Origin: Candidatus Lindowbacteria bacterium RIFCSPLOWO2_12_FULL_62_27
Lineage (GTDB): Bacteria; Lindowbacteria; 2-12-FULL-62-27
Direction: 5' to 3'
DNA length: 64,000 bases
NCBI GenBank assembly: GCA_001784175.1
Contig: MFPR01000004.1
Coordinates: forward strand, 434,001 to 498,000
The translations under genes and the position numbers were made by a program. Positions within the stretch are counted from its first letter, which is position 1. Every line of letters starts with the position of its first letter. Shown here one piece after another: positions 1 to 64,000 of this stretch. Below the pieces are notes generated by a model. That model worked only from the letters and a program-made list of their open reading frames with translations, did no database searches and had not been told where the DNA came from.

Positions 1-466
1 ACGCCACCATCACCGATTCCCACACGGTTCCCTCGTTGGATTCGCCGTCGCCAATGAGGACAAGCACCCGCCGATCCGACTTCTTGAGTTTCAGGCCAAG
101 CGCCATGCCCACGCCCACCCCGATGCCGTGGCCGAGAGAACCGGTTGAAACCTCAACACCCGGTACTTTAAGCCTGTCAGGATGACAGCCGAAGTCCGAA
201 CCGAATGCACCATAGGAGTGCACTTTTTCAACATCGAAATAACCGAAATGGGCCAGAACACAATACAGTCCCAGCGAGGCGTGGCCCTTGCTCAAGATTG
301 AGATATCGCGTCCTTCCCAAGACGGATTGGCCGGGTCATGACGGATCGTCTGGTAGACGCCGTAGAGCATTTCGACAACTGAAAAGCAGGTCGGGATATG
401 TCCATGCCCGCTGGCCTTGGAAATCCGCAGGATATTCCTGCGAATTTCCCTGCACGCGGCAATCAT
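1..466 (-). CDS. Transketolase N-terminal subunit (partial, cut by window start)
   Basis: This reads as the thiamine-diphosphate-binding half of a split transketolase. The start ATG (466-464) overlaps the TGA of the upstream oxidoreductase as ATGA, so it is the last visible gene of a minus-strand operon. About 155 residues are present. Family signatures are a SKGHAS segment, STGSLGHG followed by a glycine-rich stretch, and the TPP/Mg motif IGDGESNEGTVWE. The C-terminal part and any partner subunit lie outside the window. A second, complete split transketolase is at 27305-29139. Two such enzymes inside a sugar locus suggest ketol transfer onto pathway sugars rather than central metabolism. That role is inference; the family call is strong. 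Confidence 0.88.
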   Translation of the reverse strand, partial: MIAACREIRRNILRISKASGHGHIPTCFSVVEMLYGVYQTIRHDPANPSWEGRDISILSKGHASLGLYCVLAHFGYFDVEKVHSYGAFGSDFGCHPDRLKVPGVEVSTGSLGHGIGVGVGMALGLKLKKSDRRVLVLIGDGESNEGTVWESVMVA

Positions 467-1683
467 TTCATTCGACCCGCCGGTTCGAGATCTCCCCGCG
501 GCGCCGGGACCCACTCGCCCTGCAATTCCAGCGAGTGATGGACGGCTTCGACGACCGCCGTCGACGGCAAAGCGGCCCGGAATGTCGGGCGGCAGGCCGC
601 CAAATCCGCCGGCCGGAGGCGGCCGGTCTTCAAGGTGGCAACATCCTCGATGAACTGCCGGATGCTGCGGTATCCGTAGCCTCCGAATCGCGGCGCGCCG
701 TCGGGGCCGGGCAGGATCGAGGAAAAGTACGGGTTCGGAACGGACACGGGCTGTCCGTCCAGAGCGAGTTCCAGGCCGCGATTTTTTTGATCGCTGTCGC
801 ACCGGCCCGCCGAACCGATGAGCGAAATTTTCTGATCCGACATCGCCGTCGTGGAATCCGGATCAATCCAGTTGAGCGCAAAGGTCGAGACAAACCGGTT
901 GCCGGACGGCTCCTCCCATTCGACCATCGCCTGAATCGAATCCCACGTGTCAATGCCCCGCCCGGCCAGCCATCCCTTCTGGCCGACGGCCATCGCCCGC
1001 ACCGGCAGGGCGCCGGTCAGGAAATGGAGGAAATCCGCGTAGTGGACGCCGAGATATTGAAAGACGTTTGTCTGCGCGGCCCATGATTTGAAAAGCGTTT
1101 GAGGCACCATTTTTTTCTGGCTGAAGGCCACGGCCGCATATCGCAACTGCCCGAGCCGGCCGTCCCGGACGAGTGACTTGAGAAACAGGTTGGCCTCGTC
1201 CCAGCGCTTGTGGAATTCGACCGCGCCGTGGACCCCCTTCGATTCCGCCGCGTGGACCAGCCGGACGGCCTCGGCCACGGTTGGAGTGAGCGGCTTGACG
1301 ACAAGACAATGGACGCCGGCATCGATGAGATGGGACGCCAGATCAAAATGCGTTGCGTCCGGCGTCACCACGATCGCCGCGTCAAACCGGCCGCGGGAAA
1401 GCGCCTCGCGATACGCCTGCGGGTCGGTTCCCGCGCGCGGCACGCCGTCGACCGAGAGCCGCGTCCCGAGCCGTTCGTTCAAGGCTTCGAGTTTTCCCCG
1501 GAGGATTCTGACGCTGGACGCAGCCGTCGCCGCCACCGTCACTCGATCGATGAGCCCGTCCCGGTGGCACTCCGCCACCGCCGGCAACACCGTCCCATAC
1601 CCCTCCATCCCGCGGCCGCACACATAGACGCCCGCGCCAATCACCAGCACGTTTACAGCATCCATATCAAGCGCTGCCATCAT
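463..1683 (-). CDS. Gfo/Idh/MocA-family NAD(P)-dependent oxidoreductase
   Basis: A 406-residue sugar oxidoreductase of the Gfo/Idh/MocA family, which usually oxidises or reduces a hydroxyl of a sugar, inositol or nucleotide sugar. The N-terminal Rossmann motif is VIGAGVYVCGRG (residues 14-25), followed by VVTPDATHFDLA. The family's Glu-Lys-Pro motif is present as VVKP (128-131), so the Glu is replaced while the catalytic Lys130 is kept. A VEFHKRWDE segment follows. Translation could also begin at Met7. It lies 44 bases downstream of the GNAT/PIG-L gene and overlaps the transketolase subunit by 4 bases, so the three are probably co-transcribed. The substrate cannot be read from the sequence. 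A second, shorter family member is at 48402-49319. Confidence 0.85.
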   Translation of the reverse strand: MMAALDMDAVNVLVIGAGVYVCGRGMEGYGTVLPAVAECHRDGLIDRVTVAATAASSVRILRGKLEALNERLGTRLSVDGVPRAGTDPQAYREALSRGRFDAAIVVTPDATHFDLASHLIDAGVHCLVVKPLTPTVAEAVRLVHAAESKGVHGAVEFHKRWDEANLFLKSLVRDGRLGQLRYAAVAFSQKKMVPQTLFKSWAAQTNVFQYLGVHYADFLHFLTGALPVRAMAVGQKGWLAGRGIDTWDSIQAMVEWEEPSGNRFVSTFALNWIDPDSTTAMSDQKISLIGSAGRCDSDQKNRGLELALDGQPVSVPNPYFSSILPGPDGAPRFGGYGYRSIRQFIEDVATLKTGRLRPADLAACRPTFRAALPSTAVVEAVHHSLELQGEWVPAPRGDLEPAGRMK

Positions 1684-1727
1684 AATGAATGCCCGGACAA
1701 GTTACAAGGCGGTTCCGCCGCATCCCA

Positions 1728-4010
1728 TCACATCCGGTCGGACTCGGTGATCTGCTCGACGAGCCTGACATAGTCCGGGCCTGAGAGCCGAAAGAACGCT
1801 TCAAAGTATCCCGCGCCGCCGGCAAGCCAGCTTCGGTGGCTGTTCGTGCCCGACGTGCAGTGGACGTAGTCGAAGGCGGCCGACTGGGATTTGAACATCG
1901 CGATGGCCTTGCGTTTTTTCTCCATCCAGCCGGTGATGTCGACCAGGACATTCGCGGGCAGGGTGGACCAGATTTCGTAGGCGTAGACGGTGATCGGGCG
2001 CGGATAAAATTCCCGCAGGACGCGCGCGAGCATGACGTTGGCCCGGCGGTGGTCGGGGTGGGCGTCGAAGGCAAACGGGATCCAGACGGCGTCCGGCTGA
2101 AAGCCGGTGAAGACCCCGGCCAGCTCCCGGACTTTTTCGTCCTTGATCACGAACGTCGGAATGGCCGGGCAGTCGAGGAAGACCGGCTCGGCGACGCCAA
2201 GCTCCCCGGCGACCCGCCGCGCCTCCTCCTTTCGGACCACCGTCATTTCTGATCTCGACCAAGGACCACTCCGATAGGCGCCGTCGGTCAGATAGACGAT
2301 CTGGACGGTTTTGCCCTCGGCCGCGTTCTTGAGGATCGTGCCGCCGCATCCGATGACTTCGTCGTCCTGATGCGGCGCGATGAACAGCATGTTCTTTTCC
2401 GAAAACGCCGGCACCGGCGCCGGGCGGGCCACGAGGGCATTGAAGGACTCGAGATGGGTCAACAGCGGCGTCAGCTTGTTCTTGATGAGTACGGAAAGAT
2501 ATTCCAGCCCCAGTTTCTCGTGAGAAAATCGCTCGAGTTCGAAGAAATGATCGTCCAGCCGTTTCAGCTCATAGGCCCAATCGGCCACCCAGACCGCCAG
2601 CGAGTCACGCGGCCAGACGGTGCGGACGAAATCAAATATGTTGGCGAAGGCGTCAACGATCTCCCTGGGATATTGGACGCTCATCCCGTGCGCGGAAAAA
2701 ATCACCTGGTCGAAATCGGTCCGCAAAAGTTCGTCCCGGACGCCGGCCGGGATGACCTCCGCCGTCAGCCGGCCGCGCGGGTATTTCAGGATGCGCAACG
2801 GTGGGTACAGATACGAAAAAGATTCCGGCATATCGAGGTTGGTCAGGACCGTGACATTTTCCGCGCCGCACAGGGCGAGCGCCCGTTCGAGCACAAACGC
2901 CCAGTGATCATAGGGCGACGTTCGGATGAGGAGGGTTTTGCGGCCGGCGATGGCGTCGAGATGCGTATTCGGATCCTTTAATCGATAAACAAACACCGGT
3001 GACCCCCGATCCGCGGCCGGCGGACGGCCGACATTCGTGAAGAACCGATCGCCCGTGCCCAGCGAGAGATAGACCGCGCCCCCCGGGTCGAGGGACGCGG
3101 GCAGTTTGATCCAGCAGCCCAGATTCGCCGGCCCCTCCACAAGCTCGAAGCCGGCGGAGATCAGCGCCTCTTTTTCACGCTCCCCCGACACGGAAATCGC
3201 GATGCGCCTGCACGCGACGCTCGGCGCGGTCGCGTGAAGCGCATGAACAAATCCGGCGAACCACGCCCGCCCGTCCGCGACCAAGTCGCCGAGCATGAAA
3301 TACTCCATAACCATCAAGCACGGCTGGCGGTCAAGCTCGCTGATCTGGACCACGGCGCAAAGGTGTTCGGGGCCGCCGGGATGCTGCAGCGAGACAAAGA
3401 GCGGCGACGCCAGCGGATACTGCTCATACCGCCATCGCAGAGACTGCGGATCGACGGCATGCGACAACCCGCCATCCCGGACCGGGGCGCCGAGGGCGGC
3501 GGGCAGGTGCGTGTAGATACGGTGAACGTATCCCGAATTTCCCGAAGGCGCCGCCGGCGCGACCAGGTAATGGGAGGCGATGCGCGAAAACTTGAGCGCC
3601 GTGTACATGCGGTTCGTGGTTTCGTTTTCGAAATTCGCGCTGGCGGTAAACAGGGCGTGCCGCGGAAATTTTTGCAGGACCGCGCTCAGCAGGGGAATTC
3701 CGGCGCCGCGGCATTCCGGGTCGACGCAATAATCGACCAGCCCGATGGCCGGAGTTGCGCGATGGCCGACGATGAATCTTCCCGGCATGAGCCCCATGAG
3801 TCCCGCGAGGGCCCCGGCCTTGCGCGCCACGAGCGCCGCCGGGATGTCCGGTTCTCTCCAAGGATTGTCGAAAAATTTCCAGCGCCAGAGTTTCCGTTCG
3901 TCCGAAAGCGACAGGTGGGTGGGGAGGAACCGGCGCCGGAATTTGATCAGCCCGGTCGCGTCGGTCTCCGCCGGCCACGGCTCGATCGACACCTCCAAAT
4001 TCACAGCCAC
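1728..4010 (-). CDS. Three-domain protein: GNAT-like, X domain, PIG-L/LmbE deacetylase
   Basis: A 760-residue protein with three parts. Residues about 10-310 resemble an acetyltransferase (GNAT) fold, with a VDPECRGAG acetyl-CoA loop near 97-104. Residues about 357-465 form the uncharacterised X domain (starting KTLLIRTSPYDHW) also found at the C-terminus of the radical SAM protein at 60087 and alone at 42353. Residues about 541-760 are a PIG-L/LmbE metal-dependent N-deacetylase with zinc motifs PHQDDE (546-551) and HPDH (651-654). Family PIG-L enzymes remove N-acetyl groups from GlcNAc-type sugars. An acetyltransferase and a deacetylase in one chain suggest acyl exchange on an amino sugar, which is inference. 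It overlaps the upstream gene by 10 bases. Confidence 0.8.
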   Translation of the reverse strand: MAVNLEVSIEPWPAETDATGLIKFRRRFLPTHLSLSDERKLWRWKFFDNPWREPDIPAALVARKAGALAGLMGLMPGRFIVGHRATPAIGLVDYCVDPECRGAGIPLLSAVLQKFPRHALFTASANFENETTNRMYTALKFSRIASHYLVAPAAPSGNSGYVHRIYTHLPAALGAPVRDGGLSHAVDPQSLRWRYEQYPLASPLFVSLQHPGGPEHLCAVVQISELDRQPCLMVMEYFMLGDLVADGRAWFAGFVHALHATAPSVACRRIAISVSGEREKEALISAGFELVEGPANLGCWIKLPASLDPGGAVYLSLGTGDRFFTNVGRPPAADRGSPVFVYRLKDPNTHLDAIAGRKTLLIRTSPYDHWAFVLERALALCGAENVTVLTNLDMPESFSYLYPPLRILKYPRGRLTAEVIPAGVRDELLRTDFDQVIFSAHGMSVQYPREIVDAFANIFDFVRTVWPRDSLAVWVADWAYELKRLDDHFFELERFSHEKLGLEYLSVLIKNKLTPLLTHLESFNALVARPAPVPAFSEKNMLFIAPHQDDEVIGCGGTILKNAAEGKTVQIVYLTDGAYRSGPWSRSEMTVVRKEEARRVAGELGVAEPVFLDCPAIPTFVIKDEKVRELAGVFTGFQPDAVWIPFAFDAHPDHRRANVMLARVLREFYPRPITVYAYEIWSTLPANVLVDITGWMEKKRKAIAMFKSQSAAFDYVHCTSGTNSHRSWLAGGAGYFEAFFRLSGPDYVRLVEQITESDRM

Positions 4011-5968
4011 GACCCCACCAGGTCCGTGAACGATTCAATCTGATCCGGTTGAAAACAATGCTCGCGCGCCAGTTCCGGCGGAAGGCGCCGGCCGGCATGC
4101 GCCGCCAGGAGATTCCGGAGGGCGGAAGACAGATATTTCTTCTCCCGCACCGCGTACACGGCCGAGGGCGCCGGCGCCGCGGCCGAATCGATCATTCGGG
4201 CCGGAAGCTGGACGTAGCGGCCGCCGCCGCCGTAGATGAGCGCCGGAATTCCGTTGTGGACGGCCTCCTCCACCGTCGCCGAGTAGAAACTCACGAGAAG
4301 GTCGGCGATCGAGAGAACCTCGGAGAATCGCCCGTCGGCGCTGACGAGCAGACGGTCTGATTTCGGGAGCAAGTCCAGCAGGTCCCGCTTTGAAAACTGC
4401 CCGCTGGGCCGGAACCGGACGACCAGCACGCAGTCCTCGATTTCCGACACCGCCTCCAGCAGGTCCTGGACGCTCCGCAGATATTCATCCGGATATTCGC
4501 AGATGAAAAAATGGTGCGCCGCGCGCGTCCGCGGCGTACTCGCGTGGAGAACGATGCGGGTCCGGCCGTTCAGATCCGGCGACACGCGGCGCTTGATCCT
4601 GTCGCGCAGATCCTCCAACGGTTTCCCATCCGGCAGGCGCGACCAGATCAGGGGCCCGGTCCGGAGCCGGCGCGCGGGAACCCTCGCGTCTTCCGCGAAT
4701 CGGGCGGCCCAAGGTGACTGGAGGGCCACGGCGGGGTACGTCGAATGGATGAGCCGCCGGGCCACGTGATCGTGCTCGATCTGCGCCTCCCTCTCCCGCG
4801 CGGGCACGCTGGACCCGTGCGAAATCAGTACGGCCGGCACCTGCCGATGCGCGCACAGCTCGCCGAGCGCGCAGAGGGCGTCGGAACTTGTATGGGACAG
4901 GACAAATTTAGGGTTGAGGACGGACACGAGTTCCTCGAGGGCTGCGGCGCTCCGAAAAATTCCGGCCTGGGCCGGCGCGATATCCGTCTGAATCTTGTTC
5001 ATGAGCCATGGGCCGAGCCTGACGCCGCGATAGGAAAACAGATCCGGATTTTCCCGGATCCAGTCCAAGAATTGTTTTTCAAACGCAGCGCACAGGCGCC
5101 GGGCTTCGTCCATGGATCGGGCGGAATGCCGCGACAAAAAATGCAGCGGGACGAGAAACGGGCCCTTTTCGCCCCGCAGGAGAATCCGGGCGGAGCGCTT
5201 GAGACATTTTTTCAGCTCGATCCATGACGAAACTTTCGTTTCGGTGTCCGGCCACAGCCAGACGATCCGGGGATATCGGGCGCCGATCCGCCGGACCAGG
5301 TCGTCCATGCCGTATCCGGGATTTGAAATGAGGGCTGTGGGCCGGGACGAAATCGACCTCAACAGAAACCGGCACACCGTTCGGATGCACCCATCGAGCA
5401 ACACCGAACGCCCCCCAGGGGCGGCCTCGGGTGGACCCCCGCCATCCTTGCCGGCGTCCACCTCGACGCAGGGTATCCCCCGCTGATCTGTGAAGGCCTT
5501 GGTGAGTTCTCCCACATATCGTTCGTCATCTCGAATCAAAGGGTTTGGCGTGACGAATCCATGCGGGACGCTCCGGCGGCGAGCCGCCGCCCATTTCCCG
5601 ACGGGAACCTGTTCCTGGATACGATGGAGGATTTCCACGTGGACCATCAAATGCGCGAGAAACATGCGGACGTGGAAAACCACGCTGTCGCGATACGTCT
5701 GCCGGACCAGAAATCCGTCCGGCACGTGGAGGTGATCCTGCACGAACCGGCACATCTCCTCCAGTTCCAGAACGATCTTCCGGTGCGACGCGGTGTCGAA
5801 AAAATCCAGGGTCGACCGGCAGGGAATATGTCGCCGCCGAAGTTCCGCGCGAACGGCCGGTGTCAGGCCCACAAGGCACAGCGCGTCGCCAAAGATGCCT
5901 TCGCGCCCCGCATGGGCGACCATGGCCTCCGCCTCGTCCACGAATTCGCACAGCGCCGCCAGGGTCAT
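4001..5968 (-). CDS. GT-B-like surface carbohydrate biosynthesis protein
   Basis: A 655-residue protein, probably a cytoplasmic glycosyl- or glycerophosphate-type transferase. The C-terminal half (about 370-620) has the pattern of GT-B or CDP-glycerol transferase-like proteins: a VLISHGSS segment, VVRFRPSG, then LLVSFYSATVEEAVHNGIPA, where the nucleotide-sugar site usually lies. The N-terminal half is not recognised. There is no signal peptide or membrane segment. It overlaps its upstream neighbour by 4 bases (ATGA) and its downstream neighbour by 10, so it sits mid-operon. The neighbouring 613-residue protein has a comparable architecture, and the pair may act on the same glycan. Substrate unknown. 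Confidence 0.6.
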   Translation of the reverse strand: MTLAALCEFVDEAEAMVAHAGREGIFGDALCLVGLTPAVRAELRRRHIPCRSTLDFFDTASHRKIVLELEEMCRFVQDHLHVPDGFLVRQTYRDSVVFHVRMFLAHLMVHVEILHRIQEQVPVGKWAAARRRSVPHGFVTPNPLIRDDERYVGELTKAFTDQRGIPCVEVDAGKDGGGPPEAAPGGRSVLLDGCIRTVCRFLLRSISSRPTALISNPGYGMDDLVRRIGARYPRIVWLWPDTETKVSSWIELKKCLKRSARILLRGEKGPFLVPLHFLSRHSARSMDEARRLCAAFEKQFLDWIRENPDLFSYRGVRLGPWLMNKIQTDIAPAQAGIFRSAAALEELVSVLNPKFVLSHTSSDALCALGELCAHRQVPAVLISHGSSVPAREREAQIEHDHVARRLIHSTYPAVALQSPWAARFAEDARVPARRLRTGPLIWSRLPDGKPLEDLRDRIKRRVSPDLNGRTRIVLHASTPRTRAAHHFFICEYPDEYLRSVQDLLEAVSEIEDCVLVVRFRPSGQFSKRDLLDLLPKSDRLLVSADGRFSEVLSIADLLVSFYSATVEEAVHNGIPALIYGGGGRYVQLPARMIDSAAAPAPSAVYAVREKKYLSSALRNLLAAHAGRRLPPELAREHCFQPDQIESFTDLVGSWL

Positions 5969-7806
5969 GCGCGAACGGACGCGGCGCGAACGGCGTCCGG
6001 CAGGAACGATTCGAGCGGCGTTTCAAAAGCGAGCCGGGCCGCCACGAATTCCTCGACCGCGACCGCTGCGCCTCCGCGCCGGCTCTCGATTTGCCTGAGC
6101 TTCGCCATCAGGTCCTCATAGGTCTCCTCCGGATAAACATGGGCGCACCCCTCCGGCAGATCGATCCATTCGATGTCGAACGCCCGGGCCGGCACGAGGT
6201 GGATGGCCGGCCGGCCCAGCGCGAGCGCGTCGAGATAGGCCGAGGTCGACGTCCAGATCACCGCGCGCGACTGCCGGATCAGGCCCGCCGTGGGTCCCGC
6301 AGCCAGCTCCCATTCGGCTGGAACGTCCACGGAAATCCGGCGCAGGCTTTCCTTCAAGGCGCTCCAATCCATCAGCGTATGGAGTTTGATGCCGACCCGA
6401 CAGGCACGACCGGCCAGGAGGCCAACCAGCCGATGAAGGAGATCGAGTGATTCGGAAAAAACGGACGGAGAGAAAACGAGAAAGTCATACCGAAGCGGCG
6501 CCTCCTGACCGGATTTTCGAGCCTGATCGAGGGAATGAAACCGGAGCGGATACACGATGCGAACGTCCGGGAAGCCCGTTTTCCGCAGGCGCTCGGCAAA
6601 GGCCGGCCCGCTCGACAGAATCGTGTCGGGCCGCGGCGCCATCCGGATTTCCTTCGGCGAGGACTCGCAGGCCGTCTGCAAATCAAAGAGGGCCGCGTGC
6701 TGATAGGCGCCAATCCAGACGCCCGGGAAACTTCGTTTGAGTTCCAGGCAGAACATTTTTTCCCACGGCTGATTCTCAAACGGCAGGTACGCCGCGCCGA
6801 TCCGCCACTGGAGACCCCGGAGACGCCGGACGAGGCGGCGGTGCAGCAGGGAAAAGACGAAAACCGGATCGAAGGCCGTTTTTTGGATTTCCGACCGAAT
6901 CAACGGGCGGACATCCACCCCGCAAAACAAAGCGCGCGACGGCCGAAAGGAGGAAGGCACGAGCGTACGAATCCATACGGCCAGCACATCCCGCATCGGC
7001 ACGATTAGATCGAAGGCCACGAGATCCCGGCGCGCCCTCAGAAGCTCCGCCAGACGCGGCGCGTCCGCGGGACGGTTCAGGCAGACCACCGTCAGCGGAT
7101 GAAACCCCGCCTGCCGGAGCCGGTCCGGCAAGCCTTCGAAATAGACGTCATGGAACCGGCCGTTCGATGCGGCGACGGGGAAGTACCACGAACGAATCAG
7201 CGCGACGGGGCCGTCCGGGGCGACGGCGCGACGGGAACACCCGCCGGACCGCAGGGCCCGGCGTTTCATCCATTCCTCTTTAAGAAATTTCCAGCGCGGC
7301 GTCACATACCGCACGAGATCCTTCCAGGCCCACCGGACGGACCACCGGGGCCGGCCACGCCAGCGCCGGACGGCGGCGCCGGTCGCGGCGAAAAACGTTT
7401 CCAACACATCAGCCAGCGCCGGATGCTCGATCACCAGAAACAACGCCCGCGGGCGCGCCGACTCGACGTACGACCGCACCATGTCCAGCCAGGCCAGGCA
7501 AAAAAAGAGCGGGGAGAGATAGGGACTCTTGGACGACACCGGCGTCGCCCACCATTCCGGATCCGCGGCCTCCTCCGCCAGATTTCCCATCAAGTCCAAA
7601 AACTCGGGCTTGATCCGCACGCACGCCTCCCGGAACAGCCGCGCCGTCGGCGGCGCGACCATCGCATGCGAAACCGCCCATGCGAGCGTTTCCTGCGCCT
7701 TGAGGTAATTGGATCCCAGATAAAAACAGTGGGCCTCCCCTTCCCCCTCCTGAATCCTGGCCCGGTCCATGATCGATACAATCGAAGGCGCCAGGACGAC
7801 CTTCAT
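5965..7806 (-). CDS. GT-B-like surface carbohydrate biosynthesis protein, first gene of operon
   Basis: A 613-residue protein starting MKVVLAPSIVSIMD. I chose the ATG at 7806 because a GAGAGGG ribosome-binding site lies about 5 bases upstream; a longer open frame to 7914 would run through the promoter region. The C-terminal half looks like a GT-B fold: FLVFSPSVFSES, then SRAVIWTSTSAYLDALALGRPAIHLVP, the typical 'residues before a conserved Pro' layout of the nucleotide-binding lobe. The N-terminal half is not recognised. It leads the minus-strand operon running to the window edge and is divergent from the kdsB-like gene. Likely a glycosyltransferase; donor and acceptor unknown. Confidence 0.6.
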   Translation of the reverse strand: MKVVLAPSIVSIMDRARIQEGEGEAHCFYLGSNYLKAQETLAWAVSHAMVAPPTARLFREACVRIKPEFLDLMGNLAEEAADPEWWATPVSSKSPYLSPLFFCLAWLDMVRSYVESARPRALFLVIEHPALADVLETFFAATGAAVRRWRGRPRWSVRWAWKDLVRYVTPRWKFLKEEWMKRRALRSGGCSRRAVAPDGPVALIRSWYFPVAASNGRFHDVYFEGLPDRLRQAGFHPLTVVCLNRPADAPRLAELLRARRDLVAFDLIVPMRDVLAVWIRTLVPSSFRPSRALFCGVDVRPLIRSEIQKTAFDPVFVFSLLHRRLVRRLRGLQWRIGAAYLPFENQPWEKMFCLELKRSFPGVWIGAYQHAALFDLQTACESSPKEIRMAPRPDTILSSGPAFAERLRKTGFPDVRIVYPLRFHSLDQARKSGQEAPLRYDFLVFSPSVFSESLDLLHRLVGLLAGRACRVGIKLHTLMDWSALKESLRRISVDVPAEWELAAGPTAGLIRQSRAVIWTSTSAYLDALALGRPAIHLVPARAFDIEWIDLPEGCAHVYPEETYEDLMAKLRQIESRRGGAAVAVEEFVAARLAFETPLESFLPDAVRAASVRA

Positions 7807-7837
7807 CGCACCCTCTCGCGAATTCATAACGCAAAAA

Positions 7838-7866
7838 ATATTATCCTCTGGAAGCTGTTTTGCCAA
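7838..7866 (-). promoter_or_regulatory. Putative sigma70-type promoter for the 7806->1 operon
   Basis: On the minus strand, TTGGCA (7866-7861) and TAATAT (7843-7838) are 17 bases apart. The -10 ends about 31 bases before the ATG at 7806, and that start has a GAGAGGG ribosome-binding site, so this would be a leadered transcript. It lies in the 98-base divergent gap with the kdsB-like gene. Confidence 0.45.
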
Positions 7867-7904
7867 TATGGTATGAAACGACCGGATCAAGAGAGGGGGG
7901 ACAC

Positions 7905-8693
7905 GTGAAGCCATTGGATGTTATCGCCATCATACCGGCGCGCATGGGATCATCCCGTTTTCCGGGCAAGCCCCTTGCCTCCATCCTTGGGCGGCCGATG
8001 ATCGAACACGTCTACCGGCGCTGCTCGTTGTGCCGGCGGATCAAGGGTGTCTACGTGGCCACATGCGATACAGAGATCCGGCGGGTCGTCGAGGGATTTG
8101 GCGGCGCCGTCGTGATGACGTCGGACCACCACCAGCGCCCAAGCACACGGGTGGCGGAAGCGGCGCGCGGCCTGGCGGCCGATGTGGTCGTGATGGTCCA
8201 GGGCGACGAACCGATGATCGTGCCCGACATGATCGAACGGTCCGTCGAACCGTTTTTTCAAGATCCCGCCGTCGTCTGCGTCAATCTCATTCAGCGGATC
8301 GACCAGGACGAGGATGTGCGGGATCCGAATACGATCAAAGTCGTCATGGACCGCCATGGACACGCGCTCTATTTTTCCCGCCAGCCGGTTCCCGGCTTTC
8401 ATCCCGGCGAGCATCGAATGCCGGAGGTTCCATTCTACAAGCAGGTCTGTGTCATTCCGTTCCGCCGCGATTTTCTGCTGCTCTACGATCAACTGGCCCC
8501 CACGCCGCTGGAACTGATCGAATCGATCGACATGCTCCGCGTGCTGGAGCACGGTCACCGGGTGCGCCTCGTGGAAACGCCGTTCAAGACCCATGCGGTC
8601 GACACACCGGCCGACCTCGCACGGGTCGAATCCCGGATGCTGTCCGACCCGCTGGTCGCGGCCTACGCGCCGCCGGCACCCTCGCACGCCTGA
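7905..8693 (+). CDS. kdsB: 3-deoxy-manno-octulosonate cytidylyltransferase-like (CMP-Kdo synthetase)
   Basis: A 262-residue nucleotidyltransferase that activates an acidic sugar with CTP, classically Kdo to CMP-Kdo. The N-terminus IIPARMGSSRFPGKPLA is the family's nucleotide-binding signature, VQGDEPM the metal-binding motif, and LRVLEHGH plus AVDTPADLARV match the KdsB C-terminus. GTG at 7905 is taken as start because GAGAGGGGGG ends 4 bases before it and the homologous region begins at once. It heads the plus-strand unit to 12557, and the next gene starts 1 base after its stop. Because the locus also encodes a NeuB-type synthase, it could activate a related ulosonic acid instead of Kdo. Confidence 0.82.
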   Translation: MKPLDVIAIIPARMGSSRFPGKPLASILGRPMIEHVYRRCSLCRRIKGVYVATCDTEIRRVVEGFGGAVVMTSDHHQRPSTRVAEAARGLAADVVVMVQGDEPMIVPDMIERSVEPFFQDPAVVCVNLIQRIDQDEDVRDPNTIKVVMDRHGHALYFSRQPVPGFHPGEHRMPEVPFYKQVCVIPFRRDFLLLYDQLAPTPLELIESIDMLRVLEHGHRVRLVETPFKTHAVDTPADLARVESRMLSDPLVAAYAPPAPSHA

Positions 8694-8694
8694 C

Positions 8695-10626
8695 ATGAAT
8701 CATCCCGAAACCTCCATCGTCATTCGCGCGTACAATGAAGAACGGCATCTGCCGGCGCTCCTGGAGGCGATCCGCCGCCAAACGTACCGAGACTTCGAAA
8801 TCATCGTTGTCGACTCCGGGTCGATCGACAAAACACGGGACATTGCCGCCGCGCACGCCGACAAGGTCCTGCGCATTCACCCGCATGATTTCACGTTCGG
8901 ATACTCCCTCAACCGGGGCATTCAGGCCGCCGCGGGACGGTTCATCGCCATGGCCTCCGCCCACACGCTTCCGGCGCACCCGGACTGGCTCGGCCGCCTG
9001 ATCGAGCCGCTCCGGACGGAGCCGATCGCGATGGTCTTCGGCCGGCAGTTTGGGTCGGAGCGGTCCAAGTACAGTGAACAGCGTGATCTGGCGCAGACTT
9101 TCACTTCGCGCCGCGAGATCCTCCGGACAAATCGTCTGATCGGCAACAACGCGAACGCCGCCATTCGCAGGGACCTGTGGGAACAACATCCATTTCGGGA
9201 AAATCTGCCGGGGATCGAGGATTTGGACTTCGCGAAATACTGGATCGGGCGCGGCTACCAGGTGGTCTATGAGCCGGAGGCGCCCCTCTACCACATCCAC
9301 GAAGAAACGTGGCGGCAGGTCCGGCGCCGGTATTACCGGGAGGCGCTGGCGGCCAAGTGGATCGGTCTCAAGCGGCCTGCCGACGCCGCGATTGACACCG
9401 GTCTCGAATTGATCCGCGCGTTCCGCGATATCGGCCGCGCGATCCTGGAACCGGTCGCCTCGGCGGATGCGAAACCCGGCTGGATCGACCGGTCTTTGGA
9501 GATTCTCCTGTTTCGGGCGAACAAGGGGATCGGCACCGTCGCCGGCCTTTTGGACGGCGCGGCCATGGAAACCGAAACGGCGCGGGAAAACATGTTTTAT
9601 GATCGGCACTGCCAGGCCGTCGTGATCCGCGGCCCGGGCCAGGCGGCGCTGGAGGAGATCGAAATTCCGAGGGTGAATCCGGGCGATGCTCTCATTCGCG
9701 TGGCCTACGAGGGCGTGTGCGCCACGGACGTGGAGATTCTGAACGGAAGCCTCGGCTACTATAAAACGGGGACGGCGCGGTATCCGATCGTGCCCGGCCA
9801 TGAACTCAGCGGCCGGATCGTGAGCGTCGGCCCGAACGTTCAGCATCTTCAAGAGGGGGACCGGGTGGTGGTCGAGTGCATTCAGAGCTGCGGCCACTGC
9901 GAGGAATGCCGGCGGTCGAACTGGATCGGCTGTCCGGACCGCGCCGAACTCGGTGTCATCCGCCGAAACGGCGGATATTCAAAATACGTGGTGGTGCCCG
10001 GCCGGTTCGTCCATCGGTTGCCGCCGGAAACAGACCTCCGCGCCGCGTGCCTCTGCGAGCCGCTGGCGGTGGCGCTGAAAGGTCTTCGGAGGCTTTCGCG
10101 ATGCTGGCCGGCGGAACCGGCTGTGAAACGGTGCGCGGTGATAGGCGCGGGTCCTCTGGGCCATCTCTGCGCCCGCGTTCTGGCGCACCGGGGCCACGCC
10201 GTCACGGCCTTTGATCGCGATCCGCAGCGCCTGGCCTGTTTCGCAGGGTCGCCCGTCCACCTTTCGGAGAACCTCGACGGCCTGCGCGGATTCGACGCCG
10301 TGATCGAGGCGACGGGAAATCCCGACGCGCTGGACCGGGTTCTGCGTTCGAGTTCCGCGGGATCAACCGTGCTCCTCCTGGGACTTCCTTACGCCGGCCG
10401 CGAATTCAATTTCGAGCAGGTGGTCGCCTACGACAAAACGGTCGTCGGGTCGGTGGGCAGCGGCGCCGAGGATTTCAGGGAAGCGATCGATCTGGCGGGT
10501 CACCTGGACCTTGCGCCCTTTCTAACATCTGTCCTGCCGCTGTCGCGGTTCAGGGAAGCCTGGGAGAATTTCAAGTCGCCGAGGCGCCTCAAAGTTCTTC
10601 TGGAGGTCAACCCGGACGTTGACTGA
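8695..10626 (+). CDS. Fusion: family 2 glycosyltransferase plus zinc-type medium-chain dehydrogenase
   Basis: A 643-residue fusion. Residues 1-250 are a GT2 domain: TSIVIRAYNEE, VDSGSIDKT at 40-48, and a late PGIEDLDFAKY segment supplying the base region. Residues about 303-643 form a medium-chain alcohol/sorbitol dehydrogenase: catalytic zinc ligands Cys342, His369-Glu370 and Glu455; a structural zinc cluster of Cys near 395-413 (CGHCEEC); Rossmann motif VIGAGPLGH at 482-490. Both halves keep their key residues and the frame is open throughout, so this is a real fusion rather than two miscalled genes. Glycosyl transfer and oxidation of a hydroxyl on the same sugar may be coupled. The ATG at 8695 is used because upstream codons overlap kdsB. 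Confidence 0.83.
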   Translation: MNHPETSIVIRAYNEERHLPALLEAIRRQTYRDFEIIVVDSGSIDKTRDIAAAHADKVLRIHPHDFTFGYSLNRGIQAAAGRFIAMASAHTLPAHPDWLGRLIEPLRTEPIAMVFGRQFGSERSKYSEQRDLAQTFTSRREILRTNRLIGNNANAAIRRDLWEQHPFRENLPGIEDLDFAKYWIGRGYQVVYEPEAPLYHIHEETWRQVRRRYYREALAAKWIGLKRPADAAIDTGLELIRAFRDIGRAILEPVASADAKPGWIDRSLEILLFRANKGIGTVAGLLDGAAMETETARENMFYDRHCQAVVIRGPGQAALEEIEIPRVNPGDALIRVAYEGVCATDVEILNGSLGYYKTGTARYPIVPGHELSGRIVSVGPNVQHLQEGDRVVVECIQSCGHCEECRRSNWIGCPDRAELGVIRRNGGYSKYVVVPGRFVHRLPPETDLRAACLCEPLAVALKGLRRLSRCWPAEPAVKRCAVIGAGPLGHLCARVLAHRGHAVTAFDRDPQRLACFAGSPVHLSENLDGLRGFDAVIEATGNPDALDRVLRSSSAGSTVLLLGLPYAGREFNFEQVVAYDKTVVGSVGSGAEDFREAIDLAGHLDLAPFLTSVLPLSRFREAWENFKSPRRLKVLLEVNPDVD

Positions 10627-11569
10627 TTTCGAGCGTTCCGGACCGCCGCTGGTCAGCGTCATTCTCTGCGTTTACAACGGCGAGCGATATCTGCGGGAAG
10701 CCATCGACTGCGCGCTCCATCAAACCTATCCCGCCGTCGAGGTGGTCGTGGTGGATGACGGATCCACCGACGGCACGGACGCGATCTGCCGATCGTACGG
10801 CGACCGCATCCGTCATCTCCCTGAGAGGCATCTGGGTCTTGCCGGGGCCCGTAATCTCGCGATTCGCAGCGCCCGCGGCCGGTACGTCGCGATCCTCGAT
10901 CACGATGACCACTGGCATCCGGAGAAATTGACCAGGCAAGTCCGGCTCTTTTTCAACCGGCCAAAGCTCGGGCTCGTGTACTCAAATTACCTCCAGATCA
11001 ATCCTGCGGCGCAAGTGATGGAGGAGAAGAGCGCGGCGGAGCGCGGGATGCGGCGCGGGCGCGTGCTGCCCGAACTCTATGAGCGGAATTTCATCGGCAA
11101 CACCACCGTGGTCATTCCGAAGCCGGTGCTGGCGGAGGTCGGGCTGTTTGACGAAAGACTCTGTTATTCCCTCGATTGGGATCTGTGGCTTCGCATCTGT
11201 CACCAACATCCGATCGACTATGTGGACGAAGCGCTCGCCTCCTGGCGCTGGCGGCCGAACTACGCCGAGGACCATCACGAAATCATGTTGAGAGAGGCTT
11301 ACCAGATCGTTTCAACGCGCCAGCCGCGACTGGCCGACCGGCTGACGGACGCGCAGAACCAATCGGTGGAGAACCGGCTCGCGAGGATCAGTTTTTCACT
11401 GGGCCGCCTCTACGGGCGCGCCGGTCGGGTTCCAACGGCAATCGAATGGATTCAAAGGTCGATCCGTCACGAGATTTTCACGCCGGAACAGCCGCGTGCG
11501 CTCAAATCCCTCGAAGACTTGACTGCGCTTGCAGCCGCTTCAAGTCCTCCGGGGCGCGATGGAATCTGA
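10619..11569 (+). CDS. Family 2 glycosyltransferase
   Basis: A 316-residue inverting GT-A glycosyltransferase. The domain begins LVSVILCVYNGE, with VVDDGSTDGT for nucleotide binding and ILDHDDHW as the metal-binding DXD-type motif. The acceptor-side segment is CYSLDWDLWLR. A C-terminal helical region (about 240-316) probably orients the acceptor. The start is a TTG (10619) overlapping the end of the preceding fusion gene; no ATG or GTG precedes the domain in frame, so the start is uncertain. It belongs to the kdsB operon. The linkage formed is not predictable. Confidence 0.82.
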   Translation: MTDFERSGPPLVSVILCVYNGERYLREAIDCALHQTYPAVEVVVVDDGSTDGTDAICRSYGDRIRHLPERHLGLAGARNLAIRSARGRYVAILDHDDHWHPEKLTRQVRLFFNRPKLGLVYSNYLQINPAAQVMEEKSAAERGMRRGRVLPELYERNFIGNTTVVIPKPVLAEVGLFDERLCYSLDWDLWLRICHQHPIDYVDEALASWRWRPNYAEDHHEIMLREAYQIVSTRQPRLADRLTDAQNQSVENRLARISFSLGRLYGRAGRVPTAIEWIQRSIRHEIFTPEQPRALKSLEDLTALAAASSPPGRDGI

Positions 11570-12557
11570 CGCCGCCGCTCCGGATCTCAGCATTTCGATT
11601 CTCACGTGGAATACCCGCGCCTGCCTGAAAGCGTGTCTGGACTCGATCCGCCGCCACACGCATGAGATCCGGTATGAAATCATCGTCGTCGACAACGGCT
11701 CCACGGACGGCGCGTTTGAGATGCTCAAGCAGGAGTACCCAGGGGTGCGCGCGATCCGGCATGAGGAGAATCTGGGATTCACCGCCGGCAACAACGTCGC
11801 CCTGCGCGCGGCGCGCGGCCGATACATCCTGCTGCTCAACAGCGATACCGTTGTCCGCGAAGGGTGTCTGGACCTCTGGATCCGCCTCATGGAGGGCGAT
11901 CCGGCGGTGGGCGTGTCCGCGCCGAAGATGTTTTACCCGGACGGACGGCTGTACCTTTCGATCCATCCGCGTTTTCCGGATCCGCTGTGCTGTCTGTCGG
12001 AGCGATCCATCCTGACGGAACTCTGCCCGCGTTCCGGATGGGTTGAACATTTCCGCCGCCGGTACTTTTACACGGCCGAATCCGACTATGCCTCCGACCG
12101 CGACATCGCGTGGGGGATCGGCGCCGCGCTCATGCTGAGGCGCGCCGCGGTGGAGGCGACGGGGCTGTTGGACGTGGGATTTTTCGCGTTCTTCGAGGAA
12201 ATCGACTACTGCCTGCGGGCGCGGGCGGCCGGCTGGAGGCTCCGATATTACCATCAGCCGGAAGTGATCCACATTTCCGCCGGAAGCCTCCGGCAGGACT
12301 ATGACCGCATCACGCACATCTGGCATGCCAGCCGGTTTTACTTTTACCGGAAACATTTTTCGGCGCCGGCCATGTTCGCGCTCAAGGCCCTGACGGCCAC
12401 CGGGATTGTGATCCGGCTGATCAAACTGCTGTTTCGAATCCGATGGGTGTCGACCGCAGGGTCAGAGTGGCGCGGCACGTTCAAAACGTACGTCCGCATT
12501 CTCCTCATGAGCGTGTTGTACCCCCTCTTTGGACCCCGCGGGAAATCCAAATCCTGA
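11559..12557 (+). CDS. Family 2 glycosyltransferase (rhamnosyltransferase-like)
   Basis: A 332-residue GT2 enzyme of the WbbL/rhamnosyltransferase-like type. Motifs in order are LSISILTWNTRACLKAC, VDNGSTDG, NLGFTAGNN, LLLNSDTVV (metal site) and FFAFFEEIDYCLRARAAGW. The C-terminal 60 residues include a hydrophobic or basic stretch (ALKALTATGIVIRLIKLL) that may associate with the membrane. The start ATG (11559) overlaps the previous gene's stop by 11 bases and has CTCCGGGG upstream. The 3' end overlaps the convergent 12462-14570 gene by 96 bases, which is unusual. It is the last gene of the kdsB operon. Confidence 0.83.
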   Translation: MESDAAAPDLSISILTWNTRACLKACLDSIRRHTHEIRYEIIVVDNGSTDGAFEMLKQEYPGVRAIRHEENLGFTAGNNVALRAARGRYILLLNSDTVVREGCLDLWIRLMEGDPAVGVSAPKMFYPDGRLYLSIHPRFPDPLCCLSERSILTELCPRSGWVEHFRRRYFYTAESDYASDRDIAWGIGAALMLRRAAVEATGLLDVGFFAFFEEIDYCLRARAAGWRLRYYHQPEVIHISAGSLRQDYDRITHIWHASRFYFYRKHFSAPAMFALKALTATGIVIRLIKLLFRIRWVSTAGSEWRGTFKTYVRILLMSVLYPLFGPRGKSKS

Positions 12558-14570
12558 GACAATCGCAGCCTCGCCCCAGCGCCCCGCATACTTTGAACTG
12601 GCGGACGCCAACGCCTCATCACGGGATTTCCCCTCCTTGAATTTCTCCAGCAAGCCCTCCAGGTACTCGGCGATCCGGACGGCCGCGCGGCCGTCCTGAA
12701 AGGGGTCCTCTTGGGACATGGTGGGGAAGATCCTGCCGAAGTCCGGCTGGGCGGACGGATCCCGGCGATACTGGTCAAGGGCCTTCCAGAGGTCCTCCCA
12801 CGTTTCGTAAACGACCCGCGGGGACCATCGATATTCCGGCCGGTCATGCACACTTTCAAGATCGAGATAGACGGTCCTGCATCCGGAAAGAATGGCCTCC
12901 ATGGCCGCCGTGCCGGTAAAAAGAAATCCGACCGTCACGTCCGCCGCCTGCGCCGCCTCGGTCGGCAATAGATCCGTGACCACCGTCCCCTCATCCAGAA
13001 ACAGGCACCGCCCCGTCGCCCGGGCCTGATCCGCCAGCGACCGGATGTTCGGCAGGCGCTGAAACAGGGTCCGCGGGTATCCCGGTTTGATGATGAGCCC
13101 CAGCGCCGGGTCCTCCATCACCGCGGTCAGAAACTTCCGGTAGAGGTCCTCCGTTCGGCGGTTCGAGATGGGAAAGAGACGGTTGGCCCATGAGTTCTCA
13201 TCGAAAAAACAGACGACAAACTTCGCGCCTGCACTCATGAGCCGTTCCCGGTGCTGTCGGGATCTGTCCCTGACCAGCGGGAAGGCCTGGTCGGTGATGT
13301 ATCCGCAAAACACCAGCCGGCCAACAACCGATTCCATGCCGCGCAGGACATCCAGATAATACGGGCCAAACGCGAAATAGACATCCCGGCATACCGCAAG
13401 CAGGATGGCCGCGAAATTATGGACCGAAAACTGGTATCCGACCGTGACGCCGCCCGTGGATTTAACGGCCAGATGAAAGGGGATGGTGTCAATACTGAAG
13501 TCGTCGATGTCCACATGAATTTTCACACCATATCGCTCCACAAACTCCACCCATCGGGCATAATGGCGCACGAAATCGATAAACTGGTCCAGATAAAAAC
13601 CGGAGACAGGCTTCCCTCGCGCAAGCGACCTGATCACAAGCCCCGCGATGCGGACATTCCATTTCAGAATCATGAGCGCGCTCCGCGGACCCGGACGGTG
13701 GATCGGAACGCGGCAGTCCCGGCGGGCCCGTGGAGAAAGGGCAACAAATTCCATGTTCTCCGCCATCATGGATTCGACCATGTCCGCCGTCACCGGATGA
13801 TCCGATCGGTTGAAACAAATCATCACGCGGGAGCGGGGAACCACCGGCGGGATCGCCCAGAAAAAATCGCTTCGAATGGATGGATCGAAGGAAACGCGCT
13901 TGCCGTTGAAATTGGCCGCAAGAATCGGTCCCGCGGGCCGACCCTTACCGCCCGGCGCGCGGCGCGCCACCAGCCCCCGGACGGAAAGGACGGGCCAAAT
14001 GAATCGAGCGAGAATACGCGTCCACCGGCGCAGCGCGTGCACGGGGTGGGCATAGGTTTCAACGTGCACGCCCTGCCGGCCGGCCGCACGCGCCAGTTCC
14101 CGCGAGAAAAAGTGAGACAGCAAAAAGACGTTGGCGTGCGTCTCCATCGCAGGTTGAGTCCGTGCGTGCGCGGCGATGGCGTGGATGAACGCGTTGTATG
14201 TCATCAGCGTCGGTTGGATTTTCTTTTTCAGGTGCAAATGGATTTCAGGTTTTCCGAATCGGTCGGAAAAATAACCTGTTAGAACGTCCCTCGAAAACGA
14301 GGTCTTTGCAATCTCGGTGCACAATTCCGACAAGTCTGATCCAAAAACCGTTTCAAAGAGGCCACGCCCTGTCTCCGACCTCAGATCTCCGAGGAAGAAC
14401 TCCATCGGCCGGACGGGCATGGTTCGAAGAAAAAGAGCGTGAAGCATCGGGAAATACAGCCGACAGAAGCGCGGCCGGTCGAAGTAGTATACGCCTGCGC
14501 ACAACTTGCGCCGACGGATGATCCAAAAGACGGCGGAGAGGTTCAGTTCGTCAACGTAGAAGACCTGCAT
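12462..14570 (-). CDS. Large GT-B-like protein of unknown function (paralogue of 30082-32214)
   Basis: A 702-residue protein with no family I can name. It shares extended identity with the 30082-32214 protein: YVDELN at the N-terminus, RSDFFW, PRSRVMICF, FVRHYA, GYITDQAF, FFDENS, LIIKPGYP, LPTEAAQAAD, SQEDPFQDGRAA. The C-terminal run GFLFTGTAAMEAILSGCRTVY looks like the sugar-nucleotide lobe of a GT-B transferase. There is no signal peptide or clear membrane span. It is transcribed alone, divergent from a WbqC gene; the paralogue also sits near a WbqC gene. Its last 25 residues extend beyond the paralogue's end and overlap the convergent GT2 gene by 96 bases. A -10 element lies 6 bases before the ATG. 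Confidence 0.7.
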   Translation of the reverse strand: MQVFYVDELNLSAVFWIIRRRKLCAGVYYFDRPRFCRLYFPMLHALFLRTMPVRPMEFFLGDLRSETGRGLFETVFGSDLSELCTEIAKTSFSRDVLTGYFSDRFGKPEIHLHLKKKIQPTLMTYNAFIHAIAAHARTQPAMETHANVFLLSHFFSRELARAAGRQGVHVETYAHPVHALRRWTRILARFIWPVLSVRGLVARRAPGGKGRPAGPILAANFNGKRVSFDPSIRSDFFWAIPPVVPRSRVMICFNRSDHPVTADMVESMMAENMEFVALSPRARRDCRVPIHRPGPRSALMILKWNVRIAGLVIRSLARGKPVSGFYLDQFIDFVRHYARWVEFVERYGVKIHVDIDDFSIDTIPFHLAVKSTGGVTVGYQFSVHNFAAILLAVCRDVYFAFGPYYLDVLRGMESVVGRLVFCGYITDQAFPLVRDRSRQHRERLMSAGAKFVVCFFDENSWANRLFPISNRRTEDLYRKFLTAVMEDPALGLIIKPGYPRTLFQRLPNIRSLADQARATGRCLFLDEGTVVTDLLPTEAAQAADVTVGFLFTGTAAMEAILSGCRTVYLDLESVHDRPEYRWSPRVVYETWEDLWKALDQYRRDPSAQPDFGRIFPTMSQEDPFQDGRAAVRIAEYLEGLLEKFKEGKSRDEALASASSKYAGRWGEAAIVSGFGFPAGSKEGVQHAHEENADVRFERAAPL

Positions 14571-14576
14571 GGCAGA

Positions 14577-14604
14577 AGAGTAGCTCCCGTCGCACCGGAG
14601 TCAA
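14577..14604 (-). promoter_or_regulatory. Putative promoter, leaderless spacing, for the 12462-14570 gene
   Basis: On the minus strand TTGACT (14604-14599), a 16-base spacer and TACTCT (14582-14577) precede the ATG at 14570 by only 6 bases, so the transcript would begin at or next to the start codon. Confidence 0.45.
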
Positions 14605-14637
14605 TCCTTATTCCGTCTCATCATCATCGCCGTCCCA

Positions 14638-14666
14638 TTGACTACCTCTTTCGCCTGTGCTTCCAT
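14638..14666 (+). promoter_or_regulatory. Putative promoter, leaderless spacing, for the first WbqC gene
   Basis: TTGACT (14638-14643), a 17-base spacer and TTCCAT (14661-14666) lie 6 bases before the ATG at 14673. The -10 is weak by sigma70 standards, but the same TTGACT-17-TTCCAT arrangement occurs upstream of the FkbM gene (27223-27195). A related CTTGTGCTTTCAT sequence precedes the second WbqC gene at the same distance from its ATG. Confidence 0.35.
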
Positions 14667-14672
14667 TCGCGC

Positions 14673-15518
14673 ATGCGTGCCGCGTCGAATCTCGTCTGTC
14701 CGTCGCCTGTTCTGCAGGATCAGCGATTATGGCCGGGGCGGAACGGATCTTTCGGGCGTGGGTTGATTCCCACCGCCGCACCGACCGTCGGCATCATGCA
14801 GCCCACTTATTTCCCATGGGCGGGGTATTTCGACATCATGGATCAGAGCGATATCTTCGTGCTGCTGGATTCCGTGCAGTTCACCGCCCGCAGTTGGCAG
14901 CAGCGGAACCGGATCAAAACTCCAACCGGCCCCCGCTGGCTCACCGTGCCGGTCCTGTCGAAGGGCCGGCGATACCAGAACATCCCGGATGTGCGCATCG
15001 ATCCCGCATCGGATTTCGGGCGGCGGCATCTGGAAACCATCCGTCACTGTTACCGCCGGGCGCCCTTCTTCAAGGATTACTTCGGGAATATTGCCGCCAT
15101 CCTTGCCCGGCCGCACGAGCGCCTGGTAGACTTGAATGTGGAGATCATCGAATGGATCCGGCAGAGGCTCGGGATCCGCGCCCAATTGGTGCGTAGTTCA
15201 ACGCTCGGGATCGAATCCCACAATGTGCAACTGCTCGTGGACATCTGCAAGGCCGTCCATGGGAGCCGCTATCTTTCGACGCCCGGCTCGCATGTTTACA
15301 TTGATAAGAACAATCTCTTTCCGGACCAAGGCATCGAACTCGTGTATCACGCCTTTTCGCCCCCGACGTACCGGCAGCTTCACGGAGGGTTCACCCCCCG
15401 GCTCTCCATTCTGGATCTGCTGATGAACGAGGGTCCCGTGAGTGCGGCCCTGATCCGGTCGGGGAGACGTCCTTCACGTATGGCGGAAGAAATTCACTCG
15501 ACGCTCATCCTCGATTAA
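14673..15518 (+). CDS. WbqC-family protein
   Basis: A 281-residue member of the WbqC-like family, common in O-antigen and glycosylation loci but of unsettled biochemical role. The signature begins VGIMQPTYFPWAGYFDIMDQSD, then DSVQFTARSWQQRNRIKT, WLTVPV, and an N-terminal-domain end with PPTYRQLHGGFTPRLSILDLLMNEGP. The ATG at 14673 is chosen because a promoter-like element ends 6 bases before it; about 40 unconserved residues precede the family domain, so a slightly later start is possible. The paralogue is at 33355-34134. It is divergent from a large GT-B protein, the same family that accompanies the second WbqC copy. No membrane segment. Confidence 0.78.
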   Translation: MRAASNLVCPSPVLQDQRLWPGRNGSFGRGLIPTAAPTVGIMQPTYFPWAGYFDIMDQSDIFVLLDSVQFTARSWQQRNRIKTPTGPRWLTVPVLSKGRRYQNIPDVRIDPASDFGRRHLETIRHCYRRAPFFKDYFGNIAAILARPHERLVDLNVEIIEWIRQRLGIRAQLVRSSTLGIESHNVQLLVDICKAVHGSRYLSTPGSHVYIDKNNLFPDQGIELVYHAFSPPTYRQLHGGFTPRLSILDLLMNEGPVSAALIRSGRRPSRMAEEIHSTLILD

Positions 15519-15550
15519 TCCATGCCCGTCGTCATCCGCGCGCCGCGCCG

Positions 15551-15579
15551 TGGACGGCCTGTATCCCCGCACATTAGAT
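15551..15579 (+). promoter_or_regulatory. Putative promoter, leaderless spacing, for the 15590 gene
   Basis: TGGACG (15551-15556), a 17-base spacer and TTAGAT (15574-15579) end 10 bases before the ATG at 15590. The 71-base gap behind the WbqC gene holds nothing else visible. Confidence 0.4.
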
Positions 15580-15589
15580 CGGCGCGCTC

Positions 15590-17311
15590 ATGACCGCCTC
15601 CGTCAGCCTGGTGATTCCGGCCTGCGATCCGAAATGGTTCGAGGCGGTCGGAGACGAGCATCTGTTTGCAGCCGCTGTGAAAAAGGCGAAATCCTGTGAA
15701 GCAATCGGGCCCCTTTACGCGGCCGTCCTGCTGGAAACCCGGCGTGAGTTGGATGCGCGGATGCAACAGATCTCGGCGCCCATCACGCCGATCGTTCTGG
15801 ATCATCGCCCGAACCTGAGACCTCGGACCGCCGTGCACTTTTTAAAACGCGCACTCCAGTCCACCGATACCGAATGGGTGGCCACCCTGCCGCCGCCCGA
15901 GGCGAATTTTTTTGATGTCGATACGTTCAACTACATGTACCGGAAGGCGCTTGAACACCGGCCCCAACTTCTGATGAACTGGCCATGGCCGGGATGGAGA
16001 ATTGTCCTCATGCATCGATCGATGTTGCCCCGGCTGGAGGAATGGGAAACGCTTCTGCAGAAGCCCCACGACTGCACGCTGTGGATGCTGAAAATTTTCA
16101 ACTCGCTCGGAAACAAATTTATGATGCTCCATGACGAGTATTACGTGGACTACCGGAAGCGGAAAAAAAGGCCGTTCAACAACAATCATCCCTATTTCTG
16201 GGGCGTCGGGGAGAGCACGATCGAAGCCTATCGGACGCTCACGGGAACGCTGAAGCGCCGGCTTTCAGAGTTGGACGTGGAAACCGTGTCCGAGTGCCTG
16301 GAAACCTGCGATGTCCTCGCAGGCGCCAACCCCTCCTCGATCTGGGTTGAGATTTCTTCCGTGAACGACGCGCCGCCCGTTTACTTTGATCCTCGTCAAG
16401 CTCCGGCGAGGGCTCAGGACCCGCCGTACATGCCGATGGCCGTTTTTGAACGAATCCTGTCTCTGGCCGGAGAAGATCCGGCCATGTGCCGGAATCTGCA
16501 TCTGAGCGGCATCGGAGAGCCCCTGCAGCATCCCGAATATCCGGGCATCCTGCAACGTCTTCATGCCGTCTACGAACGCGACGGATTCGCGGGTGTCCAT
16601 TGCTATACCGATGGCCGGCACCTGACGGAGGCCGTGGCCCGCGAACTGGTCCGGGGGGCCGTCGAGTCGGTCATGATCTCGCTGGACGCCGTGGATGAAT
16701 CCAATTATCGGAAAGTCCGGCCCAAAGGCGATTACGCGGCCATTCGGCGGAACATCGATCGACTTTTGGACTTCAAGCGGTCCAAACCCGGCCATCCGCT
16801 GTTGAACGGCCCAAGCCCGATCATCGCGCTCACCACCACGCTCGTTGCCGAACTGGAAGATCACATCGATGCGTTCATGTCGGCCTACACGACCGGCGAG
16901 GCATTCTTAAAGAAGTACGGCAGGTCGCTGACTCATGATCAGTGGGCGGAGGCCGACCTGGCCTATTACCGCGAGGGCCACGGGGTGGAACATCTGGTGA
17001 TTGCAGGCGCCTCGACCTATGCCGGCCAAAATCCGGACCATCGGCGGATCAATTACACGCCGTTCAAGCGATTGCCCTGCCGGAGGCTCCTCAAAACCCT
17101 TTTCATCAAAGCCAGTGGAGACATTGTTCCCTGTGACCGCGTTCTCAGTCCAACGCCCCAAACGGTGGTCGCGAACGTCATGGAAATCAGATCGCTCAAA
17201 GATGCTTGGGACCGGCTGGCGGGGGCCCGGCAGGCGCATCGCGACGGACGATACGAGAGAGCCATCAGCCTTTGTGTTCCATGCGAGGACTGGTTTTATC
17301 CAGTCGACTGA
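15590..17311 (+). CDS. Radical-SAM/SPASM-like protein lacking the radical-SAM cysteines
   Basis: A 573-residue protein. Residues about 245-450 follow the radical SAM barrel pattern: PSSIWVEISS at the first strand, LSGIGEPLQHPEY at 305-317 (the SAM-binding GGE-type motif) and a SLDAVDESNYRKVRP strand/loop. At the position of the [4Fe-4S] motif CxxxCxxC, however, the sequence reads VNDAPPVY (258-265), so all three cysteines are absent. The C-terminal SPASM-type half keeps its cysteines (LPCRR, GDIVPCDR, LCVPCEDW). The N-terminal 240 residues are not confidently assigned; they loosely resemble a nucleotidyltransferase. It is either a non-catalytic relative or an enzyme with another chemistry. 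It converges on the methyltransferase at 17296 with a 16-base overlap. Confidence 0.7.
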   Translation: MTASVSLVIPACDPKWFEAVGDEHLFAAAVKKAKSCEAIGPLYAAVLLETRRELDARMQQISAPITPIVLDHRPNLRPRTAVHFLKRALQSTDTEWVATLPPPEANFFDVDTFNYMYRKALEHRPQLLMNWPWPGWRIVLMHRSMLPRLEEWETLLQKPHDCTLWMLKIFNSLGNKFMMLHDEYYVDYRKRKKRPFNNNHPYFWGVGESTIEAYRTLTGTLKRRLSELDVETVSECLETCDVLAGANPSSIWVEISSVNDAPPVYFDPRQAPARAQDPPYMPMAVFERILSLAGEDPAMCRNLHLSGIGEPLQHPEYPGILQRLHAVYERDGFAGVHCYTDGRHLTEAVARELVRGAVESVMISLDAVDESNYRKVRPKGDYAAIRRNIDRLLDFKRSKPGHPLLNGPSPIIALTTTLVAELEDHIDAFMSAYTTGEAFLKKYGRSLTHDQWAEADLAYYREGHGVEHLVIAGASTYAGQNPDHRRINYTPFKRLPCRRLLKTLFIKASGDIVPCDRVLSPTPQTVVANVMEIRSLKDAWDRLAGARQAHRDGRYERAISLCVPCEDWFYPVD

Positions 17312-17967
17312 GCGCCTTCCTGGAAACAGTTCTTTCTTGGTGTATGAGGTGTCCGATAAACGTACACGCTGAATTCAAACGGCATCACGCCCGCGCGGAC
17401 TTCGTAGTCGTGCCGAAGCACGACACAGGGGCTCAATGTCTCCTTGCAATAGGAAAAAACGCGGCCCGGGTCCACATACCATAGGTCCGGCGAGAAGTGA
17501 TCGACGTAGGTCGAGAGCAAATTGAACGCCAGAACGCGTCGGACGCCGGGGAAAACCCTGCCGCACACTCGCGTGAAGAATTCCCAGTTGGCCGTCCGCC
17601 GGTTGTTAAACACTCCGCTGATGCAGGCGACATCACAGGGCGCCGCCAGGCCCTCCTCGGCAACGTCACGGACTTCGAAGGTCGCTTCCGGATATTTGCG
17701 CCGGGCATGCGCGATGACGCCGGGAACGACGTCATAGCCCGTGTAGGCCCCTCGAAAATCGGCGGCCCGCAAAAAGGCGTACAACTGTCCCGGCCCGCAG
17801 CCGACATCCGCCACGACAGACTGGCGCATGTCGATCACTTCGGACAAAATCTTGAACCGGCTGTACTGGGACTCCCGGCTTGCCCATTGCGACGCCTCGG
17901 GGGCATCGCCATACTGTTCGAACAGGCGGGCGTAATGGTCCCGGATCAGACAGGTGTCGGTGTTCAT
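17296..17967 (-). CDS. Class I SAM-dependent methyltransferase
   Basis: A 223-residue class I methyltransferase. Motif I is VVADVGCGPGQLYAFL (about 50-65), followed by YTGYDVVPGVIAHAR (post-I acidic residue) and DVACISGVFN (motif IV region). It probably methylates a sugar hydroxyl or amine, given the locus, but the substrate is not readable. The ATG at 17967 overlaps the TGA of the upstream methyltransferase (ATGA), so the two are translationally coupled. Two methyltransferases in tandem suggest two sequential methylations or a capping pair. The 3' end overlaps the convergent radical-SAM-like gene by 16 bases. Confidence 0.8.
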   Translation of the reverse strand: MNTDTCLIRDHYARLFEQYGDAPEASQWASRESQYSRFKILSEVIDMRQSVVADVGCGPGQLYAFLRAADFRGAYTGYDVVPGVIAHARRKYPEATFEVRDVAEEGLAAPCDVACISGVFNNRRTANWEFFTRVCGRVFPGVRRVLAFNLLSTYVDHFSPDLWYVDPGRVFSYCKETLSPCVVLRHDYEVRAGVMPFEFSVYVYRTPHTPRKNCFQEGAQSTG

Positions 17968-18758
17968 GAATGACCCGGGATTGTGTAAAGCACGTTAAAG
18001 CGGCACCCGAAATAGGGATTCCGCTCATGCACGTCACAAATCTGCGTCGTCAAGCCATGCTCCTCGCCAAAACGAAGGAATTCCTCCCTGCAGAAAAAAT
18101 AACATCCAACCTTCGGCTCAATGCCCCACACGGCTCTCTTGTACCAGAGAAGGATCCGCCTGAATAGACTTGATTTCACCTGCGGGCGCCGGGCCGGGCC
18201 GTAGCGACGGTCCAAGTCCTCGGCGACGGCCGCAAGGCGACGGCCGAAGGATTCGGTCATGGACCGGTCGTTGATCCCGCCGATCAGCATCTTTCCACCG
18301 GGCCGGGTCACCCGCATCATCTCGCTCATGATCTGCCGCACAATTCTGAAAGCCGGGACGTTCGTAAGGACGTCATAACAAAGAACCCGGTCGAAATGGC
18401 GGGCTGGAAAATCCAGACGGGCGGCGTCCATCACCTGAAACTCCGCGCCCGCCAGCCGGCGGGACCGCGCCAGGCCAACGGCGGCCCTCGACACATCGAT
18501 CCCTGAATAGGACCCGACGTGGCGCGACAGCCCCGCCGTCAACAGGCCGGCCGCGCATCCAACTTCAAGCATGGCGTGACTCGGGGACAGTTCCAGCTGC
18601 CGGCGGATCGATTCGATCACATCGTCCAGAAAATCCTGCCGGCCCCACACCCGCACATCCTTCCCGCTGACATGGCAAAGATCTTCAACGCTTGGTGGAA
18701 CCGAAATGCCAATCGCCCGCAGATCATAAAACGCCGTCAACGACCCCAGCCATCTCAT
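17964..18758 (-). CDS. Class I SAM-dependent methyltransferase
   Basis: A methyltransferase of about 264 residues with motif I MLEVGCAAGLLTAGL, SGIDVSRAAVGLAR, and a motif IV region FDRVLCYDVLTNV, followed by MMRVTRPGGKMLIGG. It is of the ubiquinone/menaquinone-biosynthesis-like superfamily often seen as sugar O-methyltransferases. The start is uncertain: ATG 18758 is used; GTG 18803 and an open frame to 18929 are possible, but the latter would run into the divergent promoter region. First gene of a two-gene unit with 17296-17967. Confidence 0.75.
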   Translation of the reverse strand: MRWLGSLTAFYDLRAIGISVPPSVEDLCHVSGKDVRVWGRQDFLDDVIESIRRQLELSPSHAMLEVGCAAGLLTAGLSRHVGSYSGIDVSRAAVGLARSRRLAGAEFQVMDAARLDFPARHFDRVLCYDVLTNVPAFRIVRQIMSEMMRVTRPGGKMLIGGINDRSMTESFGRRLAAVAEDLDRRYGPARRPQVKSSLFRRILLWYKRAVWGIEPKVGCYFFCREEFLRFGEEHGLTTQICDVHERNPYFGCRFNVLYTIPGHS

Positions 18759-18810
18759 CGCTGCGCGCTGACTGTGCCACGCAACCGGTGGAATTTCAAC
18801 CACACGAGAG

Positions 18811-18839
18811 TAGACGGGATTGTCCGGAAATGGTAAAGA
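18811..18839 (+). promoter_or_regulatory. Putative promoter, leaderless spacing, for the GSCFA gene
   Basis: TAGACG (18811-18816), a 17-base spacer and TAAAGA (18834-18839) end 10 bases before the ATG at 18850, the same geometry seen at several other first genes in the window. This is the reason for choosing 18850 as start of the GSCFA gene. Confidence 0.4.
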
Positions 18840-18849
18840 CGGGCCGCCG

Positions 18850-20196
18850 ATGAGCAACGGGTTCGCAGATGCAGGGCGTCGTGGCCAGAACAGTGTGAAA
18901 ACTGCCGCGATCCGCAGACCAGCCGACAAGGGAGCGCGCAGACGGATGGACGAGCAGGCACAAGCGCCTCTGGACCTGTCGGGGCCGGAGGTCTGGCGCG
19001 ATCCCCGCTATCACACGATCATCTTGGAAGGGCTCAGGCGCGACGGGCTCGGCGCCGATGCAATCGAGCCGGTTCGCATGGCGTTTGCGGAGGGGGCGAT
19101 CGGCTCGAACGAGGACCTCTACGAGGCGATCGATCGGATCGCTTCCGGGATGCCGGCGGCGCGGCGGGATGCGGCCGCCGCCGTTCTGCGCCACCTTCGA
19201 GGCGTCGCGGCCGTCAACGCCGCATCCTACCGAATCGCGACAGCGGAGGACGCCCGGACCGTCCATTGGCCGAACGCGCGGGATGTTCTCGAAAGAGACT
19301 CCGAGGCATACGTGGACATCCACGCCGACCTTTTTTATCGAACGTGTCATGCCTTCATCACGCGCAGTACGCCCATTGGCAGTGCAGGATCCTGTTTTGC
19401 GAAGCGTATCGCACAACACCTTCAGATGTGGGGATACAACTACGTGATCGAAGAAGACGACCTTCCTGAGGGATATCCGCTCGAGAGCCTGACCGACACG
19501 GAATATCGCATGGCGCCCGCACGAATGGGAACGCTGTTCAACGTGCAGAGCATGCTGCAGATGGTCGAGAGGGCGTTCGGCAGCCGTCGGCCGGATATGC
19601 TGATTTCGACCCATTCGGACGGCGCATGGCTGGATCCATTCCGGTACGTGCGCTCGCGCTACAGTGACACCCGCGGGTATGTCGATGACTATGAGCGCCA
19701 CAGCCGCGCCCTGAACCGGGCGCTCCTGCGATGCGAGGTGTTCGTTTTTACGCTGGGCCTGACCGAAGCGTGGTACTTCGCACATTCTGGAGACTACACG
19801 AGCGTCACGCCCTGCAACAGGATTAACCCGCTCCTCTTGCGGATGAAGACGCTTTCGGTCGAGGAGAACGTGGCGGCGCTGGAATCGATGTACGAACTCT
19901 ACCGCAGCCACCGCCCGGACATTAAATTCATCATCAGCGTCTCTCCCATTCCGCTTCGGCGGACATTCTCAAAGGACCACCACATCGTGGTGGCAAACAA
20001 TCTGTCGAAGGCGACGCTGGTTGTCGCGGCGCACAGGTTTGTGGACCGGCACCCCGGCCGCGCGTATTACTTTCCCGCGTATGAGATGGTGATGTACGGA
20101 GCGAAGGATCCGTGGGAGGCCGACCGGCGGCACGTGACGAAGGATGCGGTCAGCCGCGTGATGTCGCTCTTTCGCGCCATGTTTCTGGCCGAGTGA
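18850..20196 (+). CDS. GSCFA-domain protein
   Basis: A protein of up to 448 residues containing the GSCFA domain, named after its GSCFA sequence, seen here as SAGSCFAKRIAQHL. Further family features are FVFTLGLTEAWYF, IISVSPIPLRRTFS and a closing RHVTKDAVSRVM. The family resembles SGNH/GDSL esterase-like hydrolases and is frequent in polysaccharide loci; the reaction is unproven, with an acyl esterase or acyltransferase a reasonable inference. The start is either ATG 18850 (favoured by the promoter position) or ATG 18946 (preceded by GGAG); the intervening residues are low-complexity and basic. It is followed 20 bases later by a methyltransferase gene. Confidence 0.75.
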   Translation: MSNGFADAGRRGQNSVKTAAIRRPADKGARRRMDEQAQAPLDLSGPEVWRDPRYHTIILEGLRRDGLGADAIEPVRMAFAEGAIGSNEDLYEAIDRIASGMPAARRDAAAAVLRHLRGVAAVNAASYRIATAEDARTVHWPNARDVLERDSEAYVDIHADLFYRTCHAFITRSTPIGSAGSCFAKRIAQHLQMWGYNYVIEEDDLPEGYPLESLTDTEYRMAPARMGTLFNVQSMLQMVERAFGSRRPDMLISTHSDGAWLDPFRYVRSRYSDTRGYVDDYERHSRALNRALLRCEVFVFTLGLTEAWYFAHSGDYTSVTPCNRINPLLLRMKTLSVEENVAALESMYELYRSHRPDIKFIISVSPIPLRRTFSKDHHIVVANNLSKATLVVAAHRFVDRHPGRAYYFPAYEMVMYGAKDPWEADRRHVTKDAVSRVMSLFRAMFLAE

Positions 20197-20216
20197 GCGG
20201 CGGGGATGAATGCCCG

Positions 20217-20900
20217 ATGATGTTTGAGGAATCCCAGTGCCCCACCGACAGGAAGCTCTGGAACTTTTCAAAGTACGTGCGACGCCAGTCGATTGCCAGA
20301 TTCCTCGTTTTTTATGAGATTTTCAAGCGGATCATCGACGTCAAAGGCTCGATTGTCGAATGCGGCATCCATCATGGCGGAGGGTTGATGACATGGGCCA
20401 AGCTGTCGAGTACGCTGGAACCCTACAATTACCATCGAAAGATCATCGGGTTTGACACCTTTGACGGATTTCCAAGCGTGAATCCGGTGGATGGGAGCCG
20501 GCCGGAGGCCAGGGTGGGGATGTTCCGGGAATCGTACGACATTTACGTCGAACTGACCGGCTGCATCAAGGAATACGACGCGAACCGTTTCCTCAATGAC
20601 ATACCGAAGATTGATCTGGTGAAGGGCGACGCCAATGAAACCATTCCACGCTACGTCGACGAAAACAAGCATCTGCTGGTGGCCCTCCTTTATCTCGATT
20701 TCGACATCTACCAGCCGACCGTCACTGCGCTCAAGACGTTCCTGCCAAGGATGCCGAAGGGTGCGGTGATCGCATTTGATGAAGTGGACAACCCGCACTG
20801 GCCCGGAGAAACGGCGGCCCTGCTCGACTGCATGGATTTAAGCACGCATCGTCTCGAATGCGCGCCGTTTGAACCGAACGTTTCCTGGATCGTGTTGTAG
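20217..20900 (+). CDS. TylF/macrocin O-methyltransferase-like protein
   Basis: A 227-residue protein of the TylF-like family of metal-dependent sugar O-methyltransferases. Evidence is GSIVECGIHHGGGLMTWAK (SAM site), IIGFDTFDGFPSV, DLVKGDANETIP, LLYLDFDIYQPTVTAL and a late AVIAFDEVDNPHWPGE, matching the family's acidic metal-binding residues. Start ATG 20217 follows a purine-rich GGCGGGGATGA. It is co-transcribed with the GSCFA gene (20-base gap) and the SpsF-like gene (29-base gap). It most likely methylates a hydroxyl of a nucleotide-bound or glycan sugar; the precise position is unknown. Confidence 0.75.
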   Translation: MMFEESQCPTDRKLWNFSKYVRRQSIARFLVFYEIFKRIIDVKGSIVECGIHHGGGLMTWAKLSSTLEPYNYHRKIIGFDTFDGFPSVNPVDGSRPEARVGMFRESYDIYVELTGCIKEYDANRFLNDIPKIDLVKGDANETIPRYVDENKHLLVALLYLDFDIYQPTVTALKTFLPRMPKGAVIAFDEVDNPHWPGETAALLDCMDLSTHRLECAPFEPNVSWIVL

Positions 20901-20929
20901 CCGTTTCCCGGCCGAACAACAGGTGCGCG

Positions 20930-21679
20930 ATGGCTGAGACGGAATCCCATGGCCACGAAATCGTCTGCATCATCCAGGCCCGCGTCCGGTCCGCGCGCCT
21001 TCCCGGGAAAGTGCTCAAGGAGGTGGCCGGAAAAACGGTCCTGGAGCACTTGATTTCGAGGGTCCAATCCGCCCGGCGGGTCGATCGGATCATTTTGGCG
21101 ACGGGCGCGGATGTGGCCAACCGCCCCTTGGAGAAAATCGCGGATGCTTCAGGCGTCTCGTTTTTTTCGGGCAGCGAGACGGACGTGCTGGACCGATATT
21201 ACCGGGCGGTCCAACGGTTTCGTCTGGAAGGCGCGCGCGGCGTGGTGCGAATCACGGGAGATTGCCCGCTGATTGATCCGGCGGTGGTCGATGCCGTCAT
21301 CCGTCATTATCTGGACCACGATTTGGATTACGTTTCAAACACGGTTCCGCCTGCGTATCCGGACGGCCTGGACACAGAGGTTTTCAGTTTTCGGTCGCTT
21401 GAAACGGCATGGCGGGAGGCGGCGGCGCCGTATGACAGAGAGCATGTCACGCCGTACATCACCGGCTGCGGCAGGTTCGCTCTGGGAAACGTCGCCTGCG
21501 AGCAGGATTTGTCTCATGAGCGGTGGACCCTGGACTATCCGGAGGACTGGGAGTTGATTCGAAGGATCTTCGAACGTTTTTCCGGGCCTTTCGGGATGAC
21601 GGACATCCTGAAATACAGGATGGAACAGCCCGCGCTGTTCCTCGCCAATCAGCGTCTCCGGGCCGTTCCTTTCACGTAG
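20930..21679 (+). CDS. SpsF-like acylneuraminate/glycan cytidylyltransferase
   Basis: A 249-residue nucleotidyltransferase with IVCIIQARVRSARLPGKVL (CTP-binding signature of the NeuA/SpsF/KdsB superfamily), ITGDCPLIDPAVVDAVI (metal motif) and GLDTEVFSFRSLETA. Members of the SpsF branch work in spore-coat and nonulosonic-acid pathways. Because NeuB, PseG and PseB homologues are elsewhere in the window, it is a candidate CMP-nonulosonate synthetase, although it is not adjacent to them. The ATG at 20930 lies 29 bases after the methyltransferase stop. The 3' end overlaps the convergent aminotransferase gene by 8 bases. Confidence 0.78.
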   Translation: MAETESHGHEIVCIIQARVRSARLPGKVLKEVAGKTVLEHLISRVQSARRVDRIILATGADVANRPLEKIADASGVSFFSGSETDVLDRYYRAVQRFRLEGARGVVRITGDCPLIDPAVVDAVIRHYLDHDLDYVSNTVPPAYPDGLDTEVFSFRSLETAWREAAAPYDREHVTPYITGCGRFALGNVACEQDLSHERWTLDYPEDWELIRRIFERFSGPFGMTDILKYRMEQPALFLANQRLRAVPFT

Positions 21680-23063
21680 ACCCCCGGCACTCGCGCTCCA
21701 GGGGACAGGGCATCGCCGGGCAGACTTGGGCGCAGCCATTGTATTTTCGGAACACGGGCCGGATCGGCCGCCCCACCAGATATTTTTCCATGCCCTGATC
21801 CAGCGCATCCCGATACACCGCGCACGACGCCTCAAAGGCCGACACGATCTGCGACACGTCCTCGTCCGTGTGCGTGTAACAGGGAAGAAAATATCCGTGG
21901 AACAACACGCCGCGGCCAATCATTTCCTGCATGAGGAGCGTCTTGAACGCCGGCGACGGCCGGCCGGCGCCGTCCAGACAGACGGAAACGATCCGCCAGG
22001 AGGAGGCGTGGATTTCGAGGAAGTCCGACACGCGGGCCGCGGCTGCCGCCGAACGCATTCCCGCCGCGACAGACTCGACCCGCTGCCGGTGCCGGCTCAG
22101 GACGTCCCTGGTCTGAAATTCCCGAAGCACCGCTTGGCCGGCCGCCAGTCCCGTTGTTTCACCACCGTGGGTGGTTGAAATGAGAAACACCCGGGGCGCG
22201 ATCTCCTGCCGGATCCCCCCCAGATCCATGATGCCGGCGCGGCCGGTCAGGGCGCAAATCGAAAACCCGTTCCCGATGGCCTTGCCCCATGCCACCAGAT
22301 CCGGCTCAAGCCCATGACGCGCGTGTGCGCCAGGCCAGCCCGCGCGGAACCCCGTGACCATCTCGTCGACAATGAAGACCGCACCGTGCCGGCGCGCCAA
22401 TTTCTGCGCTTCACGGAGCGCGCCCGGCGGCGAGGAGCAAATCTCCTCGGGCTCCGTGATGACGCAGGCGATCCGCCCGGGGTGATCGGAAAAAAGCCGT
22501 TCCAGCGTTTCCGGGTGCGTTGAATCGTACGTCAGGGAAAGCGCACGGGTCGAGTCCGGCACGCCGCTCTTGCAAACCGTCGACCCGATGAACCAGTCGT
22601 CGTAACTGTAAAACGGATGATTGCCCGGAAACGCCACGAGGTCCCGGCCGGTGAAAGCCCGCGATAGCTTGACGGCGGCCGTCGTCACGGTCGAGCCATT
22701 CTTCGAAAATTTGATCCGTTCCGCGCCCGGCACCGCGCTCAGAAACTCCCTCGCAAACTCCAGCTCGATGACGGCCGGCCGCTGAAAATTCACGCCCAGA
22801 TCAAGTTGTTTCCGGACCGCGCTCAGCACCGGCTCATACGCGTGGCCGAGACTGACGGAGCCCAGTCCCAGCGCGCAGTCGACATACTCGTTGCCGTCCA
22901 GATCCCACACCCGACCGTGTTTGCCGCGGGCGATCGCCGCCGGCGACAGCTCCGGAAACTGGTCGTCCCCCTTCGAATAGGTATGCGCGCCGCCGGGGAT
23001 CCGCTCATGAACTTCCCGACGGTACGCAACGGAGCGGGTAAAGGACCGGGCAGGAAGGGCCAT
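21672..23063 (-). CDS. Class III (glutamate-1-semialdehyde-type) PLP aminotransferase with Cys-rich tail
   Basis: A 463-residue PLP enzyme. GSA-aminomutase-like features are RIPGGAHTYSKG, FSKNGSTVTTAAVKLSRA, FIVDEMVTGFRAGWPG and the PLP lysine in AWGKAIGNG (Lys261). In sugar loci this class aminates keto-sugars or carries out isomerisations. The last 25 residues are odd: four cysteines (444, 448, 453, 459) in a short tail that is not part of the usual fold and could bind a metal or cluster. Start ATG 23063 overlaps the TGA of the aldo/keto reductase (ATGA); a longer open frame upstream lies over that gene. Last gene of the minus-strand unit from 27163. Confidence 0.8.
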   Translation of the reverse strand: MALPARSFTRSVAYRREVHERIPGGAHTYSKGDDQFPELSPAAIARGKHGRVWDLDGNEYVDCALGLGSVSLGHAYEPVLSAVRKQLDLGVNFQRPAVIELEFAREFLSAVPGAERIKFSKNGSTVTTAAVKLSRAFTGRDLVAFPGNHPFYSYDDWFIGSTVCKSGVPDSTRALSLTYDSTHPETLERLFSDHPGRIACVITEPEEICSSPPGALREAQKLARRHGAVFIVDEMVTGFRAGWPGAHARHGLEPDLVAWGKAIGNGFSICALTGRAGIMDLGGIRQEIAPRVFLISTTHGGETTGLAAGQAVLREFQTRDVLSRHRQRVESVAAGMRSAAAAARVSDFLEIHASSWRIVSVCLDGAGRPSPAFKTLLMQEMIGRGVLFHGYFLPCYTHTDEDVSQIVSAFEASCAVYRDALDQGMEKYLVGRPIRPVFRKYNGCAQVCPAMPCPLERECRGST

Positions 23064-23923
23064 CAGAGCCGGGCCGGCCATCGGTCCGGATCGGCCCACG
23101 CGTCCTCCGGACAGGCGAATTCCTCCAGGGCGGCAAGTTGCCGGTCGTCCAACCGGGGACGGCGGGCTGCGCGGCCCGCCACTTCCAGTTCCTCCGTGCG
23201 GCCGATGCCGACCAGCACCACATCGGCGGGAGAATCCAGCGCGAAACGAATGGCCAGTTCCGGCAACGTCATGTCCCATTCCGCAGCCAGCCGATCCAGC
23301 CGGTTCAATCGCGTCTTCATCTCGCATTCATCTCCAAGGATGGAATTCCGGCGGTCCGTCAGAAGCCCTCGGCACAGGACGGTACGCGCCACAACCTCCG
23401 GGGAGCCGCGTTGGACCCGCTTGAGGGCGGGGATCACGGATGGATTCAGAATGCTGTATTCGACTTGAACCACATCACACCAGGACGATTCAATCGCCAG
23501 CCGGGCGTCCTCGACGCCGTAGGTGGAGGCGCCGATCCGGCGGGCCAGGCCGCGGGATTTGATCTCCTGCATCTCCTGAATCACATCGCGTGCCGTAAGA
23601 TCCACCCGCGTCGCGCTGTGAAGGAGGAGCGTATCGATCCGGTCCAGCCGAAGCCGGCCCAGCGAAGCCTTGAGACGCGCCATGAGCGGCCCGGCGGTCA
23701 GCTTGGTGCAGATTCGGACATTCCCTCGCAGCATCCGTTCCGCGGATTCCCCCAGGATTCGCTCGCTGTCCCCATAATCCGATGCGGTGTCGATATAGCC
23801 GACGCCCGACGCGACGGCTTGTTCAATGATTTGAACCGTCGTTGTCCGGCCGGTTTCAACCGGCCAGCCATATTCTGGGGAAAACGGCGCGGTGCCAAGC
23901 CCGAGTATCGCGGCGCTCACCAC
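23063..23923 (-). CDS. Aldo/keto reductase
   Basis: A 286-residue NAD(P)H-dependent AKR-family oxidoreductase. The catalytic tetrad residues are visible in order: Asp and Tyr in YIDTASDYGDSERILG, Lys in ICTKLT and His in DTLLLHSAT. The cofactor-binding C-terminus has VLVGIGRTEELEV. Translation begins at a GTG immediately after the sulfotransferase TGA (GTG 23923 or 23920). Neighbours (aminotransferase, sulfotransferase) suggest it reduces a keto-sugar intermediate or acts with the aminotransferase. Cytoplasmic; substrate unknown. Confidence 0.82.
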   Translation of the reverse strand: MVSAAILGLGTAPFSPEYGWPVETGRTTTVQIIEQAVASGVGYIDTASDYGDSERILGESAERMLRGNVRICTKLTAGPLMARLKASLGRLRLDRIDTLLLHSATRVDLTARDVIQEMQEIKSRGLARRIGASTYGVEDARLAIESSWCDVVQVEYSILNPSVIPALKRVQRGSPEVVARTVLCRGLLTDRRNSILGDECEMKTRLNRLDRLAAEWDMTLPELAIRFALDSPADVVLVGIGRTEELEVAGRAARRPRLDDRQLAALEEFACPEDAWADPDRWPARL

Positions 23924-25138
23924 TCAACCACCGGCGGCCACGAGCCAATTGAAATACTCCGGCTCATGGAAAAACCGGGCGGCTTCATCCGACGGCGCGG
24001 TTCCTTTCCGGTAAAGCTTCAGCCGTCGGAGTTCGATGGTCCGGTGGTACAAACGCCACGGGGTGCTGTAGAAGAATCTGCCGCCGACGATCTGCCGGCA
24101 CCACGGACCCAGCCTGTCATAGGAAATATCATGCTGAAAAAGCAGGCCGACATCACCTGTCTCCACGGTTCGCGGATGAATATCACCGTAGCCGAGCGCA
24201 ATCATTTCGGGCAGGCAGAACTTCTCGATCTGAATCCGCAGCTCCTCCGATAGATACTGTTTCCATTTTTCCCTGAATTCGCCCGAAATTCCCCCCGGCT
24301 TCGCAGGCCCGGCAACTCCGCCCTTCTCCTGATAGCTGGTATTCGGCGCTTTGAATTTCCCGTGCACCATCGACTCCTCGTAAGGCACGCCGAGAAAATC
24401 CGCCACGTTCTTCAAGATCTCCGCCGGTTGGCTGACGAGGGCTTCGTACCGAACGGTGATCACCCGCCCCTTGAGCTCGCTTTCGGCCGTTTGATATTTC
24501 CAGGAATAGTAAACCGATTTGCGCCAGTCACGGATATTGAAGAGAAGCGGATAAGGCGAATCCGACATGAAATTGGAACTCACGACCGACCGGGGATCGC
24601 GCAGAATATGGATGAATTTCATGCCGGGAAACGTTCTCGACATCGGCAGGAAAAGCTGCTCGCACCAGGCGTCTTTGAAGCCGGCGTAAACGCACCCGTT
24701 CTTTTCCGAACCCCGGTAAAGCAGATTCATAATCTCGAGGAAGAGTCCGTCAAAAGACCGGGACGCGCAGGATTTGACAGGCTCCCGAATCTCCGGGCAA
24801 AAATATCCGCCCCGCCCGGAGATCCGCTCCAGAATCTCCCCCTTCAAAAAGTCCGGCAGGTCGTGCCTGAGGTCCGTGCGATCGACAAACTCGCGGACGC
24901 GGGGACTTCCCATGAAATAAAAATGATCGATCGGATAGGCGGCCTCCTTGATCACGCCGTGAATCCGGTGGTAGGCGAAATGCAGGAATCCCCTGAAAAA
25001 TTCCGCCAGCGGGTCCGGCGCGCAAATCATCCGGGGGTGCTGATTCAAACATTCGGCGATGAGCGTCGTCCCGCTTCGCGCCACACCGCTGACCATCACA
25101 AATTTGGAATGTTCGTTGAGGCGCGGGAGGTCATTCAT
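23924..25138 (-). CDS. PAPS-dependent sulfotransferase
   Basis: A 404-residue sulfotransferase of the Sulfotransfer_3 type, transferring sulfate from PAPS. The 5'-phosphosulfate loop is FVMVSGVARSGTTLIAE (about 13-29) and the 3'-phosphate motif is ILRDPRSVVSSNF (about 178-190). The ATG at 25138 overlaps the end of the FemAB-like gene; a longer frame to 25375 would be antisense-like sequence over that gene. Its presence suggests the surface glycan carries sulfate. It is followed with no gap by the aldo/keto reductase. No PAPS-synthesis genes are visible in the window. Confidence 0.85.
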   Translation of the reverse strand: MNDLPRLNEHSKFVMVSGVARSGTTLIAECLNQHPRMICAPDPLAEFFRGFLHFAYHRIHGVIKEAAYPIDHFYFMGSPRVREFVDRTDLRHDLPDFLKGEILERISGRGGYFCPEIREPVKSCASRSFDGLFLEIMNLLYRGSEKNGCVYAGFKDAWCEQLFLPMSRTFPGMKFIHILRDPRSVVSSNFMSDSPYPLLFNIRDWRKSVYYSWKYQTAESELKGRVITVRYEALVSQPAEILKNVADFLGVPYEESMVHGKFKAPNTSYQEKGGVAGPAKPGGISGEFREKWKQYLSEELRIQIEKFCLPEMIALGYGDIHPRTVETGDVGLLFQHDISYDRLGPWCRQIVGGRFFYSTPWRLYHRTIELRRLKLYRKGTAPSDEAARFFHEPEYFNWLVAAGG

Positions 25139-26138
25139 TAAACTGTTTCGTCCCCCGGAACCACGCCACCCGCCGGCCGCCGAACCCCGATTTGAACAGG
25201 GCGATGCTGGTTGCCTTCGCATCGCCGGTTTCTCCGGGAACCGGCTGCCAGCCCATGTCAAGAAACCGGTCCTCTCGGGAGCGGGCGTGTCGGAGGGCGG
25301 CCCAGATTCCATAATGCCCGTGGCCGCCATCCGGACCGGCGTCCGGATGTGTGGCGGACGAGGCGTAGTAAACATGTCCGTTGAATCTGTAAAACAGGGC
25401 GGCGACCGCCCATGCGCCTTCCGGATTCGTGACGGCGACGAGAAACGCCTGATCGGCGCGGATCATCTCATACATTGTCTCAAACGTGTTCCTCGGACGC
25501 GTGACGCGGCCGGCCGCGAGATGATGCAGGATCCGGTATTTTTCGCACGCCTCGTAATTCCAGTTCTCTCGATCGATGACGGTGACCGGGAATTTCTTCA
25601 TGGCCCGCGTGATCAGCGGCCTGTAACTCTTTCGTACCGCGCGCCAGAGCGTGTCTTCATCCTCCCGCAGATCAATCACGCGGCTGGCGGAGGACTCGTC
25701 CCGGAATCCGTGCATCTTCAGAAAATTGAACAGGGTTCTTCCCGAGACCAGCTCCACCGGTTCAATGGCGACCCTGTACCGTTCCGCCTGTTTTCTCGCC
25801 GCGAGATCCGACACTTCCGAGAAGATTTCCTCCTCCACCCGGGAACGCGCATTCGATGCCTCCGGCAGCGCGAAAATCGGCGCGGAGAGATAGTCGCCGC
25901 CGTAGGAGAATTCCAGTCCGCCATTGTTCCGGCAGAGATATACCGGCACGTAAGCAGCGAGTTCCCCGGAATCCAAATACGCAAGGAACGACAAATCCTC
26001 AACCCAGCGATTCCCCAGATAGAGATGGTCATACTCCCGGACCAGGGAACTGTAGAACGCGGTGGAACCCGGAATTTTCGCGATTTCCTTTTCGGCGAGG
26101 ACCGGAAACTGTTTGTCGTGTGCGAATATGAATTTCAT
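25131..26138 (-). CDS. FemAB/GNAT-like acyl- or aminoacyltransferase
   Basis: A 335-residue protein resembling the FemAB-like tandem-GNAT superfamily (Acetyltransf_6 type). Visible features are LSFLAYLDSGELAAYVPVYL, ARYR-like RAVRKSYRPLITRAMKK, FLVAVTNPEGAWAVAALFY and the typical C-terminal HGHYGIWAALRHAR ... DMGWQPVPGE and FKSGFGG. Family members transfer amino acids from aminoacyl-tRNA or acyl groups to amines or sugars; some are only linked to exopolysaccharide loci. The start at 26138 overlaps the FkbM gene's stop by 4 bases, and the stop overlaps the sulfotransferase start. A role in N-acylating the glycan is inference. Confidence 0.72.
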   Translation of the reverse strand: MKFIFAHDKQFPVLAEKEIAKIPGSTAFYSSLVREYDHLYLGNRWVEDLSFLAYLDSGELAAYVPVYLCRNNGGLEFSYGGDYLSAPIFALPEASNARSRVEEEIFSEVSDLAARKQAERYRVAIEPVELVSGRTLFNFLKMHGFRDESSASRVIDLREDEDTLWRAVRKSYRPLITRAMKKFPVTVIDRENWNYEACEKYRILHHLAAGRVTRPRNTFETMYEMIRADQAFLVAVTNPEGAWAVAALFYRFNGHVYYASSATHPDAGPDGGHGHYGIWAALRHARSREDRFLDMGWQPVPGETGDAKATSIALFKSGFGGRRVAWFRGTKQFNE

Positions 26139-27163
26139 ACCACATCGTCATAGTCGGACAAATGCCGGCGACGGTCCACGAATCGGCCGACGTGGAGTAC
26201 GGCCTCATCGGGATGGGCCCGGACCGCCTCGAAAAGCGCCAGGGCCTCCTGCGAGGCGTGCGACGCTCTCAAGGCCGACCGGCGGGCGACCAAAGATCGA
26301 ATTCGATCGGCCTCCTCCCCCTTCGCCCACGTTTCGAGCGACAGTTGAAGCGCAAAATCAAAATATTCCAAAAGCAGGGCGCACACAAAAAGGACATGCT
26401 GCGCCCGCTCCGGAAACGGCCCCTTCCACGCGCCCCCCGCCAAAGGATCCTTGAAAAACACGGCATCCGCCCAGAACGTCCGTTCTCGGCCGGCCGATGT
26501 CCGTTTGTCCAGAAGCCTGCTCGACCGGAAATGAAGCTCAAAACCATAAAAGGAAAATCCGCGGTTCCTCAAAAACAGTTCGACTTCCGAAAAAAGTTTT
26601 TCTCCGGCATACATTTCGAAAAACTCCACTTCCGCAAAAATCGCCACCGTCCGCTCCGCCAGTGTCCGCTCGGCACCCTCCAGAATCTCGTGGGTGCCGC
26701 CCTGGCAGTCAATTTTCAAAAATTCGCCCCAAGGATCCCCGCCCCCAAGCAAGTCAAAAATCACGGAATCCAGACTTCGCGTTTTCAGCGGAATCGTTTG
26801 ATTCAACTCATACCCCTTCATTCCATACCGGCGGACGAATGCCGGATTGGGCATGCGAAGAGAACTGTTCACCGGAGACGACAGGGCGTAAAGCGTTGCC
26901 TGGGTTTCTCCGCCGGCCAGCGCGGCGGGTTGAAAGAGACATTTCGACCAAGGAGAATTCCGGGCGGATTGCGACGACAATTTCCGGCATTCCTCCTCGT
27001 CGGGTTCGAAGGCCAGCACCGCCGTCACGCCCGCAATGGGCGCCACCAAGTCATGTACTCCCCCTCGCGCGCCGACATCCACAAACCCGAGGGGAAGACC
27101 TCGCAAGGTCAGACACGGAGCGCTTCTTTCGAATAGGGGCTCCTTGAAGAGGGAATTCAGCAT
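26135..27163 (-). CDS. FkbM-family methyltransferase
   Basis: A 342-residue protein with an FkbM-type SAM methyltransferase domain: LGFVDVGARGGVHDLV (motif I, residues about 25-40), VLAFEPDEEECRKL, TRSLDSVI and EFLKIDCQGGTHEILEGAERTL, the FkbM hallmark. FkbM proteins methylate hydroxyls of sugars or polyketides. About 90 C-terminal residues (YFDFALQLSLETW onward) are helical and unassigned. Start ATG 27163 is used; an upstream frame opening at 27223 starts with the TTG of the promoter's -35 hexamer and is not credible. First gene of a five-gene minus-strand unit. Confidence 0.8.
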   Translation of the reverse strand: MLNSLFKEPLFERSAPCLTLRGLPLGFVDVGARGGVHDLVAPIAGVTAVLAFEPDEEECRKLSSQSARNSPWSKCLFQPAALAGGETQATLYALSSPVNSSLRMPNPAFVRRYGMKGYELNQTIPLKTRSLDSVIFDLLGGGDPWGEFLKIDCQGGTHEILEGAERTLAERTVAIFAEVEFFEMYAGEKLFSEVELFLRNRGFSFYGFELHFRSSRLLDKRTSAGRERTFWADAVFFKDPLAGGAWKGPFPERAQHVLFVCALLLEYFDFALQLSLETWAKGEEADRIRSLVARRSALRASHASQEALALFEAVRAHPDEAVLHVGRFVDRRRHLSDYDDVV

Positions 27164-27194
27164 GACACTTGTTGATTCTGCATATACGCGGGAA

Positions 27195-27223
27195 ATGGAA
27201 GCACGTCCGGGAACGGCAGTCAA
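27195..27223 (-). promoter_or_regulatory. Putative promoter of the FkbM-to-aminotransferase unit
   Basis: On the minus strand TTGACT (27223-27218), a 17-base spacer and TTCCAT (27200-27195), preceded by GTGC, match the arrangement upstream of the first WbqC gene (14638-14666). The FkbM ATG is about 31 bases further on, without an obvious ribosome-binding site. Confidence 0.3.
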
Positions 27224-27245
27224 CGGAAGGGGTCACGGACGGCCC

Positions 27246-27274
27246 TTGACACGTTCTCACCCCTGACATTAAAT
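27246..27274 (+). promoter_or_regulatory. Putative sigma70 promoter of the transketolase unit
   Basis: TTGACA (27246-27251), a 17-base spacer and TTAAAT (27269-27274) form the best consensus-like promoter in the window. It is followed by an AAAGGGGGAG ribosome-binding site (27286-27294) before the ATG at 27305, so this unit has a normal leader. It lies in the divergent gap with the FkbM gene. Confidence 0.6.
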
Positions 27275-27304
27275 AGCCGATCTCAAAGGGGGAGCGTGCA
27301 TCAC

Positions 27305-28153
27305 ATGAGAGGGCAATCAACCGGGGACTTGGCGGCCATCGCCAAGTGGGTTCGTCTCAAAGTGGTCGACATGGCGGTGAAGGCCAACAGCGGCCACATC
27401 AGTACAGCGTTCTCGCAGACCGAAATTCTGGTTTCGCTCTATTTTGGCGGAATTCTCCGATATGATCCGATGAACCCCCGGTGGGAGGGACGGGACCGAT
27501 TCATCCAGAGCAAGGGCCAGGGGGGGATCGGGCTCTATCCGGTCCTCGCCCGAGCCGGATTTTTCCCTCTCGATGTGCTCGAAGGATTTGCGCAGGAAGG
27601 CAACATGCTCGGCGTTCACACTGATTGGCACATTCCGGGCATCGAGGTCGTCACGGGGTCTTTGGGTCACGGCCTGCCGATCGCCACCGGGATGGCCCAG
27701 GCGGCGCTCAACGACCACAAGAAGCATTTGATTTTCGTCCTGCTCGGCGATGCCGAACTCTATGAGGGGTCCAACTGGGAAGCCGCCCTGATGGCCGCCC
27801 ACAAGGGCTACTCGAATCTCATCTGCATGGTGGACCGAAACGGGCAGGGAACGATCGGCTATACGGACCGGATCGAGGGACAAAACGATGGGCCGAGGCT
27901 CAACCCCCTCGACAGAAAGTTCGAGGCGTTTGGGTTTGAAACCCGCGTCATCGACGGCCACGATTTCGGACAGATTTTCGAAGCCCTCAAGGATGTCCGG
28001 GCCCGGCCGTTGGCCGCAGGCAGGCCCCTCATGATCATCGCCAACACCCGCAAAGGCAAAGGGTGCTCGCTCATGGAGGACGAGCGCTTTTGGCATTATC
28101 GGGTTCCGGCCGGCGCGGACCTGGAAAGTGTCCGCAGGGACCTCCGGCCATGA
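27305..28153 (+). CDS. Transketolase N-terminal (TPP-binding) subunit
   Basis: A 282-residue split-transketolase N-subunit. Signatures are KANSGHISTAFSQTEILVSLYF, RDRFIQSKGQGG, TGSLGHGLPIATGMAQAAL and the TPP/Mg motif VLLGDAELYEGSNWEA, followed by MVDRNGQG. The usual SKGH is SKGQ here, so a histidine normally near the cofactor or substrate is replaced. ATG 27305 has a GGGGGAG ribosome-binding site 10 bases upstream; GTG 27296 is an alternative but too close to it. It overlaps the C-subunit by 4 bases (ATGA). In a sugar locus it may transfer a two-carbon unit to build a branched or extended sugar. Confidence 0.88.
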   Translation: MRGQSTGDLAAIAKWVRLKVVDMAVKANSGHISTAFSQTEILVSLYFGGILRYDPMNPRWEGRDRFIQSKGQGGIGLYPVLARAGFFPLDVLEGFAQEGNMLGVHTDWHIPGIEVVTGSLGHGLPIATGMAQAALNDHKKHLIFVLLGDAELYEGSNWEAALMAAHKGYSNLICMVDRNGQGTIGYTDRIEGQNDGPRLNPLDRKFEAFGFETRVIDGHDFGQIFEALKDVRARPLAAGRPLMIIANTRKGKGCSLMEDERFWHYRVPAGADLESVRRDLRP

Positions 28154-29139
28154 CCTCCACGCCGTTCATCATCGGAATGCGCGACGCTTTTTTCGACGCG
28201 CTCTATGAAATCGCACGGACAGACCGGAACGTGATCATCATCAGCGCCGACAACGGCGCGCCCAGCCTCGACAAATTCGCGCAGACCCTGCCCAACCAGT
28301 ACTTCACCGTCGGCATCGCCGAACAGCAGATGATCGGCATGGCCGCCGGGATGGCCTTTGAAGGCAAGAAGGTCTACACCTACGCGATTGCGCCGTTCAT
28401 CACAACGCGCGTCCTTGAACAACAGAAACTCGACGTCTGCTCGATGAACCTGCCCATCGTCAATCTGGGCATCGGCGCGGGATACGCCTACGACATCATG
28501 GGACCCAGCCATCACACGGTCGAGGATATCTCCATCATGCGGGCGCTGCCGGGAATGAAGATCTATTGCCCGGCGGACGCCATCTGTTCGAGGGCGCTGG
28601 TCGACCTGTCGTACGCCGATCCGTCGCCCCAATACATCCGTTTTGATCGCGCCGGCATTCCGAATATCTACGCCGGTCGACCTGTCGATTTTACACCAGG
28701 CTTGGTCAAGACACGGGAAGGCCGGGACATGTATATCGTGGCCACGGGGATCATGGTCCATCAGGCGCTGAAAGTGTCCGATGAACTCAAAAGGGACGGC
28801 CTTGAGGTCGGCGTCATCGACGTCTGCCGGATCAAACCCTTCCCCGTCGAATGGCTGTTCGAATATCTGGAGGAGGTTCCCTGGGTGGTCACGCTGGAGG
28901 AGCATCTGCTGGCCGGCGGGCTCGGCGGCATCGTGGCCGAAATATTCGTGGACAGCGGCGTCACCACACCCCTGCTCCGGATCGGGCAGGAGGACCGATT
29001 TGTCTTCACCTACGGCGGCCGCTCCGTGATCTGGAAAAAATACGGCCTGGATGTGCCATCCGTGGTCGAAAAAATCCAAACGTGGATGAGTTCTCGAAGC
29101 GGAGGCGTGGAGTTCGCCAAAAGGGCGGCGGTCCGATAA
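28150..29139 (+). CDS. Transketolase C-terminal subunit
   Basis: A 329-residue partner of the preceding gene, carrying the pyrimidine-binding and C-terminal transketolase domains: MRDAFFDALYEIA, FTVGIAEQQMIGMAAGMAFEGK (glutamate that activates TPP), GYAYDIMGPSHHTVEDISIMRALPGM and the C-terminal TLEEHLLAGGLGGIVAEI. The ATG (28150) overlaps the N-subunit's stop as ATGA, implying coupled translation in equal amounts. Together they form an alpha2beta2-type transketolase. The similarity to both transketolase and 1-deoxyxylulose-5-phosphate synthase C-domains is general; the exact donor ketose is unknown. Confidence 0.88.
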   Translation: MTSTPFIIGMRDAFFDALYEIARTDRNVIIISADNGAPSLDKFAQTLPNQYFTVGIAEQQMIGMAAGMAFEGKKVYTYAIAPFITTRVLEQQKLDVCSMNLPIVNLGIGAGYAYDIMGPSHHTVEDISIMRALPGMKIYCPADAICSRALVDLSYADPSPQYIRFDRAGIPNIYAGRPVDFTPGLVKTREGRDMYIVATGIMVHQALKVSDELKRDGLEVGVIDVCRIKPFPVEWLFEYLEEVPWVVTLEEHLLAGGLGGIVAEIFVDSGVTTPLLRIGQEDRFVFTYGGRSVIWKKYGLDVPSVVEKIQTWMSSRSGGVEFAKRAAVR

Positions 29140-30104
29140 GAAACGCGCGCCCCAAGAGAAAACTCGCGCGCCCCCATGTTTTGATCACCGGCGGAGCCGG
29201 CTATCTGGGATCGATTCTCACGCGGCAACTCCTCGATCAGGGCTTCAAGGTCACCGTGCTCGATAATTTCATGTACCGGCAGGACAGCCTGCTGGAAGCA
29301 TGCGCCCATCCCGATTTCGCCGTCGTGCGCGGAGACTGCCGGGACGCGCCGCTCATGAGGTCCAGCCTGAAGGGCGTGGACGTGGTGATTCCCATGGCCG
29401 CGCTCGTGGGCGCGCCCGCGTGCGACCGGGACCGTTCCGCCGCGGTCCGCATCAACCGCGACGCGGTCCGGATGATCTGCAGGGAGATGTCCCCTGCGCA
29501 ATGGCTGCTTTTCCCCACCACCAACAGCGGCTACGGCGTGGGAGAGAACGGCAAGTTCTGCACGGAAGCGTCGCCCCTCCGTCCCATCAGCCTGTACGGG
29601 GTGACGAAGGCCGAGGCGGAGGCGGCGGTGATGGAACGCCGAAACTCGATCAGTTTCCGGCTGGCCACGGTCTTCGGAGTCTCGCCCCGGATGCGGATGG
29701 ACCTTCTGGTGAACGATTTTGTGTGGCGTGCACTGACCGACCGGTATCTGGTGCTGTTCGAAGGCCATTTCAAGAGGAATTACATCCATGTCCGGGACGT
29801 GGCCAAAGTGTTTCTGCACGGACTGAATCGCTTCTATTTCATGAGGGGGCAGGTGTACAACGTGGGCCTGGAGGACGCGAACCTCTCGAAGCGGGAACTC
29901 TGCGAACGGATCCGGGCTGTGATTTCCGATTTTGTCTTTTTCGAATCACCGATCGGGGAGGACGCGGACAAGCGCAATTACATCGTGTCGAACGCCAAAA
30001 TCCTCAAGACCGGGTTCCGGCCGGACTGGGATCTGGACCGGGGAATCCGGGAACTGGTCAAGGCCCATCTCATGCTGGGAAATGTCCGTCACGCCAACGC
30101 CTGA
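29082..30104 (+). CDS. NAD-dependent epimerase/dehydratase (extended SDR)
   Basis: An extended-SDR nucleotide-sugar enzyme of about 340 residues. The Rossmann motif is HVLITGGAGYLGSIL, then VVIPMAALVGAPACD, the catalytic triad region PTTNSGYGVGE and SLYGVTKAEAE (Tyr-x3-Lys), and YNVGLEDANLSK late. It probably epimerises, dehydrates or reduces an NDP-sugar. The start is uncertain: GTG 29082 overlaps the transketolase subunit by 58 bases, and no ATG or GTG occurs between there and the domain start (about residue 32). It lies between the split transketolase and a large GT-B gene. It may act on the product of the transketolase, which is inference. Confidence 0.78.
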   Translation: MDEFSKRRRGVRQKGGGPIRNARPKRKLARPHVLITGGAGYLGSILTRQLLDQGFKVTVLDNFMYRQDSLLEACAHPDFAVVRGDCRDAPLMRSSLKGVDVVIPMAALVGAPACDRDRSAAVRINRDAVRMICREMSPAQWLLFPTTNSGYGVGENGKFCTEASPLRPISLYGVTKAEAEAAVMERRNSISFRLATVFGVSPRMRMDLLVNDFVWRALTDRYLVLFEGHFKRNYIHVRDVAKVFLHGLNRFYFMRGQVYNVGLEDANLSKRELCERIRAVISDFVFFESPIGEDADKRNYIVSNAKILKTGFRPDWDLDRGIRELVKAHLMLGNVRHANA

Positions 30105-32214
30105 AGGCGCAGCCCGACCCGGCGGCGGAACCGGCCGGCGAATCATTTACGTCGATGAGCTGAACGCCTTTTCCGCCGCCTGGCTGGCCCGGCATCGCGG
30201 GACGGTTTCCGGTATCTATTACATCGACGTATCCGGATGGATGAAACGGGTTCTCCCCGTGTTTCGCCGTGTGTTTCTGCGTGGCACGCCCATCCTCCCC
30301 CTTGACTTTTACATGGGCGACATCCGCACGGAACGTGGAGAGAACCTCTTCATCAAGATCTCTTTCGGGGATATCGGAAAATTCCACGGCCGGATGGTCC
30401 GCGACCATCTGGACCACGATCCGCTGTGCCGGATGTTCGCACGCCGGTTCGGCGCGGCCGAAATTTCGCTGTACGTGAAAATAAAAACCATGCGCGCGCT
30501 GCGAAGATACAATTCGTATCTCTACGCCGCCGCCTGGCATGCCCGGTCCCTGCCCGCCAATCCGCCCGCGGACCCCGGCTTCCTCCTCTCTCACTTCTAT
30601 TCCGACCTCCTCGCCGGCCACGCGATGTCGCTCGGCCTGCGGGTGACCGCCTACACAAATTTCTCCCGGCTGTTCTCGCGATGGATCCGGATTCTCAAGC
30701 GACTCCTCTGGCCCGTGCTGTCCCTGCGCGGCCTGACGCAAAAAAACGCCGGCCCGCGCCCGGCCGCGCCCATTCTGGCGGCGGGATTCAACGGCAAGTA
30801 CATCACGTTTGATCCGTCGGTTCGAAGCGATTTTTTCTGGCTCATTCCCTCGTCCCTGCCGAGGTCCAGGGTCATGATCTGCTTCCATCGGCATGACTAC
30901 CCCGTGACCGCCGAGATGGTGGACACGCTGAGGTCGGCCGGCATGAATTTCGTGGCCTTTTCAGAGTCCGCGCGGGTGGATCCCAGGGTACCTCTGTTTT
31001 CTCCCGGCCGGAGGGCCGCGTGGGATCTGGCCGTCTGGAATGCGCGGCTGGCCGTCCGGGTGTTGACGGCGATGTTCAGCGGCGCTGTTTCAAGTTTCTA
31101 TCTTGACTTGTTCGCGGATTTTGTCCGGCACTACGCGTGGTGGGGCGATTTTTTTCGCCGATACGGGGTGAGCGTCTACATCAACATCAACGATGCCTCC
31201 GACGATTCCGTACCCTTTCATCTGGCCCTCAAGGCCGCGGGCGGCGTCAGCGTCAGCTACCAGTTTTCCGCCCACAGCCTCAACCACAGCCCGGAAACCC
31301 TGATCCTGCCGATCTGCCGCGACGTCTTTTTTTCGTTCGGGCCCTATTACCGGCCTCTCCTAGACTCCGTGCATACAGCGATCGGCCACGGCGTCTATAC
31401 GGGTTACATCACCGACCAGGCCTTTGAGTTGGTGAAGGAAAGATCGCGGGGATACCGCGAGCGGCTTCAGCGGGCCGGGGCGAACTTCATTGTCGCATTT
31501 TTCGACGAAAACTCTTCCGATGACCGGATGAGAATGGTTTCCAACCGGAGAATGACCGGGGTTTACCGGCGCTTTCTCGACGCAGTCCTTTCCGACCCCA
31601 CGCTGGGACTCATCCTGAAACCCGGCTATCCGGGCACATTGTTCAAACGCCTGCCCGACATCCGGCCCCTCGTGGATCGCGCCCGTTCGACGGGCCGGTG
31701 CCTCCTTCTGGACGAGGGCGTGGTGGTGACGCGCGTGCTTCCGACGGAAGCCGCCCAGGCGGCGGACCTGGCCGTCGGGTTTCTGTACAGCGGAACAGCG
31801 GCGATGGAGTCCGTCCTCTCGGGCACGCCGACGGTTTATTTTGATTTTGAGAATCTCTTTGATCAGCCCGAGTACCAATGGCCGGCTCGGATCAGCCTCT
31901 CCGAGGCCCCAAGTGCCGGCGTCTCCGACGCCGGCCGGATCGTCTTCAACACGTGGGAGGAACTTTGGACGGCCATCCAGTCATTTCGGCGGGAGGCCCG
32001 GTCACGGCCGGATTTGAGGCGGACGATTCCTTTTCTTTCGCAGAAAGATCCCTTTCAGGACGGGCGGGCGGCGGAGCGCATGGGCGAGTATCTGTCGTCG
32101 CTCCTTATGTGCCTCGAACGGGAAGAGCCGGCGGCCGGGGCCGTGGCGTGGGCGAACCGGAAATTTTCGGAGAAATGGGGCGCGGACAAAATCGTTTCGC
32201 GTGCCGTCAGGTGA
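30082..32214 (+). CDS. Large GT-B-like protein (paralogue of 12462-14570) with an in-frame repeat insertion
   Basis: A 710-residue paralogue of the 12462-14570 protein, sharing YVDELN, RSDFFW, PRSRVMICF, GYITDQAF, FFDENSSDD, LILKPGYPGTLFKRLP, LPTEAAQAAD, VGFLYSGTAAMESVLSG and QKDPFQDGRAAERM. The C-terminal part looks like a GT-B nucleotide-sugar lobe; function otherwise unknown. ATG 30082 lies about 12 codons before the first conserved residues region and overlaps the epimerase end by 23 bases. Residues 604-619 (ISLSEAPSAGVSDAGR) are absent from the paralogue, which runs WSPRVVYETWEDLW where this protein has WPAR, the insert, then IVFNTWEELW. The insert is encoded by a copy of the double-hairpin repeat. 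The stop overlaps the convergent GT2 gene by 8 bases. Confidence 0.72.
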   Translation: MSVTPTPEGAARPGGGTGRRIIYVDELNAFSAAWLARHRGTVSGIYYIDVSGWMKRVLPVFRRVFLRGTPILPLDFYMGDIRTERGENLFIKISFGDIGKFHGRMVRDHLDHDPLCRMFARRFGAAEISLYVKIKTMRALRRYNSYLYAAAWHARSLPANPPADPGFLLSHFYSDLLAGHAMSLGLRVTAYTNFSRLFSRWIRILKRLLWPVLSLRGLTQKNAGPRPAAPILAAGFNGKYITFDPSVRSDFFWLIPSSLPRSRVMICFHRHDYPVTAEMVDTLRSAGMNFVAFSESARVDPRVPLFSPGRRAAWDLAVWNARLAVRVLTAMFSGAVSSFYLDLFADFVRHYAWWGDFFRRYGVSVYININDASDDSVPFHLALKAAGGVSVSYQFSAHSLNHSPETLILPICRDVFFSFGPYYRPLLDSVHTAIGHGVYTGYITDQAFELVKERSRGYRERLQRAGANFIVAFFDENSSDDRMRMVSNRRMTGVYRRFLDAVLSDPTLGLILKPGYPGTLFKRLPDIRPLVDRARSTGRCLLLDEGVVVTRVLPTEAAQAADLAVGFLYSGTAAMESVLSGTPTVYFDFENLFDQPEYQWPARISLSEAPSAGVSDAGRIVFNTWEELWTAIQSFRREARSRPDLRRTIPFLSQKDPFQDGRAAERMGEYLSSLLMCLEREEPAAGAVAWANRKFSEKWGADKIVSRAVR
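31888..31940 (+). repeat. Double-hairpin repeat, copy A (in-frame inside a gene)
   Basis: Hairpin 1 is GCCTC (31895-31899), loop TCC, GAGGC (31903-31907). A CCCAAGT spacer follows. Hairpin 2 is GCCGGCGTC (31915-31923), loop TCC, GACGCCGGC (31927-31935). CGGAT occurs at both ends. Comparison with the paralogous gene shows a 48-base (16-codon) insertion at 31891-31938 that keeps the reading frame. Confidence 0.85.
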
Positions 32215-33286
32215 CGTTGGTTGGATTCGTGACGGCTCTGTAGACGGGCAGAAAGTCGTTGTGATAGACGCAGGTCGGCCGCGCGAGGTCATTCAACGAC
32301 AATTCGACAGCGCTCGGCGGGATGAAAGAAAATAAACGGTGCCCGGTCTTCAGCCGGCCCAGCATGCGCCGCAACTTCTCCCGGGCGCGGGCGCGGAATC
32401 CATTGAATCGTTGTGGCGCATACAGCCTGTCCCATTCGTGGGTTAAATGCCTTCGCACCACCCACCACAGATACTTTTTCGCGATCTCGTCCCCTTCACG
32501 GATCGACAGACCATCCTGGCGGGCCAGCTCTTCCGCCAGACAGCGCCGAACTCCATCGCTCTCCTCCCGCCAGCGGGGTGTGCTGTACCGTTCGAAGGGT
32601 TCCTGCGCGGCGAGAACAGAGTCCTGCCCGGGATGCGCCTGACACAGCTTGTAGAGTTTGTCCAGACGCTTGACCTTGCCGCGGATGACGGGAATACACG
32701 TGGTCAGGAGCTCGCCGAACCAGTTTCCAAGCCCGAATTCGATCGTCCGGGCGTATCCGTCCCGGATGTCTTCCGTCCGGTGGATCGAGTTTCCTGTAGC
32801 AAACCAATGGCTCATGAAACGGCCGAACCGGCCGGCGCCGGTGTCGTCTTCGATGTCAGCATACTCATAATGAACCATCCACTGGAACCGCCCATGGGCA
32901 CGGCCGGAATCGAGCCCGAACATGAGACAGAGGCCGTGCGCGACCCGGTACGCCGGATGCCGGTCCAGAAAATCCATGCAGAGATCCATCGTTTCAGGCA
33001 CGTAAAAATCGTCGTCGGCGGCGTACATGCAATAGGGGGTCCGGACATGCTCCAGTCCCCTGGCGATGCAATCGTTGAACGAGGCCCCCGGTTGGGCGAG
33101 ATGGGTCACGTTCAGCCGTTCGCGATACCTCCGGATCACGGAACCGATCGCGTCAAACGGTTCCGGATCGCTGGCATCCGAAATGACGATCGGATGCGAA
33201 AACGCCGCGGATGCATAATAGGTCAGGAACCGCGACAGGAACTGCGCGCGATTCCGCGTTGAAACCACAAGGGTCAACCGTTCCAT
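32207..33286 (-). CDS. Glycosyltransferase, GT2-like (TIGR00180 type), paralogue of 42862-43953
   Basis: A 359-residue GT-A enzyme: LTLVVSTRNRAQFLSRFLTYY, IVISDASDPEPFDAI, CMYAADDDFYVPETMDLCMDFL (metal-binding acidic cluster) and IHRTEDIRDGYARTIE. It shares extended near-identity with the 42862-43953 protein (for example GRFMSHWFATGNSIHRTED and LSLNDLARPT), so one gene is a duplicate of the other; divergence concentrates in a few patches. ATG 33286 is chosen because the paralogue aligns from here and a promoter's -10 ends 9 bases upstream. It is divergent from a WbqC gene and converges with the large GT-B gene (8-base overlap). Likely cytoplasmic-face glycan assembly. Confidence 0.8.
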   Translation of the reverse strand: MERLTLVVSTRNRAQFLSRFLTYYASAAFSHPIVISDASDPEPFDAIGSVIRRYRERLNVTHLAQPGASFNDCIARGLEHVRTPYCMYAADDDFYVPETMDLCMDFLDRHPAYRVAHGLCLMFGLDSGRAHGRFQWMVHYEYADIEDDTGAGRFGRFMSHWFATGNSIHRTEDIRDGYARTIEFGLGNWFGELLTTCIPVIRGKVKRLDKLYKLCQAHPGQDSVLAAQEPFERYSTPRWREESDGVRRCLAEELARQDGLSIREGDEIAKKYLWWVVRRHLTHEWDRLYAPQRFNGFRARAREKLRRMLGRLKTGHRLFSFIPPSAVELSLNDLARPTCVYHNDFLPVYRAVTNPTNVT

Positions 33287-33295
33287 CGAAAGCCG

Positions 33296-33325
33296 ACTTA
33301 ACCTTCCGAACAAAAGGCTTGTCAA
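33296..33325 (-). promoter_or_regulatory. Putative promoter, leaderless spacing, for the 32207 glycosyltransferase
   Basis: On the minus strand TTGACA (33325-33320), an 18-base spacer and TTAAGT (33301-33296) end 9 bases before the ATG at 33286. The sequence is closely similar to the pseB promoter (45085-45057): both read CTTGACA, then a GC(C)TTTTG-containing spacer, then TTAAGT. Confidence 0.55.
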
Positions 33326-33348
33326 GTTTCATTCGCTTGTGCTTTCAT
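33320..33348 (+). promoter_or_regulatory. Weak putative promoter for the second WbqC unit
   Basis: TGTCAA (33320-33325), 17 bases and TTTCAT (33343-33348) end 6 bases before the ATG at 33355. The stretch TTCGCTTGTGCTTTCAT resembles TTCGCCTGTGCTTCCAT upstream of the first WbqC gene at the same distance from its start codon. The -35 overlaps that of the divergent glycosyltransferase promoter. Confidence 0.3.
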
Positions 33349-33354
33349 GGATCC

Positions 33355-34134
33355 ATGCCAGTCGAATCGACGCATCCCTTCATTCTGACGGCGCACCAAC
33401 CCGTGTATCTGCCGTGGCTGGGGCTCATGCACAAAATCGCGCTGTCGGACATGTTCTGCCTGTTTGATGACGTGCAGTACTTGAAAAAGGACTGGATGAA
33501 TCGAAACAGGATCAAGACGGCCAACGGCCCGGTCTGGCTGACCGTGCCGGTTCTGAGCAGGGACCATTACCATTTGAAATGCAGGGACGTGAGGATCCAT
33601 GCCGCCCTGCCGTGGCGGAGGAAACACTGGCGTTCGATTCTGAACGCGTACCGGAGCGCTCCCTTCTTCAGGAGATACGCCGATTTTTTTGAAGACCTCT
33701 ATTCAAAGGAATGGACGCATCTCGCGGATTTGAATCAACATATCCTCCGGTATCTGCTCGACGCCTTTTCGATCAAAGTGGCTTGGGTTCGGGCGTCCGA
33801 CTGTTCTTTTGACGGAAAGGGGTCTGATCTCGTGCTGGACATGTGCCGCCGCCTGAATGCGGACATCTATGTGTTCGGCGCCTTGGGCCGAACCTACGCG
33901 CGGGTGGAGGATTTTGAAAAGGCCGGAATATCCGTTTATTTCCAGGACTATCGGCACCCCTCCTATCCGCAGCTCGGGGGGCAATTCTCGCCGTCCATGA
34001 GCGCGATCGATCTTCTCTTTAATCACGGCCCGGCCTCCTTCGAGATTTTGATGGAAGGCAATCACAGCCGGGAACACCTCGTCCGCGCCGCCGGGGTTCT
34101 GCCCCTGACGGAAGCCGGGGCGGGACGCCCATGA
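33355..34134 (+). CDS. WbqC-family protein (second copy)
   Basis: A 259-residue WbqC-like protein: FILTAHQPVYLPWLGLMHKIALSD, DDVQYLKKDWMNRNRIKT, WLTVPVLS, and HPSYPQLGGQFSPSMSAIDLLFNHGP. It has the same domain as the 14673-15518 protein without the N-terminal extension, supporting a late start for the family. It heads a nonulosonic-acid-type operon (epimerase, DegT aminotransferase, NeuB, acetyltransferase). The family is recurrent in O-antigen and flagellin-glycosylation loci; chemistry unproven. The stop overlaps the next ATG by 4 bases. Confidence 0.8.
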   Translation: MPVESTHPFILTAHQPVYLPWLGLMHKIALSDMFCLFDDVQYLKKDWMNRNRIKTANGPVWLTVPVLSRDHYHLKCRDVRIHAALPWRRKHWRSILNAYRSAPFFRRYADFFEDLYSKEWTHLADLNQHILRYLLDAFSIKVAWVRASDCSFDGKGSDLVLDMCRRLNADIYVFGALGRTYARVEDFEKAGISVYFQDYRHPSYPQLGGQFSPSMSAIDLLFNHGPASFEILMEGNHSREHLVRAAGVLPLTEAGAGRP

Positions 34135-35018
34135 GAATCCTGGTCACCGGCGCCGGAGGCTATTTGGGAAGCGCCTGCGTGGGCCATCTTGCCGGGCGCC
34201 ATGAAGTGACGGCGGGCGGGCACAGTTCACCGGAACGGCCGGACGCCGTCATTCACATGGCGTTTCGATTTCCTAAAGACAACTCCGCGCGGGCCGAACT
34301 TGAAAACCAAACCGCGTTGCGCGCCATGATTGATTTCTGCATGGCCCGGAATGTTTCGCGATTCATTTTTCCGTCCACGTATGCGGTGTATCCCTGCAGC
34401 GAGCGGACCGCGGTGGAATCGGACGCCCTGTTTCCAGAATCCGAATACGCCCGCGGAAAGGGGACGGCGGAAAGGATGCTGCAGGAGTCCGGCCTTCCCC
34501 ATGTGATCCTTCGTCTGACGCACGTCTATGGCCGGGGCACCGGCGTCGGCGACGAGGGCGGCGTCATCCTGCAGTGGCTGGATCGGGCCATGCATGGAAA
34601 GGACATCGAAGTGATCGACGGAGAAACCATCGAGCGGGACTATATCCACCTTCGTGACGTCCTGGCGGCCGTCGAGGCGTGCCTTGAAAGAGAGCCGGCC
34701 ATGGGACGCGTCTACAACATCGGAAGCGGCGCCGGCGTGACGCTTCTGGATCTCGCGCGACAGATCGCGCGGATCGCCGGCGGGGAAACCGGCCGGGACG
34801 TTTCGGTGCGGAATCGCCGGAGCGCAACCCCCGTGATCTGGCGGCGGCGCGTGGACCTCCGGCGGGCGGAGGAGGAATTGGGCTTTTATCCGCGGGTCAA
34901 CCTCGTGGAAGGCTTGAAAGAGATGGCGGCGGCGCGCACGACGGGACTGCCGGATCAGCGCCTCCGGCGCCCCAAGTGCCGGCGTCTCCGACGCCGGCCG
35001 GAGGCGGCCGCAAGATGA
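34131..35018 (+). CDS. NAD-dependent epimerase/dehydratase with repeat-derived C-terminus
   Basis: A 295-residue extended SDR, short for the class. Motifs are RILVTGAGGYLGSACVGHL, AVIHMAFRF, RFIFPSTYAVYPCSE, EYARGKGTAE (Tyr-x3-Lys), THVYGRG and RVYNIGSGAGVTLLDLARQIA. It probably converts an NDP-hexose (4-epimerase, dehydratase or reductase). The final 20 or so residues, a run of Arg, Pro and Lys, are encoded by copy B of the double-hairpin repeat (34951-35002) read in another frame, so the natural C-terminus has been replaced. ATGA overlaps at both ends couple it to the WbqC and aminotransferase genes. Confidence 0.78.
   Translation: MRILVTGAGGYLGSACVGHLAGRHEVTAGGHSSPERPDAVIHMAFRFPKDNSARAELENQTALRAMIDFCMARNVSRFIFPSTYAVYPCSERTAVESDALFPESEYARGKGTAERMLQESGLPHVILRLTHVYGRGTGVGDEGGVILQWLDRAMHGKDIEVIDGETIERDYIHLRDVLAAVEACLEREPAMGRVYNIGSGAGVTLLDLARQIARIAGGETGRDVSVRNRRSATPVIWRRRVDLRRAEEELGFYPRVNLVEGLKEMAAARTTGLPDQRLRRPKCRRLRRRPEAAAR
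34951..35002 (+). repeat. Double-hairpin repeat, copy B (gene 3' end)
   Basis: Hairpin 1 has a GCGCC stem strand (34959-34963), loop TCC and GGCGC (34967-34971), changed on both strands compared with copy A (GCCTC/GAGGC). The CCCAAGT spacer and hairpin 2 (GCCGGCGTC, TCC, GACGCCGGC; 34979-34999) match copy A. It begins CGGATCAG and ends CGGCCGGA, just before the epimerase stop and the aminotransferase start. Confidence 0.85.
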
Positions 35019-36157
35019 GGATCAAGGGCGCGCATCCTGCATTTTCCGAGGGTGAAATAGCGTCGATCACCGGCGAGATCGCCGAGGTCCTTCGCTCGGG
35101 CCGGCTGATTTTGGGAAGCCGGACAGAGCGGTTTGAAGCAGCCTTCGCCGAATACGTTGGAACCCGGCATGCCATCGCCGTCAATTCCGCAACGACCGCG
35201 CTCCAGATCACCCTCCAGTATCTCGATGTCAGGGACCGCGAGGTCGTCCTTCCGACCAACACATTTCTGGCCACGGCCAACGCCGTCCTGTACGCGGGGG
35301 GACGACCGGTTTTCGGCGACATCGAACCGCAGTCTCTCGCCCTGTGCCCGGACAGCCTGATCCGGAACATCACGCCGCGCACAAAAGGCGTCATCCTCGT
35401 CCATCTGGCCGGATTCATCAGCCCGCATCTGGAAGACATTCAACAGATATGCCGGGACCGGAGGTTGTTTTTGATTGAAGACGCGTCGCATGCTCATGGG
35501 GCCCTTTACAAGGGTTCAAAGGCGGGGTCGCTGTCGTTCGCCGGATGTTTTTCCTTTTATCCCACCAAAGTCATGACGGCGGCGCTGGGCGGCATGATCA
35601 CGACAAACGATGCGGCCTTGGACCGCTACGCCAGAAGCCTTCGGCATCACGGCCAGACCGACCGGACGCTCGACGTGCTGACCCGGTTCGGGAACGACTG
35701 GCTTCTCGACGAAGTGCGATCCGTGATCGGCTATCATCAGTTGAGGGGGCTTGAGAATGCAGTTCTCAGGCGGAATGCCCTGGCGCGCCGGTACACGGAA
35801 CGATTGAAGGACGTGAAGGGCATTCAAGTATTTGAAGTTGCGCCTCACATCAGGCACGCCTACTATAAATTCCCGGTTTCCGTCGATCCGCCCATTTCCC
35901 GTGACCATCTGATGCGGCGGTTGAACGAGGAACATGACGTTGAGACCGGTGTACTCTATGATCCGCCCTGTCATCTCCAGCCCATTGTCATGGAAACGTT
36001 CGGCACGAAACCGGGTGACTGCCCGGTTTCCGAATCGATCCTCCGGCGTGAACTCTGCCTGCCGATGCATGTGAGCCTCACGGAAGAGGACGTCGATCGC
36101 GTGGTGGGAATCCTGTCCGCCGAAATCGATCTCCGGATGGACATGGCGGTCGCCTGA
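35015..36157 (+). CDS. DegT/DnrJ/EryC1 (PseC-type) PLP sugar aminotransferase
   Basis: A 380-residue aminotransferase placing an amino group on a keto-deoxy NDP-sugar. Evidence is GRLILGSRTERFEAAFAEYVG, HAIAVNSATTALQITL, LPTNTFLATANAVLYAGGRPVF, LIEDASHAHGA and the PLP lysine in FSFYPTKVMTAALGGM (Lys185). It lies immediately before NeuB and near a WecD-type acetyltransferase, which fits the PseC step (4-amination of UDP-4-keto-6-deoxy sugar made by PseB, encoded at 43988-45046). The ATG (35015) overlaps the epimerase TGA; a frame opening at 34976 lies inside the repeat and is rejected. A LegC- or PglE-type role is an alternative. Confidence 0.82.
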   Translation: MRIKGAHPAFSEGEIASITGEIAEVLRSGRLILGSRTERFEAAFAEYVGTRHAIAVNSATTALQITLQYLDVRDREVVLPTNTFLATANAVLYAGGRPVFGDIEPQSLALCPDSLIRNITPRTKGVILVHLAGFISPHLEDIQQICRDRRLFLIEDASHAHGALYKGSKAGSLSFAGCFSFYPTKVMTAALGGMITTNDAALDRYARSLRHHGQTDRTLDVLTRFGNDWLLDEVRSVIGYHQLRGLENAVLRRNALARRYTERLKDVKGIQVFEVAPHIRHAYYKFPVSVDPPISRDHLMRRLNEEHDVETGVLYDPPCHLQPIVMETFGTKPGDCPVSESILRRELCLPMHVSLTEEDVDRVVGILSAEIDLRMDMAVA

Positions 36158-37212
36158 TGGGCGGCGTCAGAATCTCGGATCGTGCGATCGGGCCGGGGCA
36201 TCCCTGTTTTGTGGTAGCCGAGATCGGCACGAACCACGATCGGAACATTCAAACGGCCCGGACCCTCATCGATGCGGCGGCGACGGCCGGCGTCGACGCG
36301 GTCAAATTTCAATTTTATCACGGCGAAGATGTCGTCACGCCCCGGGCCACCGCCGGCGAGTACGGCCTTCACAGGATGTATCCCGGCCTTCACAGAATGG
36401 TGGACATCTACAATGGCCGGCTCCGGACCCCCCGGGCGTGGTTTCCCGAACTGAGCGACCGTGTGAGAAGGCTGGGAATGATTCCGTTCGCCGCGCCGCA
36501 CTGCATCGACTGCGCGCAGTTCGCAGTGTCGCTGGGCATGCCGGCCTTCAAAGTCGCGTCCGTTGAAATCACGAACCTGCAGTTTTTGGAGGCGCTGGCC
36601 GCATTTCGAAAACCGATCATCCTCTCCACCGGCTTCGCCACCTCACGCGAGATCGCCGAGGCCGTTCGCGCGGTTCGACGCGCCGGCCACTCGAAATTGA
36701 TTCTCCTGCACTGCGTTTCCGACTATCCGACTCGGCCGCAAGACGTCAATTTGCAATTCATCCAAACGCTCCGCCGGCGATTCGGCGCACCCGTCGGATT
36801 TTCCGACCATACGACAGGCTTGGCCGTGTCGTTCGCGGCCGTCGCGCTGGGGGCGAGCGTGATCGAACGCCACGTGACACTGGATCGAAACCGGAGCGGC
36901 CCCGATCATCCGTTTGCCCTCGAGCCGCAGATGCTGGTGGAACTCGTCCGGGGCATCCGCGACATTCATCGGGCGATGGGGAAGGCCGCCAAGAAACTCA
37001 CCGCATCCGAGAGGGACAAAAGAAAACTCTTCTTCCGCAGCATCGTCGCGTCGCGGCACATTCCCAGGGGCCAGAAGATCCGCGCCGCCGACCTTGATCT
37101 CAAGCGGCCGGGCACGGGTCTGCCTCCGAAAATGCTGCGCACCGTCATCGGCCGCAGAGTGAGGAGAGACATCCGGCAATATGATCTCATTGAAACCGGT
37201 ACGCTCGTCTGA
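36157..37212 (+). CDS. neuB: NeuB-family nonulosonic acid synthase (sialic/pseudaminic acid synthase)
   Basis: A 351-residue PEP-condensing synthase making a nine-carbon sugar acid from an N-acyl hexosamine. The TIM barrel begins FVVAEIGTNHDRNIQTARTLID, with AVKFQFYH, KVASVEITNLQFLEALA, ILSTGFAT, LHCVSDYPTRPQDVNLQFI, GFSDHTTGL and IERHVTLDR. The C-terminal SAF antifreeze-like domain has FFRSIVASRHIPRGQKIRAADLDLKRPG. Length and domain order are standard. It shares 1 base with the aminotransferase stop. With PseB, PseC-type, PseH-type and PseG homologues in the window, a pseudaminic-acid-like product (PseI role) is favoured over neuraminic or legionaminic acid. Confidence 0.9.
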   Translation: MGGVRISDRAIGPGHPCFVVAEIGTNHDRNIQTARTLIDAAATAGVDAVKFQFYHGEDVVTPRATAGEYGLHRMYPGLHRMVDIYNGRLRTPRAWFPELSDRVRRLGMIPFAAPHCIDCAQFAVSLGMPAFKVASVEITNLQFLEALAAFRKPIILSTGFATSREIAEAVRAVRRAGHSKLILLHCVSDYPTRPQDVNLQFIQTLRRRFGAPVGFSDHTTGLAVSFAAVALGASVIERHVTLDRNRSGPDHPFALEPQMLVELVRGIRDIHRAMGKAAKKLTASERDKRKLFFRSIVASRHIPRGQKIRAADLDLKRPGTGLPPKMLRTVIGRRVRRDIRQYDLIETGTLV

Positions 37213-37215
37213 ACC

Positions 37216-38211
37216 ATGAACCTGCCGACCATGCCGGCCGCTCGTGAATTCCAGAGACTGACGCCAGACCGCGCCGAGGCCCTGGTGCCTTTCATCAAGG
37301 CCCATCGAAGCATTTATGACGGACAATTCAACCCGGATGTCCCGCCCGACGTGCTGGGTGACTATTTCATTCATGACCTCCGGCAGAAATTCTCGGAGGG
37401 CGTGTGGGCGGGGCTGATGCATGAACCGGCAGGGGGGGGCTTCGCGGCAGCGGTATTTCATCACAGCGCATGGGACACCAATTTTTTCGGATTTCGGATG
37501 GATCGTCTCGATTATCTGTTTGGCTCACATGAAAACGCCATGGATGCTGTTCTTTGCCGATACGCCGGCCTTTCGGAGAAGGAGGGCGTCCGCCACATCT
37601 CTGCGCGGGTAAACATGTCTGACCGTCGGACCGCGAGCGTTCTGCGCCAAAACGGCTTTGCTGAGGTGTGCGTAAAGTCCCTCTGGCGCCACTCGCTGGC
37701 GGATCCAGCGGCGGTTCAGGTGCCATCACCCCACATTCGAGCATTTTCTCCGCAAGACGGCGACGATGTCCGAGTGCTGGCGGCGACGCTGGCCGGGGCC
37801 GGCAGATTCTCCATGGACGGACGCTTTGATCCGAAGCGCGTCCGGGAGATGTATGAGCAGTGGGCGGTCCACCTGTGCGAAACGGCGCCGGCGCAGGTTT
37901 TGGTGGCGCGCGTGCGGGGTGCCACGGCCGGATTTTTGGTGTTTACGGTTGGCGTGCCCTTGTACGGTGCGCCGGACGTTGCCGATTTGAAGCCGGGCGT
38001 TGTCACGCACGTGGCGGTTGATCCGTCCCTGAGGGGGCGTGGGTTCGGCCGGGCGCTGATTGTCGCAGGATTGAAGCGCATGTGCGAGCTGGGCGCCCGC
38101 GCGGCGTACGCGGCAACCGCGGCGGGAAACGCAGCCGGCGCCGCCGCTTTTCAATCGGCGGGATTCCGCCCGGTAACATCGCATTGGGATTTCCATCGAT
38201 GGCTCGACTGA
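37216..38211 (+). CDS. WecD/PseH-like amino-sugar N-acetyltransferase (tandem GNAT)
   Basis: A 331-residue protein with two GNAT-like halves. The N-terminal half has the WecD/RffC-type WDTNFFGFRMDRLDY and RTASVLRQNGF; the C-terminal half has the full acetyl-CoA loop HVAVDPSLRGRGFGRALIVAG and AGAAAFQSAGFRPV. WecD-type enzymes acetylate 4-amino-4,6-dideoxy NDP-sugars, which is the PseH step of the pseudaminic acid pathway. ATG 37216 is 3 bases after the NeuB stop. The stop overlaps the PIG-L start by 13 bases. The acetylated position is inferred from context only. Confidence 0.8.
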   Translation: MNLPTMPAAREFQRLTPDRAEALVPFIKAHRSIYDGQFNPDVPPDVLGDYFIHDLRQKFSEGVWAGLMHEPAGGGFAAAVFHHSAWDTNFFGFRMDRLDYLFGSHENAMDAVLCRYAGLSEKEGVRHISARVNMSDRRTASVLRQNGFAEVCVKSLWRHSLADPAAVQVPSPHIRAFSPQDGDDVRVLAATLAGAGRFSMDGRFDPKRVREMYEQWAVHLCETAPAQVLVARVRGATAGFLVFTVGVPLYGAPDVADLKPGVVTHVAVDPSLRGRGFGRALIVAGLKRMCELGARAAYAATAAGNAAGAAAFQSAGFRPVTSHWDFHRWLD

Positions 38212-38924
38212 TTCAGGAGGGGGTGCGTCCCATTCTGGTCATCGCGGCCCACCCCGACGACGAGTCACTGGGCTGTGGCGGGACCATCGCGCGTCACAGC
38301 CGCCAGGGACACGACGTGCATCTTCTCATCCTCGGCGAGGGCGCCACGTCCAGAAGGCGCCATCGCACGGGCGGACGGGGCGCAGCAGCCAGGGAAGTAA
38401 AAGAATTGGACAAGGCCGTCCGCAAAGCGGCGCAGGTCCTGGGAATCAACGAGGTGCATCGCCGATATTTTCCCGACAACCGCTTTGACAGTCTGGACTT
38501 GCTCGAAATCGTCAAAACGATCGAAGAGGTCATCGAGAGGATCGGCCCCGGCCGCGTCTACACGCACAGCGCCGGGGATCTGAACCTCGACCACCGGATC
38601 GTTCACCAGGCCGTCCTGACGGCATGCCGCCCCCAGAACGGGTGCCCCGTCCAGACCATCCTGGCCTTCGAAATCCCGTCGTCCACCGAATGGCAGGGGC
38701 CTGGGAGTCACACGCCATTTTGGCCGCAAATCTACATGGACATTAAAGAGACACTGCCGTTAAAACAGAAGGCGCTCAGTTGTTATCCGACAGAAGTCCG
38801 ACCGTATCCCCATCCCCGGTCGCCTGAATCAATCGAGATCATCGCAAGACGTTGGGGCCTGAATGCAGGTCTGGAAGCCGCCGAGCCGTTCATGTTGATC
38901 CGGGATATCGTGACGTCTCCATGA
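38199..38924 (+). CDS. PIG-L/LmbE-family N-deacetylase
   Basis: A zinc-dependent deacetylase of about 241 residues: VIAAHPDDESLGCGGTIARH (metal motif AHPDDE) and a second metal motif HSAGDLNLDHRIVHQA. Family members deacetylate GlcNAc-containing lipids and small molecules. ATG 38199 overlaps the acetyltransferase gene; an internal GTG at 38223 sits right behind AGGAGG but too close to be its site. The gene is followed by the asparagine-synthetase-like gene with an ATGA overlap. Paired with that amidotransferase, it may expose an amine or alter an N-acyl group before another modification. It is a stand-alone version of the deacetylase domain in 1728-4010. Confidence 0.85.
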   Translation: MARLIQEGVRPILVIAAHPDDESLGCGGTIARHSRQGHDVHLLILGEGATSRRRHRTGGRGAAAREVKELDKAVRKAAQVLGINEVHRRYFPDNRFDSLDLLEIVKTIEEVIERIGPGRVYTHSAGDLNLDHRIVHQAVLTACRPQNGCPVQTILAFEIPSSTEWQGPGSHTPFWPQIYMDIKETLPLKQKALSCYPTEVRPYPHPRSPESIEIIARRWGLNAGLEAAEPFMLIRDIVTSP

Positions 38925-40813
38925 AGCTCCTAATAAGGTGCGGCGTTCCTCCGGACGGCGCTTCTAAATCGCAGGCTGGACTGAAGGAGCTTCATCGCTC
39001 AGACCGATTCTGCATCGAGGGGGATACAGACATCCGGCGGTTCCGGGACGCCCTGGGGTCGAGCCTTTTTGTGGGAGGTCGATTCCTTGGGGTGGATTCG
39101 GAGGCGGCCAAGATCGTTTTCCAGAAGGGCATGGAGGCCGGCCGCGAGACTCTGGAAGGCCGCTATTTCCTCGTCCTTGTCCGGCCGGACGGCTCATGCG
39201 AAGTTTGCACGGATCGGTTCGGCCAACAGGAACTATATTATGAAGAAGACTCGGAGGGCTTGGTCTTGGCTACGGATATTTCGCTCCTGCCCCGCCGCGC
39301 TCAGCGCCATCACCAGCCGGCCCTTGCGCACGCGCTTTGCGTCTACGGCTGGCGTCCTCCCAAGCGTCACACCTTTTGGGAGGGTGCGCGGCGTCTGGGG
39401 ATCGACCAGGTTCTTCGAGTGGAGGGTGGCCGCGCGCATATCCGGGACATTCCGTTCCAGCCGCTCAAGACCGGCAATTATACCGAACACCATCTGAACG
39501 CGTATGCGGATTCCCTGCTCAATGCCATTCGAGTCCGGGGATCGGACCATGGAAATGTCGTTTACCTCTCGTCCGGGTGGGACTCGACCGCGATTCTGGC
39601 GTGCCTGGTGAAGCTTTTTGGCGCGGGGAAAGTTCGAGCGATCACCGGGCGGATCATCTACTCGGATCGAAGCGGCATCATCAACCGGTTTGAAACGGAC
39701 CGGGCACGGGCGGTCGCCGATTACTATGGGATCAAGCTCGACATCGTCGACATTGACTACCGACGGGAGGGGCCCGACCTCTTGGAGCGGTTGCAGCCGT
39801 TGATGCAGGCGCACCAGATCGGCAGTATTTCGTTGCTCACTCAGGAACGCTTCGCCGCGCACGTGGCTGCAACCTCGAACGGCGACGAATCGGTCTTTGC
39901 CGGAGAAATCAGCGACGGAGCGCACAATCTCGGATTCAGCCAGTTCACCACGATCTTCCACCCGGTTCATGAGTTTCGCGAGTACAGTGACAAGATGGCC
40001 AGCTATCTGTTCGGGCCCACGTTTCTTGGACGCTTGCAAGATGGAACGTACTTCGAGGACCCTGTTTACCAGTTGCTTCGGTCCCGCCTACCGGACGCCG
40101 CCTTCGATGCGCCTGCCAACGGCAGCCGGGCCGGCCACACCATGCATCTGCTGTCCAGTTTCTTTCTCCGTCTCAGACGCTTTCCGCTCTGGTCCTTGAG
40201 CAACAGCCGGGTCCTCACCGGGGACGGTCGCATGGCGTATCTTCGGGAAATGGAAACCACCTATCTGAAGCGGGCCGCCGAAGAGGCGACGGTCGAAACA
40301 CTCTACTCGTGGTATCTTTGGCTTTACAACTCGTTCCACTGGCAGGGTTCGACGGTCCTTTCGTTATACCTGACCGCTGAGGCGCAGGGCCTCAGGATGG
40401 AGATGCCGTTCTGGGACGGCCGGATACAGGAGTTTCTGTCTGCCATGCCCGAGTCTTGGGGCCGGGGGCTCGACCTCAATCCCACCAAATATCCGCTCAA
40501 ATGGACGCTGAAACATCGGGTCGATTACCCCTTCCATCTTCAGCGCGGCCCCCATTCCTATATTTACGACGTCCAGCCGGGATTCAGTCTGGTCGCCGAA
40601 GTGTTGTACGATTCCGCGTTTTCTCCCTATTTCAGGAAAATCCTGGCACGACGGCAATATCGGGAGGTGCTGTCACCAGAAGTGTTCGATCTGGAGCATA
40701 TTGACGGAATTGTCCACCGATATCAGGAGGGAACGGAAGTGCGTGGAGAGGAACTCAGCGAACTTTTGGCCCTATGCCAGCTCTCAGCCGCAGGATGGTT
40801 CGCCTCGCGATGA
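38921..40813 (+). CDS. Asparagine-synthetase-like (AsnB family) protein without N-terminal Cys
   Basis: A 630-residue protein with the two-domain AsnB layout. The N-terminal half resembles a class II glutamine amidotransferase (EGRYFLVLVRPDG, CTDRFGQQELYY), but the residue after Met1 is Lys rather than the catalytic Cys2, so ammonia release from glutamine is unlikely. The C-terminal half has an ATP-pyrophosphatase PP-loop, LSSGWDSTAILACL (218-222 region; usual SGGxDS), and FAGEISDGAHN. It would adenylate a carboxylate and add an amine from another source, for example to amidate a uronic or nonulosonic acid or form an amidine. Start ATG 38921 overlaps the PIG-L stop; the stop overlaps the radical SAM start. 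Confidence 0.82.
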   Translation: MKLLIRCGVPPDGASKSQAGLKELHRSDRFCIEGDTDIRRFRDALGSSLFVGGRFLGVDSEAAKIVFQKGMEAGRETLEGRYFLVLVRPDGSCEVCTDRFGQQELYYEEDSEGLVLATDISLLPRRAQRHHQPALAHALCVYGWRPPKRHTFWEGARRLGIDQVLRVEGGRAHIRDIPFQPLKTGNYTEHHLNAYADSLLNAIRVRGSDHGNVVYLSSGWDSTAILACLVKLFGAGKVRAITGRIIYSDRSGIINRFETDRARAVADYYGIKLDIVDIDYRREGPDLLERLQPLMQAHQIGSISLLTQERFAAHVAATSNGDESVFAGEISDGAHNLGFSQFTTIFHPVHEFREYSDKMASYLFGPTFLGRLQDGTYFEDPVYQLLRSRLPDAAFDAPANGSRAGHTMHLLSSFFLRLRRFPLWSLSNSRVLTGDGRMAYLREMETTYLKRAAEEATVETLYSWYLWLYNSFHWQGSTVLSLYLTAEAQGLRMEMPFWDGRIQEFLSAMPESWGRGLDLNPTKYPLKWTLKHRVDYPFHLQRGPHSYIYDVQPGFSLVAEVLYDSAFSPYFRKILARRQYREVLSPEVFDLEHIDGIVHRYQEGTEVRGEELSELLALCQLSAAGWFASR

Positions 40814-42363
40814 TGAGAGGCGCGTCGAAACTGGACTTGCTGATCGTCTCGCCCGGCGACCACAAGATCATTTACCAGGACCTGGCGGCGGAATACGCCG
40901 CGCTCGAACCGCCCATTTGGGCGGGGCTCATTGCAAACTTTGCGAGACACAAAGGCTGCAGCGTCGATATCATCGACCAGCAGGCCGAGGGCCTGACGCC
41001 GGGGGATATCGTCCGGAGGGCCTTGGACGACCGGCCGAGGCTCGTGGCCATCCTCGTCTATGGCCAGCAGCCGTCCGCGTCCACTCAAAACATGACCATG
41101 GCCGGCGAGATCGCGGCGCAATTCAGTGAACACGCGCCGGAATTCAAAACGATCCTGATCGGCGGCCACGTCTCCGCCATCCCGGAACCCACGATGCGGG
41201 AGACGGCCTGCGATTTCGTATGCGAGGGGGAAGGCCCCTGCACCGTGGATGCGCTCCTTCAGCTTGAGAACATGAACGATCCCTCGGACTACTCCAAAGT
41301 CCCGGGTCTTTGGTACCGGCGCGATGGACACATCCTGAACACAAACCCCGCGCCGGTCGTGCCGGAAAAAGAACTGCCGGCCACCCTGCCCGGCATCGCA
41401 TGGGACCTTCTGCCGATGCATGCCTACCGGGCGCACAACTGGCACTGTTTCTCGCACATCCACGACCGCAGCCCCTATGCATCGATGTATACGAGCCTCG
41501 GCTGCCCGTTCAGATGCACCTTTTGCTGCATCAACGCACCCTTCGGATCGGCCGGACTGCGATGCTGGGATCCAAAATTCGTCATCACGGAACTCGACCT
41601 CCTGGCCAACCGCTACCGCGTCAAGAACATCAAAATCGCCGACGAGATGTTCGTCTTGAATGAACGCCACGTGCTGGATCTGTGCGACCTCATCATCGAA
41701 CGGGGCTATGAGTTTAACTTCTGGGCATACGCGCGCGTCGATACAGTCAAGGACAGGTTTCTGGAGAAACTCAAGAAAGCCGGATTCAACTGGCTCTGCC
41801 TCGGGATCGAATCGAGGAGCAACCATGTTCGCGCAGGGGTCGTCAAGGGACAGTACAGCGAAGAGGACATCTACGATACGGTGCAGCGCATCAAGAACGC
41901 CGGCATCCATGCCTTCGGCAACTACATCTTTGGCCTGCCGGACGACACCTGCGAATCGATGCAGGAAACGCTGGATCTGGCGGTCGACCTCAACTGTGAG
42001 ATGGCCAATTTTTATTGCGCCGCCGCCTACCCGGGATCCAAACTCTACGAGATGGCGAAGGCGAAGGGTTGGCGCCTCCCCGAGAAATGGCATGACTTCT
42101 CACAGCATTCCTACGGCCAGTTGCCGCTGCCGACAGAGACGCTTCCCGCAGGAGAAGTTTTGGCGTTTCGGGACAAGGCCTGGCAAATCTATTTCACCAA
42201 TCCCCGGTATCTCAATCTGATTCTGGAAAAATTCGGCCGGGAGGCGGTGGATCACATCGCCAAGCTGACCACGTATACGCTGCGTCGAAAGCATGCGGCG
42301 CCCCTGCGCGTTGAACCGTGTCTGCGAAAGGACGCGACGGAAGTGAAGGGCGTCAGCGTCTGA
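40810..42363 (+). CDS. B12-binding-domain radical SAM protein
   Basis: A 517-residue radical SAM enzyme. Residues about 8-150 form a cobalamin-binding-like domain (LLIVSPGDHKI, IWAGLIANFARHKGCSVDIIDQQ, TILIGGHVSAIPE). The [4Fe-4S] motif CPFRCTFC uses Cys232, 236 and 239. The barrel includes EMFVLNERH, WAYARVDTVKD, LCLGIESRSNHVRAGV and GNYIFGLPDDT. Such proteins methylate or rearrange carbons, or act on lipids and sugars. ATG 40810 overlaps the AsnB-like stop (ATGA). It ends the plus-strand operon and converges, with an 11-base overlap, on the X-domain gene; a second enzyme of this class (60087) carries an X domain at its own C-terminus. Confidence 0.82.
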   Translation: MMRGASKLDLLIVSPGDHKIIYQDLAAEYAALEPPIWAGLIANFARHKGCSVDIIDQQAEGLTPGDIVRRALDDRPRLVAILVYGQQPSASTQNMTMAGEIAAQFSEHAPEFKTILIGGHVSAIPEPTMRETACDFVCEGEGPCTVDALLQLENMNDPSDYSKVPGLWYRRDGHILNTNPAPVVPEKELPATLPGIAWDLLPMHAYRAHNWHCFSHIHDRSPYASMYTSLGCPFRCTFCCINAPFGSAGLRCWDPKFVITELDLLANRYRVKNIKIADEMFVLNERHVLDLCDLIIERGYEFNFWAYARVDTVKDRFLEKLKKAGFNWLCLGIESRSNHVRAGVVKGQYSEEDIYDTVQRIKNAGIHAFGNYIFGLPDDTCESMQETLDLAVDLNCEMANFYCAAAYPGSKLYEMAKAKGWRLPEKWHDFSQHSYGQLPLPTETLPAGEVLAFRDKAWQIYFTNPRYLNLILEKFGREAVDHIAKLTTYTLRRKHAAPLRVEPCLRKDATEVKGVSV

Positions 42364-42865
42364 AGGCGGGTTTCAGTCGATAATACAGGAGGGCGAAAGG
42401 TAGCGCCAGCGCGGCCAGACACGCCGCGGACAGGGCGCCGGCCATTGCCCGGATTCTGTCCAACACGAATCCTTTCCATGTCACTTGCCTGAAATGTTTC
42501 ACCGGCGCGTGGGAGACGATCCTTGAAACGCCGGCCGCCGTTAAAAAACGGATGATCCCCCCATATCCGCGGCCGTCCACATGGTTGTACGGCACATAGG
42601 CTTCATCGATCCGCTCCCGCCGGAGCCTCTCCAGACACAGCCGGTTCAATCCTCCGTAGGTCATCCACGGCCGGTCATACAGCAGAAAATCAGCTTCCAC
42701 ACCTTCCGATGCCTTGCGGATCTCCTTTTCCGCGGATGGCTGGACAATCCAGATCCACCGGACGCCAGCGTCTCCGACGCCGGCCGGATACCGCACCTCT
42801 TTGAGATACCGAAACAGAGCCAGACACTGCGACAGCGGGGCGGACCGGATCAGCAGGATGTTCAT
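42353..42865 (-). CDS. Stand-alone X-domain protein, possibly membrane-anchored, with in-frame repeat
   Basis: A 170-residue protein of unknown function. Residues 1-120 (starting MNILLIRSAPLSQ, with LRRERIDEAYVPYNHVDGRGYG) match the X domain in the radical SAM protein at 60087 (NILILRSTRMWH; YSNTDGRSFENV) and in 1728-4010. The fold resembles the N-terminal lobe of heptosyltransferase-like GT-B proteins. Residues about 140-165 are hydrophobic (AGALSAACLAALALPFALLYY), probably one membrane segment with a basic end. Eleven residues (YPAGVGDAGVR, about 26-36) come from repeat copy D and are absent from the relatives. The start overlaps the upstream glycosyltransferase stop by 4 bases. Confidence 0.6.
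   Translation of the reverse strand: MNILLIRSAPLSQCLALFRYLKEVRYPAGVGDAGVRWIWIVQPSAEKEIRKASEGVEADFLLYDRPWMTYGGLNRLCLERLRRERIDEAYVPYNHVDGRGYGGIIRFLTAAGVSRIVSHAPVKHFRQVTWKGFVLDRIRAMAGALSAACLAALALPFALLYYRLKPAFRR
42758..42789 (-). repeat. Double-hairpin repeat, copy D (truncated, in-frame inside a gene)
   Basis: Only hairpin 2 remains: GCCAGCGTC (42764-42772), loop TCC, GACGCCGGC (42776-42784), with one A-C mismatch, flanked by CCGGA and CCGGAT. Read on the gene's strand it adds 33 bases (11 codons) between CGG codons, keeping the frame of the X-domain protein. Confidence 0.75.
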
Positions 42866-43953
42866 GGGACGGTTGCTTCGACAGGACGGGTCACGGCTTC
42901 ACAGACGGGCGCGAAGTCGTCGTGATAAACGGAGGTCGGCCGAGCGAGGTCGTTCAACGACAATTCGACGGCGTCCGTCGGGATGAAAGATAACATGCGG
43001 TGGGCGGATTTCAGCCGTCCCAGCATGCGCCGCAACGTCTCCCGGGAGGAGGCGCGAAATCCGTTAAACCGGTGCGGCGCATAGAATCTGTCCCACTCCC
43101 GGCTCAAATACTTTCCCAGCATCCACCAAAGGTATTTTTTCGCAGTCTCTTCCCCTTCCCGGACCGACATACCGTCCTGGCGGGCCAGTTCCTCCGCGAG
43201 GCAACGCTGGACTCCCTCGCACTCGCCCCGCCAGGGGGCTGCGCAGAACCATTCGAAGAGTCCGGGTTCCTGCGAGCCGCGGGCTGAGACCTGGCCGGGA
43301 TGGGCCTGACACAGTTTGTAGAGTTTCTCCAGACGCTTGACCTTGCCGCGGATGACGGGAATGCATGTGGTCAGGATCTCGGCGAACTCATATCCAAGCT
43401 TGCGTTCAATCACGCGGGTGTATCCGTCCCGGACGTCTTCCGTCCGGTGGATCGAGTTTCCGGTCGCAAACCAATGGCTCATGAAGCGGCCTAACCGGCC
43501 GGCGCCGGTGTCGTCTTCGATGTCGGCGTACTCATAATGCGTCATCCACTGGAACCGGCCATGGGTCTGGCCGGAATCAAGCCCGAACATGAGGCAGAGG
43601 CCATGCGCGACCCGGTACGCCGGATGCCGGTCCAGAAAATCCATGCAGAGATCCATCGTTTCAGGCACGTAAAAGTCGTCGTCGGACGCCAGCATGCAGT
43701 AGGGCGTCCGGGCCTGCGCCAGGCCCTGCGCCAGGCAAATGTTGGCGGAGGCCCGCGGATGGGCGAGATGGGTCACGTTCAATTGATCGCGATATCGCCG
43801 GATCATGGAAACGATGGCCTCAAAAGGTTCGGGGTCGCTCGCGTCTGAAATAATGATGGGATGTGAAAAGGCGCGGCCCGCGTAATACGCAAGAAACCGG
43901 GACAGGAACTGTACGCGGTTCCGCGTGGTCACCACCATGGTCAACCTGGGCAT
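42862..43953 (-). CDS. Glycosyltransferase, GT2-like (TIGR00180 type), paralogue of 32207-33286
   Basis: A 363-residue GT-A enzyme almost colinear with the 32207-33286 product: LTMVVTTRNRVQFLSRFLAYY, IIISDASDPEPFEAI, CMLASDDDFYVPETMD, GRFMSHWFATGNSIHRTED and LSLNDLARPTSVYHDDF. ATG 43953 is chosen because the paralogue aligns from there and GGAGG lies 9 bases upstream; a longer frame to 44028 is encoded by the repeat copies at 43967-44065. It lies between pseB and the X-domain gene. The two paralogues may add the same sugar to different acceptors or be a recent duplication for repeat-unit diversification. Confidence 0.8.
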   Translation of the reverse strand: MPRLTMVVTTRNRVQFLSRFLAYYAGRAFSHPIIISDASDPEPFEAIVSMIRRYRDQLNVTHLAHPRASANICLAQGLAQARTPYCMLASDDDFYVPETMDLCMDFLDRHPAYRVAHGLCLMFGLDSGQTHGRFQWMTHYEYADIEDDTGAGRLGRFMSHWFATGNSIHRTEDVRDGYTRVIERKLGYEFAEILTTCIPVIRGKVKRLEKLYKLCQAHPGQVSARGSQEPGLFEWFCAAPWRGECEGVQRCLAEELARQDGMSVREGEETAKKYLWWMLGKYLSREWDRFYAPHRFNGFRASSRETLRRMLGRLKSAHRMLSFIPTDAVELSLNDLARPTSVYHDDFAPVCEAVTRPVEATVP

Positions 43954-43966
43954 GTCCGACAGCCTC

Positions 43967-44065
43967 CGGATCAGCCTCTCCGAGGCCTCAAGTGCCGGCG
44001 TCTCGGACCAGCGCCTCCGGCGCCTCAAGTGTCGGAGTCTCCGACTCCGACCCGACGCCGGCTGG
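43967..44065 (-). repeat. Double-hairpin repeat, copies C1 and C2 (one nested in the other)
   Basis: Plus-strand reading: C1 starts CGGATCAG at 43967 with hairpin 1 GCCTC/TCC/GAGGC, spacer CTCAAGT and the left arm GCCGGCGTC (43994-44002). It is then interrupted in its loop by C2 (about 44004-44053) and resumes with the right arm GACGCCGGC (44054-44062). C2 has hairpin 1 GCGCC/TCC/GGCGC and hairpin 2 GTCGGAGTC (44031-44039), TCC, GACTCCGAC (44043-44051), a fully compensated stem different from C1. The block spans the pseB 3' end; the spacer of C1 supplies the pseB stop codon. Confidence 0.85.
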
Positions 44066-45046
44066 ACAGGCTGCCGTAAGGCTCATCACGTCCGATAGAA
44101 ATTCTTGGGAAAGCCGGATGTCGTTTTGATTGCTGGCGTACCGAAAGCCGCTCTTGACCCGCCGGCCGTTCTTGCTGATGTCACCCAAGGGCGGGAACGC
44201 CGGATAAATCACATAGTGGTCGTCAAACTCGCGCGTGTGCTCGCTTTCGTCCTCCGTGATCAATACCTCATGGATCTTTTCTCCCGGTCGCTTGCCGATA
44301 AATTCGAGCTCGCAGTCCGGCGCGATCAGGCGCGCAATATCCACCACCCGCGTGCTCGCGATTTTCGGAACGAGGATTTCACCGCCATGCATCCGTTCGA
44401 GACAGGTGAGCACGAATTCCACGGCGTTGTCGAGCGACATCCAGAAGCGCGTCATGCGGGGGTCGGTCACAATCAGTTTTCCGCTTTCCCGCTGCTCGAG
44501 AAACAGGGGCACCACGCTTCCGCGGCTCGCCAGAACATTTCCGTATCGCACCACGCTGAACCGCGTCCCCTTCTCCCCGGAATAGACATTGGCCGCGACA
44601 AACAATTTCTCCGCGCAGAGTTTCGTGGCCCCATAGAGATTGACGGGGTGAACCGCCTTGTCCGTGCTCAGGGCGATCACCTTCCGAACGCCCTGGTCGA
44701 TGGCCGCGTTCAGGACGTTCTCCGCACCGATGACGTTGGTCTTGACGGCTTCGATGGGATTGTACTCCAGGGTCGGCACCTGTTTGAGCGCCGCCGCGTG
44801 AATGACGATGTCCACGCCCTGAAAGGCCCGGTCCAAGCGGCTCTTGTCGCGCACATCCCCGATGAAAAATCGGATGGCCGGGTTCCCCACGAACTCCCGC
44901 TGCATCTCCACCTGCTTGAGTTCGTCCCGGCTGAAGATGATCAATTTTTCAGGCAACATTCGGTCGAGGACGAATCTCGCGAAATGTCTCCCGAACGACC
45001 CCGTTCCCCCCGTGACGAGCACCACTCGTCCGTTCAGATCAATCAT
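43988..45046 (-). CDS. pseB: UDP-N-acetylglucosamine 4,6-dehydratase (inverting), PseB-type
   Basis: A 352-residue SDR of the CapD/FlaA1/PseB group, which converts UDP-GlcNAc to a UDP-4-keto-6-deoxy-L-sugar, the first step to pseudaminic acid. Signatures are VLVTGGTGSFGRHF (10-22), SRDELKQVEMQREF, HAAALKQVPTLEYNPIEAVKTNV, STDKAVHPVNLYGATKLCAEKL (Tyr138, Lys142), RYGNVLASRGSVVPLF and MTRFWMSLDNAV. Length and motifs fit the short soluble PseB class, not membrane-bound FlaA1-like forms. The last 25 or so residues (from CPAGVGSESET) are read from the double-hairpin repeat, so the native C-terminus has been replaced. It has its own promoter and heads a three-gene unit. Confidence 0.9.
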   Translation of the reverse strand: MIDLNGRVVLVTGGTGSFGRHFARFVLDRMLPEKLIIFSRDELKQVEMQREFVGNPAIRFFIGDVRDKSRLDRAFQGVDIVIHAAALKQVPTLEYNPIEAVKTNVIGAENVLNAAIDQGVRKVIALSTDKAVHPVNLYGATKLCAEKLFVAANVYSGEKGTRFSVVRYGNVLASRGSVVPLFLEQRESGKLIVTDPRMTRFWMSLDNAVEFVLTCLERMHGGEILVPKIASTRVVDIARLIAPDCELEFIGKRPGEKIHEVLITEDESEHTREFDDHYVIYPAFPPLGDISKNGRRVKSGFRYASNQNDIRLSQEFLSDVMSLTAACPAGVGSESETPTLEAPEALVRDAGT

Positions 45047-45056
45047 TCCGTGGACA

Positions 45057-45085
45057 ACTTAAACTTGGGATCAAAAGCATGTCAA
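45057..45085 (-). promoter_or_regulatory. Putative promoter, leaderless spacing, for pseB
   Basis: On the minus strand TTGACA (45085-45080), a 17-base spacer and TTAAGT (45062-45057) end 10 bases before the ATG at 45046. The sequence resembles the 33325-33296 promoter of the paralogous glycosyltransferase of this unit. Confidence 0.6.
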
Positions 45086-45087
45086 GT

Positions 45088-46149
45088 TCAGTACGGGCCT
45101 TTGAACGTGTCGACCGCGTCGATGCCCCGCAGGTTGCCCTGCGGATGCCGGCCGAGCATGTGCAGAGACAGCCCGACGATGGTCGAAGCCTTTGGATACA
45201 GGACCGACTCGAGACTGGCTGCCACCGGCGCGGGGCAGTTTGGGGAGGAGAGCCGCCGGACGGGGCCGCGCAAGGCGTCGAAGGCCTTTTCCGCGGCCAG
45301 CGCGGCGATCTCGCTTGAGAATCCGCAGCATTCCCAGCTTGTGTCCGCAACGATCAGCCGGCCCGTCTTTCGCACGGACGCCAGAATCGTTTCCTCGTCC
45401 AGGGGCCGGATGGATCTCGGGTCGATGATTTCCACTTCAATCCCTTCCTTGGCAAGCACGCCTGCGGCCACAAGCGCTTCCTGCACCATGTAGGATGTCG
45501 CAACAAGCGTCAGGTCGACGCCCGGCCGGACCACCTTCGCATGGCCGAAGGGCGTCGCGTAGTACTCCTCGGGCACCGGCCCGGTCAATTCGAAGAGCGA
45601 CCGGTGTTCCAGAATGATCACCGGATGGGACGCGCGCAGTGCGGCCATGGTGAGGCCCTTGGCGTCCTCCGGAGACGCCGGCATGACGACCGCCAGACCG
45701 GGGAAATGCGCCAGAACGGACTGCAGGCTCTGCGAATGCGTGGGACCCTGCCCCCAGCCCCGCCCGATGATACCCCGGACCACGATGGGCACAGACCCCG
45801 CACGGCCGCCGTACATGTATCGCCACTTCGCCGCCACGTTGATGAGCTGGTCGAACGCGAGGAACATGAAATCATTTCGCGGGTGGACGACGACCGGCCG
45901 CATGCCCATGACCGCGGCGCCGATGGCGATGCCGGTCAGGGCGTTCTCCATCGCGGGCGCGTCAAACACGCGCGCCGGCCCGAACCGCCGCAGGGCTTCG
46001 ACGGTCGACCCGAAAATTCCCGACGGATAGTCGACGGAGATGCCGGTGACAAAAATACCCGGATCCCGTTCCATGGCCATGCAGAGCCCCTCGGACAGTG
46101 CATCCTTGAATTTGATGTTGCGCGCCGGCCTCAAGGCGTCACCAGACAT
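45088..46149 (-). CDS. TPP-dependent 2-oxoacid dehydrogenase/transketolase-type E1 beta subunit
   Basis: A 353-residue E1-beta-like protein: FKDALSEGLCMAMERDPGIFVTGISV, VFDAPAMENALTGIAIGAAVMGMRPVV (the TPP-activating Glu), FDQLINVAAKWRYMYGG, RGIIGRGWGQGPTHSQSL and a C-terminal IDPRSIRPLDEETILASV. It pairs with the alpha subunit encoded just upstream (11-base overlap). No E2 lipoyl acyltransferase or E3 gene is nearby, so a complete 2-oxoacid dehydrogenase complex is unlikely; with sugar-nucleotide genes in the same operon, carboligation of an acyl unit to a sugar is plausible, but this is inference. Last gene of the operon from 51673. Confidence 0.85.
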   Translation of the reverse strand: MSGDALRPARNIKFKDALSEGLCMAMERDPGIFVTGISVDYPSGIFGSTVEALRRFGPARVFDAPAMENALTGIAIGAAVMGMRPVVVHPRNDFMFLAFDQLINVAAKWRYMYGGRAGSVPIVVRGIIGRGWGQGPTHSQSLQSVLAHFPGLAVVMPASPEDAKGLTMAALRASHPVIILEHRSLFELTGPVPEEYYATPFGHAKVVRPGVDLTLVATSYMVQEALVAAGVLAKEGIEVEIIDPRSIRPLDEETILASVRKTGRLIVADTSWECCGFSSEIAALAAEKAFDALRGPVRRLSSPNCPAPVAASLESVLYPKASTIVGLSLHMLGRHPQGNLRGIDAVDTFKGPY

Positions 46150-47134
46150 CGGCGTACAGATCTCCCTGGGGTGGCGGATCGGCGGCCCGCGCGCGTTTCA
46201 CGGCGTCTTCGACGTCGCGGGTGATGCCGTTGGACAACGCGGCGAGCGCGGCCTCGTCCGCAACGCCAAGGCGGATGATTTCGGCAGCGCTGCGTTTGAC
46301 GGGACACCGCTGCATCCAGGATTCGACTTCTTCGCGCGACCGGTACGTCCGGCCGGCTTCATGATCAAAATGCGGGCCGACATGCTCGAGCCACCGGTAG
46401 GTCATGCATTCCAGAAAGGCCGGCCCCTCGCCGCGTCTCAGGCCATCCGCCAGACGCGCCGAAGCCTCGTACACGGCGGCGAGGTCGTTGCCGTCAACCC
46501 GCTCCGCCTTCAGTTTGAACGATCTCGCCCGTTCGCAGAGTTCCGTGCCGGCCGGTTGGCGGACGGAGAGAGGGCTTTCCGTCGAATAGAGATTGTTCTC
46601 GCAGACGTACAGGACCGGCAGACGGCGGATGGCGGCATAATTGATGCTCTCGTAGAATATCCCCTCTTCGCAGGCCGCCTCGCCAAAGAAGGATACCGCC
46701 AGCCGCCGCTCGCCGCGCATGGAGAATGCCAGGGCCGATCCGGTCGCGATGGCAATCGTCTCACCCAGAATGGCGGTGGAGGCGATGAAGCCGACGGCCT
46801 GCGCTGTCAGATGGGCGGACCCGCCTCGGCCCCGGGAACAGCCGGCCTCACGGCCGTACAGCTCCGCCGCCAGCTCATAGACGCTCCCGCCGCTCGCCAG
46901 GTAATGATTGTGGGCCCGGTGATGGCTGTAGACAACATCGCCCGGCCGCAGCGCCGTGACAACACCGACGGCAACCGCCTCCTGACCAAGTCCAAAATGC
47001 GCGGGCGTCCGCATCTCCTGCTCGCGATATAATTCCGCCAAGCGCCGGCTCGCGATCCGTACGCGCAGGAGCCGCGCGTGCATCTCAAGACGCAGTTCGC
47101 CGGGAATTTCTGTCCGCGCCGGTTCGGCCTTCAC
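46139..47134 (-). CDS. TPP-dependent E1 alpha subunit
   Basis: A 331-residue E1-alpha-like TPP enzyme subunit. Features are MRTPAHFGLGQEAVAVGVVTAL, VYSHHRAHNHYLASGG, CSRGRGGSAHL, and the TPP/Mg region SFFGEAACEEGIFYESINYA, where the usual GDGA begins GEAA, a conservative change at the metal-binding Asp. LPVLYVCENNLYS and FLECMTYRWLEHVGPHFDHE follow the family. GTG 47134 is chosen: it overlaps the TGA of the upstream dehydrogenase-like gene and follows GGGAGG; the longer frame to 47281 is antisense-like over that gene. It works with the beta subunit at 45088. Confidence 0.82.
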   Translation of the reverse strand: MKAEPARTEIPGELRLEMHARLLRVRIASRRLAELYREQEMRTPAHFGLGQEAVAVGVVTALRPGDVVYSHHRAHNHYLASGGSVYELAAELYGREAGCSRGRGGSAHLTAQAVGFIASTAILGETIAIATGSALAFSMRGERRLAVSFFGEAACEEGIFYESINYAAIRRLPVLYVCENNLYSTESPLSVRQPAGTELCERARSFKLKAERVDGNDLAAVYEASARLADGLRRGEGPAFLECMTYRWLEHVGPHFDHEAGRTYRSREEVESWMQRCPVKRSAAEIIRLGVADEAALAALSNGITRDVEDAVKRARAADPPPQGDLYADVW

Positions 47135-48405
47135 ACATCCTCCCTGACGCCCAACACGAATTGCCGGATGCCCGCCGCACGGCATTTCTGGCGGTCCAGC
47201 ACGCCGAACGGATCGACGATGAGCGCGCCGGACATGGCGGCGCGCACATCGGCCGGCGCAACATTCGAAAATTCCTTCCACGGCGTCATGACGACCAATG
47301 CGTCGGCGCCTTCGACGGCCTCCCGCGCGCTGGTGACCTGCACGCCGTTCGGCGCCGCGTCTTTGTCCAGCATGGCCTGCGGATCATACGCCTTCAGGGA
47401 AAGGGGCGCCAGGGCCCGCATCAGCGCGACTGCCGGCGAGTTCTTGATGGACGCCGTATCGGCCTTGTAGGCGATCCCCCAGATGCCGATTTTAGGGCGT
47501 GGGTGATGCGCCAGCAGATGCGTTTTGAGAATTCGCATCGGCCAGTTTTTTCTGTGCGCGCTGTTGGCGAGAAAGGCGTCGATGACACCCCCATCCGTGC
47601 CCCGCGTGAGGGCCATCGATTGAACGGCCGCAAGATCCCGCTCGATGTTGCCGCCGCCGATGCCCAGACCCGGCACGAGATACGCGTGAGGGCCGATCCG
47701 CCGGTCGGATTTCAGCGCCGGAATAATCTCGGACCAGTCCGCGCCCACCGTCTCGCACAGCTCCGCCAGCGTGTTGGAAGCGGACAGCGATGCCGCCAGA
47801 CACACGTTGATGGAAATCTTCGCCAGCTCGGCGCTCTCGTATCGCATTTGAACTACGGGACAGCCGAAAACGTCGAGAATCGCCCGGTACGCCGCCGGCA
47901 GCCTCTCGGCCGGATTCGCGCAACCCACAATGAACCGCTCGGGGTTACGCGCCCGGTCCACCGCGTCGCCGAAAATCAGCGTTTCGACCTGGTAGTAGAG
48001 GCGGATGTCCCGCCGCGCGCCGGCCAGGGTCCGCATCGTGCCCGGCGGAAGCTGGCTCATGACCGCAAGGACCGCATCCGGCGGCGCGGCCCGGACGGCC
48101 GTGTCGAAGAGATGATGAAACCTCGTGAGATCGCTTCGATTCTGGTGGTCGGTTGCGATGTCGATGGAAACATGAATGACCCGGCAGGATGCGAGACCCC
48201 CGGGATCGGACATGAAACGAATCCGGCCGGCGTTTTCTCGAAAAAGTTCCGCAAGGCCCTTCTCATAAATCGGTAAGCGACCGTGCGTCAGATCCCGGCA
48301 CAGGTCCTCATCGGAATCGAACGCCAGAACCTGATCCCCGGTTTTCGCCGCGATCACAATGCTCGATACGATTCCCAGATGGGACAGGCCGGCGAACCCG
48401 ATCAT
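47131..48405 (-). CDS. UDP-glucose/GDP-mannose dehydrogenase-like protein with catalytic Cys replaced by Asn
   Basis: A 424-residue protein with the three-domain layout of nucleotide-sugar 6-dehydrogenases: N-terminal MIGFAGLSHLGIVSS, LPIYEKGLAELF, a central helix AELAKISINVCLAASLSASNTLAELCE with Lys196 and Asn200 conserved, and a C-terminal GIWGIAYKADTASIKNSPAV. The active-site loop, normally GGSCxPKD, reads GIGGGNIERD (248-257), so the nucleophilic Cys is Asn253 and the following Lys is Arg. Oxidation to a uronic acid through a thioester is therefore unlikely; it may oxidise only to the aldehyde or do something else. ATG 48405 overlaps the Gfo/Idh stop (ATGA). Confidence 0.82.
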   Translation of the reverse strand: MIGFAGLSHLGIVSSIVIAAKTGDQVLAFDSDEDLCRDLTHGRLPIYEKGLAELFRENAGRIRFMSDPGGLASCRVIHVSIDIATDHQNRSDLTRFHHLFDTAVRAAPPDAVLAVMSQLPPGTMRTLAGARRDIRLYYQVETLIFGDAVDRARNPERFIVGCANPAERLPAAYRAILDVFGCPVVQMRYESAELAKISINVCLAASLSASNTLAELCETVGADWSEIIPALKSDRRIGPHAYLVPGLGIGGGNIERDLAAVQSMALTRGTDGGVIDAFLANSAHRKNWPMRILKTHLLAHHPRPKIGIWGIAYKADTASIKNSPAVALMRALAPLSLKAYDPQAMLDKDAAPNGVQVTSAREAVEGADALVVMTPWKEFSNVAPADVRAAMSGALIVDPFGVLDRQKCRAAGIRQFVLGVREDV

Positions 48406-49319
48406 GCGGGTTCCCGTTCCGGAACCCCGCTCAACACCGAATGAATCCAAGCGTCCTGGTCGAGGCGGGTGCCGGCGGTCCGGCAGAGTTCCTGAAAGTA
48501 CCGGTATTCTTTTGCCCATGTCGGATCCGGGCCCTCGGCACGTTCCGTTTCCTCGGAGGGCCGGCCGCTCGGCAAGACCCGTTTTCGGATCGTCAGCGTG
48601 CTGAACCCCCATTTGCACAGGCCGTGCAGGTGGAGGCTGCCGAGTTCGCCGAAGAGATCGATCACGAAGGTGTTCCTCCAGCAGATGAGCGACATCTCGA
48701 GTTCGACCATCGGCGTCCCGCGGCTGATCAGGATCGCATGATCGTACGCGCGGTTTTCAAAGCGGTTGAGGCAGCGGACATCGTATGTGCGATGCCGCTG
48801 GTCGCCGAGCAGAAACACCGTCAAGTCGAGGAGATGCGAACCGAGGTCCGATACGACACCGATGCCCCTGTCCCGCCAGGGAGAATTACGCGAATCCCGC
48901 GCCGTGCCGTTCCCGTAGTGGAGCTTCGCCAGATACACGGCGCCGATCGCGTTCTGATCCAGGAGCGCCTTCATGCGCTCGATGGTCGGTTCAAACCGAT
49001 GGTTGTAGGCCGTGTAGCAGGCCACGCGCGAGCGGCGGGTGAGGTCCCGCAGTTCCGCGTAGACGCCGGCCTCCGGCGCGAGCAGCGGTTTTTCGACAAG
49101 AACGTGCTTGCCGCCGGAGATCAGGCGCCGCAGAAGATCAAGCTTCGGGCCGTCACCGGTGCAGAGGAGGGCGGCGTCGAAGTCCGCGGGCGGAACGTCG
49201 TCAATGCGCCTGTGGGACGCGTCGGAAACGGCGGGGTCGACGGTCGCCACGACATCGGCGCCGCATGCCGCCACGCGCTTTCGGCCCTGAATCCCAAGGC
49301 CCACGACGACGCATCTCAC
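48402..49319 (-). CDS. Gfo/Idh/MocA-family oxidoreductase
   Basis: A 305-residue oxidoreductase: Rossmann motif RCVVVGLGIQGRKRV (2-16), HVLVEKPLL with the canonical Glu76-Lys77-Pro78, YTAYNHRFEPTIERM and the substrate-domain SDLGSHLLDLTVFLLGD. It keeps the catalytic EKP that the 463-1683 relative lacks in part. It lies between an HldE-like gene and a Cys-less nucleotide-sugar dehydrogenase, overlapping each by 4 bases. The likely reaction is oxidation or reduction of an NDP-sugar ring carbon, for example C3 or C4. The substrate is not deducible. Confidence 0.85.
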   Translation of the reverse strand: MRCVVVGLGIQGRKRVAACGADVVATVDPAVSDASHRRIDDVPPADFDAALLCTGDGPKLDLLRRLISGGKHVLVEKPLLAPEAGVYAELRDLTRRSRVACYTAYNHRFEPTIERMKALLDQNAIGAVYLAKLHYGNGTARDSRNSPWRDRGIGVVSDLGSHLLDLTVFLLGDQRHRTYDVRCLNRFENRAYDHAILISRGTPMVELEMSLICWRNTFVIDLFGELGSLHLHGLCKWGFSTLTIRKRVLPSGRPSEETERAEGPDPTWAKEYRYFQELCRTAGTRLDQDAWIHSVLSGVPEREPA

Positions 49320-50869
49320 GAGAATTTCAGCTTGCTTTCGACCGTGTCCAGTTTCTTGAGAATATCTTCAGGAGAAACAGGGATATTGCCCTCGCGCTCG
49401 CAGGCGACGCCCGCCGCCATCGACCCCAGGATGGAGGCGACCACAGGGGATTCCGTGGCGCACAGGGCCAGCGTCGCGTACGCCAGCATCGCGTCGCCGC
49501 TGCCCACTGCGTCCACGACATGGGACGCAAAACTGTCCACTGTGAAAAATGACCGCGCTTCGATGCTCGGACGCCGATACGTGAGGATGCCCCGGCTTCC
49601 CAGTTTCAGAATCAGCGTCCTGCATTGCGCGCGTTTGTAGAGCTCCAGCGCCAGCGGCCGGACGACCGAGTCCTGATCGCCCAGCGCAAACCGGGCCTCC
49701 CGTTCATTCGGCGTGATGAGATCGAACGCCTGAAAATCGAGGATGTTGCCCCACCGGCTGGCGACCTGGCTGTCGGCGACCCGCAGTTTTCCCGGCGGAA
49801 GGGCGGCAATCAGGCGTGGAATGCTTTCGTGGTTGAAAATGCCGTGCCGAAAATCGCTGAAAACGTACGCGGCCGCGCCGTCGGCGGAAATGGACGCGAT
49901 GAGTTTGTCCAGCACGCGATCGGAAATCGGGCGATTGTCGACCTTGTCGAATTTCAGCAGCCGGTATCCGTCCGAGACAAATACGTTTTTCTGGGTGGTC
50001 GGCCTCGTCACGTCAATCACAAAATCACCCTCCACCCCGGCCTTCGTCACCTCCCGGATGACAAAATCCTTGAGCGCGTCGCCGCCCAGCACCGTGGAAA
50101 AGCGGACGCGCGCGCCGGCGGCGGCCAGATGCCCGGCGACCACGGCCGCGGCGCCGGCAAAATCGGCGTGCCGTTCATACTTGACGCTCAGGGTGGGCGT
50201 CTTGACCGAGCCGGTGTTGATCGTCGTGCAATGCGTGTGGGTATCGACGATGGTGTCGCCGACGACATGCACGCGGACGCCCCTGAATTTCTGCACGGCC
50301 TCCCGGAGCGCTGGACAGGTGACACCCTCGGATTCCATCAATGTTCCGAGCTTCTCGATCGCCAAGCCCGGCAGTCCGCTTTCGATGAATGCCGAGGACG
50401 AGAAAACGATGTCGCCGGGCGTGAAGAGAATTTCGCCGCCGTAACTGTTCAGCGTTTCCACCTCCACCCGGGTCTGCGGGTGAAGCCCCCGCTCCGTGTA
50501 TTCGTAACCCTTGGCAAAAAAATCCGGCTGCAGCGTCTGAAGGCTGTCGATGGGGGTGGCGCTGTGATCGATCAGGACGTAATCGACGATTTCCAGGGCC
50601 GCAAGATTCATCGCCCGGAGTTCCTGCGGAACAAACGGCCTGAAATTTGCCTTGGTGATGTAGTCGTCGCCGGTCAGGCTCGCAATCAGAACGTCCGCCT
50701 TGGCCTTCGCGTACATGAGATGGCGGATATGTCCGGGATGAACGAGGTCGAACGTGCCGTGACACATGATCACCGTCTGCGCGCGCGGCCGGGGACCGAT
50801 GATCGCCGCAAGCTCCTCACGCGACTTGATTTTCCGGCGGTAATCATTTCCAGTGCGGGCCGATTTCAT
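49316..50869 (-). CDS. HldE-like bifunctional protein: nucleotidyltransferase then PfkB kinase
   Basis: A 517-residue bifunctional enzyme related to heptose kinase/ADP-heptose synthase. The N-terminal domain is a cytidylyltransferase-like fold, VIMCHGTFDLVHPGHIRHL (about 34-52). The C-terminal domain is a PfkB/ribokinase-type sugar kinase, with VHVVGDTIVDTHTH, DFAGAAAVVAGHLAAAGARV and the catalytic DAVGSGDAML near 455-465. The order is the reverse of E. coli HldE (kinase first). It would phosphorylate a sugar phosphate and transfer a nucleotidyl group, perhaps on a heptose or on the product of the adjacent transaldolase. Start ATG 50869; preceded by GGAAAGG. 39 bases after the transaldolase gene. 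Confidence 0.85.
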   Translation of the reverse strand: MKSARTGNDYRRKIKSREELAAIIGPRPRAQTVIMCHGTFDLVHPGHIRHLMYAKAKADVLIASLTGDDYITKANFRPFVPQELRAMNLAALEIVDYVLIDHSATPIDSLQTLQPDFFAKGYEYTERGLHPQTRVEVETLNSYGGEILFTPGDIVFSSSAFIESGLPGLAIEKLGTLMESEGVTCPALREAVQKFRGVRVHVVGDTIVDTHTHCTTINTGSVKTPTLSVKYERHADFAGAAAVVAGHLAAAGARVRFSTVLGGDALKDFVIREVTKAGVEGDFVIDVTRPTTQKNVFVSDGYRLLKFDKVDNRPISDRVLDKLIASISADGAAAYVFSDFRHGIFNHESIPRLIAALPPGKLRVADSQVASRWGNILDFQAFDLITPNEREARFALGDQDSVVRPLALELYKRAQCRTLILKLGSRGILTYRRPSIEARSFFTVDSFASHVVDAVGSGDAMLAYATLALCATESPVVASILGSMAAGVACEREGNIPVSPEDILKKLDTVESKLKFS

Positions 50870-50908
50870 GACGACACCTTTCCGTAACGGTCACATTTCG
50901 ACGGCGGG

Positions 50909-51673
50909 TTACTTCACCATCACGAGTTCTTGGGGCGACCCCAACGGCGAAACGTCGATGGCGTAGCCGGCGGCCAGCGCGTCCTTTCGGAACATCCGGA
51001 CGGTATCAAGCGAAAATTCTCCAAGGTCTTTGCCGACCAGCGGCAGTTTCGACAGCACGTCCCGGGTGGCCGTGATGATAGGGCAGCCGACCGCATCGGC
51101 CTGGAAGATGTTCAGAAGTTCGCGCGGGCTGGCCCAGATGAGTTCGACGGAAGGATAGGCCGCCAGAAGTTTCACGCACTCGCCCATGAGAGGACACGGA
51201 TCGCGGCCCGTGTCGGCAATGCGCCCCGCAAAGACCGACACATATCCGCGAACCGCAGGGGCCATGCATTTGAGAACGTCCGCCACCTGTGCGGGCGTCA
51301 TGATCGCGGTGACATTCAGTTGAACGCCCGCTTCCGTAAGGTCGCGGACAAGTTCGCCGGAAAATTCGCCGCGCGTGTTGCTGACCGGGATCTTCACGTA
51401 GATGTTGGCGCCGCCCCACGACGCGATCTCCAGCGCCTGGGCTTTCATTTCCAAAAATTCGTCCGAGAATACTTCAAACGAAATCGGCTTGTCCCCGATG
51501 ATCCTCAGCGCCTCCTGCGCAAACGCCCGGTAGTCGATCACGCCGGCCTTGCGCATGAGCGTCGGATTGGTCGTAAATCCCTTGATCATCGGGTTCCGAG
51601 CCATCTCGGCGATGACCGCGAGATCCGCCCCGTCCGCAAACAACTTTACCTTCAGCTTTCTGACATCTGTCAT
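50909..51673 (-). CDS. Transaldolase (FSA/TalC-like)
   Basis: A 254-residue class I transaldolase: VKLFADGADLAVIAEM, MIKGFTTNPTLMRKAG (phosphate or substrate loop), SFEVFSDEF, the Schiff-base lysine in ANIYVKIPV (Lys94), LNVTAIMTPAQV, YVSVFAGRIADTG and IWASPRELLNIFQA. It cleaves or transfers a three-carbon dihydroxyacetone unit. It heads the minus-strand operon that continues with HldE-like, Gfo/Idh, dehydrogenase-like and E1 genes, so it probably makes the starting sugar phosphate of that pathway. ATG 51673 has a GGGGAGGGGG site just upstream; earlier in-frame codons are not needed. Confidence 0.87.
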   Translation of the reverse strand: MTDVRKLKVKLFADGADLAVIAEMARNPMIKGFTTNPTLMRKAGVIDYRAFAQEALRIIGDKPISFEVFSDEFLEMKAQALEIASWGGANIYVKIPVSNTRGEFSGELVRDLTEAGVQLNVTAIMTPAQVADVLKCMAPAVRGYVSVFAGRIADTGRDPCPLMGECVKLLAAYPSVELIWASPRELLNIFQADAVGCPIITATRDVLSKLPLVGKDLGEFSLDTVRMFRKDALAAGYAIDVSPLGSPQELVMVK

Positions 51674-51765
51674 GAACGTCCCCCTCCCCGTTTTCAAGAA
51701 AAACTGAAAACGAAATCACATATCACATTTCCCGCCGCAAGTCACGAGGCACAGCGTCGGTTGCC

Positions 51766-51794
51766 TTGAAAAACCCTTCGCCATCTCCTATATC
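51766..51794 (+). promoter_or_regulatory. Putative promoter of the SDR gene
   Basis: TTGAAA (51766-51771), a 17-base spacer and TATATC (51789-51794) lie in the 144-base divergent gap with the transaldolase gene. The -10 ends 6 bases before the ATG of a six-codon open frame (51801-51821) that overlaps the SDR start. Confidence 0.5.
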
Positions 51795-51800
51795 GGGAAC

Positions 51801-51821
51801 ATGGAGAACCCCTTCGAATGA
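51801..51821 (+). CDS. Possible six-codon leader peptide coupled to the SDR gene
   Basis: ATG at 51801 opens MENPFE and stops at TGA 51819-51821, overlapping the SDR ATG (51818-51820) as ATGA, the same overlap found between real genes of this locus. It begins 6 bases after the putative -10, so it could be translated from a leaderless transcript and deliver ribosomes to the SDR start. It is too short to judge by composition. Confidence 0.3.
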   Translation: MENPFE

Positions 51822-52657
51822 GCGGATTGGCCGGCCGGGCCGGAATGGTCACGGGCGCGGGGCGTGGGATCGGCCGGGCCATTGCACTCGCACTGGCGGG
51901 CGCCGGCGCGCGGCTCCTCTTGGTTTCGAGAACTCGAAGCGAGCTGGAAGAAACGGAACGGATGATCCGGAACGCCGGCGGAGATGCGCGGATACTTGCG
52001 GCAGACGTTTCCCACGAGAACACGGCCCGGCGGGCGGTGGAGGTGTGCCATGAAGAATTCGGAACGGTGGACATCCTCGTGACTGCGGCGGGCATCATCG
52101 GGCCCATCGGGCCGGTTGAAGAGGCGACGGTGGCCGACTGGCGAAATACCATCGACATCAATCTGACCGGAACGTTCTTGTTCATCAAGGCCGTGCTGCC
52201 CGTCATGAAGAAACAACGACGCGGGAAACTCCTGCTCCTGTCCGGCGGCGGCGCCTCGGCGGGATTTCCGTTCCATGCCGCCTATGCGGCCGCCAAGGTC
52301 GCCATCGCGCGGCTGGCGGAGACAGTCGCGATGGAAGTCAAGGACGACAACATTCAGGTCTTCGCGATCGCCCCCGGCGCCGTGCACACACGGATGGCCG
52401 AAGAAATGATGGCGGCCGGACGTCGAGGCGGCGAATTGGAATATCAGCGGTTGGTGGAACAGAAAAAGACCGGCGGCGTACCGCCGGAAAAGGCCGCGGA
52501 ACTTGCCGTGTTTCTCGCGTCGGACGCGTCGGCCGGCCTGACCGGCCGGTTGATCAGCGCCGTATGGGACCCATGGCAGTCGTGGAGTCCGGAGGACATC
52601 CGGCGGATGGGGGAAGGGGACATCTTTCAGTTGCGGCGCGTCACGGAGAAGAACTGA
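51818..52657 (+). CDS. Short-chain dehydrogenase/reductase
   Basis: A 279-residue classical SDR. Nucleotide-binding motif MVTGAGRGIGRAIALALAGAG (10-29), ILVTAAGIIGPIG (NNAG position), and the catalytic Ser and Tyr-x3-Lys in LLLLSGGGASAGFPFHAAYAAAKVAI, then VFAIAPGAVHTRM. It resembles FabG-like enzymes but has a longer C-terminus (about 40 residues ending EDIRRMGEGDIFQLRRV). A single-gene unit between the transaldolase operon and gmhA. It probably reduces or oxidises a hydroxyl of a pathway sugar, although a general metabolic role cannot be excluded. Confidence 0.8.
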   Translation: MSGLAGRAGMVTGAGRGIGRAIALALAGAGARLLLVSRTRSELEETERMIRNAGGDARILAADVSHENTARRAVEVCHEEFGTVDILVTAAGIIGPIGPVEEATVADWRNTIDINLTGTFLFIKAVLPVMKKQRRGKLLLLSGGGASAGFPFHAAYAAAKVAIARLAETVAMEVKDDNIQVFAIAPGAVHTRMAEEMMAAGRRGGELEYQRLVEQKKTGGVPPEKAAELAVFLASDASAGLTGRLISAVWDPWQSWSPEDIRRMGEGDIFQLRRVTEKN

Positions 52658-52683
52658 AGGCGAGAACCGCCGAAGCGTTCCGC

Positions 52684-53286
52684 TCACGCGCTTTCGCGAA
52701 TGCGCTCGGCCAGTCGATACGTGATGAGATGGTGCAGGACAACGTGGAACGATTCGACGTGGGGCGTGGTGTTCCAGGGAACGACAATGCAGGCGTCGGT
52801 CATCTGCTTCATGGCGCCGCCGTCAAATCCGCTGAATCCCAGCGCCACACCTCCGTGGTCCGTGGCGTATCCAAGGCCCTTCAGGAGATTCTGGGACCAC
52901 CGCCCCGCCTTGTCCTTGCCCGATCCTCCGTGGACGCTGAGGGCCAGCGCCACGTCGCCGGGCTCAAAAAAGTTCTTCATCTGTTCCGTGTAGACATTCT
53001 CCCAGCCGTCGTCGTTCGTCAGGGCGCTGACCCATGGCACGCTGTCGACGAGGCTCATGACTTTGATGCGTTTCTTTCCCTCGATGGCCGTGCACTTGTT
53101 GAGGTCCGCGGCGAAATGGGACGCGGTGCCGGCTGATCCGCCGTTGCCGAAAATGAAGATCCGCCGGCCTTTTTCCCAGGCGCCGTAGAGATACTCGATC
53201 ACGCGGTCGATGTCGGCCCGGTTTATCTGGCGGGCGATTTCGACGATGCCATCCAAGTAGGTGTTGATGTAAGCCTCATTTCTCAT
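52684..53286 (-). CDS. gmhA: Phosphoheptose isomerase (GmhA/SIS family)
   Basis: A 200-residue SIS-domain isomerase converting sedoheptulose 7-phosphate to glycero-manno-heptose 7-phosphate. Evidence is RIFIFGNGGSAGTASHFAADLNK (sugar-phosphate binding), ALTNDDGWENVYTEQM, DVALALSVHGGSGK, where the usual STSGNS is SVHGGS, and C-terminal VESFHVVLHHLI with the metal or acid-base histidines. Start ATG 53286 has GAGGGG 6 bases upstream. Together with HddA and HddC (56500-58339) it supplies the GDP-heptose route; the phosphatase GmhB is not in the window. Divergent from the carrier-protein ligase gene. Confidence 0.85.
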   Translation of the reverse strand: MRNEAYINTYLDGIVEIARQINRADIDRVIEYLYGAWEKGRRIFIFGNGGSAGTASHFAADLNKCTAIEGKKRIKVMSLVDSVPWVSALTNDDGWENVYTEQMKNFFEPGDVALALSVHGGSGKDKAGRWSQNLLKGLGYATDHGGVALGFSGFDGGAMKQMTDACIVVPWNTTPHVESFHVVLHHLITYRLAERIRESA

Positions 53287-53345
53287 CTCATGCCCCTCGG
53301 GTGATCATGATTGGCTGCGTTCCGGCGGTCAAGCCCGGTGCGCCG

Positions 53346-53375
53346 TTGACCGGATTCACGGCCTTATAGTACATA
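53346..53375 (+). promoter_or_regulatory. Putative promoter, leaderless spacing, for the carrier-protein ligase operon
   Basis: TTGACC (53346-53351), an 18-base spacer and TACATA (53370-53375) end 9 bases before the ATG at 53385. No ribosome-binding site is visible between them. The region is the only AT-rich part of the 98-base gap with gmhA. Confidence 0.5.
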
Positions 53376-53384
53376 ACAATCGTA

Positions 53385-54566
53385 ATGATGGAATGGATTT
53401 TTGCCTGTTCTCCGCCTCTTTCGGCTCCAGTTCAAAAAGCGGCGCGCTACCGGCTGCATTTTTGCTCGCCCGAGATCATCCGATTTCAGGTTTCTCCGGA
53501 TGCCATACGTCTCACGCTGTCGACCGACGACGAGTCCGTCTGGCATGAGGTGTCCCGCAAGGTTGAGCGGGTGGTATCCGGCGTGCGGGACGGATTTGTC
53601 CCGCCGGAGGAGCGTTTGTACATGGAGCGGCGGCATCCCTCGCCGGCGTGGTCCGGCGCCGGTGTGAACCTCGAACAGGCCGGCCTGATCAAGAAAGCCG
53701 GCGAAGGATTTTACGTGACCGGCCCCTTGATCGCCGGGCTGGTGGAGCGGCTGGATCGAATTCTCCTGGATATGGCGGATGTCTTCGGCGCGCGAGCCGT
53801 CGGAACGCCGGCCCTGATCGCACCCGAAGTTCTGTCCCGCGTGGACTATTTCCGCGCCTTTCCCCACTCTCTCACGTTCGCGTGTCATCTCCCGCGGGAC
53901 GTGGACGAGATCGAGGCCTTTTCGAAACAACCTTTCGAGGCGGACGGATCGCTGGCGCCGGCCGCCTCCGGCGCGGGCGCAGCCGTTCTGTCTCCCGCCG
54001 TCTGTTTTCATCTCTACCATTTTCTCGAGGGCACAAGCCTGGGTCAGGCCCTCGAATCCTACACTGTCCGCGGGCGGTGTTTCCGATATGAGGCCGGCGC
54101 GCTCGCGGGGCTCGAACGGCTGTGGGACTTCACCATGCGCGAAATCGTCTTTGTCGGAGAGCAAGCCGATGTCATGGACGCCCGCAAGCGGTCGATGGAG
54201 TGGGTCACGGACCTCGCGGACCGCCTGGGTCTGGTATGCCGGATCGAGAGCGCGGCCGATCCCTTTTTTGTGGGCGAGTTCAAACAGCGCACGGTCTTTC
54301 AGGCCGCGTTTGATTTGAAATATGAGTGGCGCGCCGACCTCGATCCCGCCGCCGCGGACGATCTGGCCGTCGGATCGTTCAACGTTCATCAGACGCATTT
54401 CGGCAAGGCCTTCCGGATCGCCGCACCGTCCGGCGAGATGGCCTGGACGGGCTGCACGGCATTCGGGCTCGAACGGCTGGCGCTTGCGGTCCTGCGGCAG
54501 CACGGTCTTTCTCCGGACGGCTGGCCGGAGATTCTGAAATCTGATCTTTCCGTGTCAATCGAATGA
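53385..54566 (+). CDS. Amino acid:[carrier protein] ligase (truncated seryl-tRNA-synthetase-like)
   Basis: A 393-residue class II aminoacyl-tRNA-synthetase-like enzyme of the aa:CP ligase type, which activates a small amino acid (Gly/Ala/Ser in studied members) and loads it onto a carrier protein's phosphopantetheine instead of tRNA. Motif 2 is RCFRYEAGALAGLERLWDF (about 231-249) and motif 3 is AFGLERLALAVL (about 359-370). A PAVCFHLYHFLEG segment with a cysteine that may bind zinc is present. There is no tRNA-binding coiled coil at the N-terminus. ATG 53385 or 53388. The next gene, overlapping by 4 bases, is the expected carrier protein, which strongly supports the assignment. Confidence 0.85.
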   Translation: MMEWIFACSPPLSAPVQKAARYRLHFCSPEIIRFQVSPDAIRLTLSTDDESVWHEVSRKVERVVSGVRDGFVPPEERLYMERRHPSPAWSGAGVNLEQAGLIKKAGEGFYVTGPLIAGLVERLDRILLDMADVFGARAVGTPALIAPEVLSRVDYFRAFPHSLTFACHLPRDVDEIEAFSKQPFEADGSLAPAASGAGAAVLSPAVCFHLYHFLEGTSLGQALESYTVRGRCFRYEAGALAGLERLWDFTMREIVFVGEQADVMDARKRSMEWVTDLADRLGLVCRIESAADPFFVGEFKQRTVFQAAFDLKYEWRADLDPAAADDLAVGSFNVHQTHFGKAFRIAAPSGEMAWTGCTAFGLERLALAVLRQHGLSPDGWPEILKSDLSVSIE

Positions 54567-54799
54567 CCGGCGCGGCCGACACTGTCAAGTCCTTCATCGC
54601 GCGCGCGCTCAAAATCGACGAGTCGGCCGTCCACGAGTCGCTGCAGCTCGGCGCCATCCCCCAGTGGGATTCGTTCGGACACATCAATCTGATGATGGCG
54701 CTTGAAGCCGAATACGGCGTGCCGATCACCGAGCAGACGGTGCTCCAGCACGTTTCCTACGCCGCCATCGCCGCGAGCCTCGCCGCGCTAAAACGATGA
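54563..54799 (+). CDS. Acyl carrier protein-like (aminoacyl carrier protein)
   Basis: A 78-residue phosphopantetheine carrier protein. The attachment serine is Ser37 in QWDSFGHINLMMALE; the fold is predicted as four short helices, with acidic residues before the site. The WDSFGH form is typical of specialised carriers rather than the fatty-acid ACP (DSLD). ATGA overlaps on both sides tie it to the upstream amino acid ligase and the downstream formyltransferase, so it is very probably the ligase's partner and holds an aminoacyl thioester. No phosphopantetheinyl transferase is in the window. Confidence 0.88.
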   Translation: MTGAADTVKSFIARALKIDESAVHESLQLGAIPQWDSFGHINLMMALEAEYGVPITEQTVLQHVSYAAIAASLAALKR

Positions 54800-55743
54800 C
54801 CCGGTTTCTTCTGGTCGGCAATGGCCGGCCGCTGGAGGAAGTGTGCCAGGCGATCCCGCGACTGGGCGGGGAAGTCGCCGGCGTGTACGCCAATCCGGAA
54901 TCTGCACGGCGGCTGCAAGCCATGGGAATCGATCCGCAGCAGTCTTCGATTCTGCGCGCGCCGGAAGCCGCGGAAGTCATACGCGCGCAAAGGATCGACT
55001 GGCTGCTCAATGTCCAATCGCAAGTTGTTTTTCCGGCGGCCGTGATTCGCGCGCCGGCGCTCGGCGCGATCAATTTCCATCCGGGACCCCTGCCCGAAGG
55101 CGCCGGCCTCACGGCGCATGAGTGGGCCGTCATTCTGGGCGAATCGGCCTTCGCGGCGACCCTCCATTATATGACGCCTGATCTGGACGCCGGCCCCATC
55201 ATCGTACGCAGGGATTTCGAAATTTCCGACACCGACACCGGCCTCACGCTTCTCGCGCACGCCTGGCGCGTCGGCACCGAGCTTTTGTGCGATCTCCTCC
55301 CGTCGTTGATCGCCGGGCAGCGGCCGTCGGCTTATGCTCAGGACAAATCGAAGTTCCGCTACTTTCCCGGCAAGCCTCCGCACGGCGGGCGGATCGACGT
55401 GAGTTGGCCCGCGGATCGGATTTTGAATTTTGTCCGCGCGCTCCAGTATTATCCCCTGCAGTCGCCCTCCGGACCGCCCCGGCTTGTCGTAAACGGCGAG
55501 CCATTCGCTGTGTTGCAGGCCGAACGCGGCGAATCCTCATCCGGGCATTCTCCGCCAGGTAAAATCACTGAAGTTTCGGAGAGGGGCGTTCAGATTGCGG
55601 TGAGCGGCCACGAAAGCGTCTGGATCATTCGTCTCCTGCGCGAAGGATCTCCCGTCGCCGCCGGGCCATTCTTTCAGCGGCACGGCATCTCCGCCGGCGC
55701 CCTCTGCGACACGGAACTTCCGGCCTCCTCCGGGCGGCCGTGA
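54796..55743 (+). CDS. Formyltransferase-family protein (Fmt/sugar N-formyltransferase-like)
   Basis: A 315-residue 10-formyltetrahydrofolate-dependent formyltransferase-type protein. The catalytic triad is intact: Asn93 and His95 in GAINFHPGPLP and Asp131 in MTPDLDAGPII. The N-terminal half has a Rossmann-like start TRFLLVGNG. The C-terminal domain (about 205-315, RIDVSWPADRILNFVRAL) fits the Fmt-like OB-fold region. It is not the housekeeping Fmt: it lacks tRNA context and lies in an operon with an aminoacyl carrier system. It could formylate the carrier-bound amino acid or an amino sugar; both are inference. The stop overlaps the next GTG start (GTGA). Confidence 0.82.
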   Translation: MTRFLLVGNGRPLEEVCQAIPRLGGEVAGVYANPESARRLQAMGIDPQQSSILRAPEAAEVIRAQRIDWLLNVQSQVVFPAAVIRAPALGAINFHPGPLPEGAGLTAHEWAVILGESAFAATLHYMTPDLDAGPIIVRRDFEISDTDTGLTLLAHAWRVGTELLCDLLPSLIAGQRPSAYAQDKSKFRYFPGKPPHGGRIDVSWPADRILNFVRALQYYPLQSPSGPPRLVVNGEPFAVLQAERGESSSGHSPPGKITEVSERGVQIAVSGHESVWIIRLLREGSPVAAGPFFQRHGISAGALCDTELPASSGRP

Positions 55744-56498
55744 GCCAAGGCGCTGTCGGCATCGAAACGGTTGACTGGGAAGCTGTCCACCGGCTGTCCT
55801 TCGTTGACGAGCCCGGTTGCTGGACCAGCGGCTGTCAGAGCTATTGCTGCACGCACAAATCGGACCTTCTGGCATTCTCGATCCTCACGGGCGGCGCCGG
55901 CATGATTTTTTTCGAAGCCGAATATGACTATCTCCGGGCATCGGGCCGCCTGCAAAAGGGGTTTGAGTCCCACGCCAAACGCATGTCCTATGAACTGGCG
56001 CCGGGCCTCCATCTAAGATTCGTCCTTTCCAAATGCGAATTGAACGGCATCTGCACGATTCGGGAGTCCCGGCCGCTCTGTTGCAAGCTCTATCCGTTTT
56101 TGCCGCGCGTCGACCCGGCGACATCCGCACTGACCGGTTTCGTGTCCGGCACGGTCTTCGACGCCTTCTGGCCGGTCCTCGGCGTCCCGCATCCCTGCAC
56201 GCTCGCACGCGAGAAGGCCGACGCGGTGCAAGCACGGATGAAACCGTCGCTCACGCGCCTGCTCGGCCATCCATACTTCTTGTTTCATTTCCGTGCGGTG
56301 GAAATTCTTCTCGACCGCATTTCCGAAGGGTTGGACGCGCTCAAACGAGCCCACGCGGGTATCGACGCCCGTGCGCTGTCCAGAAAGTGGGAACTCCTCT
56401 ATCTGACCGGAAAGGCCTTTGACGGCGGGCGCCTGCGTGCCGATCTCCTCCACGCCTATTCAACGGTTGCGGCGCGCTTCCCGGGATTCGAGATTTAA
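55740..56498 (+). CDS. Cysteine-cluster protein (YkgJ-like) of unknown function
   Basis: A 252-residue protein with two cysteine-rich segments: CWTSGCQSYCC (Cys27, 32, 36, 37) and CELNGICTIRESRPLCCKLYPF (Cys99, 105, 114, 115; the RPLCCxxYPF form is characteristic). These resemble the YkgJ/Fe-or-Zn-chelating domain, of uncertain chemistry. The rest is helical with no signal peptide. GTG 55740 overlaps the formyltransferase stop, so it is translationally coupled to the aminoacyl-carrier cassette and may be its fourth component, for example a metal-dependent transferase or oxygenase. The next gene starts 1 base after its stop. Confidence 0.6.
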   Translation: MSQGAVGIETVDWEAVHRLSFVDEPGCWTSGCQSYCCTHKSDLLAFSILTGGAGMIFFEAEYDYLRASGRLQKGFESHAKRMSYELAPGLHLRFVLSKCELNGICTIRESRPLCCKLYPFLPRVDPATSALTGFVSGTVFDAFWPVLGVPHPCTLAREKADAVQARMKPSLTRLLGHPYFLFHFRAVEILLDRISEGLDALKRAHAGIDARALSRKWELLYLTGKAFDGGRLRADLLHAYSTVAARFPGFEI

Positions 56499-56499
56499 A

Positions 56500-57246
56500 A
56501 TGAATGCGGCCGGCCGCGTCCGCGACGCCGTCATTCTCGCCGGCGGACAGGGAACGCGGATTCGGCATCTGATTCCGAACATTCCAAAACCGATGGTCGA
56601 AACCGCTGGCCGGCCGTTCGTTGAATCGGTGGTGCGGCTCCTCAGGGATCAGGGAATCGAGCGCATCGTCTTCAGCACGGGACATCGCGCCGAAGTTCTT
56701 GAGACTTTTTTCGGCGACGGGCGCACATGGGACATGCGCATCGTTTATCTCAGGGACCCCGTCCCGCTCGGAACCGGCGGCGCCGTCCGGCATGCGCTCC
56801 GGGAGGTACGGTCGGATCGGTTTCTTGTTCTCAATGGAGATTCCTATTGTCGGTTTGATGTCGATTCCATGGTATCCGTCCATGAGAAAACGCGCGCCGG
56901 CGTGACGATCTGGCTGGCACGGTCGGACCGCATCGCCGAATCAGGCCGCGTCGACATTCGCGAGGACGGAACCGTGACGGGCTTTCTGGAAAAACCTGCC
57001 GACCCGCAAGCCGGCTTCGTCAACGCGGGCGTGTATCTGTTCGACCGGCAGGCCGCCGAAACGATCCCGGACGGAAAAACCGTCTCGCTCGAACACGACG
57101 TATTTCCGAATCTGGTTGGCCGCGGGCTCAGTGCAGTGCCCGGCCCGCACCCGCTTCTGGACATCGGCACCGAATCGGGCCTGCAGGCCGCGGCAGCGTT
57201 TTTTCAGCATGAATTTCCGTTGAAATCATGCACTGAAACCTGCTAA
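56500..57246 (+). CDS. hddC: Heptose-1-phosphate guanylyltransferase-like nucleotidyltransferase
   Basis: A 248-residue sugar-1-phosphate nucleotidyltransferase similar to HddC and mannose-1-phosphate guanylyltransferases: DAVILAGGQGTRIRHL (NTP loop), PKPMVETAGRPFVESVVRLL, FSTGHRAEV, PLGTGGAVRHAL, FLVLNGDSYCRFD (metal site) and SGRVDIREDGTVTGFLEKP. Adjacent to the HddA-type kinase, it would form GDP-D-glycero-alpha-D-manno-heptose. ATG 56500 lies 1 base after the stop of the Cys-cluster gene. Substrate assignment rests on the neighbour; a different hexose-1-phosphate is possible. Confidence 0.8.
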   Translation: MNAAGRVRDAVILAGGQGTRIRHLIPNIPKPMVETAGRPFVESVVRLLRDQGIERIVFSTGHRAEVLETFFGDGRTWDMRIVYLRDPVPLGTGGAVRHALREVRSDRFLVLNGDSYCRFDVDSMVSVHEKTRAGVTIWLARSDRIAESGRVDIREDGTVTGFLEKPADPQAGFVNAGVYLFDRQAAETIPDGKTVSLEHDVFPNLVGRGLSAVPGPHPLLDIGTESGLQAAAAFFQHEFPLKSCTETC

Positions 57247-57283
57247 CGTAGGTCCGCAGTACGAGAGGAGGGGATTTCGCACA

Positions 57284-58339
57284 GTGATCATTTCGAAGAC
57301 GCCGTATCGCATATCTTTCTTCGGCGGCGGCACCGATTATCCGGCGTGGTACCGCAAGGAAGAGGGGGCGGTGCTGTCGACGACCATCGACAAGTACTGC
57401 CACATCACCTGCCGGCACCTGCCGCCGTTTTTCAACCACAAACACCATGTGGTGTGGTCCCATAACGAAACGGTTTCCTCCATCTCCGAGATTCTTCACC
57501 CCGCTGTCCGCGAGGGACTGCGATACATGGGGTTTGACGACTCGGTTGGACTTGAAATCTCGCACCAGGGGGATCTGCCGGCGCGCACGGGCATCGGATC
57601 GAGTTCGGCCTTCACGGTCGGGCTTATCCTCGCGCTGTCGGCGTTGAGGGGCCGGACAATGGACAAGCGGGAACTCGCGCTCCGCGCCATCGAGCTTGAG
57701 CAGGACGTCATCAAAGAATCCGTCGGGTCACAGGATCAGGCGGCGGCGGCCTTCGGTGGGTTCAACCACATCCGGTTTTCCAAAGACGGGGTATTCGCCG
57801 TCGATCCCACGGACGTTCCGCAGCACCGAGTGGAGCAACTGGAATCCCGGCTCATGCTGCTGTTCACGGGCACCAGCCGCCTTTCGACGGACGTCGCGTC
57901 TTTGATCGTTCAAAATCTCAAGAACAGGACCGCAACGCTCCGCCGCATGCGCGATCTCGTCGACCGCGCGGTAGCCCTGCTCAAGGGCAAAACATCCCTC
58001 GATGAGTTCGGAGAACTTCTTCATGAAGGCTGGCAGCTTAAACGAAATCTCGCCGGGCCGGTGACCAATCCGACCATCGACGCCGTATACCAGACAGCTC
58101 GCGAGGCGGGCGCGCTGGGCGGGAAACTCCTCGGCGCGGGCGCGGCGGGATTCATGGTGTTTTACGTCCCGCCCGACCGGCAGGACCCCGTGCGGCAGGC
58201 GCTCCCCAATTATCTCTGGGTTCCGTTTGCTTTCGAGTCCGACGGCGCGAAGATCATACACAACAGCTCCTTCCCGGAAATCCCCCCCGAGGTCGCGGCG
58301 CCCGAGGCCGCCGGCGCGGCCGTCCGCGCAGCCGGCTGA
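57284..58339 (+). CDS. hddA: D-glycero-alpha-D-manno-heptose 7-phosphate kinase (GHMP family)
   Basis: A 351-residue GHMP kinase phosphorylating the anomeric position of heptose 7-phosphate. Evidence is the N-terminal SKTPYRISFFGGGTDYPAWY typical of HddA, the ATP loop DLPARTGIGSSSAFTVGL (97-114), SVGSQDQAAAAFGGFN, LFTGTSRLSTDVA and KLLGAGAAGFMVFY. GTG 57284 has AGAGGAGGGG about 10 bases upstream, the strongest ribosome-binding site in the window. A weak TTGAAA-18-TAACGT pair (57220-57249) upstream might provide an internal promoter. GmhA at 52684 makes its substrate. Confidence 0.88.
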   Translation: MIISKTPYRISFFGGGTDYPAWYRKEEGAVLSTTIDKYCHITCRHLPPFFNHKHHVVWSHNETVSSISEILHPAVREGLRYMGFDDSVGLEISHQGDLPARTGIGSSSAFTVGLILALSALRGRTMDKRELALRAIELEQDVIKESVGSQDQAAAAFGGFNHIRFSKDGVFAVDPTDVPQHRVEQLESRLMLLFTGTSRLSTDVASLIVQNLKNRTATLRRMRDLVDRAVALLKGKTSLDEFGELLHEGWQLKRNLAGPVTNPTIDAVYQTAREAGALGGKLLGAGAAGFMVFYVPPDRQDPVRQALPNYLWVPFAFESDGAKIIHNSSFPEIPPEVAAPEAAGAAVRAAG

Positions 58340-58342
58340 GGC

Positions 58343-58867
58343 GTGGAGGTCACCCGCACCAAACTCGACGGCGTCCTGCGGATCCGGCCGCCGACCTGCT
58401 TCAAGGATTTTCGCGGGGAATACGTCGAACTCTACAACGAAAAAGTCTATCGCGAAGCTGGGATCACTGTGTCATTCATCCAGGACGACATCTCGGTTTC
58501 CGGCAGAAACGTCCTGCGCGGGATTCACGGCGACCACAAAACATGGAAACTCGTCTCGTGCCTTTACGGAGAGTTTTTCATGGCGGTCGTCGACTGCCGC
58601 GACGGATCGGCCGGATTCGGCAAATGGGAATCCTTCACCCTCTCGGAACATAACCGGCTTCAGGTCCTGGTCCCGCCCTCCTTCGGCCTCGCGCACCTCG
58701 TGCTGAGCGACCGGGCGATTTTTCATTACAAGCAGTCAACCTACTACGACCGCGCGTCCCAGTTCACCTATCGGTGGAACGATCCGCGCTTCGCCATTCC
58801 ATGGCCAGTCCAGAACCCCATCCTGTCCGAACGCGACCAGATGGGCGGCAGCCGATCGATCTCCTGA
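58343..58867 (+). CDS. RmlC-like NDP-sugar 3,5-epimerase (cupin)
   Basis: A 174-residue cupin of the dTDP-4-dehydrorhamnose 3,5-epimerase family: CFKDFRGEYVELYNEKVYREAG, FIQDDISVSGRNVLRGIHGDHKTWKL (catalytic His), ALYGEFFMAVVDCR-like CLYGEFFMAVVDCRDGS, and VPPSFGLAHLVLSDRAIFHYK. No RmlA, B or D is near, while GDP-heptose genes directly precede it (3-base gap), so a heptose epimerase such as those in 6-deoxyheptose pathways is as likely as rhamnose synthesis. Start GTG 58343. The following 121 bases contain no gene I can support. Confidence 0.8.
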   Translation: MEVTRTKLDGVLRIRPPTCFKDFRGEYVELYNEKVYREAGITVSFIQDDISVSGRNVLRGIHGDHKTWKLVSCLYGEFFMAVVDCRDGSAGFGKWESFTLSEHNRLQVLVPPSFGLAHLVLSDRAIFHYKQSTYYDRASQFTYRWNDPRFAIPWPVQNPILSERDQMGGSRSIS

Positions 58868-58988
58868 ACCGGAATTTCCACCACGTCAGACTGGTTCGCC
58901 ACCTGCAGCGGCTGAACGGCCCTTCATGACGACGGGGATGATGCCGGAGAGCCAGAAGCTGATGGAGGTCGTCTGGATTTCATAAAAA

Positions 58989-60035
58989 CTATTCTTCGGT
59001 AACAGAAAGATCCATCAACGTCTGTGCCGCGCGATGCGCGCCCAACCCGTCCACCAGCTCACGGCCACGCGCCGACATGCCGGACCGGCGCCGGGGGTCT
59101 GTCAGAAGGTCTGTGACCAGGGGGGCGATCGTTTCCGGAATCGCGCCGCTCTGGGAGGCGAACCCCGCCAGACACGCGCACCCGTGCCGGACCAGGGCCG
59201 ACGCGTTCGGCGCCTGATTCGGCGCCAGCGCCAGGATCGCCATCGGCACGCCCAGGCAGCACAGTTCCCAGCAGGTCGATCCTGCCGCATTGACGGACAC
59301 ATCGGCGGCGGCCATGAGGTCCGCCATGTTCTCGGCGTTTCTTATGATGCGGATTTCGTGTTTCGAATCGGCGACCGCGCGATCAAGCCCGGCGGTCGCG
59401 GCCCCTTCACCGCCGAGGACGCACTGCACAACGAAAGAACGCGGCGCTTGATTCAGCGCAACAAGGACTTCGGCACAAGTGTCAGCCGTGGCGCCCCCGC
59501 CGAATGTCACAAGCACCTGCCGGTCGTTCGCGCTGAACTTTCGTGTCTGTGACTGGCGAATCCTGGAGAACTCCGGCCGCAGGAGCGCGTAGGCCGGCCC
59601 ACGTAAAACGCGGCATTCCGGCGACACCCGGTAGGACATATCCACCGCGTCCGGATTCTGATTCAGCACCCAGTTCGCCGCGCCCAGATCCCGGTCGGCC
59701 AGATCGTCGATGACGGCCACTTGAAAACCGGCTGCGCGTAATTGCCGAAAATCGGCGGGGGTCGCGCCGTAGTGGTCCACCACCACGCAGCGGGCGCCCA
59801 CGGCCATGGCCCGGTCTACCGTGAAAGCCGTGTCCAGCGCGCCTGCGACGCGCTCCACCGCAAACCCCGCCTGCTCGACCACGCGAAGCGGCGTGTCCGC
59901 GATCGGACGCATGACGAAAACGGGTTCGCCGCCGAGATCGCGCAGCGCAAGGGCCAGCGCCACACACCGGCGCACATGGCCCATGCCGATCTCGGGCGAC
60001 CCGTCGCATCGAAACAGAAAGGGAATCCGGCGCAT
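58989..60035 (-). CDS. pseG: PseG-like UDP-sugar hydrolase/transferase
   Basis: A 348-residue GT-B-like protein matching PseG, which releases 2,4-diacetamido-2,4,6-trideoxy-L-altrose from UDP before the NeuB/PseI condensation. Evidence is LFRCDGSPEIGMGHVRRCVALA with the catalytic His20, CVVVDHYGATPADFRQL, VIDDLADRDL, LVTFGGGATAD, and VNAAGSTCWELCCLGVPMAILALAPNQ, the UDP-binding part. Start ATG 60035; a TATAGA -10 ends 8 bases upstream. It stands alone, separated from neuB and pseB by many kilobases, so the pathway genes are dispersed in the locus. Confidence 0.85.
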   Translation of the reverse strand: MRRIPFLFRCDGSPEIGMGHVRRCVALALALRDLGGEPVFVMRPIADTPLRVVEQAGFAVERVAGALDTAFTVDRAMAVGARCVVVDHYGATPADFRQLRAAGFQVAVIDDLADRDLGAANWVLNQNPDAVDMSYRVSPECRVLRGPAYALLRPEFSRIRQSQTRKFSANDRQVLVTFGGGATADTCAEVLVALNQAPRSFVVQCVLGGEGAATAGLDRAVADSKHEIRIIRNAENMADLMAAADVSVNAAGSTCWELCCLGVPMAILALAPNQAPNASALVRHGCACLAGFASQSGAIPETIAPLVTDLLTDPRRRSGMSARGRELVDGLGAHRAAQTLMDLSVTEE

Positions 60036-60043
60036 GGGACGAA

Positions 60044-60071
60044 TCTATATTGACAGACCCGGCCGCGTAAA
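60044..60071 (-). promoter_or_regulatory. Putative promoter, leaderless spacing, for pseG
   Basis: On the minus strand TTTACG (60071-60066), a 16-base spacer and TATAGA (60049-60044) end 8 bases before the ATG at 60035. It overlaps the divergent promoter of the radical SAM gene in a 51-base gap. Confidence 0.5.
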
Positions 60072-60078
60072 GAAAAAT
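60050..60078 (+). promoter_or_regulatory. Putative promoter, leaderless spacing, for the radical SAM gene at 60087
   Basis: TTGACA (60050-60055), a 17-base spacer and AAAAAT (60073-60078) end 8 bases before the ATG at 60087. The -35 is perfect and the -10 weak. Confidence 0.45.
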
Positions 60079-60086
60079 GCGCGTGA

Positions 60087-61847
60087 ATGAATATCGTAAT
60101 TTGCAACGCGGTCGGCGTGGACCGGGAGGAGAATCACATCGTTCACTCGCCGAGCCGGTGGTCGTTCAGCATGAAAAATTATGACGACGTGTTCACCTAC
60201 TACCCGTGGGAACTCTGCTACACCTCTGCACTCCTGAAGCGCCGGACCGGCCACCGGGTCCGGTTCCTCGATCCGTGCATCGAGCGATGGGACGCGGAGG
60301 AAACGACGCGCCGGATACTCTCAGAAAAACCCGATCTCCTCCTCATGGAACCCTCGTCGCGGACTTTCCGCGAAGATTGGTCGGTCGCATCCGAGGTCAA
60401 AGCACGGCTCGGCACGAAAATCGCGCTGGCCGGCCAGCACGCCTCTGCCTTCCCCGAAACGCTCGCCCGCGAGGCCGACTACATCCTGATCGGCGAGTAC
60501 GAGGGGACCGTGCTGGACATTGTGTCCGGTGTCGACCGCAGCAAGATTTCCGGGCTGTACCCGAACCCGCGGCGGCCGGCGATGGACATCACGAGTCTGC
60601 CGTGGCCGGAGGACGAGGACGTGTCGCGGATCCGCTACGCGATTCCGGGCGAGCCGAACTGCGAGTACACGGAAATCCAGATGTACGCCAGCCGCGGTTG
60701 CCCCTTTCATTGCAACTATTGCGCCTCCGGCACCGTCTACTTCGCCGGCTGGCGGCCGCGCGAAGTCCGCAACGTCGCCGACGAAATCGAGGCGATGGGA
60801 CACAAGTATCCGGAATGCGAGGGATTTTTTCTTGACGAGGAGGAACACAATACCGGAAAAAAATTTGTTCTGCAACTCGCGGAAGAGATCCGGCGGCGCG
60901 GCCTGAACCGGTACAAGTTCGACGCGATGTGCGCCTATTTCAATCTCGACCGACCCGTGCTCGAAGCGATGGCCTCGGCCGGGTACTACAAGATCCGCGC
61001 GGGGGTCGAGACCCTGAGCGAGAAGACCGCGAGAGGCATGGACCTCGGCGCGAAATTCAATCCGGAAAAACTTGTACAGGCAATGACCCTCTGCCGGGAA
61101 CTCGGACTTCATTTCTATGGCACCTTTACCATCGGCGGCTGGGGATCGACCCGCGAGGAAGACCTGGTGACGGGACGGTTCATCGAGGACGCGGCCGCTC
61201 GGGGTCTTCTGCACGATCTCCAGATGTCCATCAACACGCCCCAGCCCGGAACGCCGTTTTATCAGAAAGCCAAATCGGCCGGGTATCTCCTGACTGAAGA
61301 CTGGCACAAATTCGACGGAGGCCGGCAGTCGGTCGTCAGTTACCCGGATTATCCGGCTGACGAAATCGTCCGGACCTATGACGACGTCCTGCGCCACTAC
61401 GACTGCGGCCTCTATCGTCGAAACCGCGACCTGTTCCGAAAACATTTCTCTGAATCCTTCGGCCAGGGTAACCGGCCCGGCGCGCGGAACATCCTCATCC
61501 TGCGATCGACCCGCATGTGGCACGTCCGGCTGGCAGCCGAATGCCTCCGGGACGCCGGCGCGGAGGTGTCGCTTCTGGGCCAGGACCGGATCCGGCCCGA
61601 TTTGAACGGCATGGCCGGCGTGCGGGACTTCTTCTCTTATGGCGACGGCCACATGCATCCGGAAGCCATCGACCGGGGCCTTTTGAACCACCTCCGGGAC
61701 CGCCGATTTGATCTCGTGCTGGCGCTGTACAGCAACACGGACGGCCGGTCGTTCGAGAATGTCCGAAAGGTTGCGCGGCGGATCGCCGACGGCGACGGAG
61801 CCGTCGCCGCAGTCGCTCATGACGGAACCGTCCTCCCCATCCGCTGA
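60087..61847 (+). CDS. B12-binding-type radical SAM protein with C-terminal X domain
   Basis: A 586-residue protein. Residues 1-150 resemble a cobalamin-binding fold (SALLKRRTGHRVRFLDPCIERW, IALAGQHASAFPE). The radical SAM cluster motif CPFHCNYC uses Cys205, 209 and 212, followed by GFFLDEEEHNTGKKFVLQLAEEI, IRAGVETLSEKTARGM and GTFTIGGWGSTREEDL. Residues 468-586 form the X domain (NILILRSTRMWHVRL, YSNTDGRSFENVRKVA) shared with 42353-42865 and 1728-4010. The overall class is like hopanoid- or sugar-modifying enzymes; the substrate is unknown. The end overlaps the following glycosyltransferase by 29 bases. Confidence 0.82.
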   Translation: MNIVICNAVGVDREENHIVHSPSRWSFSMKNYDDVFTYYPWELCYTSALLKRRTGHRVRFLDPCIERWDAEETTRRILSEKPDLLLMEPSSRTFREDWSVASEVKARLGTKIALAGQHASAFPETLAREADYILIGEYEGTVLDIVSGVDRSKISGLYPNPRRPAMDITSLPWPEDEDVSRIRYAIPGEPNCEYTEIQMYASRGCPFHCNYCASGTVYFAGWRPREVRNVADEIEAMGHKYPECEGFFLDEEEHNTGKKFVLQLAEEIRRRGLNRYKFDAMCAYFNLDRPVLEAMASAGYYKIRAGVETLSEKTARGMDLGAKFNPEKLVQAMTLCRELGLHFYGTFTIGGWGSTREEDLVTGRFIEDAAARGLLHDLQMSINTPQPGTPFYQKAKSAGYLLTEDWHKFDGGRQSVVSYPDYPADEIVRTYDDVLRHYDCGLYRRNRDLFRKHFSESFGQGNRPGARNILILRSTRMWHVRLAAECLRDAGAEVSLLGQDRIRPDLNGMAGVRDFFSYGDGHMHPEAIDRGLLNHLRDRRFDLVLALYSNTDGRSFENVRKVARRIADGDGAVAAVAHDGTVLPIR

Positions 61848-62799
61848 CCCAGGCGGCGCGGGCCGCGGCGTCAGCGTCGTCATCACCAACTACAACGGCC
61901 GCGCGCTCCTCGAACGGTGTCTGCCGGCCGTCGAGACGGCGGCGGCGGCCTATGGCGGCCCGACCGAAATCATTCTGGTCGACGACTGCTCGACAGACGG
62001 CAGCCGGGAGTTTGTCTACGAATATTTTCCAAAAATAGACGTTTTCAAACCCAGGCAGAATCTCGGTTTCCAGGGCGCGTCCAACCTCGGATTTTCCAAA
62101 GCGCGTTTTCCGGTCGTCCTGTCGCTGAACAACGATGTCGAGGTGACGCCACAGTCTTTCGCGCAGTTGGCGGCGCATTTTTCCCGGCCGGACCTGTTCG
62201 CCGTCAGCGCCAAGCTTCTCCAGTGGGACCGCACAACATACCTGGCGGGCCGGAGGATCGGTGTGTTCGAGGAGGGGCATCTGCGTCTCGTGGACGAACC
62301 CGGCGACGGCAGCGTGTCCCCCACGCTCTTTGCGACCGGCGGCGCCGCCGCGTTCGACCGGGAAAAGCTGCTGGCCCTCGGCGGATTCGACCCGATCTTC
62401 CATCCGCTGTACTGGGAGGACATCGACCTCTGTTACCGCGCGTGGAAACGCGGCTGGCGGGTGATCTACGATCCCAACATCGTGATGTACCACAAGCACC
62501 GCGCGACGATCGAGACACTGGTGGAACCTGACCGCCTGCAGCAAATCACGGCGCGAAACAGCTACCTGTTTTTATGGAAAAATCTCTCGGAAGGCCGCGC
62601 CCTTCGGGCCCACCTCTGGCACGCCCCCATCCTCCTCCTCCGGGACGCCTTGAATCGCCGATGGCGATTTCCACTCGCCTTCGGCCGTGCGCTCGCCCGC
62701 CTGCCCGCCGTCTGGTCGGCCCGTTTGAAGGAACAGCGCCACTGGCGCCGGCCCGACCTGTCCGTCCTGTCGGAAATATCCGCACGCCGGCCTTCTTAG
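61819..62799 (+). CDS. Family 2 glycosyltransferase
   Basis: A 326-residue GT2 enzyme: GVSVVITNYNGRALLERCL, LVDDCSTDGSREF, NLGFQGASNLGFSKA, LSLNNDVEV (metal motif) and FHPLYWEDIDLCYRAWKRGW. The C-terminal 70 residues are basic and amphipathic (LLRDALNRRWRFPLAFGRALARL), suggesting membrane contact. ATG 61819 lies inside the end of the radical SAM gene; an earlier frame start (61708) lies deeper in that gene and is not needed. It is the last gene of the glycan locus, ended by an intrinsic terminator. Confidence 0.82.
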   Translation: MTEPSSPSADPGGAGRGVSVVITNYNGRALLERCLPAVETAAAAYGGPTEIILVDDCSTDGSREFVYEYFPKIDVFKPRQNLGFQGASNLGFSKARFPVVLSLNNDVEVTPQSFAQLAAHFSRPDLFAVSAKLLQWDRTTYLAGRRIGVFEEGHLRLVDEPGDGSVSPTLFATGGAAAFDREKLLALGGFDPIFHPLYWEDIDLCYRAWKRGWRVIYDPNIVMYHKHRATIETLVEPDRLQQITARNSYLFLWKNLSEGRALRAHLWHAPILLLRDALNRRWRFPLAFGRALARLPAVWSARLKEQRHWRRPDLSVLSEISARRPS

Positions 62800-62825
62800 C
62801 CCGACCTTGTCGGGCGGCCGTTTTT
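62799..62825 (+). terminator. Rho-independent terminator at the end of the glycan locus
   Basis: GCCCGAC (62799-62805), loop CTT, GTCGGGC (62809-62815), then GGCCG and five T (62821-62825). It starts at the stop codon of the glycosyltransferase and precedes moaA, marking the right border of the locus. Confidence 0.8.
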
Positions 62826-62841
62826 CAGGGACAATTCAACC

Positions 62842-63855
62842 ATGTTGAGAGACACGCTGGGCCGGCCCATCCGGGATCTTCGGATTTCCGTCACGGACCG
62901 GTGCAATTTCCGGTGCACCTACTGCATGCCCTACGAGGTGTACGACTGGGTTGAGCGCGGGGAGATCCTGTCCTTTGAGGAGATCGCGCGGCTGACCCGC
63001 ATCTTCGCGGCGCTCGGCGCGGAAAAGGCCCGCCTGACAGGCGGCGAGCCTCTGCTCAGGAGAGGATTGCACAAACTCGTCAGGATGCTGATCGACATCC
63101 AGGGAATCAAAGATGTGAGTCTCACCACCAACGGCGCGTTGCTTGCCGAACAGATGCCGGATCTCGCGGCGGCCGGCCTTCGGCGGATCAACGTCAGCCT
63201 CGACACCTTGAACGCGGCGAAATTCCGGCAGATCACCCAGAAGGGAGACCTGCAGCCCGTGCTGGAGGGTCTGCGCGCCGCGCGCGAGGCAGACCTCGAT
63301 TCGATCAAAATCAACACCGTCATCATCCGGGGATTCAACGACGACGAAATACCGGACCTCGCCGCGTTCGCCCGCGACAACGGCTTTCACCTGCGCCTCA
63401 TCGAGTACATGGACGTCGGCAACGCCAGCGGATGGACGTTGGAGAAGCTCGTGTCAAAAAAAGAAATGCTCGAATGGGTCCGGAGTCGCTTCCCGCTCCG
63501 CGAAATCGGCCGGGCGGACGGCCGCGCACCGGCGGTCGACTACGAGTACCTGGACGGCCGGGGGAAAATCGGAATCATCGGCTCGGTGACCGAACCCTTC
63601 TGCTCAACCTGCGACCGCGCGCGCCTGACGCCGGACGGCAAACTGGTGACGTGCCTCTTTTCCAACGAGGGGGTGGATCTCAAGTCACCCCTGCGCGGCG
63701 GCTCGCCCGATGAGCAAATCAGCGCCGCCATCCACACAGCGTGGACTGCGCGAAAAGACCGCTACTCCGACGAGCGGTGGGCGTCCCTCAAAAACGGCGC
63801 GGGCTATGACCCAGCGGCCAGGCGAAAAATAGAAATGATCCGTCTGGGAGGATAA
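62842..63855 (+). CDS. moaA: GTP 3',8-cyclase (molybdenum cofactor biosynthesis protein A)
   Basis: A 337-residue radical SAM enzyme catalysing the first step of molybdopterin synthesis. N-terminal cluster CNFRCTYC (Cys21, 25, 28), LTGGEPLLRRGLHKLV, LTTNGALLAEQ, RINVSLDTLNAAKF and KINTVIIRGFNDDEI. The second cluster uses Cys254, 257 and 271 (EPFCSTCDRARLTPDGKLVTC). The essential C-terminal Gly-Gly is present (IRLGG). Length is standard. It starts 16 bases after the terminator of the glycan locus and ends 3 bases from the convergent thiC, so this is ordinary core metabolism flanking the accessory region. Confidence 0.96.
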   Translation: MLRDTLGRPIRDLRISVTDRCNFRCTYCMPYEVYDWVERGEILSFEEIARLTRIFAALGAEKARLTGGEPLLRRGLHKLVRMLIDIQGIKDVSLTTNGALLAEQMPDLAAAGLRRINVSLDTLNAAKFRQITQKGDLQPVLEGLRAAREADLDSIKINTVIIRGFNDDEIPDLAAFARDNGFHLRLIEYMDVGNASGWTLEKLVSKKEMLEWVRSRFPLREIGRADGRAPAVDYEYLDGRGKIGIIGSVTEPFCSTCDRARLTPDGKLVTCLFSNEGVDLKSPLRGGSPDEQISAAIHTAWTARKDRYSDERWASLKNGAGYDPAARRKIEMIRLGG

Positions 63856-63858
63856 AAA

Positions 63859-64000
63859 TCAGGTTTTGACGTACAGTTCGGAACCCTGCCTGCGAAACTC
63901 CTCTGATTTGTCTGACATGCCTCTTTGAATGGCGGCCTGATCGTCCATCTGCAGTTTGGCCGCGTAGTCCCGGACCGTGTTCGTGATCTCCATGCTGCAA
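63859..64000 (-). CDS. thiC: Phosphomethylpyrimidine synthase ThiC (C-terminal fragment)
   Basis: The last 46 residues of ThiC, the radical SAM enzyme making the thiamine pyrimidine, read on the minus strand with stop 63861-63859. CSMEITNTVRDYAA corresponds to the conserved segment after the cluster-binding cysteines, and the ending SDKSEEFRRQGSELYVKT matches the family C-terminus. The remainder is outside the window. Its Cys (in CSM) is the last of the family's CxxCxxxxC cluster motif. Confidence 0.85.
   Translation of the reverse strand, partial: CSMEITNTVRDYAAKLQMDDQAAIQRGMSDKSEEFRRQGSELYVKT

Follow-up and report, generated by a model that had tools for sequence, protein, structure and literature searches.

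A 48-nt repeat with two hairpins on one strand has entered genes of an uncultured member of the Lindowbacteria about 60–80 times, nearly always in frame, and essential genes are among the hosts. The copies very probably represent a single non-autonomous mobile palindrome that tolerates coding DNA. The unit is exactly 48 nt (16 codons) long and follows a fixed plan: CGGRTCAG, a 5-bp hairpin with a TCC loop, CYCAAGT, and a 9-bp hairpin, also with a TCC loop; stem 1 begins with the final G of CGGRTCAG. The first-pass annotation of the window (the whole stretch of 64,000 nt that was analysed) had described five copies sharing a double-hairpin plan. All five are present, with refined coordinates, and the overall plan stands, except that the spacer is CYCAAGT rather than (C/T)CAAGT and that the truncated copy has one stem mismatch. 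That annotation overlooked that the copies are located within reading frames or at their ends, which is evident when they are set beside their host genes:

12462–14570, minus strand: paralogue of the element 1 host gene with an empty site, a gap of exactly 16 residues
30082–32214, plus strand: 710-aa host of element 1, without a Pfam or NCBIfam family
31888–31935, plus strand: element 1, full 48 nt, stem 1 GCCTC/GAGGC, in frame within gene 30082–32214, adding RISLSEAPSAGVSDAG
34131–35018, plus strand: host of element 2, a member of the NAD-dependent epimerase family
34951–34998, plus strand: element 2, full 48 nt, stem 1 GCGCC/GGCGC, in the C-terminal codons of the epimerase gene, adding PDQRLRRPKCRRLRRR
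42353–42865, minus strand: host ORF of the 27-nt remnant, 170 aa, no family
42758–42784, plus strand: 27-nt remnant, hairpin 2 with one mismatch, about nine in-frame codons (AGVGDAGV) added to ORF 42353–42865
43967–44003, plus strand: outer nested element, left part, 37 nt
43988–45046, minus strand: PseB (UDP-GlcNAc 4,6-dehydratase), whose C-terminal tail, including the stop codon, is the nested pair; TIGR03589 is complete before the tail
44004–44051, plus strand: inner 48-nt element, stem 2 GTCGGAGTC/GACTCCGAC, in the hairpin 2 loop of the outer element, no target duplication
44052–44062, plus strand: outer nested element, right part, 11 nt

Rejoining the 37- and 11-nt parts of the nested pair restores an intact outer copy. 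The stop codon of the PseB gene arose within the inserted element, through a change of CCAAGT to TCAAGT. None of 100 shuffled versions of the window contained a match to the core of the repeat. The window also holds direct repeats (80–87% identical) at 32229–32896 and 42890–43563, separated by about 10.7 kb on the same strand; the right one is within a TIGR04440 glycosyltransferase gene (42862–43938, minus strand), and the pair therefore looks like a gene duplication inside a surface-sugar cluster. A weak terC RNA match at 39729–39785 scores under the gathering threshold and is probably due to chance.

The family is larger than the five copies noted at first. The host phylum is represented in the genome collection by three genomes, all incomplete MAGs: that of the window (G000, 4.39 Mb, with the window at C4:434001–498000), a sister genus (G002) and a third genus (G001). 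A covariance model found 81 matches in G000, about 60 of them full length and free of indels, 43 in G002 and one in G001; among 57 genomes outside the phylum it found no convincing copy (best E 0.0065). The hairpin-2 half, allowing up to three mismatches, occurs at 57 places in the whole G000 genome, vs none for the reversed control pattern. A pattern scan of viral contigs found nothing. An Rfam search returned nothing relevant to the repeat, and the family, which the first-pass annotation did not recognise, is an undescribed one. CRISPR was rejected, the copies being dispersed and without spacers, as was an assembly artefact, given that separate genomes carry copies and that orthologous sites are empty. 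Five G002 loci (L172, L125, L173, L174, L177) have 57-nt copies that form a subfamily of their own, marked by a third hairpin (TCCGCC TCA GGCGGA), two copies standing in tandem at one place, and in G000 an additional perfect 9-bp hairpin (CGCCGGCCG TCT CGGCCGGCG) adjoins an element copy around position 1493 of locus L071 (G000:C1:54753).

The copies lie predominantly inside genes. Using a purpose-written, frame-specific Markov gene caller trained on G000, 75 of the 88 full copies (85%) were placed in predicted genes, 12 between genes and one across a gene end. With 91% of the surrounding DNA coding, there is scarcely any avoidance of genes. As a 16-codon insertion, each intragenic copy leaves the reading frame intact. 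At least 20 host genes have clear Pfam matches, e.g., TrmD, glutamyl-tRNA synthetase, DNA topoisomerase I, squalene/phytoene synthase, prephenate dehydratase, an RND pump, histidine kinases and a CHC2-type primase-like protein. More copies than expected (21 vs 13) fall within 30 residues of a protein end. Relative to the gene, 53 copies have the same and 22 the opposite orientation, a bias mostly accounted for by the frame selection described below.

That the element moves is shown by empty sites. Each of the three genomes has one full-length trmD match, which is filled in G000 (ARR-RISASGAPSAGVSDAG-RICLLCGRYEG) and shows a 16-residue gap in G001 and G002; gltX is filled in G000 (AGSAPPAPQVPASPTP) and has a 16-residue gap in G002. 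Both G000 and G002 carry an insertion in a thioredoxin-like gene, at different sites, and each site is empty in the other genome, at the DNA level too. Solved structures of TrmD, GltX and thioredoxin-like homologues are without the inserted segment. Among the copies compared, G000 and G002 have no insertion site in common, and those insertions are thus younger than the split of the genera.

The flanks define the target as GGC^CGG. The left CGG is conserved in 100% of copies; the right CGG is part of the host site and is conserved in 74%. Copies in tandem meet at GGC^CGG, and nested copies are inserted at T^CC in the loops of older ones, where they display the empty site directly as a plain 48-nt gain. 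A target-site duplication was rejected, because conservation of the right CGG stops at 74% and because the host copy of a nested pair is restored without one. The element ends, CGG...GGC, are not inverted repeats of each other. The lack of a duplication and of terminal inverted repeats, together with the use of target and loop sites, would suit a single-strand HUH mechanism.

Candidate movers are encoded in the same genomes: there are eight Y1_Tnp genes in G000, 10 in G002 and six in G001. Two Y1 clades, A (L037/L144/L146) and B (L040–L042/L148/L152/L156), each with SH-aLRT support of 99–100, are present in G000 and G002 and missing from the element-poor G001, a comparison among three incomplete MAGs. 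The two clade members tested gave a weak C-terminal match to a DnaA-like HTH, as in TnpAREP subclass 2.1, an HTH-bearing subclass that is not known to be associated with REPs (PMC6006769). At 24 Y1 loci, with flanks of about 1.5 kb (shorter at four loci near contig ends), the model found no significant match, only chance-level ones. A link to a Y1 transposase is thus best treated as a hypothesis, conceivable but falling somewhat short of probable, with the two HTH-bearing clades as the candidates.

These observations bear on REPs, which are extragenic, carry a GTAG or CGTC tag and flank their RAYT (PMC3733652, PMC6006769). A REP/REPIN family, mainly extragenic and moved by its own RAYT (TnpAREP), would likewise consist of short palindromic repeats with a 5' tag, and the copy-rich genomes have 8–10 Y1_Tnp genes that could serve as its transposases; yet this origin is improbable and is largely refuted by location, the extragenic copies being the minority. 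Moreover, no Y1 gene with flanks of about 1.5 kb has a copy in them, the consensus has CGGRTCAG and CAAGT and neither tag, and its two unequal hairpins stand in direct order. The first-pass annotation saw a likeness to REP in concept only and proposed looking for an associated transposase or RAYT-like protein; a link to REP elements is not supported, with most copies inside genes and none within about 1.5 kb of a Y1 or RAYT-like gene among the loci with that much flank.

The mobile palindrome is far from indifferent to the frame in which it is read. The intragenic copies (n = 75) fall into frames 0/1/2 as 33/3/17 on the same strand and 15/0/7 on the opposite strand. Two controls for the codon phase of the target motif predict otherwise: a PWM control expects 15/11/13 and 13/12/11, and a GGC^CGG control 16/8/16 and 12/12/10, respectively, with Monte Carlo p <= 1e-5 against both. 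Target codon phase alone was accordingly rejected as the source of the bias. The element is open in five of six frames; the frame that contains a TGA stop has no copies vs about 12 expected, and the Arg/Cys-rich frame has three vs 8–11 expected. The gene caller is unable to bridge a stop, yet with a single copy across a gene end this limit cannot conceal some 12 stop-frame copies. Length variants of 24, 33 and 57 nt accompany the 48-nt form, all multiples of 3, and 13 of these 15 derivatives are inside genes. The absence of the stop frame and the depletion of the Arg/Cys-rich frame suggest that the inserts are probably translated.

The same data weigh on two further accounts. Byps are short hairpin bypass elements of some yeast mitochondria, and an element skipped by the ribosome or removed from the RNA could equally have this size, these hairpins and many copies in coding genes, essential ones included. 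Bypass would, however, lift selection on length and frame; the frame bias and the multiple-of-3 lengths argue against bypass or splicing, and we consider it very unlikely. Equally unlikely is the idea that the repeats spread through selection for the peptide, as useful protein linkers or interaction segments. The peptide types are few and flexible in composition, but the five peptides come from five frames in both orientations, they sit in unrelated host proteins, and conservation tracks DNA pairing instead of any one reading frame.

Pairing is indeed what the copies preserve. In an alignment of 91 copies (63 distinct), standard pairs fill 98.5% of the pair cells, and two-sided changes occupy 83 cells at eight of the 14 pairs of both stems, a level reached in none of 500 shuffles and not by slid partners, which bears out the earlier reading of the stem differences as compensatory. 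Stem 1 occurs in four main forms (GCGCC, GCCGC, GCCTC, GCGTC), each with its complementary partner; for stem 2 there are at least eight such paired forms. Each intact 48-mer tested, when folded as single-stranded DNA, yields the two hairpins (z = -3.8 to -5.0). Wobble is rare, with 10 G-T vs 900 Watson-Crick cells. RNA-level selection on the structure is unlikely, because copies occur in both orientations to genes and G-U intermediates are almost absent; a regulatory or processing hairpin selected in transcripts (a terminator or RNase site), suggested by the stable hairpins and compensatory changes, is the least probable of the alternatives, given also the mid-gene positions and the lack of an Rfam match. 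The pattern fits pairing that is kept in DNA, either by single-strand recognition or by arm-to-arm copying: with template-switch copying, the arms could stay complementary without the structure being recognised. The first-pass claim that covariation implies a selected or recognised structure hence holds as far as the structure is maintained or recognised, whereas pairing by itself does not prove recognition.

For the mobile palindrome, these results suggest the following course. The element would transpose via a single-stranded DNA hairpin, perhaps mobilised in trans by a Y1 (HUH) transposase, and would insert between GGC and CGG, or into the hairpin loop of an older copy, without target duplication. 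A copy entering a gene would add 16 mostly small, flexible residues, e.g., RVSASGAPSAGVSDAG or AGSAPPAPQVPASPTPA, and the gene would stay functional owing to a length that is a multiple of 3 and to the five open frames. More tentatively still, the element may be adapted to protein-coding DNA, combining frame-neutral lengths with five frames that give tolerated linkers, and moved as a single-stranded hairpin, with GGC^CGG and hairpin loops as targets, by an HTH-bearing Y1 transposase encoded away from its substrate.

Several known systems share parts of this behaviour. Rickettsial RPEs are palindromic mobile repeats that sit in frame in unrelated conserved protein genes and are apparently translated (PMC2229807, PMC10969869). 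The first-pass annotation saw a likeness to RPE only in concept; it goes deeper, as in-frame coding insertion is the main biological property of the 48-nt element, too. RPEs are about 100–150 bp long with terminal inverted repeats, whereas the element measures 48 nt (24, 33, 57), has two separate hairpins and no terminal inverted repeat, and belongs to a different, high-GC phylum, with the great majority of its copies in genes. By the published descriptions of RPE length, terminal repeats and host, the element works like an RPE but is apparently separate, and it is much smaller.

In size, GC-richness, hairpins, constrained stems and nested copies, the element resembles the mitochondrial GC clusters (yeast GC42) and the double-hairpin elements of Allomyces, which are about 40 nt, GC-rich, with one or two hairpins, stem constraint and nested or merged copies (PMC4478555, PMC2800124). 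Those are organellar, and GC42 has AG target duplications; the present element is bacterial, makes no duplication and comes in in-frame length classes. Bacterial MITEs such as NEMIS/Correia, ERIC and RUP are small non-autonomous repeats, some with in-frame fusions (PMC2229807), but they are about 100–200 bp long with terminal inverted repeats, several families having target duplications, and the element lacks both.

In the reviews consulted, palindromic repeats that have entered conserved genes in frame on a wide scale are described chiefly from Rickettsia. The element appears to be an independent instance, in a distant genome as large as those of free-living bacteria and with a far smaller unit, and it provides about 75 natural 16-residue insertions in host proteins, including TrmD, glutamyl-tRNA synthetase, topoisomerase I and an RND pump. 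Two old questions are thereby made testable: by what means elements this small move, and how easily proteins take in additional stretches of peptide.

Follow-up and report, generated by a model that had tools for sequence, protein, structure and literature searches.

Host protein, paralogue and the 16-residue insert

The window, the 64,000-nt stretch of contig MFPR01000004.1 of Candidatus Lindowbacteria bacterium RIFCSPLOWO2_12_FULL_62_27 that we analysed, contains a long open reading frame that includes a copy of a 48-nt element (Table 1). The frame of this ORF had a codon score of +157 and the other five frames scored negative, according to our own codon statistic trained on 31 window ORFs. 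A Pfam scan of the window protein matched no family, and a PDB search with the window protein family gave no match up to E 0.1.

An initial annotation had claimed that this protein carries 16 residues more than its paralogue in the same window, and that a repeat encodes exactly these residues. Our results confirm both claims. The protein alignment showed a single clean 16-residue gap, exactly at the repeat, in the paralogue (51% identity) and likewise in the homologue from a related genus, in Candidatus Lindowbacteria nzgw232 (record set JAHFCY; hereafter G001; 43% identity). A distant homologue in genome G003 also lacks the insert, with a gap of 14 residues in a 23%-identical alignment. The loop is hence not common to the homologues from other genera. 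The border of the window copy is ambiguous by 6 nt, because CGGATC is present at both ends. A single paralogue cannot separate insertion from deletion, so outgroup homologues and other host genes decide, in favour of insertion. The insert may form a flexible loop, as the initial annotation proposed.

Two pairs of long direct repeats lie at 32229-32896 and 42890-43563 of the window, with identities of 80% and 87% over stretches of 300 nt, and probably represent a duplicated gene. One copy of these repeats adjoins the nested element copies at 43967-44062.

Table 1. Features of the window discussed in the text.
Feature	Position	Strand	Remarks
Host ORF	30082..32214	+	710 aa; ISLSEAPSAGVSDAGR near its end
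Element copy A, 48 nt	31888..31935	+	Leader CGGATCA, hairpin 1 (5-bp stem, TCC loop), linker CCCAAGT, hairpin 2 (9-bp stem, TCC loop)
16 inserted codons, ISLSEAPSAGVSDAGR	31891..31938	+	The element's 48 nt shifted by 3
Paralogue without insert (empty site)	12462..14570	-	51% identical to the window protein
Second full copy, consensus sequence	34951..34998	+	C-terminal tail of ORF 34131-35018, stop 5 codons later
Solitary hairpin 2, partial copy	42764..42784	+	One mismatch in 21
Outer copy, left 37 nt	43967..44003	+	Split by nested copy; right 11 nt at 44052-44062
Nested full copy	44004..44051	+	In TCC loop of outer copy's hairpin 2

Anatomy of the element

The consensus of 45 distinct copies is 48 nt long and consists of CGGRTCA, hairpin 1 (5 bp, loop TCC), CCCAAGT and hairpin 2 (9 bp, loop TCC). 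The underlying alignment (A2) drew on 47 distinct copies with scores of at least 40, two of which were omitted: L040:1663-1710, split by a nested copy, and L060:1506-1553, with a diverged 5' part. Five folds were computed for single-stranded DNA, from four copies and with both strands of one copy included; each fold contained both hairpins, with z values of -3.5 to -5.0. Seven of the 14 hairpin pairs had changed on both sides and 98.6% of the cells were paired. Neither value was reached in any of 500 shuffles, and slid partners were only 22-61% paired. The loop is nearly invariant while the stems covary, and the commonest stem of hairpin 1 differs between the window's own genome (G000) and that of groundwater isolate 1274 (JACQOF; hereafter G002). 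Conservation drops at both ends of the element, with a residual preference for CGGC before it and CGG after it. Its 48 nt correspond to 16 codons, and five of the six reading frames are open, only frame -2 containing a stop. The inserted residues are small and polar.

Copy number and distribution

The 21-nt core of the element occurred in two exact copies in the window, against a mean of 0.01 expected (up to 3 mismatches allowed). Across G000 there were 39 exact cores versus 0 for the reversed control, and 63 left halves with up to 3 mismatches, again versus 0 for the control. Covariance-model matches, which take in partial copies, numbered 74 in G000, 41 in G002, 1 in G001 and 0 in G003 among the 150 candidates scored per genome. 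The stretches examined, which omit a few places found by the covariance model, contained 92 full-length copies, of which 61 belong to G000 and 31 to G002. Orientation was mixed along contigs; for instance, contig C4 carries eight plus and seven minus copies.

In a collection of 84,980 species, to which the window's own genome possibly does not belong, an exact 25-mer was present only in the record sets of G002 and G001. In a separate scan, a degenerate 28-mer was present in 2 of 290 genomes. The element-bearing genomes are three only, two of them less than 90% complete (G001 88%, G002 81%). The element matched no viral contigs, plasmids or phages, and the literature searched contained no description of it. 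Two left-half copies lie in opposite orientation ~200 bp apart on contig C31 of G000 (L066, at ~1576 and ~1780). They comprise hairpin 1 and the start of hairpin 2, and at ~33 nt their length is also a multiple of three.

Insertion into other proteins

By thresholds of our own choosing, on which the counts depend, 47 of the 92 copies were classed as intragenic, 18 as lying at gene 3' ends and 27 as neither. The DNA of the element is conserved across unrelated genes, in several frames, in both orientations and outside genes. Among the intragenic copies, 11 insert-bearing proteins have a homologue spanning the site in the loci examined, with matches to another part of the same locus or to a neighbour gene (L061, L078) left uncounted. 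A gap of exactly 16 residues was found in seven of these 11 proteins, namely TrmD (3 homologues), glutamyl-tRNA synthetase (GluRS; 2 homologues), squalene/phytoene synthase, an AhpC-like protein in G002 and its G000 orthologue at another site, the window protein, and the protein of L165. The remaining four showed no clean gap of this length: L063 had a gap of 16 plus a separate gap of 1, L100 consists of TPR repeats aligned at 26-28% identity, and the gaps in L156 and L157 were 11 and 12 residues long. The in-frame insertion of a mobile palindromic element, proposed for the window protein, is thus supported there and at other places as well.

The two AhpC-like orthologues (L067 in G000, L089 in G002) are 68% identical, and each has its own insert, at a different position and in a different frame. 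Each shows an empty site where the other has its insert. The two insertions are thus independent events at different places.

The trmD and gltX genes are presumably essential, and neither TrmD nor GluRS has another full-length match in G000. The PDB entries most closely related to them are gapped at the insert, by 16 residues for TrmD and by 15 residues for GluRS. The PDB alignment of squalene synthase breaks around the insert, and those of hexokinase stop before it and are uninformative on this point. The insert lay within the best Pfam stretch in 10 of the 30 proteins scanned. An AlphaFold model of TrmD shows it as part of an unstructured region that links a helix to a strand, at low confidence (mean pLDDT 62.6), so that the model carries little weight. 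In protein searches, SGAPSAGVSDAG-like stretches matched unrelated genes.

Reading frame and probable selection

Because our intragenic class demanded a stop-free element, the absence of the stop frame from that class follows by construction. Our claim about reading frames rests instead on a test in which only the flanks were scored for coding and the element itself was ignored. By their flanks, 34 of the 92 copies lay between coding sequences that agreed in strand and frame; in 5 the two coding flanks shared the strand but not the frame, and in 3 they were on opposite strands. Just one flank was coding in 44 copies, and neither was in 6. Hence, among the 39 copies with coding sequence of a single strand on either side, 34 kept the frame, versus one third by chance (P = 5e-12). 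Frame changes occurred in L052 at 2622, in the window at 34951 and 44004, and in L049 and L097. At the first three of these sites the upstream gene ends within 4-5 codons.

The 34 frame-keeping copies were read in frames +0 (19 copies), -0 (7), +1 (5), -1 (2) and +2 (1). None was read in frame -2, the sole frame with a stop, versus 14-22% predicted (P = 0.0002-0.007), and the arginine-rich frame +2 was represented by its single copy (P = 0.02-0.09). The expected shares were derived from the possible target sites in window genes, with three patterns tested. The element lies in sense orientation in 34 of the 47 intragenic copies, and is reversed in 9 of the 34 frame-keeping copies. Together, the keeping of the frame and the absence from the stop frame point to translation through the element and to selection on the outcome.

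Nested copies and target sites

In four cases, removal of an inner 48 nt restored an outer copy (scores 41-47 of 48). Each of the four nested copies follows the first base of a hairpin loop, which belongs to hairpin 2 in three cases and to hairpin 1 in one; two of the outer copies (window, L069) belong to one subfamily and may not be independent. No more than one base is ambiguous at these sites, in the window case, so that a target duplication of several bases is absent. The nested and the homologue-defined sites gave a net 48 nt and no consistent duplication, and flanking identity at a spacing of 48 was 0-2 nt in 22 of the 92 copies.

Proposed mobilisation of the element

Our results make it likely that the repeat is a mobile but non-autonomous DNA element, exactly 48 nt long, which is present in genes as a translated insert of 16 residues. 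The enzyme that moves it would act in trans and would recognise the folded single strand, and a Y1 transposase of the IS200/IS605 or RAYT type would be the first candidate. Insertions into genes would often be tolerated, because the length of the element is divisible by three and all but one of the six frames are open. The mRNA would be translated straight through the element, yielding a protein with a 16-residue loop. Selection would purge insertions that add a stop and, less strictly, those that are rich in arginine.

The genomes contain 24 Y1_Tnp genes (8 in G000, 6 in G001 and 10 in G002). A model search of 102.5 kb around these genes found no element at the border of any of the 24 loci, and only two full copies in all, several kb from the gene. 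An immediate neighbourhood of the element and Y1_Tnp genes is therefore not supported. The copy-rich genomes G000 and G002 share two Y1 clades that are missing from the six Y1 genes found in G001, where copies are few. These clades might offer a weak lead to the mobilising enzyme. One of them comprises L176 and the Y1_Tnp proteins of L101 (G000 C41) and L106 (G002 C107), which are 76% identical between genera; the other is the clade of L103.

An alternative explanation is that the element is mobile but depends on a different enzyme, such as a DEDD or DDE transposase supplied in trans, or spreads by recombination between palindromes. This is a real possibility, if somewhat short of an even one. 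It would be in agreement with the lack of elements flanking the Y1_Tnp genes, with the absence of a GTAG tag, and with the fact that no strand bias of the kind left by single-strand transposition was seen (judged from orientation within contigs, which is mixed). Moreover, CGTC-type REPs also lack a dedicated transposase in the account given in part of PMC3733652. Conversely, the absence of a target duplication, the two subterminal hairpins and the insertion into hairpin loops match the anatomy of single-strand Y1 transposition, as far as it is outlined in sections of PMC8266576. The two Y1 clades also track the copy-rich genomes, although with n=3 and with G001 88% complete.

Alternative roles of the repeat

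The hairpins that bind CsrA/RsmA carry GGA loops. Possibly, the copies serve as functional RNA elements that regulate mRNAs or titrate CsrA, as both loops read GGA on the reverse strand. Near-invariant loops on covarying stems and the 18 of 92 copies at gene 3' ends would suit this function, and a CsrA gene is present in G000 (L190, G000:C20:113210-113368). Yet, no CsrA was found in the copy-rich G002 (81% complete), nor in G001. The 34 sense copies among the 47 intragenic ones would present TCC rather than GGA in the mRNA, and no Rfam family matched any copy. We therefore consider an RNA function very unlikely, and a role as CsrA sponge was rejected because G000 alone among G000, G001 and G002 has a CsrA gene.

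A scan of the window gave no Rfam family at the gathering threshold. At L043 572-681, beside the GluRS gene at its 3' end and away from the element, four microRNA-precursor Rfam matches fell far below threshold; this stretch is possibly a long hairpin or a terminator.

The hop elements of some yeast mitochondria are translational bypass elements. If the 48-nt element were likewise removed before or during protein synthesis, as a mini-intron or by bypass, the proteins would lack the 16 residues. Stable hairpins on either strand and copies in presumably essential genes that are apparently present once (trmD, gltX) could be accommodated in this way. An open frame would then be needless, yet none of the 34 copies is read in the stop frame, and reversed copies are tolerated (9 of 34), whereas splicing or bypass signals would be strand-specific. 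Removal is highly improbable on this evidence. An ancestral or convergent low-complexity protein loop, which the small and polar residues found in many loops might suggest, can practically be dismissed, since the same DNA recurs in unrelated genes, in several frames, in both orientations and outside genes, and homologues with empty sites exist.

Implications

Returning to a mobile element that is probably translated within its host genes, one may go further and regard its length and open frames as adaptations to life in genes rather than as luck. The element would then be a protein-compatible unit, fixed at 16 codons and open in five frames. It would move as a folded single strand of DNA, with a preference for C-C-G sites, among them the hairpin loops of other copies of the element, and it would repeatedly add the same short loop to housekeeping enzymes across the whole lineage. 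We regard this extended reading as doubtful. If it were true, the element would be a natural linker-scanning mutagen.

The first reports of in-frame palindromic elements treated them as peculiar to Rickettsia, and subsequent ones described intragenic REPs from a small number of cultured species. Our results add a much smaller, two-hairpin element from an uncultured groundwater lineage. Some of its copies lie in single genes that are presumably essential, and empty sites of 48 nt were resolved for seven proteins. This raises the questions of which enzyme sites tolerate a 16-residue loop, whether the insertions are neutral and which enzyme mobilises the element. It also calls for caution in annotation, as SGAPSAGVSDAG-like stretches signify mobile DNA and not homology.

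Comparison with known systems

The Rickettsia palindromic elements (RPEs) and the Wolbachia palindromic element are dispersed and lie in frame in many unrelated conserved genes, and the RPEs are ~105–150 bp long with 12-bp terminal inverted repeats, according to portions of PMC2229807 and PMC10969869. The initial annotation had likened the window insert to the RPEs. This holds for behaviour, as the 48-nt element is likewise inserted in frame into protein genes, but does not extend to membership: the element is 48 nt versus ~105–150 bp long, and it forms two separate local hairpins, head-to-tail, instead of terminal inverted repeats with one long stem-loop. We found no sequence link between the RPEs and the 48-nt element, which belongs to a different lineage.

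REPs have been found in genes, including those of tRNA synthetases, in Opitutus terrae, Rickettsia conorii and others. They are short stem-loops with compensatory stem changes, and some families have no known transposase, as described in parts of PMC3733652. The 48-nt element resembles them in its short stem-loops with compensatory changes, located inside genes that include a tRNA synthetase. It differs from GTAG REPs in its 5' feet, RTCA and AAGT, with no GTAG beside the stem, and in that no RAYT-type gene is flanked by it (24 Y1_Tnp loci). CGTC REPs have CGTC at one end, a stem of 8-9 bp, a loop of 4-5 nt and an unpaired tail (PMC3733652, in part). In the 48-nt element, by contrast, CGTC lies inside hairpin 2 beside a 3-nt loop and is not terminal, and the stem of hairpin 1 is 5 bp. 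Head-to-tail dimers are absent, under-represented or negligible in the GTAG and CGTC families that the same partial account covers (PMC3733652), whereas the replicating unit here is a fixed head-to-tail pair of unequal hairpins.

REPINs consist of two REPs in inverted orientation, and a Y1-type transposase is believed to mobilise them in trans, as stated in part of PMC3116915. The 48-nt element is also a unit of two hairpin-forming palindromes, but these follow one another in the same direction, and each has a separate stem and a 7-nt leader.

The IS200/IS605 family inserts without target duplication. The 48-nt element shares this feature, as well as its subterminal hairpins and the leader bases 5' of each hairpin, with these insertion sequences, but no transposase gene lies inside it. 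In IS200/IS605 elements a hairpin lies close to either end, and each palindrome is preceded on its 5' side by guide-like bases, as set out in sections of PMC8266576. No parent element sharing the ends of the 48-nt element was found. In contrast to classical MITEs of DDE transposases, the 48-nt element has neither terminal inverted repeats nor a consistent target-site duplication. Hence, the element behaves in a known way but lacks defining features of each of these families. It is smaller than the RPEs, a fixed head-to-tail pair of hairpins, and untagged.

Follow-up and report, generated by a model that had tools for sequence, protein, structure and literature searches.

What does a nucleotide-sugar dehydrogenase homologue do when its catalytic cysteine is replaced by asparagine? 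This question is raised by a gene in a 64,000-nucleotide stretch of a Candidatus Lindowbacteria genome (RIFCSPLOWO2_12_FULL_62_27, contig MFPR01000004.1) – the whole stretch being referred to here as the window. The minus-strand frame 48405..47131 runs for 424 residues without a stop, and the plus strand has no such frame. All three Pfam UDP-glucose/GDP-mannose dehydrogenase domains score above their cut-offs in the 424-residue protein, and the NCBIfam model TIGR03026 (nucleotide sugar dehydrogenase) places it in the superfamily (201.3 bits against a cut-off of 189.8), while models for specific functions are far from reached (TuaD, 150.9 against 700 bits; AglM, 138 against 670). By sequence, its closest solved relatives are two sugar dehydrogenases, 3gg2 and 4a7p; by fold, human UGDH. 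An AlphaFold model built from an alignment of 10 rows (mean pLDDT 80.8) matched UGDH structures at TM 0.7–0.8, confirming the fold; since loop 239–251, just before Asn253, has a pLDDT below 50, no distances were taken from the model.

The family loop of the protein reads GLGIGGGNIERD (GGGNIERD), with Asn253 at the catalytic Cys column. Its codon, placed by alignment and computed from the frame (47647..47649, minus strand), is AAC, so a Cys would take two base changes. The 47131..48405 product is thus a UDP-glucose/GDP-mannose dehydrogenase homologue with Asn in place of the catalytic Cys, and the frame, the codon and an alignment of 35 family members all confirm the substitution named in the original prediction. 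The catalytic column of that alignment is Cys in each of the 20 Cys rows chosen, Asn in all 11 Asn rows and Thr in all four Thr rows. Two marks of a uronate-forming UDP-glucose 6-dehydrogenase are missing from the window protein, which has neither the Cys of the GGSCxPKD loop nor a score that reaches the equivalog cut-offs. The same genome also encodes an ordinary Cys enzyme (L002, GGSCFPKD, 29% identical to the Asn form), which rules out the Asn enzyme as its sole UGDH.

We found the Asn form in 18 distinct genes from several phyla, which excludes a sequencing error or a lone oddity. Scanning genome contigs with the window protein recovered eight relatives (45–51% identical) in Gemmatales, Hyphomicrobium, Opitutaceae and other Verrucomicrobia, and Methylacidiphilum; when 145 genomes around that of the window were searched, G001, a genome of the same family, yielded a relative 70% identical. 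All 10 aligned rows (the window protein and these first relatives) hold Asn at the catalytic column. A more distant Asn member (L025/L032; 422 bits, GGNLERD) is encoded by an actinobacterial genome, G676. Of 170 genomes from the order to which the Hyphomicrobium seed belongs, 37 lay above the cut-off and eight, the seed included, exceeded 520 bits; the seven new ones all read GGNLERD, and below 520 bits two that were checked are Cys forms and the others were judged by score. Beyond these groups the Asn form is scarce: one of 337 genomes in the phylum of L009 (the seed itself) has it, as does a single genome among 346 from the phylum of G110.

Other searches gave no further Asn members. None was recognised in 392 genomes of a genus that we call Streptomyces-like on the basis of its chaplin copies, where all 30 loci retrieved are Cys forms; a lincosamide link through Asn-form members of this genus was therefore rejected. 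Searched with the window protein, plasmids and phages gave best identities of 32% and 28%, respectively, with no Asn-form member standing out, and none of the 13 stretches of viral contigs that fitted a search pattern was a relative. A literature search for Cys-free family members with Asn gave nothing to the point among the matches listed.

A second Cys-free form has Thr at the catalytic column and comprises four genes (L063, L065, L068 and L081). The Thr loop of L026/L063, from genome G673, is GGTLGRD. With the L063 protein as the query we found GGTLARD on two Rhizobium megaplasmids (L065 in R. jaguaris, L068 in Rhizobium sp. CB3060), and a profile of these three proteins identified GSTLQRD (L071/L081) in one of the 392 genomes of the Streptomyces-like genus; 13 genomes passed this profile search and, among 12 loci retrieved, one is Cys-free (L071). 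Two further plasmid matches, L066 and L067, were rejected as Thr forms: both are Cys forms without the cassette described below. The L081 enzyme is 25% identical to the window enzyme and sits on a long branch in trees.

In a tree of 35 hand-chosen rows, a single branch separates the Cys-free rows (11 Asn, four Thr) from the 20 Cys rows with support of 100/100. The split persists (100/99) in a 44-row tree from which the loop, SQ-motif and YK-motif columns were left out and in which 22 Cys rows were used; the Cys rows of both trees were picked from 58 Cys matches, duplicate loci among them. In the 44-row tree, the Asn rows form one group (100/100) and the Thr rows another (96/79), with the Thr form as sister to the Asn form. 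Given hand-chosen rows, no known root and a long branch for L081, a single origin of the Cys-free forms is favoured rather than proven. The original prediction had named phylogeny as the check for a conserved Asn clade, and uniqueness of the Asn variant to this sequence as grounds for refutation; the clade was recovered, and the 18 genes dispose of the refutation.

Few columns separate the forms: Cys to Asn/Thr, Thr to Gln118, Lys to Arg256, Phe to Tyr313 and Asp to Ser/Thr at 319. The KSTVPV-motif Thr, equivalent to human Thr131, is Gln118 in the window enzyme (codon 48052..48054, minus strand), with Gln in all 15 Cys-free rows and Thr in all 20 Cys rows. Alignment places the residues kept in all three forms at minus-strand codons 47983..47985 (Glu141), 47806..47820 (Lys196 to Asn200) and 47635..47637 (Asp257, human Asp280). 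Glu141, Lys196, Asn200, Arg236 and Asp257 are invariant across 27 aligned rows of the three forms. The claim that the remaining catalytic set is kept, including Lys196 and Asn200, therefore stands, with Glu141 and Asp257 added to it. Asn-form genes diverge from one another by up to 57%, and the invariance of these five catalytic and substrate residues in all forms argues for activity.

Work on human UGDH assigns roles to several of these positions. According to PMC3184952, the thiohemiacetal and the thioester are attached to Cys276, and the active water is bound by Asp280. Lys220 has a charge-stabilising role in both the second oxidation and hydrolysis, and Thr131 is proposed to protect the intermediate as NADH is exchanged for NAD. 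Compared with these assignments, the window enzyme has lost the residues peculiar to a second oxidation (Cys and Thr131) while keeping those for hydride removal from an alcohol. It has in common with TuaD and human UGDH the three-domain fold and the active-site Glu, Lys, Asn, Arg and Asp, but differs in lacking the Cys and in having Gln for Thr131, Arg256 for Lys and Tyr313 for Phe. Uronic acid is not an expected product, and its earlier exclusion is probably right.

The neighbouring genes suggest what the enzyme acts on. The window gene run, on the minus strand, reads transaldolase (50909..51697; TIGR02134 above cut-off), HldE-like fusion (49316..50869), Gfo/Idh/MocA oxidoreductase (48402..49319, from Pfam), Asn dehydrogenase, TPP-dependent E1 alpha (46139..47134) and E1 beta (45088..46149), both from domain matches, and a PseB-like 4,6-dehydratase as the penultimate gene (43988..45046; TIGR03589, 471 bits against a cut-off of 407.75). 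Four-base overlaps join the genes from the HldE-like gene to E1 alpha. The dehydrogenase gene is thus overlapped on either side, as befits the predicted co-transcription with the Gfo/Idh and TPP E1 genes. Domain matches also identify a GmhA-like sedoheptulose-phosphate isomerase (SIS; 52684..53286, minus strand), and Pfam a short-chain dehydrogenase (51818..52657, plus strand) with similar genes in G001, G676 and the Thr-form cassettes.

In the HldE-like protein, Pfam and NCBIfam place a nucleotidyltransferase domain (28–163) before a PfkB kinase domain (192–506), and HPGH and GSGD motifs are present. This domain order is the reverse of that in true HldE, and the protein scores 142.3 against the 521 bits required of one. 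No GmhB gene was found near the window gene, and the one weak match in the genome is interrupted by a stop. Another contig of the genome carries, all together, SDR2 (62%), SDR1, two DegT aminotransferases, a second E1 pair and a GmhA-like gene.

All 22 Cys-free genes (18 Asn and four Thr) lie near Gfo/Idh and heptose/octose-type sugar-phosphate genes. HldE-like and Gfo/Idh genes are present at each of the 18 Asn loci, transaldolase at 16, and GmhA and GmhB at 15 each. By comparison, none of 21 Cys-type control loci, picked from the retrieved Cys genes, has an HldE, Gfo, transaldolase, GmhA or GmhB match; four have a nucleotidyltransferase-type match, three a weak SDR2 match and one a short-SDR match. 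The original prediction missed the HldE-like, transaldolase, GmhA and GmhB neighbours, as it did the change to Gln118. Seven Rhizobiales loci share, as far as each contig extends, the order GmhA – GmhB – transaldolase – SDR1 – SDR2 – HldE – Gfo – Asn dehydrogenase – SDR3 – methyltransferase – dehydratase-like SDR – TPP pair, with the L101 TPP pair on the opposite strand. In G001, two DegT genes and an E1 pair directly follow the dehydrogenase gene, and aminotransferase genes are also found in the cassettes of G676 and L097 and at the second locus of the window genome.

A TPP pair is present at 12 of the 18 Asn loci, as E1 type in eight (counting L099, whose contig stops after E1 alpha) and as split transketolase in four. 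Four of the six Asn loci without one are on contigs that are short or break off close to the gene (L007, L008, L096 and L100), and two have none within flanks of ~8 kb (L006 and L011). The TPP motif of the window E1 alpha is GEAACEEG; of eight other E1 loci inspected, six have the motif, as GEAATEEG in one and in GDG forms in five, while the remaining two did not match the pattern. With these motifs in place, the E1 pair looks active. The suggestion that the dehydrogenase feeds carboligation thereby keeps some support.

One Thr gene, L081, belongs to a lincosamide cluster of celesticetin type. In Thr cassettes, a GHMP kinase and a nucleotidyltransferase take the place of the HldE-like fusion. 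The sugar genes flanking L081 encode a HAD phosphatase, extended SDR, GmhA-type isomerase, Gfo/Idh enzyme, class I aminotransferase and GHMP kinase, and the other flanking genes give a PIG-L-like match, an adenylation enzyme, two PmbA/TldD proteins, a methyltransferase and a WS/DGAT acyltransferase. Counterparts of the lincosamide K, L, M, N and Z genes are present, and no transaldolase match was found within the 20 kb searched. The L081 Gfo/Idh protein has a C-terminal extension that appears carrier-like, Pfam naming the Gfo/Idh part only. PMC4351081 assigns the carrier domain to the 3' part of ccbZ, adjoining ccbN, and the celesticetin gene content given there agrees with that of L081; PMC12945683 describes Ccb1 as an acyltransferase. 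Because its neighbours match the celesticetin description, the L081 Thr gene stands at the ccbL/lmbL place. As reviewed in PMC12945683, the step from GDP-octose to GDP-lincosamide takes four enzymes, LmbM, LmbL, CcbZ and CcbS, and the octose is joined through C6 to an amino acid (proline).

The window enzyme resembles LmbL/CcbL in its fold and in Cys loss (to Thr, in the gene that L081 has at the position of ccbL). With LmbL represented by that gene, the two share a Cys-free loop and a side of the tree (100/99); in the passages on LmbL that we consulted, we found no statement that it lacks Cys. The same step classes surround LmbL/CcbL – isomerase N, phosphatase K, kinase P, epimerase M and Gfo/Idh Z (PMC4351081) – and the window has the corresponding transaldolase, GmhA-type isomerase, Gfo/Idh enzyme, kinase and nucleotidyltransferase. 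The comparison is limited by the fact that Asn and Thr are different residues. LmbL/CcbL also differ in belonging to an antibiotic cluster with a GHMP kinase, a separate guanylyltransferase and no HldE-like fusion, whereas the window kinase and nucleotidyltransferase are of the HldE kind rather than the LmbP/LmbO kind of the lincosamide pathway. A 2020 lincosamide study reportedly has LmbL oxidising C6. By analogy, the lincosamide relative (L081) would agree with the formation of a ketone by the Asn enzyme.

The HldE/GmhA/GmhB pathway to ADP-heptose draws on the same isomerase, phosphatase, kinase and nucleotidyltransferase domain families as the cassette. Unlike that pathway, the cassette falls far under the curated cut-offs, has its nucleotidyltransferase ahead of the kinase, and adds a transaldolase of its own, further oxidoreductases and, in many cases, a TPP pair. 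For heptose C6 oxidation, the portions of PMC10680097 consulted name a C4-dehydrogenase and, by those words, no transaldolase or 6-dehydrogenase. GmhA and GmhB alone do not separate a heptose from an octose.

The constant partners amount to activated-sugar synthesis from a ketose phosphate of more than six carbons, which makes a heptose or octose the probable substrate. C6 of such a sugar is a secondary alcohol, and its oxidation therefore gives a ketone. For enzyme activity, C6 position, carbon number and nucleotide alike we infer, as the probable reading, that the Asn enzyme performs one NAD-dependent two-electron oxidation of an NDP-heptose or NDP-octose secondary alcohol (C6) to a ketone. 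The neighbouring transaldolase, GmhA, (GmhB) and HldE-like enzymes would supply the nucleotide sugar, which would be held as in UGDH while hydride is taken from C6 to give the 6-ketone. This ketone could be epimerised or dehydrated by the adjoining Gfo/Idh and SDR enzymes, or aminated by an aminotransferase where DegT genes occur (G001, G676, L097 and the window genome), and the TPP pair might extend the product. A ketone has no route onward to a thioester and an acid, which would make both the Cys and the Thr131-type gate for NADH/NAD exchange dispensable and open to replacement by Asn/Thr and Gln. A thiol at a ketone-forming site would be useless, or might trap the product, which would account for the joint loss of the Cys and the Thr gate.

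A redox-neutral epimerase would take the same path only part of the way: a ketone at C6 (or another carbon) would form via bound NAD and be re-reduced by the enzyme or its Gfo/Idh partner, with net inversion. The Gfo/Idh gene at 18 of 18 Asn loci fits such a reaction, as does a 6-epimerisation that the 2020 study is said to place among the lincosamide steps. Set against this, the aminotransferase genes in G001, G676, L097 and the window genome's second locus suggest further use of the ketone, and we regard simple inversion as unlikely, if worth keeping in mind. The dialdose of the original prediction – a hexose nucleotide oxidised at primary C6 and halted at the 6-aldehyde, which would feed the TPP carboligase – accords with the missing Cys, with E1 alpha and beta in the same overlapping run and with the TPP pair at 12 of 18 loci. 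The constant partners are, however, HldE-like, transaldolase, GmhA and GmhB proteins rather than hexose-1-phosphate enzymes, and the closest cluster whose product type is known makes an octose, which leaves this part of the prediction quite improbable and probably wrong.

Four-electron oxidation to an acid by an altered mechanism, with Asn253 or water in the Cys role, would make use of the retained Asp257 and Lys196. According to PMC3184952, human C276A still oxidises added aldehyde, so the loss of Cys alone is no proof against a second oxidation. The Cys and the Thr131-type residue are nevertheless both lost in all Cys-free rows, the genome encodes an ordinary Cys enzyme as well, and we consider acid formation very unlikely. 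An inactive or structural paralogue might be suspected from the lost catalytic residue and the low-confidence loop 239–251, but the five residues stay invariant despite the divergence within the Asn form, the frames are unbroken and the 4-base overlaps indicate translational coupling; we give this explanation hardly any weight.

Beyond ketone formation at C6, the preferred reading permits a more speculative extension. Bradyrhizose and caryose are C9–C10 branched or carbocyclic sugars. An Asn cassette that builds an NDP-octose or NDP-heptose, oxidises C6 and adds a two-carbon unit via the TPP pair could lead to sugars of this kind, a scenario we think rather improbable. Bearing on it, the Rhizobiales loci have a dehydratase-like SDR immediately before the TPP pair. 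PMC4743980 describes the bradyrhizose genes as unknown apart from a cluster of eleven genes in photosynthetic Bradyrhizobium, one of which resembles a dTDP-glucose 4,6-dehydratase gene.

These results suggest a testable rule for the family, in which Cys would go with primary-alcohol substrates and acid products, and Asn or Thr with higher-carbon sugars whose secondary C6 is oxidised to a ketone. Such a rule would allow a single codon to re-annotate miscalled ‘UDP-glucose 6-dehydrogenases’. The more interesting part of the find is the cassette itself – a conserved, uncharacterised gene set, probably for long sugars and with a link to lincosamide octose chemistry, which in its Asn form spans Planctomycetes, Verrucomicrobia, Rhizobiales, Actinobacteria and the window's own rare lineage.

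The HldE-like fusion that is the constant partner of the Asn dehydrogenase (window 49316-50869, minus strand) has a reversed domain order, with the PfkB kinase second, after the nucleotidyltransferase domain. We identified a second part of the cassette within the window's own genome, at a locus on another contig (L121, G000:C13:58000-77999). This locus encodes SDR1, two DegT aminotransferases and SDR2 (62%), along with a GmhA-like gene, a distant HldE-like gene and a second pair of TPP-dependent E1 alpha/beta genes.

The window itself contains a split transketolase N/C pair (27317-29091, plus strand), which shares about 35% identity with its counterpart in the L009 cassette and is followed by an SDR1-like gene (29178-30065). 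Consecutive plus-strand genes at 33211-37212 encode WbqC-like, RmlD-like SDR, DegT aminotransferase and NeuB proteins, a set as for nonulosonic acid. Near the cassette, a formyltransferase (54796-55743, plus strand) fits an N-formylated amino sugar. A putative glycosyltransferase-like protein without a Pfam match is present in two minus-strand copies (42862-44028 and 32207-33325) that share 76% identity. Elsewhere, a B12-binding radical SAM protein (40774-42363, plus strand) adjoins a PIG-L deacetylase and a putative AsnB-like protein that likewise has no Pfam match.

Nine-gene cassettes with the Thr form of the dehydrogenase are found on the megaplasmids of Rhizobium isolates from Calliandra and Leucaena (11046-18907 in both R. 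jaguaris, L065, and Rhizobium sp. CB3060, L068). Within the window, a nucleotidyltransferase and a GHMP kinase (56491-58339, plus strand) resemble their counterparts in these Thr-form cassettes and perhaps represent another route of sugar activation there.

Follow-up and report, generated by a model that had tools for sequence, protein, structure and literature searches.

The window, that is, the whole analysed stretch of 64,000 nucleotides, harbors a compact cassette of four forward-strand genes. The first of them (53385..54566, 393 aa) encodes an amino acid:carrier-protein (aa:CP) ligase of the class-II synthetase fold, followed by a carrier protein with its phosphopantetheine site at Ser37 (54563..54799, 78 aa), a formyltransferase of a carrier-associated clade with an Fmt-type C-terminal domain (54796..55743, 315 aa), and an eight-cysteine protein which may be a [4Fe-4S] enzyme (55740..56498, 252 aa). 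All four genes are intact and, as the preliminary description had stated, each overlaps the next, in the order ATGA, ATGA and GTGA, as is evident from the ORF coordinates. They are not chance ORFs, since each protein has homologues that in turn adjoin ligase or carrier genes.

The same-strand run extends past the cassette into genes for an HddC/GDP-mannose pyrophosphorylase-like sugar-1-phosphate nucleotidyltransferase, which lies directly after it (56500..57246), an HddA-like GHMP-family sugar kinase (57284..58339), and an RmlC-like sugar 3,5-epimerase (58343..58867). The divergent upstream neighbour encodes a GmhA-like SIS isomerase (52684..53286, reverse strand). Judged by sequence, the cassette looks embedded in an apparent nucleotide-heptose gene set, the heptose assignment of the flanking genes being a putative one with profile scores below the equivalog cut-offs. 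Beyond this set, the window is a surface-glycan locus that holds PseC-, NeuB/PseI-, PseF-, and PseG-like genes as well as genes for glycosyltransferases and a sulfotransferase, and these sugar genes support the glycan setting originally claimed for the cassette. A PseC-like aminotransferase (34976..36157, forward) would yield a free sugar amine and marks a candidate acceptor pathway. Also encoded are a NeuB/PseI-type nonulosonic-acid synthase (36157..37212, forward) and PseG of the nonulosonic-acid pathway (58989..60035, reverse; TIGR03590 above cut-off). Additionally, a GNAT protein (37216..38211, forward) is a candidate acyl transferase, and a FemAB-like protein (25131..26138, reverse; TIGR04421 E 1e-19, below cut-off) is a weak one. 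A PPTase is present in the genome. The source lineage is sparsely sampled, and the ligase is missing from the two relatives in its family. Absences from the window's genome are soft, as the assembly is 94% complete.

The ligase, its carrier and their relatives

The identification of the first product as a tRNA-synthetase-like aa:CP ligase is supported by its match to the NCBIfam profile NF005479 (E 2.5e-46), its match to Bll0957 in the PDB (3mey, E 2.5e-37), and the zinc ligands C207, E253, and C357, which are invariant in an alignment of the window ligase, Bll0957, and relatives. The class-II motifs are retained as well. However, the score of 158 bits does not reach the NF005479 equivalog cut-off of 357, and the window ligase thus belongs to a subfamily outside the named equivalog. 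It shares with Bll0957-type ligases the class-II core, the zinc ligands, and a dedicated carrier nearby, here encoded right beside it, but differs from them in its score, its glycan setting, its formyltransferase partner, a core identity of only ~34%, and an N-terminal region of ~96 residues that has no counterpart in Bll0957. As the alignments of relatives also extend over these residues, they mark a ligase subfamily, which is common in Anaerolineae. The partner was described as a dedicated carrier with Ser37, and this is confirmed. It scores 22.9 bits against PF00550 (cut-off 20.8), Ser37 sits in the motif WDSFGH, and an orthologue adjoins the ligase in about 40 of the best 80 loci, which were retained out of 403 relatives found in a scan of 84,980 species.

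Profile-based neighbour counts over 82 ligase loci, weighted towards the single class Anaerolineae, place a matching carrier near the ligase in 43. Among these carrier-bearing loci, an AAC(3)-type N-acyltransferase occurs in 35, a GNAT protein in 34, PseF in 31, and the nonulosonic-acid synthase NeuB in 27, while the 39 loci without the carrier hold AAC(3) in three cases, GNAT in four, and NeuB in none. A recurring sugar locus of Anaerolineae begins with genes for PAPS synthesis, a PseF-type cytidylyltransferase, NeuB, a glycosyltransferase, and a methyltransferase, and continues with the carrier, the ligase, GNAT, an AAC(3)-type N-acyltransferase, and a DUF4910 protein; further genes resemble sulfotransferases when judged by eye. 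These loci share with the window the wider ligase clade, the carrier, and a sugar locus with NeuB/PseF. In contrast to the window, they have GNAT after the ligase as well as AAC(3), and neither the formyltransferase nor the cysteine-rich protein was found in them. Outside Anaerolineae, a Proteobacteria MAG carries the order AAC(3) - carrier - ligase - formyltransferase (locus L004), and another locus shows a fusion of AAC(3) with the ligase, the carrier being adjacent. The window and L004 ligases are sisters in the tree (support 98/95), a join to be read cautiously as both are long branches; with L004 removed, the window ligase still falls in the same wider group. No ligase relatives were found in viral contigs, and those on plasmids are distant (<60% identity).

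A search for conserved co-occurrence of the four families, as had been proposed at the outset, recovered the complete set in the window only. It was not seen in the best 80 ligase loci and was found nowhere else in anything searched, whereas sub-combinations of the four genes do recur. No conserved four-gene operon emerged from the neighbourhood and genome searches, which is one of the two outcomes that the preliminary description had named as refuting its proposal.

The eight-cysteine protein

The last gene had been described as encoding an eight-cysteine YkgJ-like protein. The cysteines stand, as the protein has the motif C27-X4-C32-X3-C36-C37 and four further conserved cysteines, but membership of PF03692 does not (E 0.25, 12.5 bits against a cut-off of 23). 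"YkgJ-like" is therefore a motif resemblance rather than a family assignment, and by sequence the cysteine spacing looks closer to that of FliB. The CX4CX3CC motif of FliB binds the [4Fe-4S] cluster needed for SAM-dependent lysine N-methylation (PMC8598068). The protein shares this spacing and the eight conserved cysteines with the flagellin lysine N-methylase, but it is shorter, has no significant profile match, and lacks a flagellin context. The FliB profile NF038110, run on the window's genome, did not report it and matched only another gene (C27:36387-37469). An hhalign comparison with FliB-type proteins gave a weak probability of 10%, and the FliB-type structure model was too poor for comparison (pLDDT 44). 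No meaningful sequence match to a solved structure was found in the PDB, and Foldseek and VIA-align yielded no useful match, which is not a sign of a new fold.

The protein was not found in the 385 other genomes of a broad sample of 386, its own genome being the sole match. Two Myxococcota genomes encode it next to genes for carrier loading, and within that phylum 2 of 329 genomes carry it, that of locus L055 included. In L055 its gene lies between the carrier and the ligase, while in L092 it adjoins a TIGR03098-type adenylating enzyme, a carrier, and a TIGR03099-type decarboxylase. That it accompanies two unrelated activating enzymes suggests that its target is the loaded carrier or what is made from it. 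A further profile match in Chloroflexi stands alone beside ABC transporters and was excluded from the context evidence.

It is conceivable, albeit somewhat unlikely, that this protein replaces AAC(3) as the transferase, or that it serves as a FliB-like [4Fe-4S] N-methylase of the aminoacyl group. Such a methylation could precede or follow formylation and is compatible with the other readings. The idea draws on the FliB cluster-binding motif (PMC8598068), on the adjoining carrier-loading genes in the window, L055, and L092, and on the finding that no locus was seen to hold both this protein and AAC(3). Moreover, an NRPS N-terminal module with a related formyltransferase also has a methyltransferase domain. 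Against it stand the count of three carrier contexts, the lack of an NF038110 match, and the divergent spacings of the homologues, CX3CX3CC in L055 and CX3CX4CC in L092.

The formyltransferase and its kin

The claim of an intact Fmt-type formyltransferase is borne out by scores above the cut-offs for both PF00551 (55.3 bits against 26.1) and PF02911, and by the Asn-x-His...Asp triad of N93, H95, and D131, which is invariant in the alignment. Identity with Met-tRNA formyltransferase (Fmt) itself is rejected, since the enzyme reaches 75 bits against the TIGR00460 cut-off of 201.5 and falls outside the Fmt group in trees; PurN is discarded on the same two grounds, score and tree. By pairwise score, the enzyme stands between Fmt, ArnA, and sugar enzymes.

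In a tree of 19 sequences, the window formyltransferase pairs with that of L004 (97/92), and the pair then groups with the L115 enzyme and an NRPS N-terminal domain (99/94). As the window and L004 are sisters for the ligase as well, the two genes appear to have been passed on jointly. The L115 locus, from the genome that also holds L004, has the order adenylation domain - formyltransferase - carrier - AAC(3). The two loci thus hold four equal functions, but their activating enzymes are non-homologous. The NRPS N-terminus is ordered formyltransferase - methyltransferase - A - carrier (PCP) - KS. The best further matches among the 386 broadly sampled genomes are an NRPS-size ORF and a set of stand-alone A-domain, formyltransferase, and carrier (L121). 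In a tree of 45 sequences, six carrier-associated formyltransferases make up one side of a branch (SH-aLRT 95), a clustering matched in 0 of 500 shuffles, and stand apart from the ArnA-type (10 rows) and Fmt-type (27 rows) enzymes. This grouping, drawn from sequence comparison, supports a carrier-bound substrate and falls short of proof, as four of the six clade members went into the search profile and sugar formyltransferases are few in the tree.

The cassette resembles the formylating initiation module of NRPSs (LgrA F-A-PCP type) in combining a formyltransferase with amino-acid activation and a carrier, and the nearest relatives of its formyltransferase occupy such an N-terminal module. However, the window has separate proteins and a synthetase-like ligase replacing the A domain, its formyltransferase keeps the Fmt-type C-terminal domain, and no elongation modules were found nearby. 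With sugar N-formyltransferases, namely ArnA, the GDP-4-amino-4,6-dideoxymannose enzyme, and PseJ, the window enzyme shares the fold family and the catalytic residues, but it clusters with the carrier-associated enzymes and reads N.H..PLP..AG where the sugar enzymes read N.H.S.LP.YRG.

The main rival explanation, which is considered unlikely, involves two separate modifications, in which the formyltransferase acts directly on a sugar amine, on the model of 5-N-formyl-legionaminic acid or GDP-perosamine, while the ligase and carrier supply an unformylated aminoacyl donor. Sugar N-formylation, e.g. of legionaminic acid, is well known in comparable loci (PMC6137143), the best PDB matches of the enzyme include ArnA and GDP-4-amino-4,6-dideoxymannose formyltransferase, and a GDP-perosamine-type enzyme is the sister of the carrier-associated clade in a tree with few sugar enzymes. 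The overlap of the formyltransferase gene with the carrier gene argues against this explanation, as does its clade, whose members are fused to carriers and amino-acid-activating enzymes or lie next to them. It is highly improbable that the cassette, merely lodged by glycan genes, yields a small secreted or modified peptide-like metabolite with a formyl-aminoacyl starter: although Actinobacterial and Paenibacillus ligase relatives adjoin large multi-member clusters that resemble NRPS/PKS by appearance, and the nearest formyltransferase domains belong to an NRPS, no NRPS/PKS gene was found in the scanned parts of the window, sugar-nucleotide genes follow in the same run, and members of the nearest ligase clade reside in nonulosonic-acid loci.

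A proposed route to N-formyl-aminoacylated sugars

The favored reading, held with modest confidence, is that the cassette forms a stand-alone module for activating, carrying, and formyl-capping an amino acid, which would make an N-formyl-aminoacyl-carrier for transfer to an amino sugar. The sequence itself shows what the genes are, which active-site residues they keep, that the neighbourhoods recur, and to which clade the formyltransferase belongs, and we infer every reaction step, the amino acid, and the acceptor. The ligase would adenylate a small amino acid, most likely Gly or Ala by analogy with Bll0957-type enzymes, and load it on the phosphopantetheine of the dedicated carrier. On the sequence features, this adenylation and loading is very likely. 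Using 10-formyl-THF, the formyltransferase would then formylate the alpha-amine to give N-formyl-aminoacyl-S-carrier, and that N-formylation takes place on the carrier is probable. The product logic would equal that of the F-A-T starter module of formylating NRPSs, with a tRNA-synthetase-like ligase instead. The capped residue would pass to the amine of a sugar of the locus, of pseudaminic type or a heptose-derived amino sugar, a destination that is only slightly favored. The cysteine-rich protein, possibly a [4Fe-4S] enzyme, would have as its substrate the loaded carrier or the product formed from it.

The final transfer would probably fall to the AAC(3)-type acyltransferase in the relatives and to some other enzyme in the window's genome, in which no AAC(3) (PF02522) gene was found; the last transferase thus differs here. 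Mere candidates for this role are the GNAT protein (37216), the FemAB-like protein (25131), and the cysteine-rich protein, and the earlier proposal of FemAB or GNAT as the acceptor enzyme is unproven, the relatives having an AAC(3)-type enzyme instead. This lack of an identified enzyme for the transfer step counts against the formyl-capping module, and so does the occurrence of a formyltransferase beside this ligase type in two loci only, the window and L004. Overall, the N-formyl-aminoacyl-carrier with a sugar destination, as originally envisaged, is partly supported: the carrier-bound product is backed by the formyltransferase phylogeny and the parallel gene sets, and the destination by the location of most carrier-linked relatives in nonulosonic-acid loci. 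Furthermore, the position right after the ligase is taken by GNAT in Anaerolineae and by the formyltransferase in L004, which suggests that acetyl and formyl capping may be interchangeable.

Aminoacylated and N-acyl-aminoacylated amino sugars occur on bacterial surfaces, with N-acetyl-glycyl, N-acetyl-alanyl, and hydroxybutyryl-alanyl groups among them and N-acetyl-alanyl legionaminic acid as one example (PMC7371886, PMC10609480). Since such groups are already known, the proposed product class is plausible. No description of activation enzymes for (N-acyl-)aminoacylated surface amino sugars was found in the literature searched, nor any work connecting aa:CP ligases with nonulosonic acids. The four-gene set is unique to the window in everything searched, and the broader result is the arrangement of carrier, ligase, capping enzyme, and AAC(3). 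It may reflect a general, undescribed route of glycan decoration, an idea put forward tentatively and at slightly less than even chances, in which a ligase or A domain would load the carrier, a formyltransferase or GNAT would block the amine, and AAC(3) or a comparable acyltransferase would move the residue to an amino sugar, nonulosonic or otherwise; the cysteine-rich protein would be an additional, Fe-S enzyme acting on the carrier. According to a 2022 review, the biological role of the carrier-bound amino acids made by aa:CP ligases is unknown (PMC9437257). The sets of carrier, ligase, capping enzyme, and AAC(3) in sugar loci offer a concrete and testable answer to this question, and the formyltransferase ties NRPS-style starter chemistry to the decoration of surface sugars.

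Arrangements of the ligase, carrier and acyltransferase

In the locus of one ligase relative (L003:1417-3435), an AAC(3)-family acyltransferase and an amino acid:carrier-protein ligase form a single ORF of 583 aa, a fusion link that ties loading to transfer; a carrier gene precedes this ORF. The Proteobacteria genome carrying the AAC(3)-carrier-ligase-formyltransferase locus L004 also encodes a stand-alone operon in the order A-domain, formyltransferase, carrier and AAC(3) (L115:462-4083), which represents a set parallel to the window cassette but with a different activating enzyme, the A-domain. For the ligase relatives of two Myxococcota-type genomes (L046:9905-11080 and L047:10001-11149), a matching carrier was not found within either locus.

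Cys-cluster proteins outside the cassette

In one Myxococcota genome, a Cys-protein homologue is adjoined by a TIGR03098 exosortase-A-type ligase, a carrier, a TIGR03099 PLP decarboxylase and a CysE/EpsC-like acyltransferase (L092:4067-8470). The window's own genome encodes a second Cys-cluster protein on contig C27 (L087:1432-2583, minus strand), whose FliB-like match to NF038110 scores below that profile's cut-off.

Other genes of the glycan locus

The glycan locus also contains a B12-binding radical SAM protein (window 60087-61847, plus strand), which falls below every NCBIfam cut-off. Additionally, a split E1 dehydrogenase-type pair (window 45088-47281, minus strand) and a split transketolase pair (window 27296-29139, plus strand) lie inside it, and may reflect an unusual chemistry of branched sugars or ketoses.
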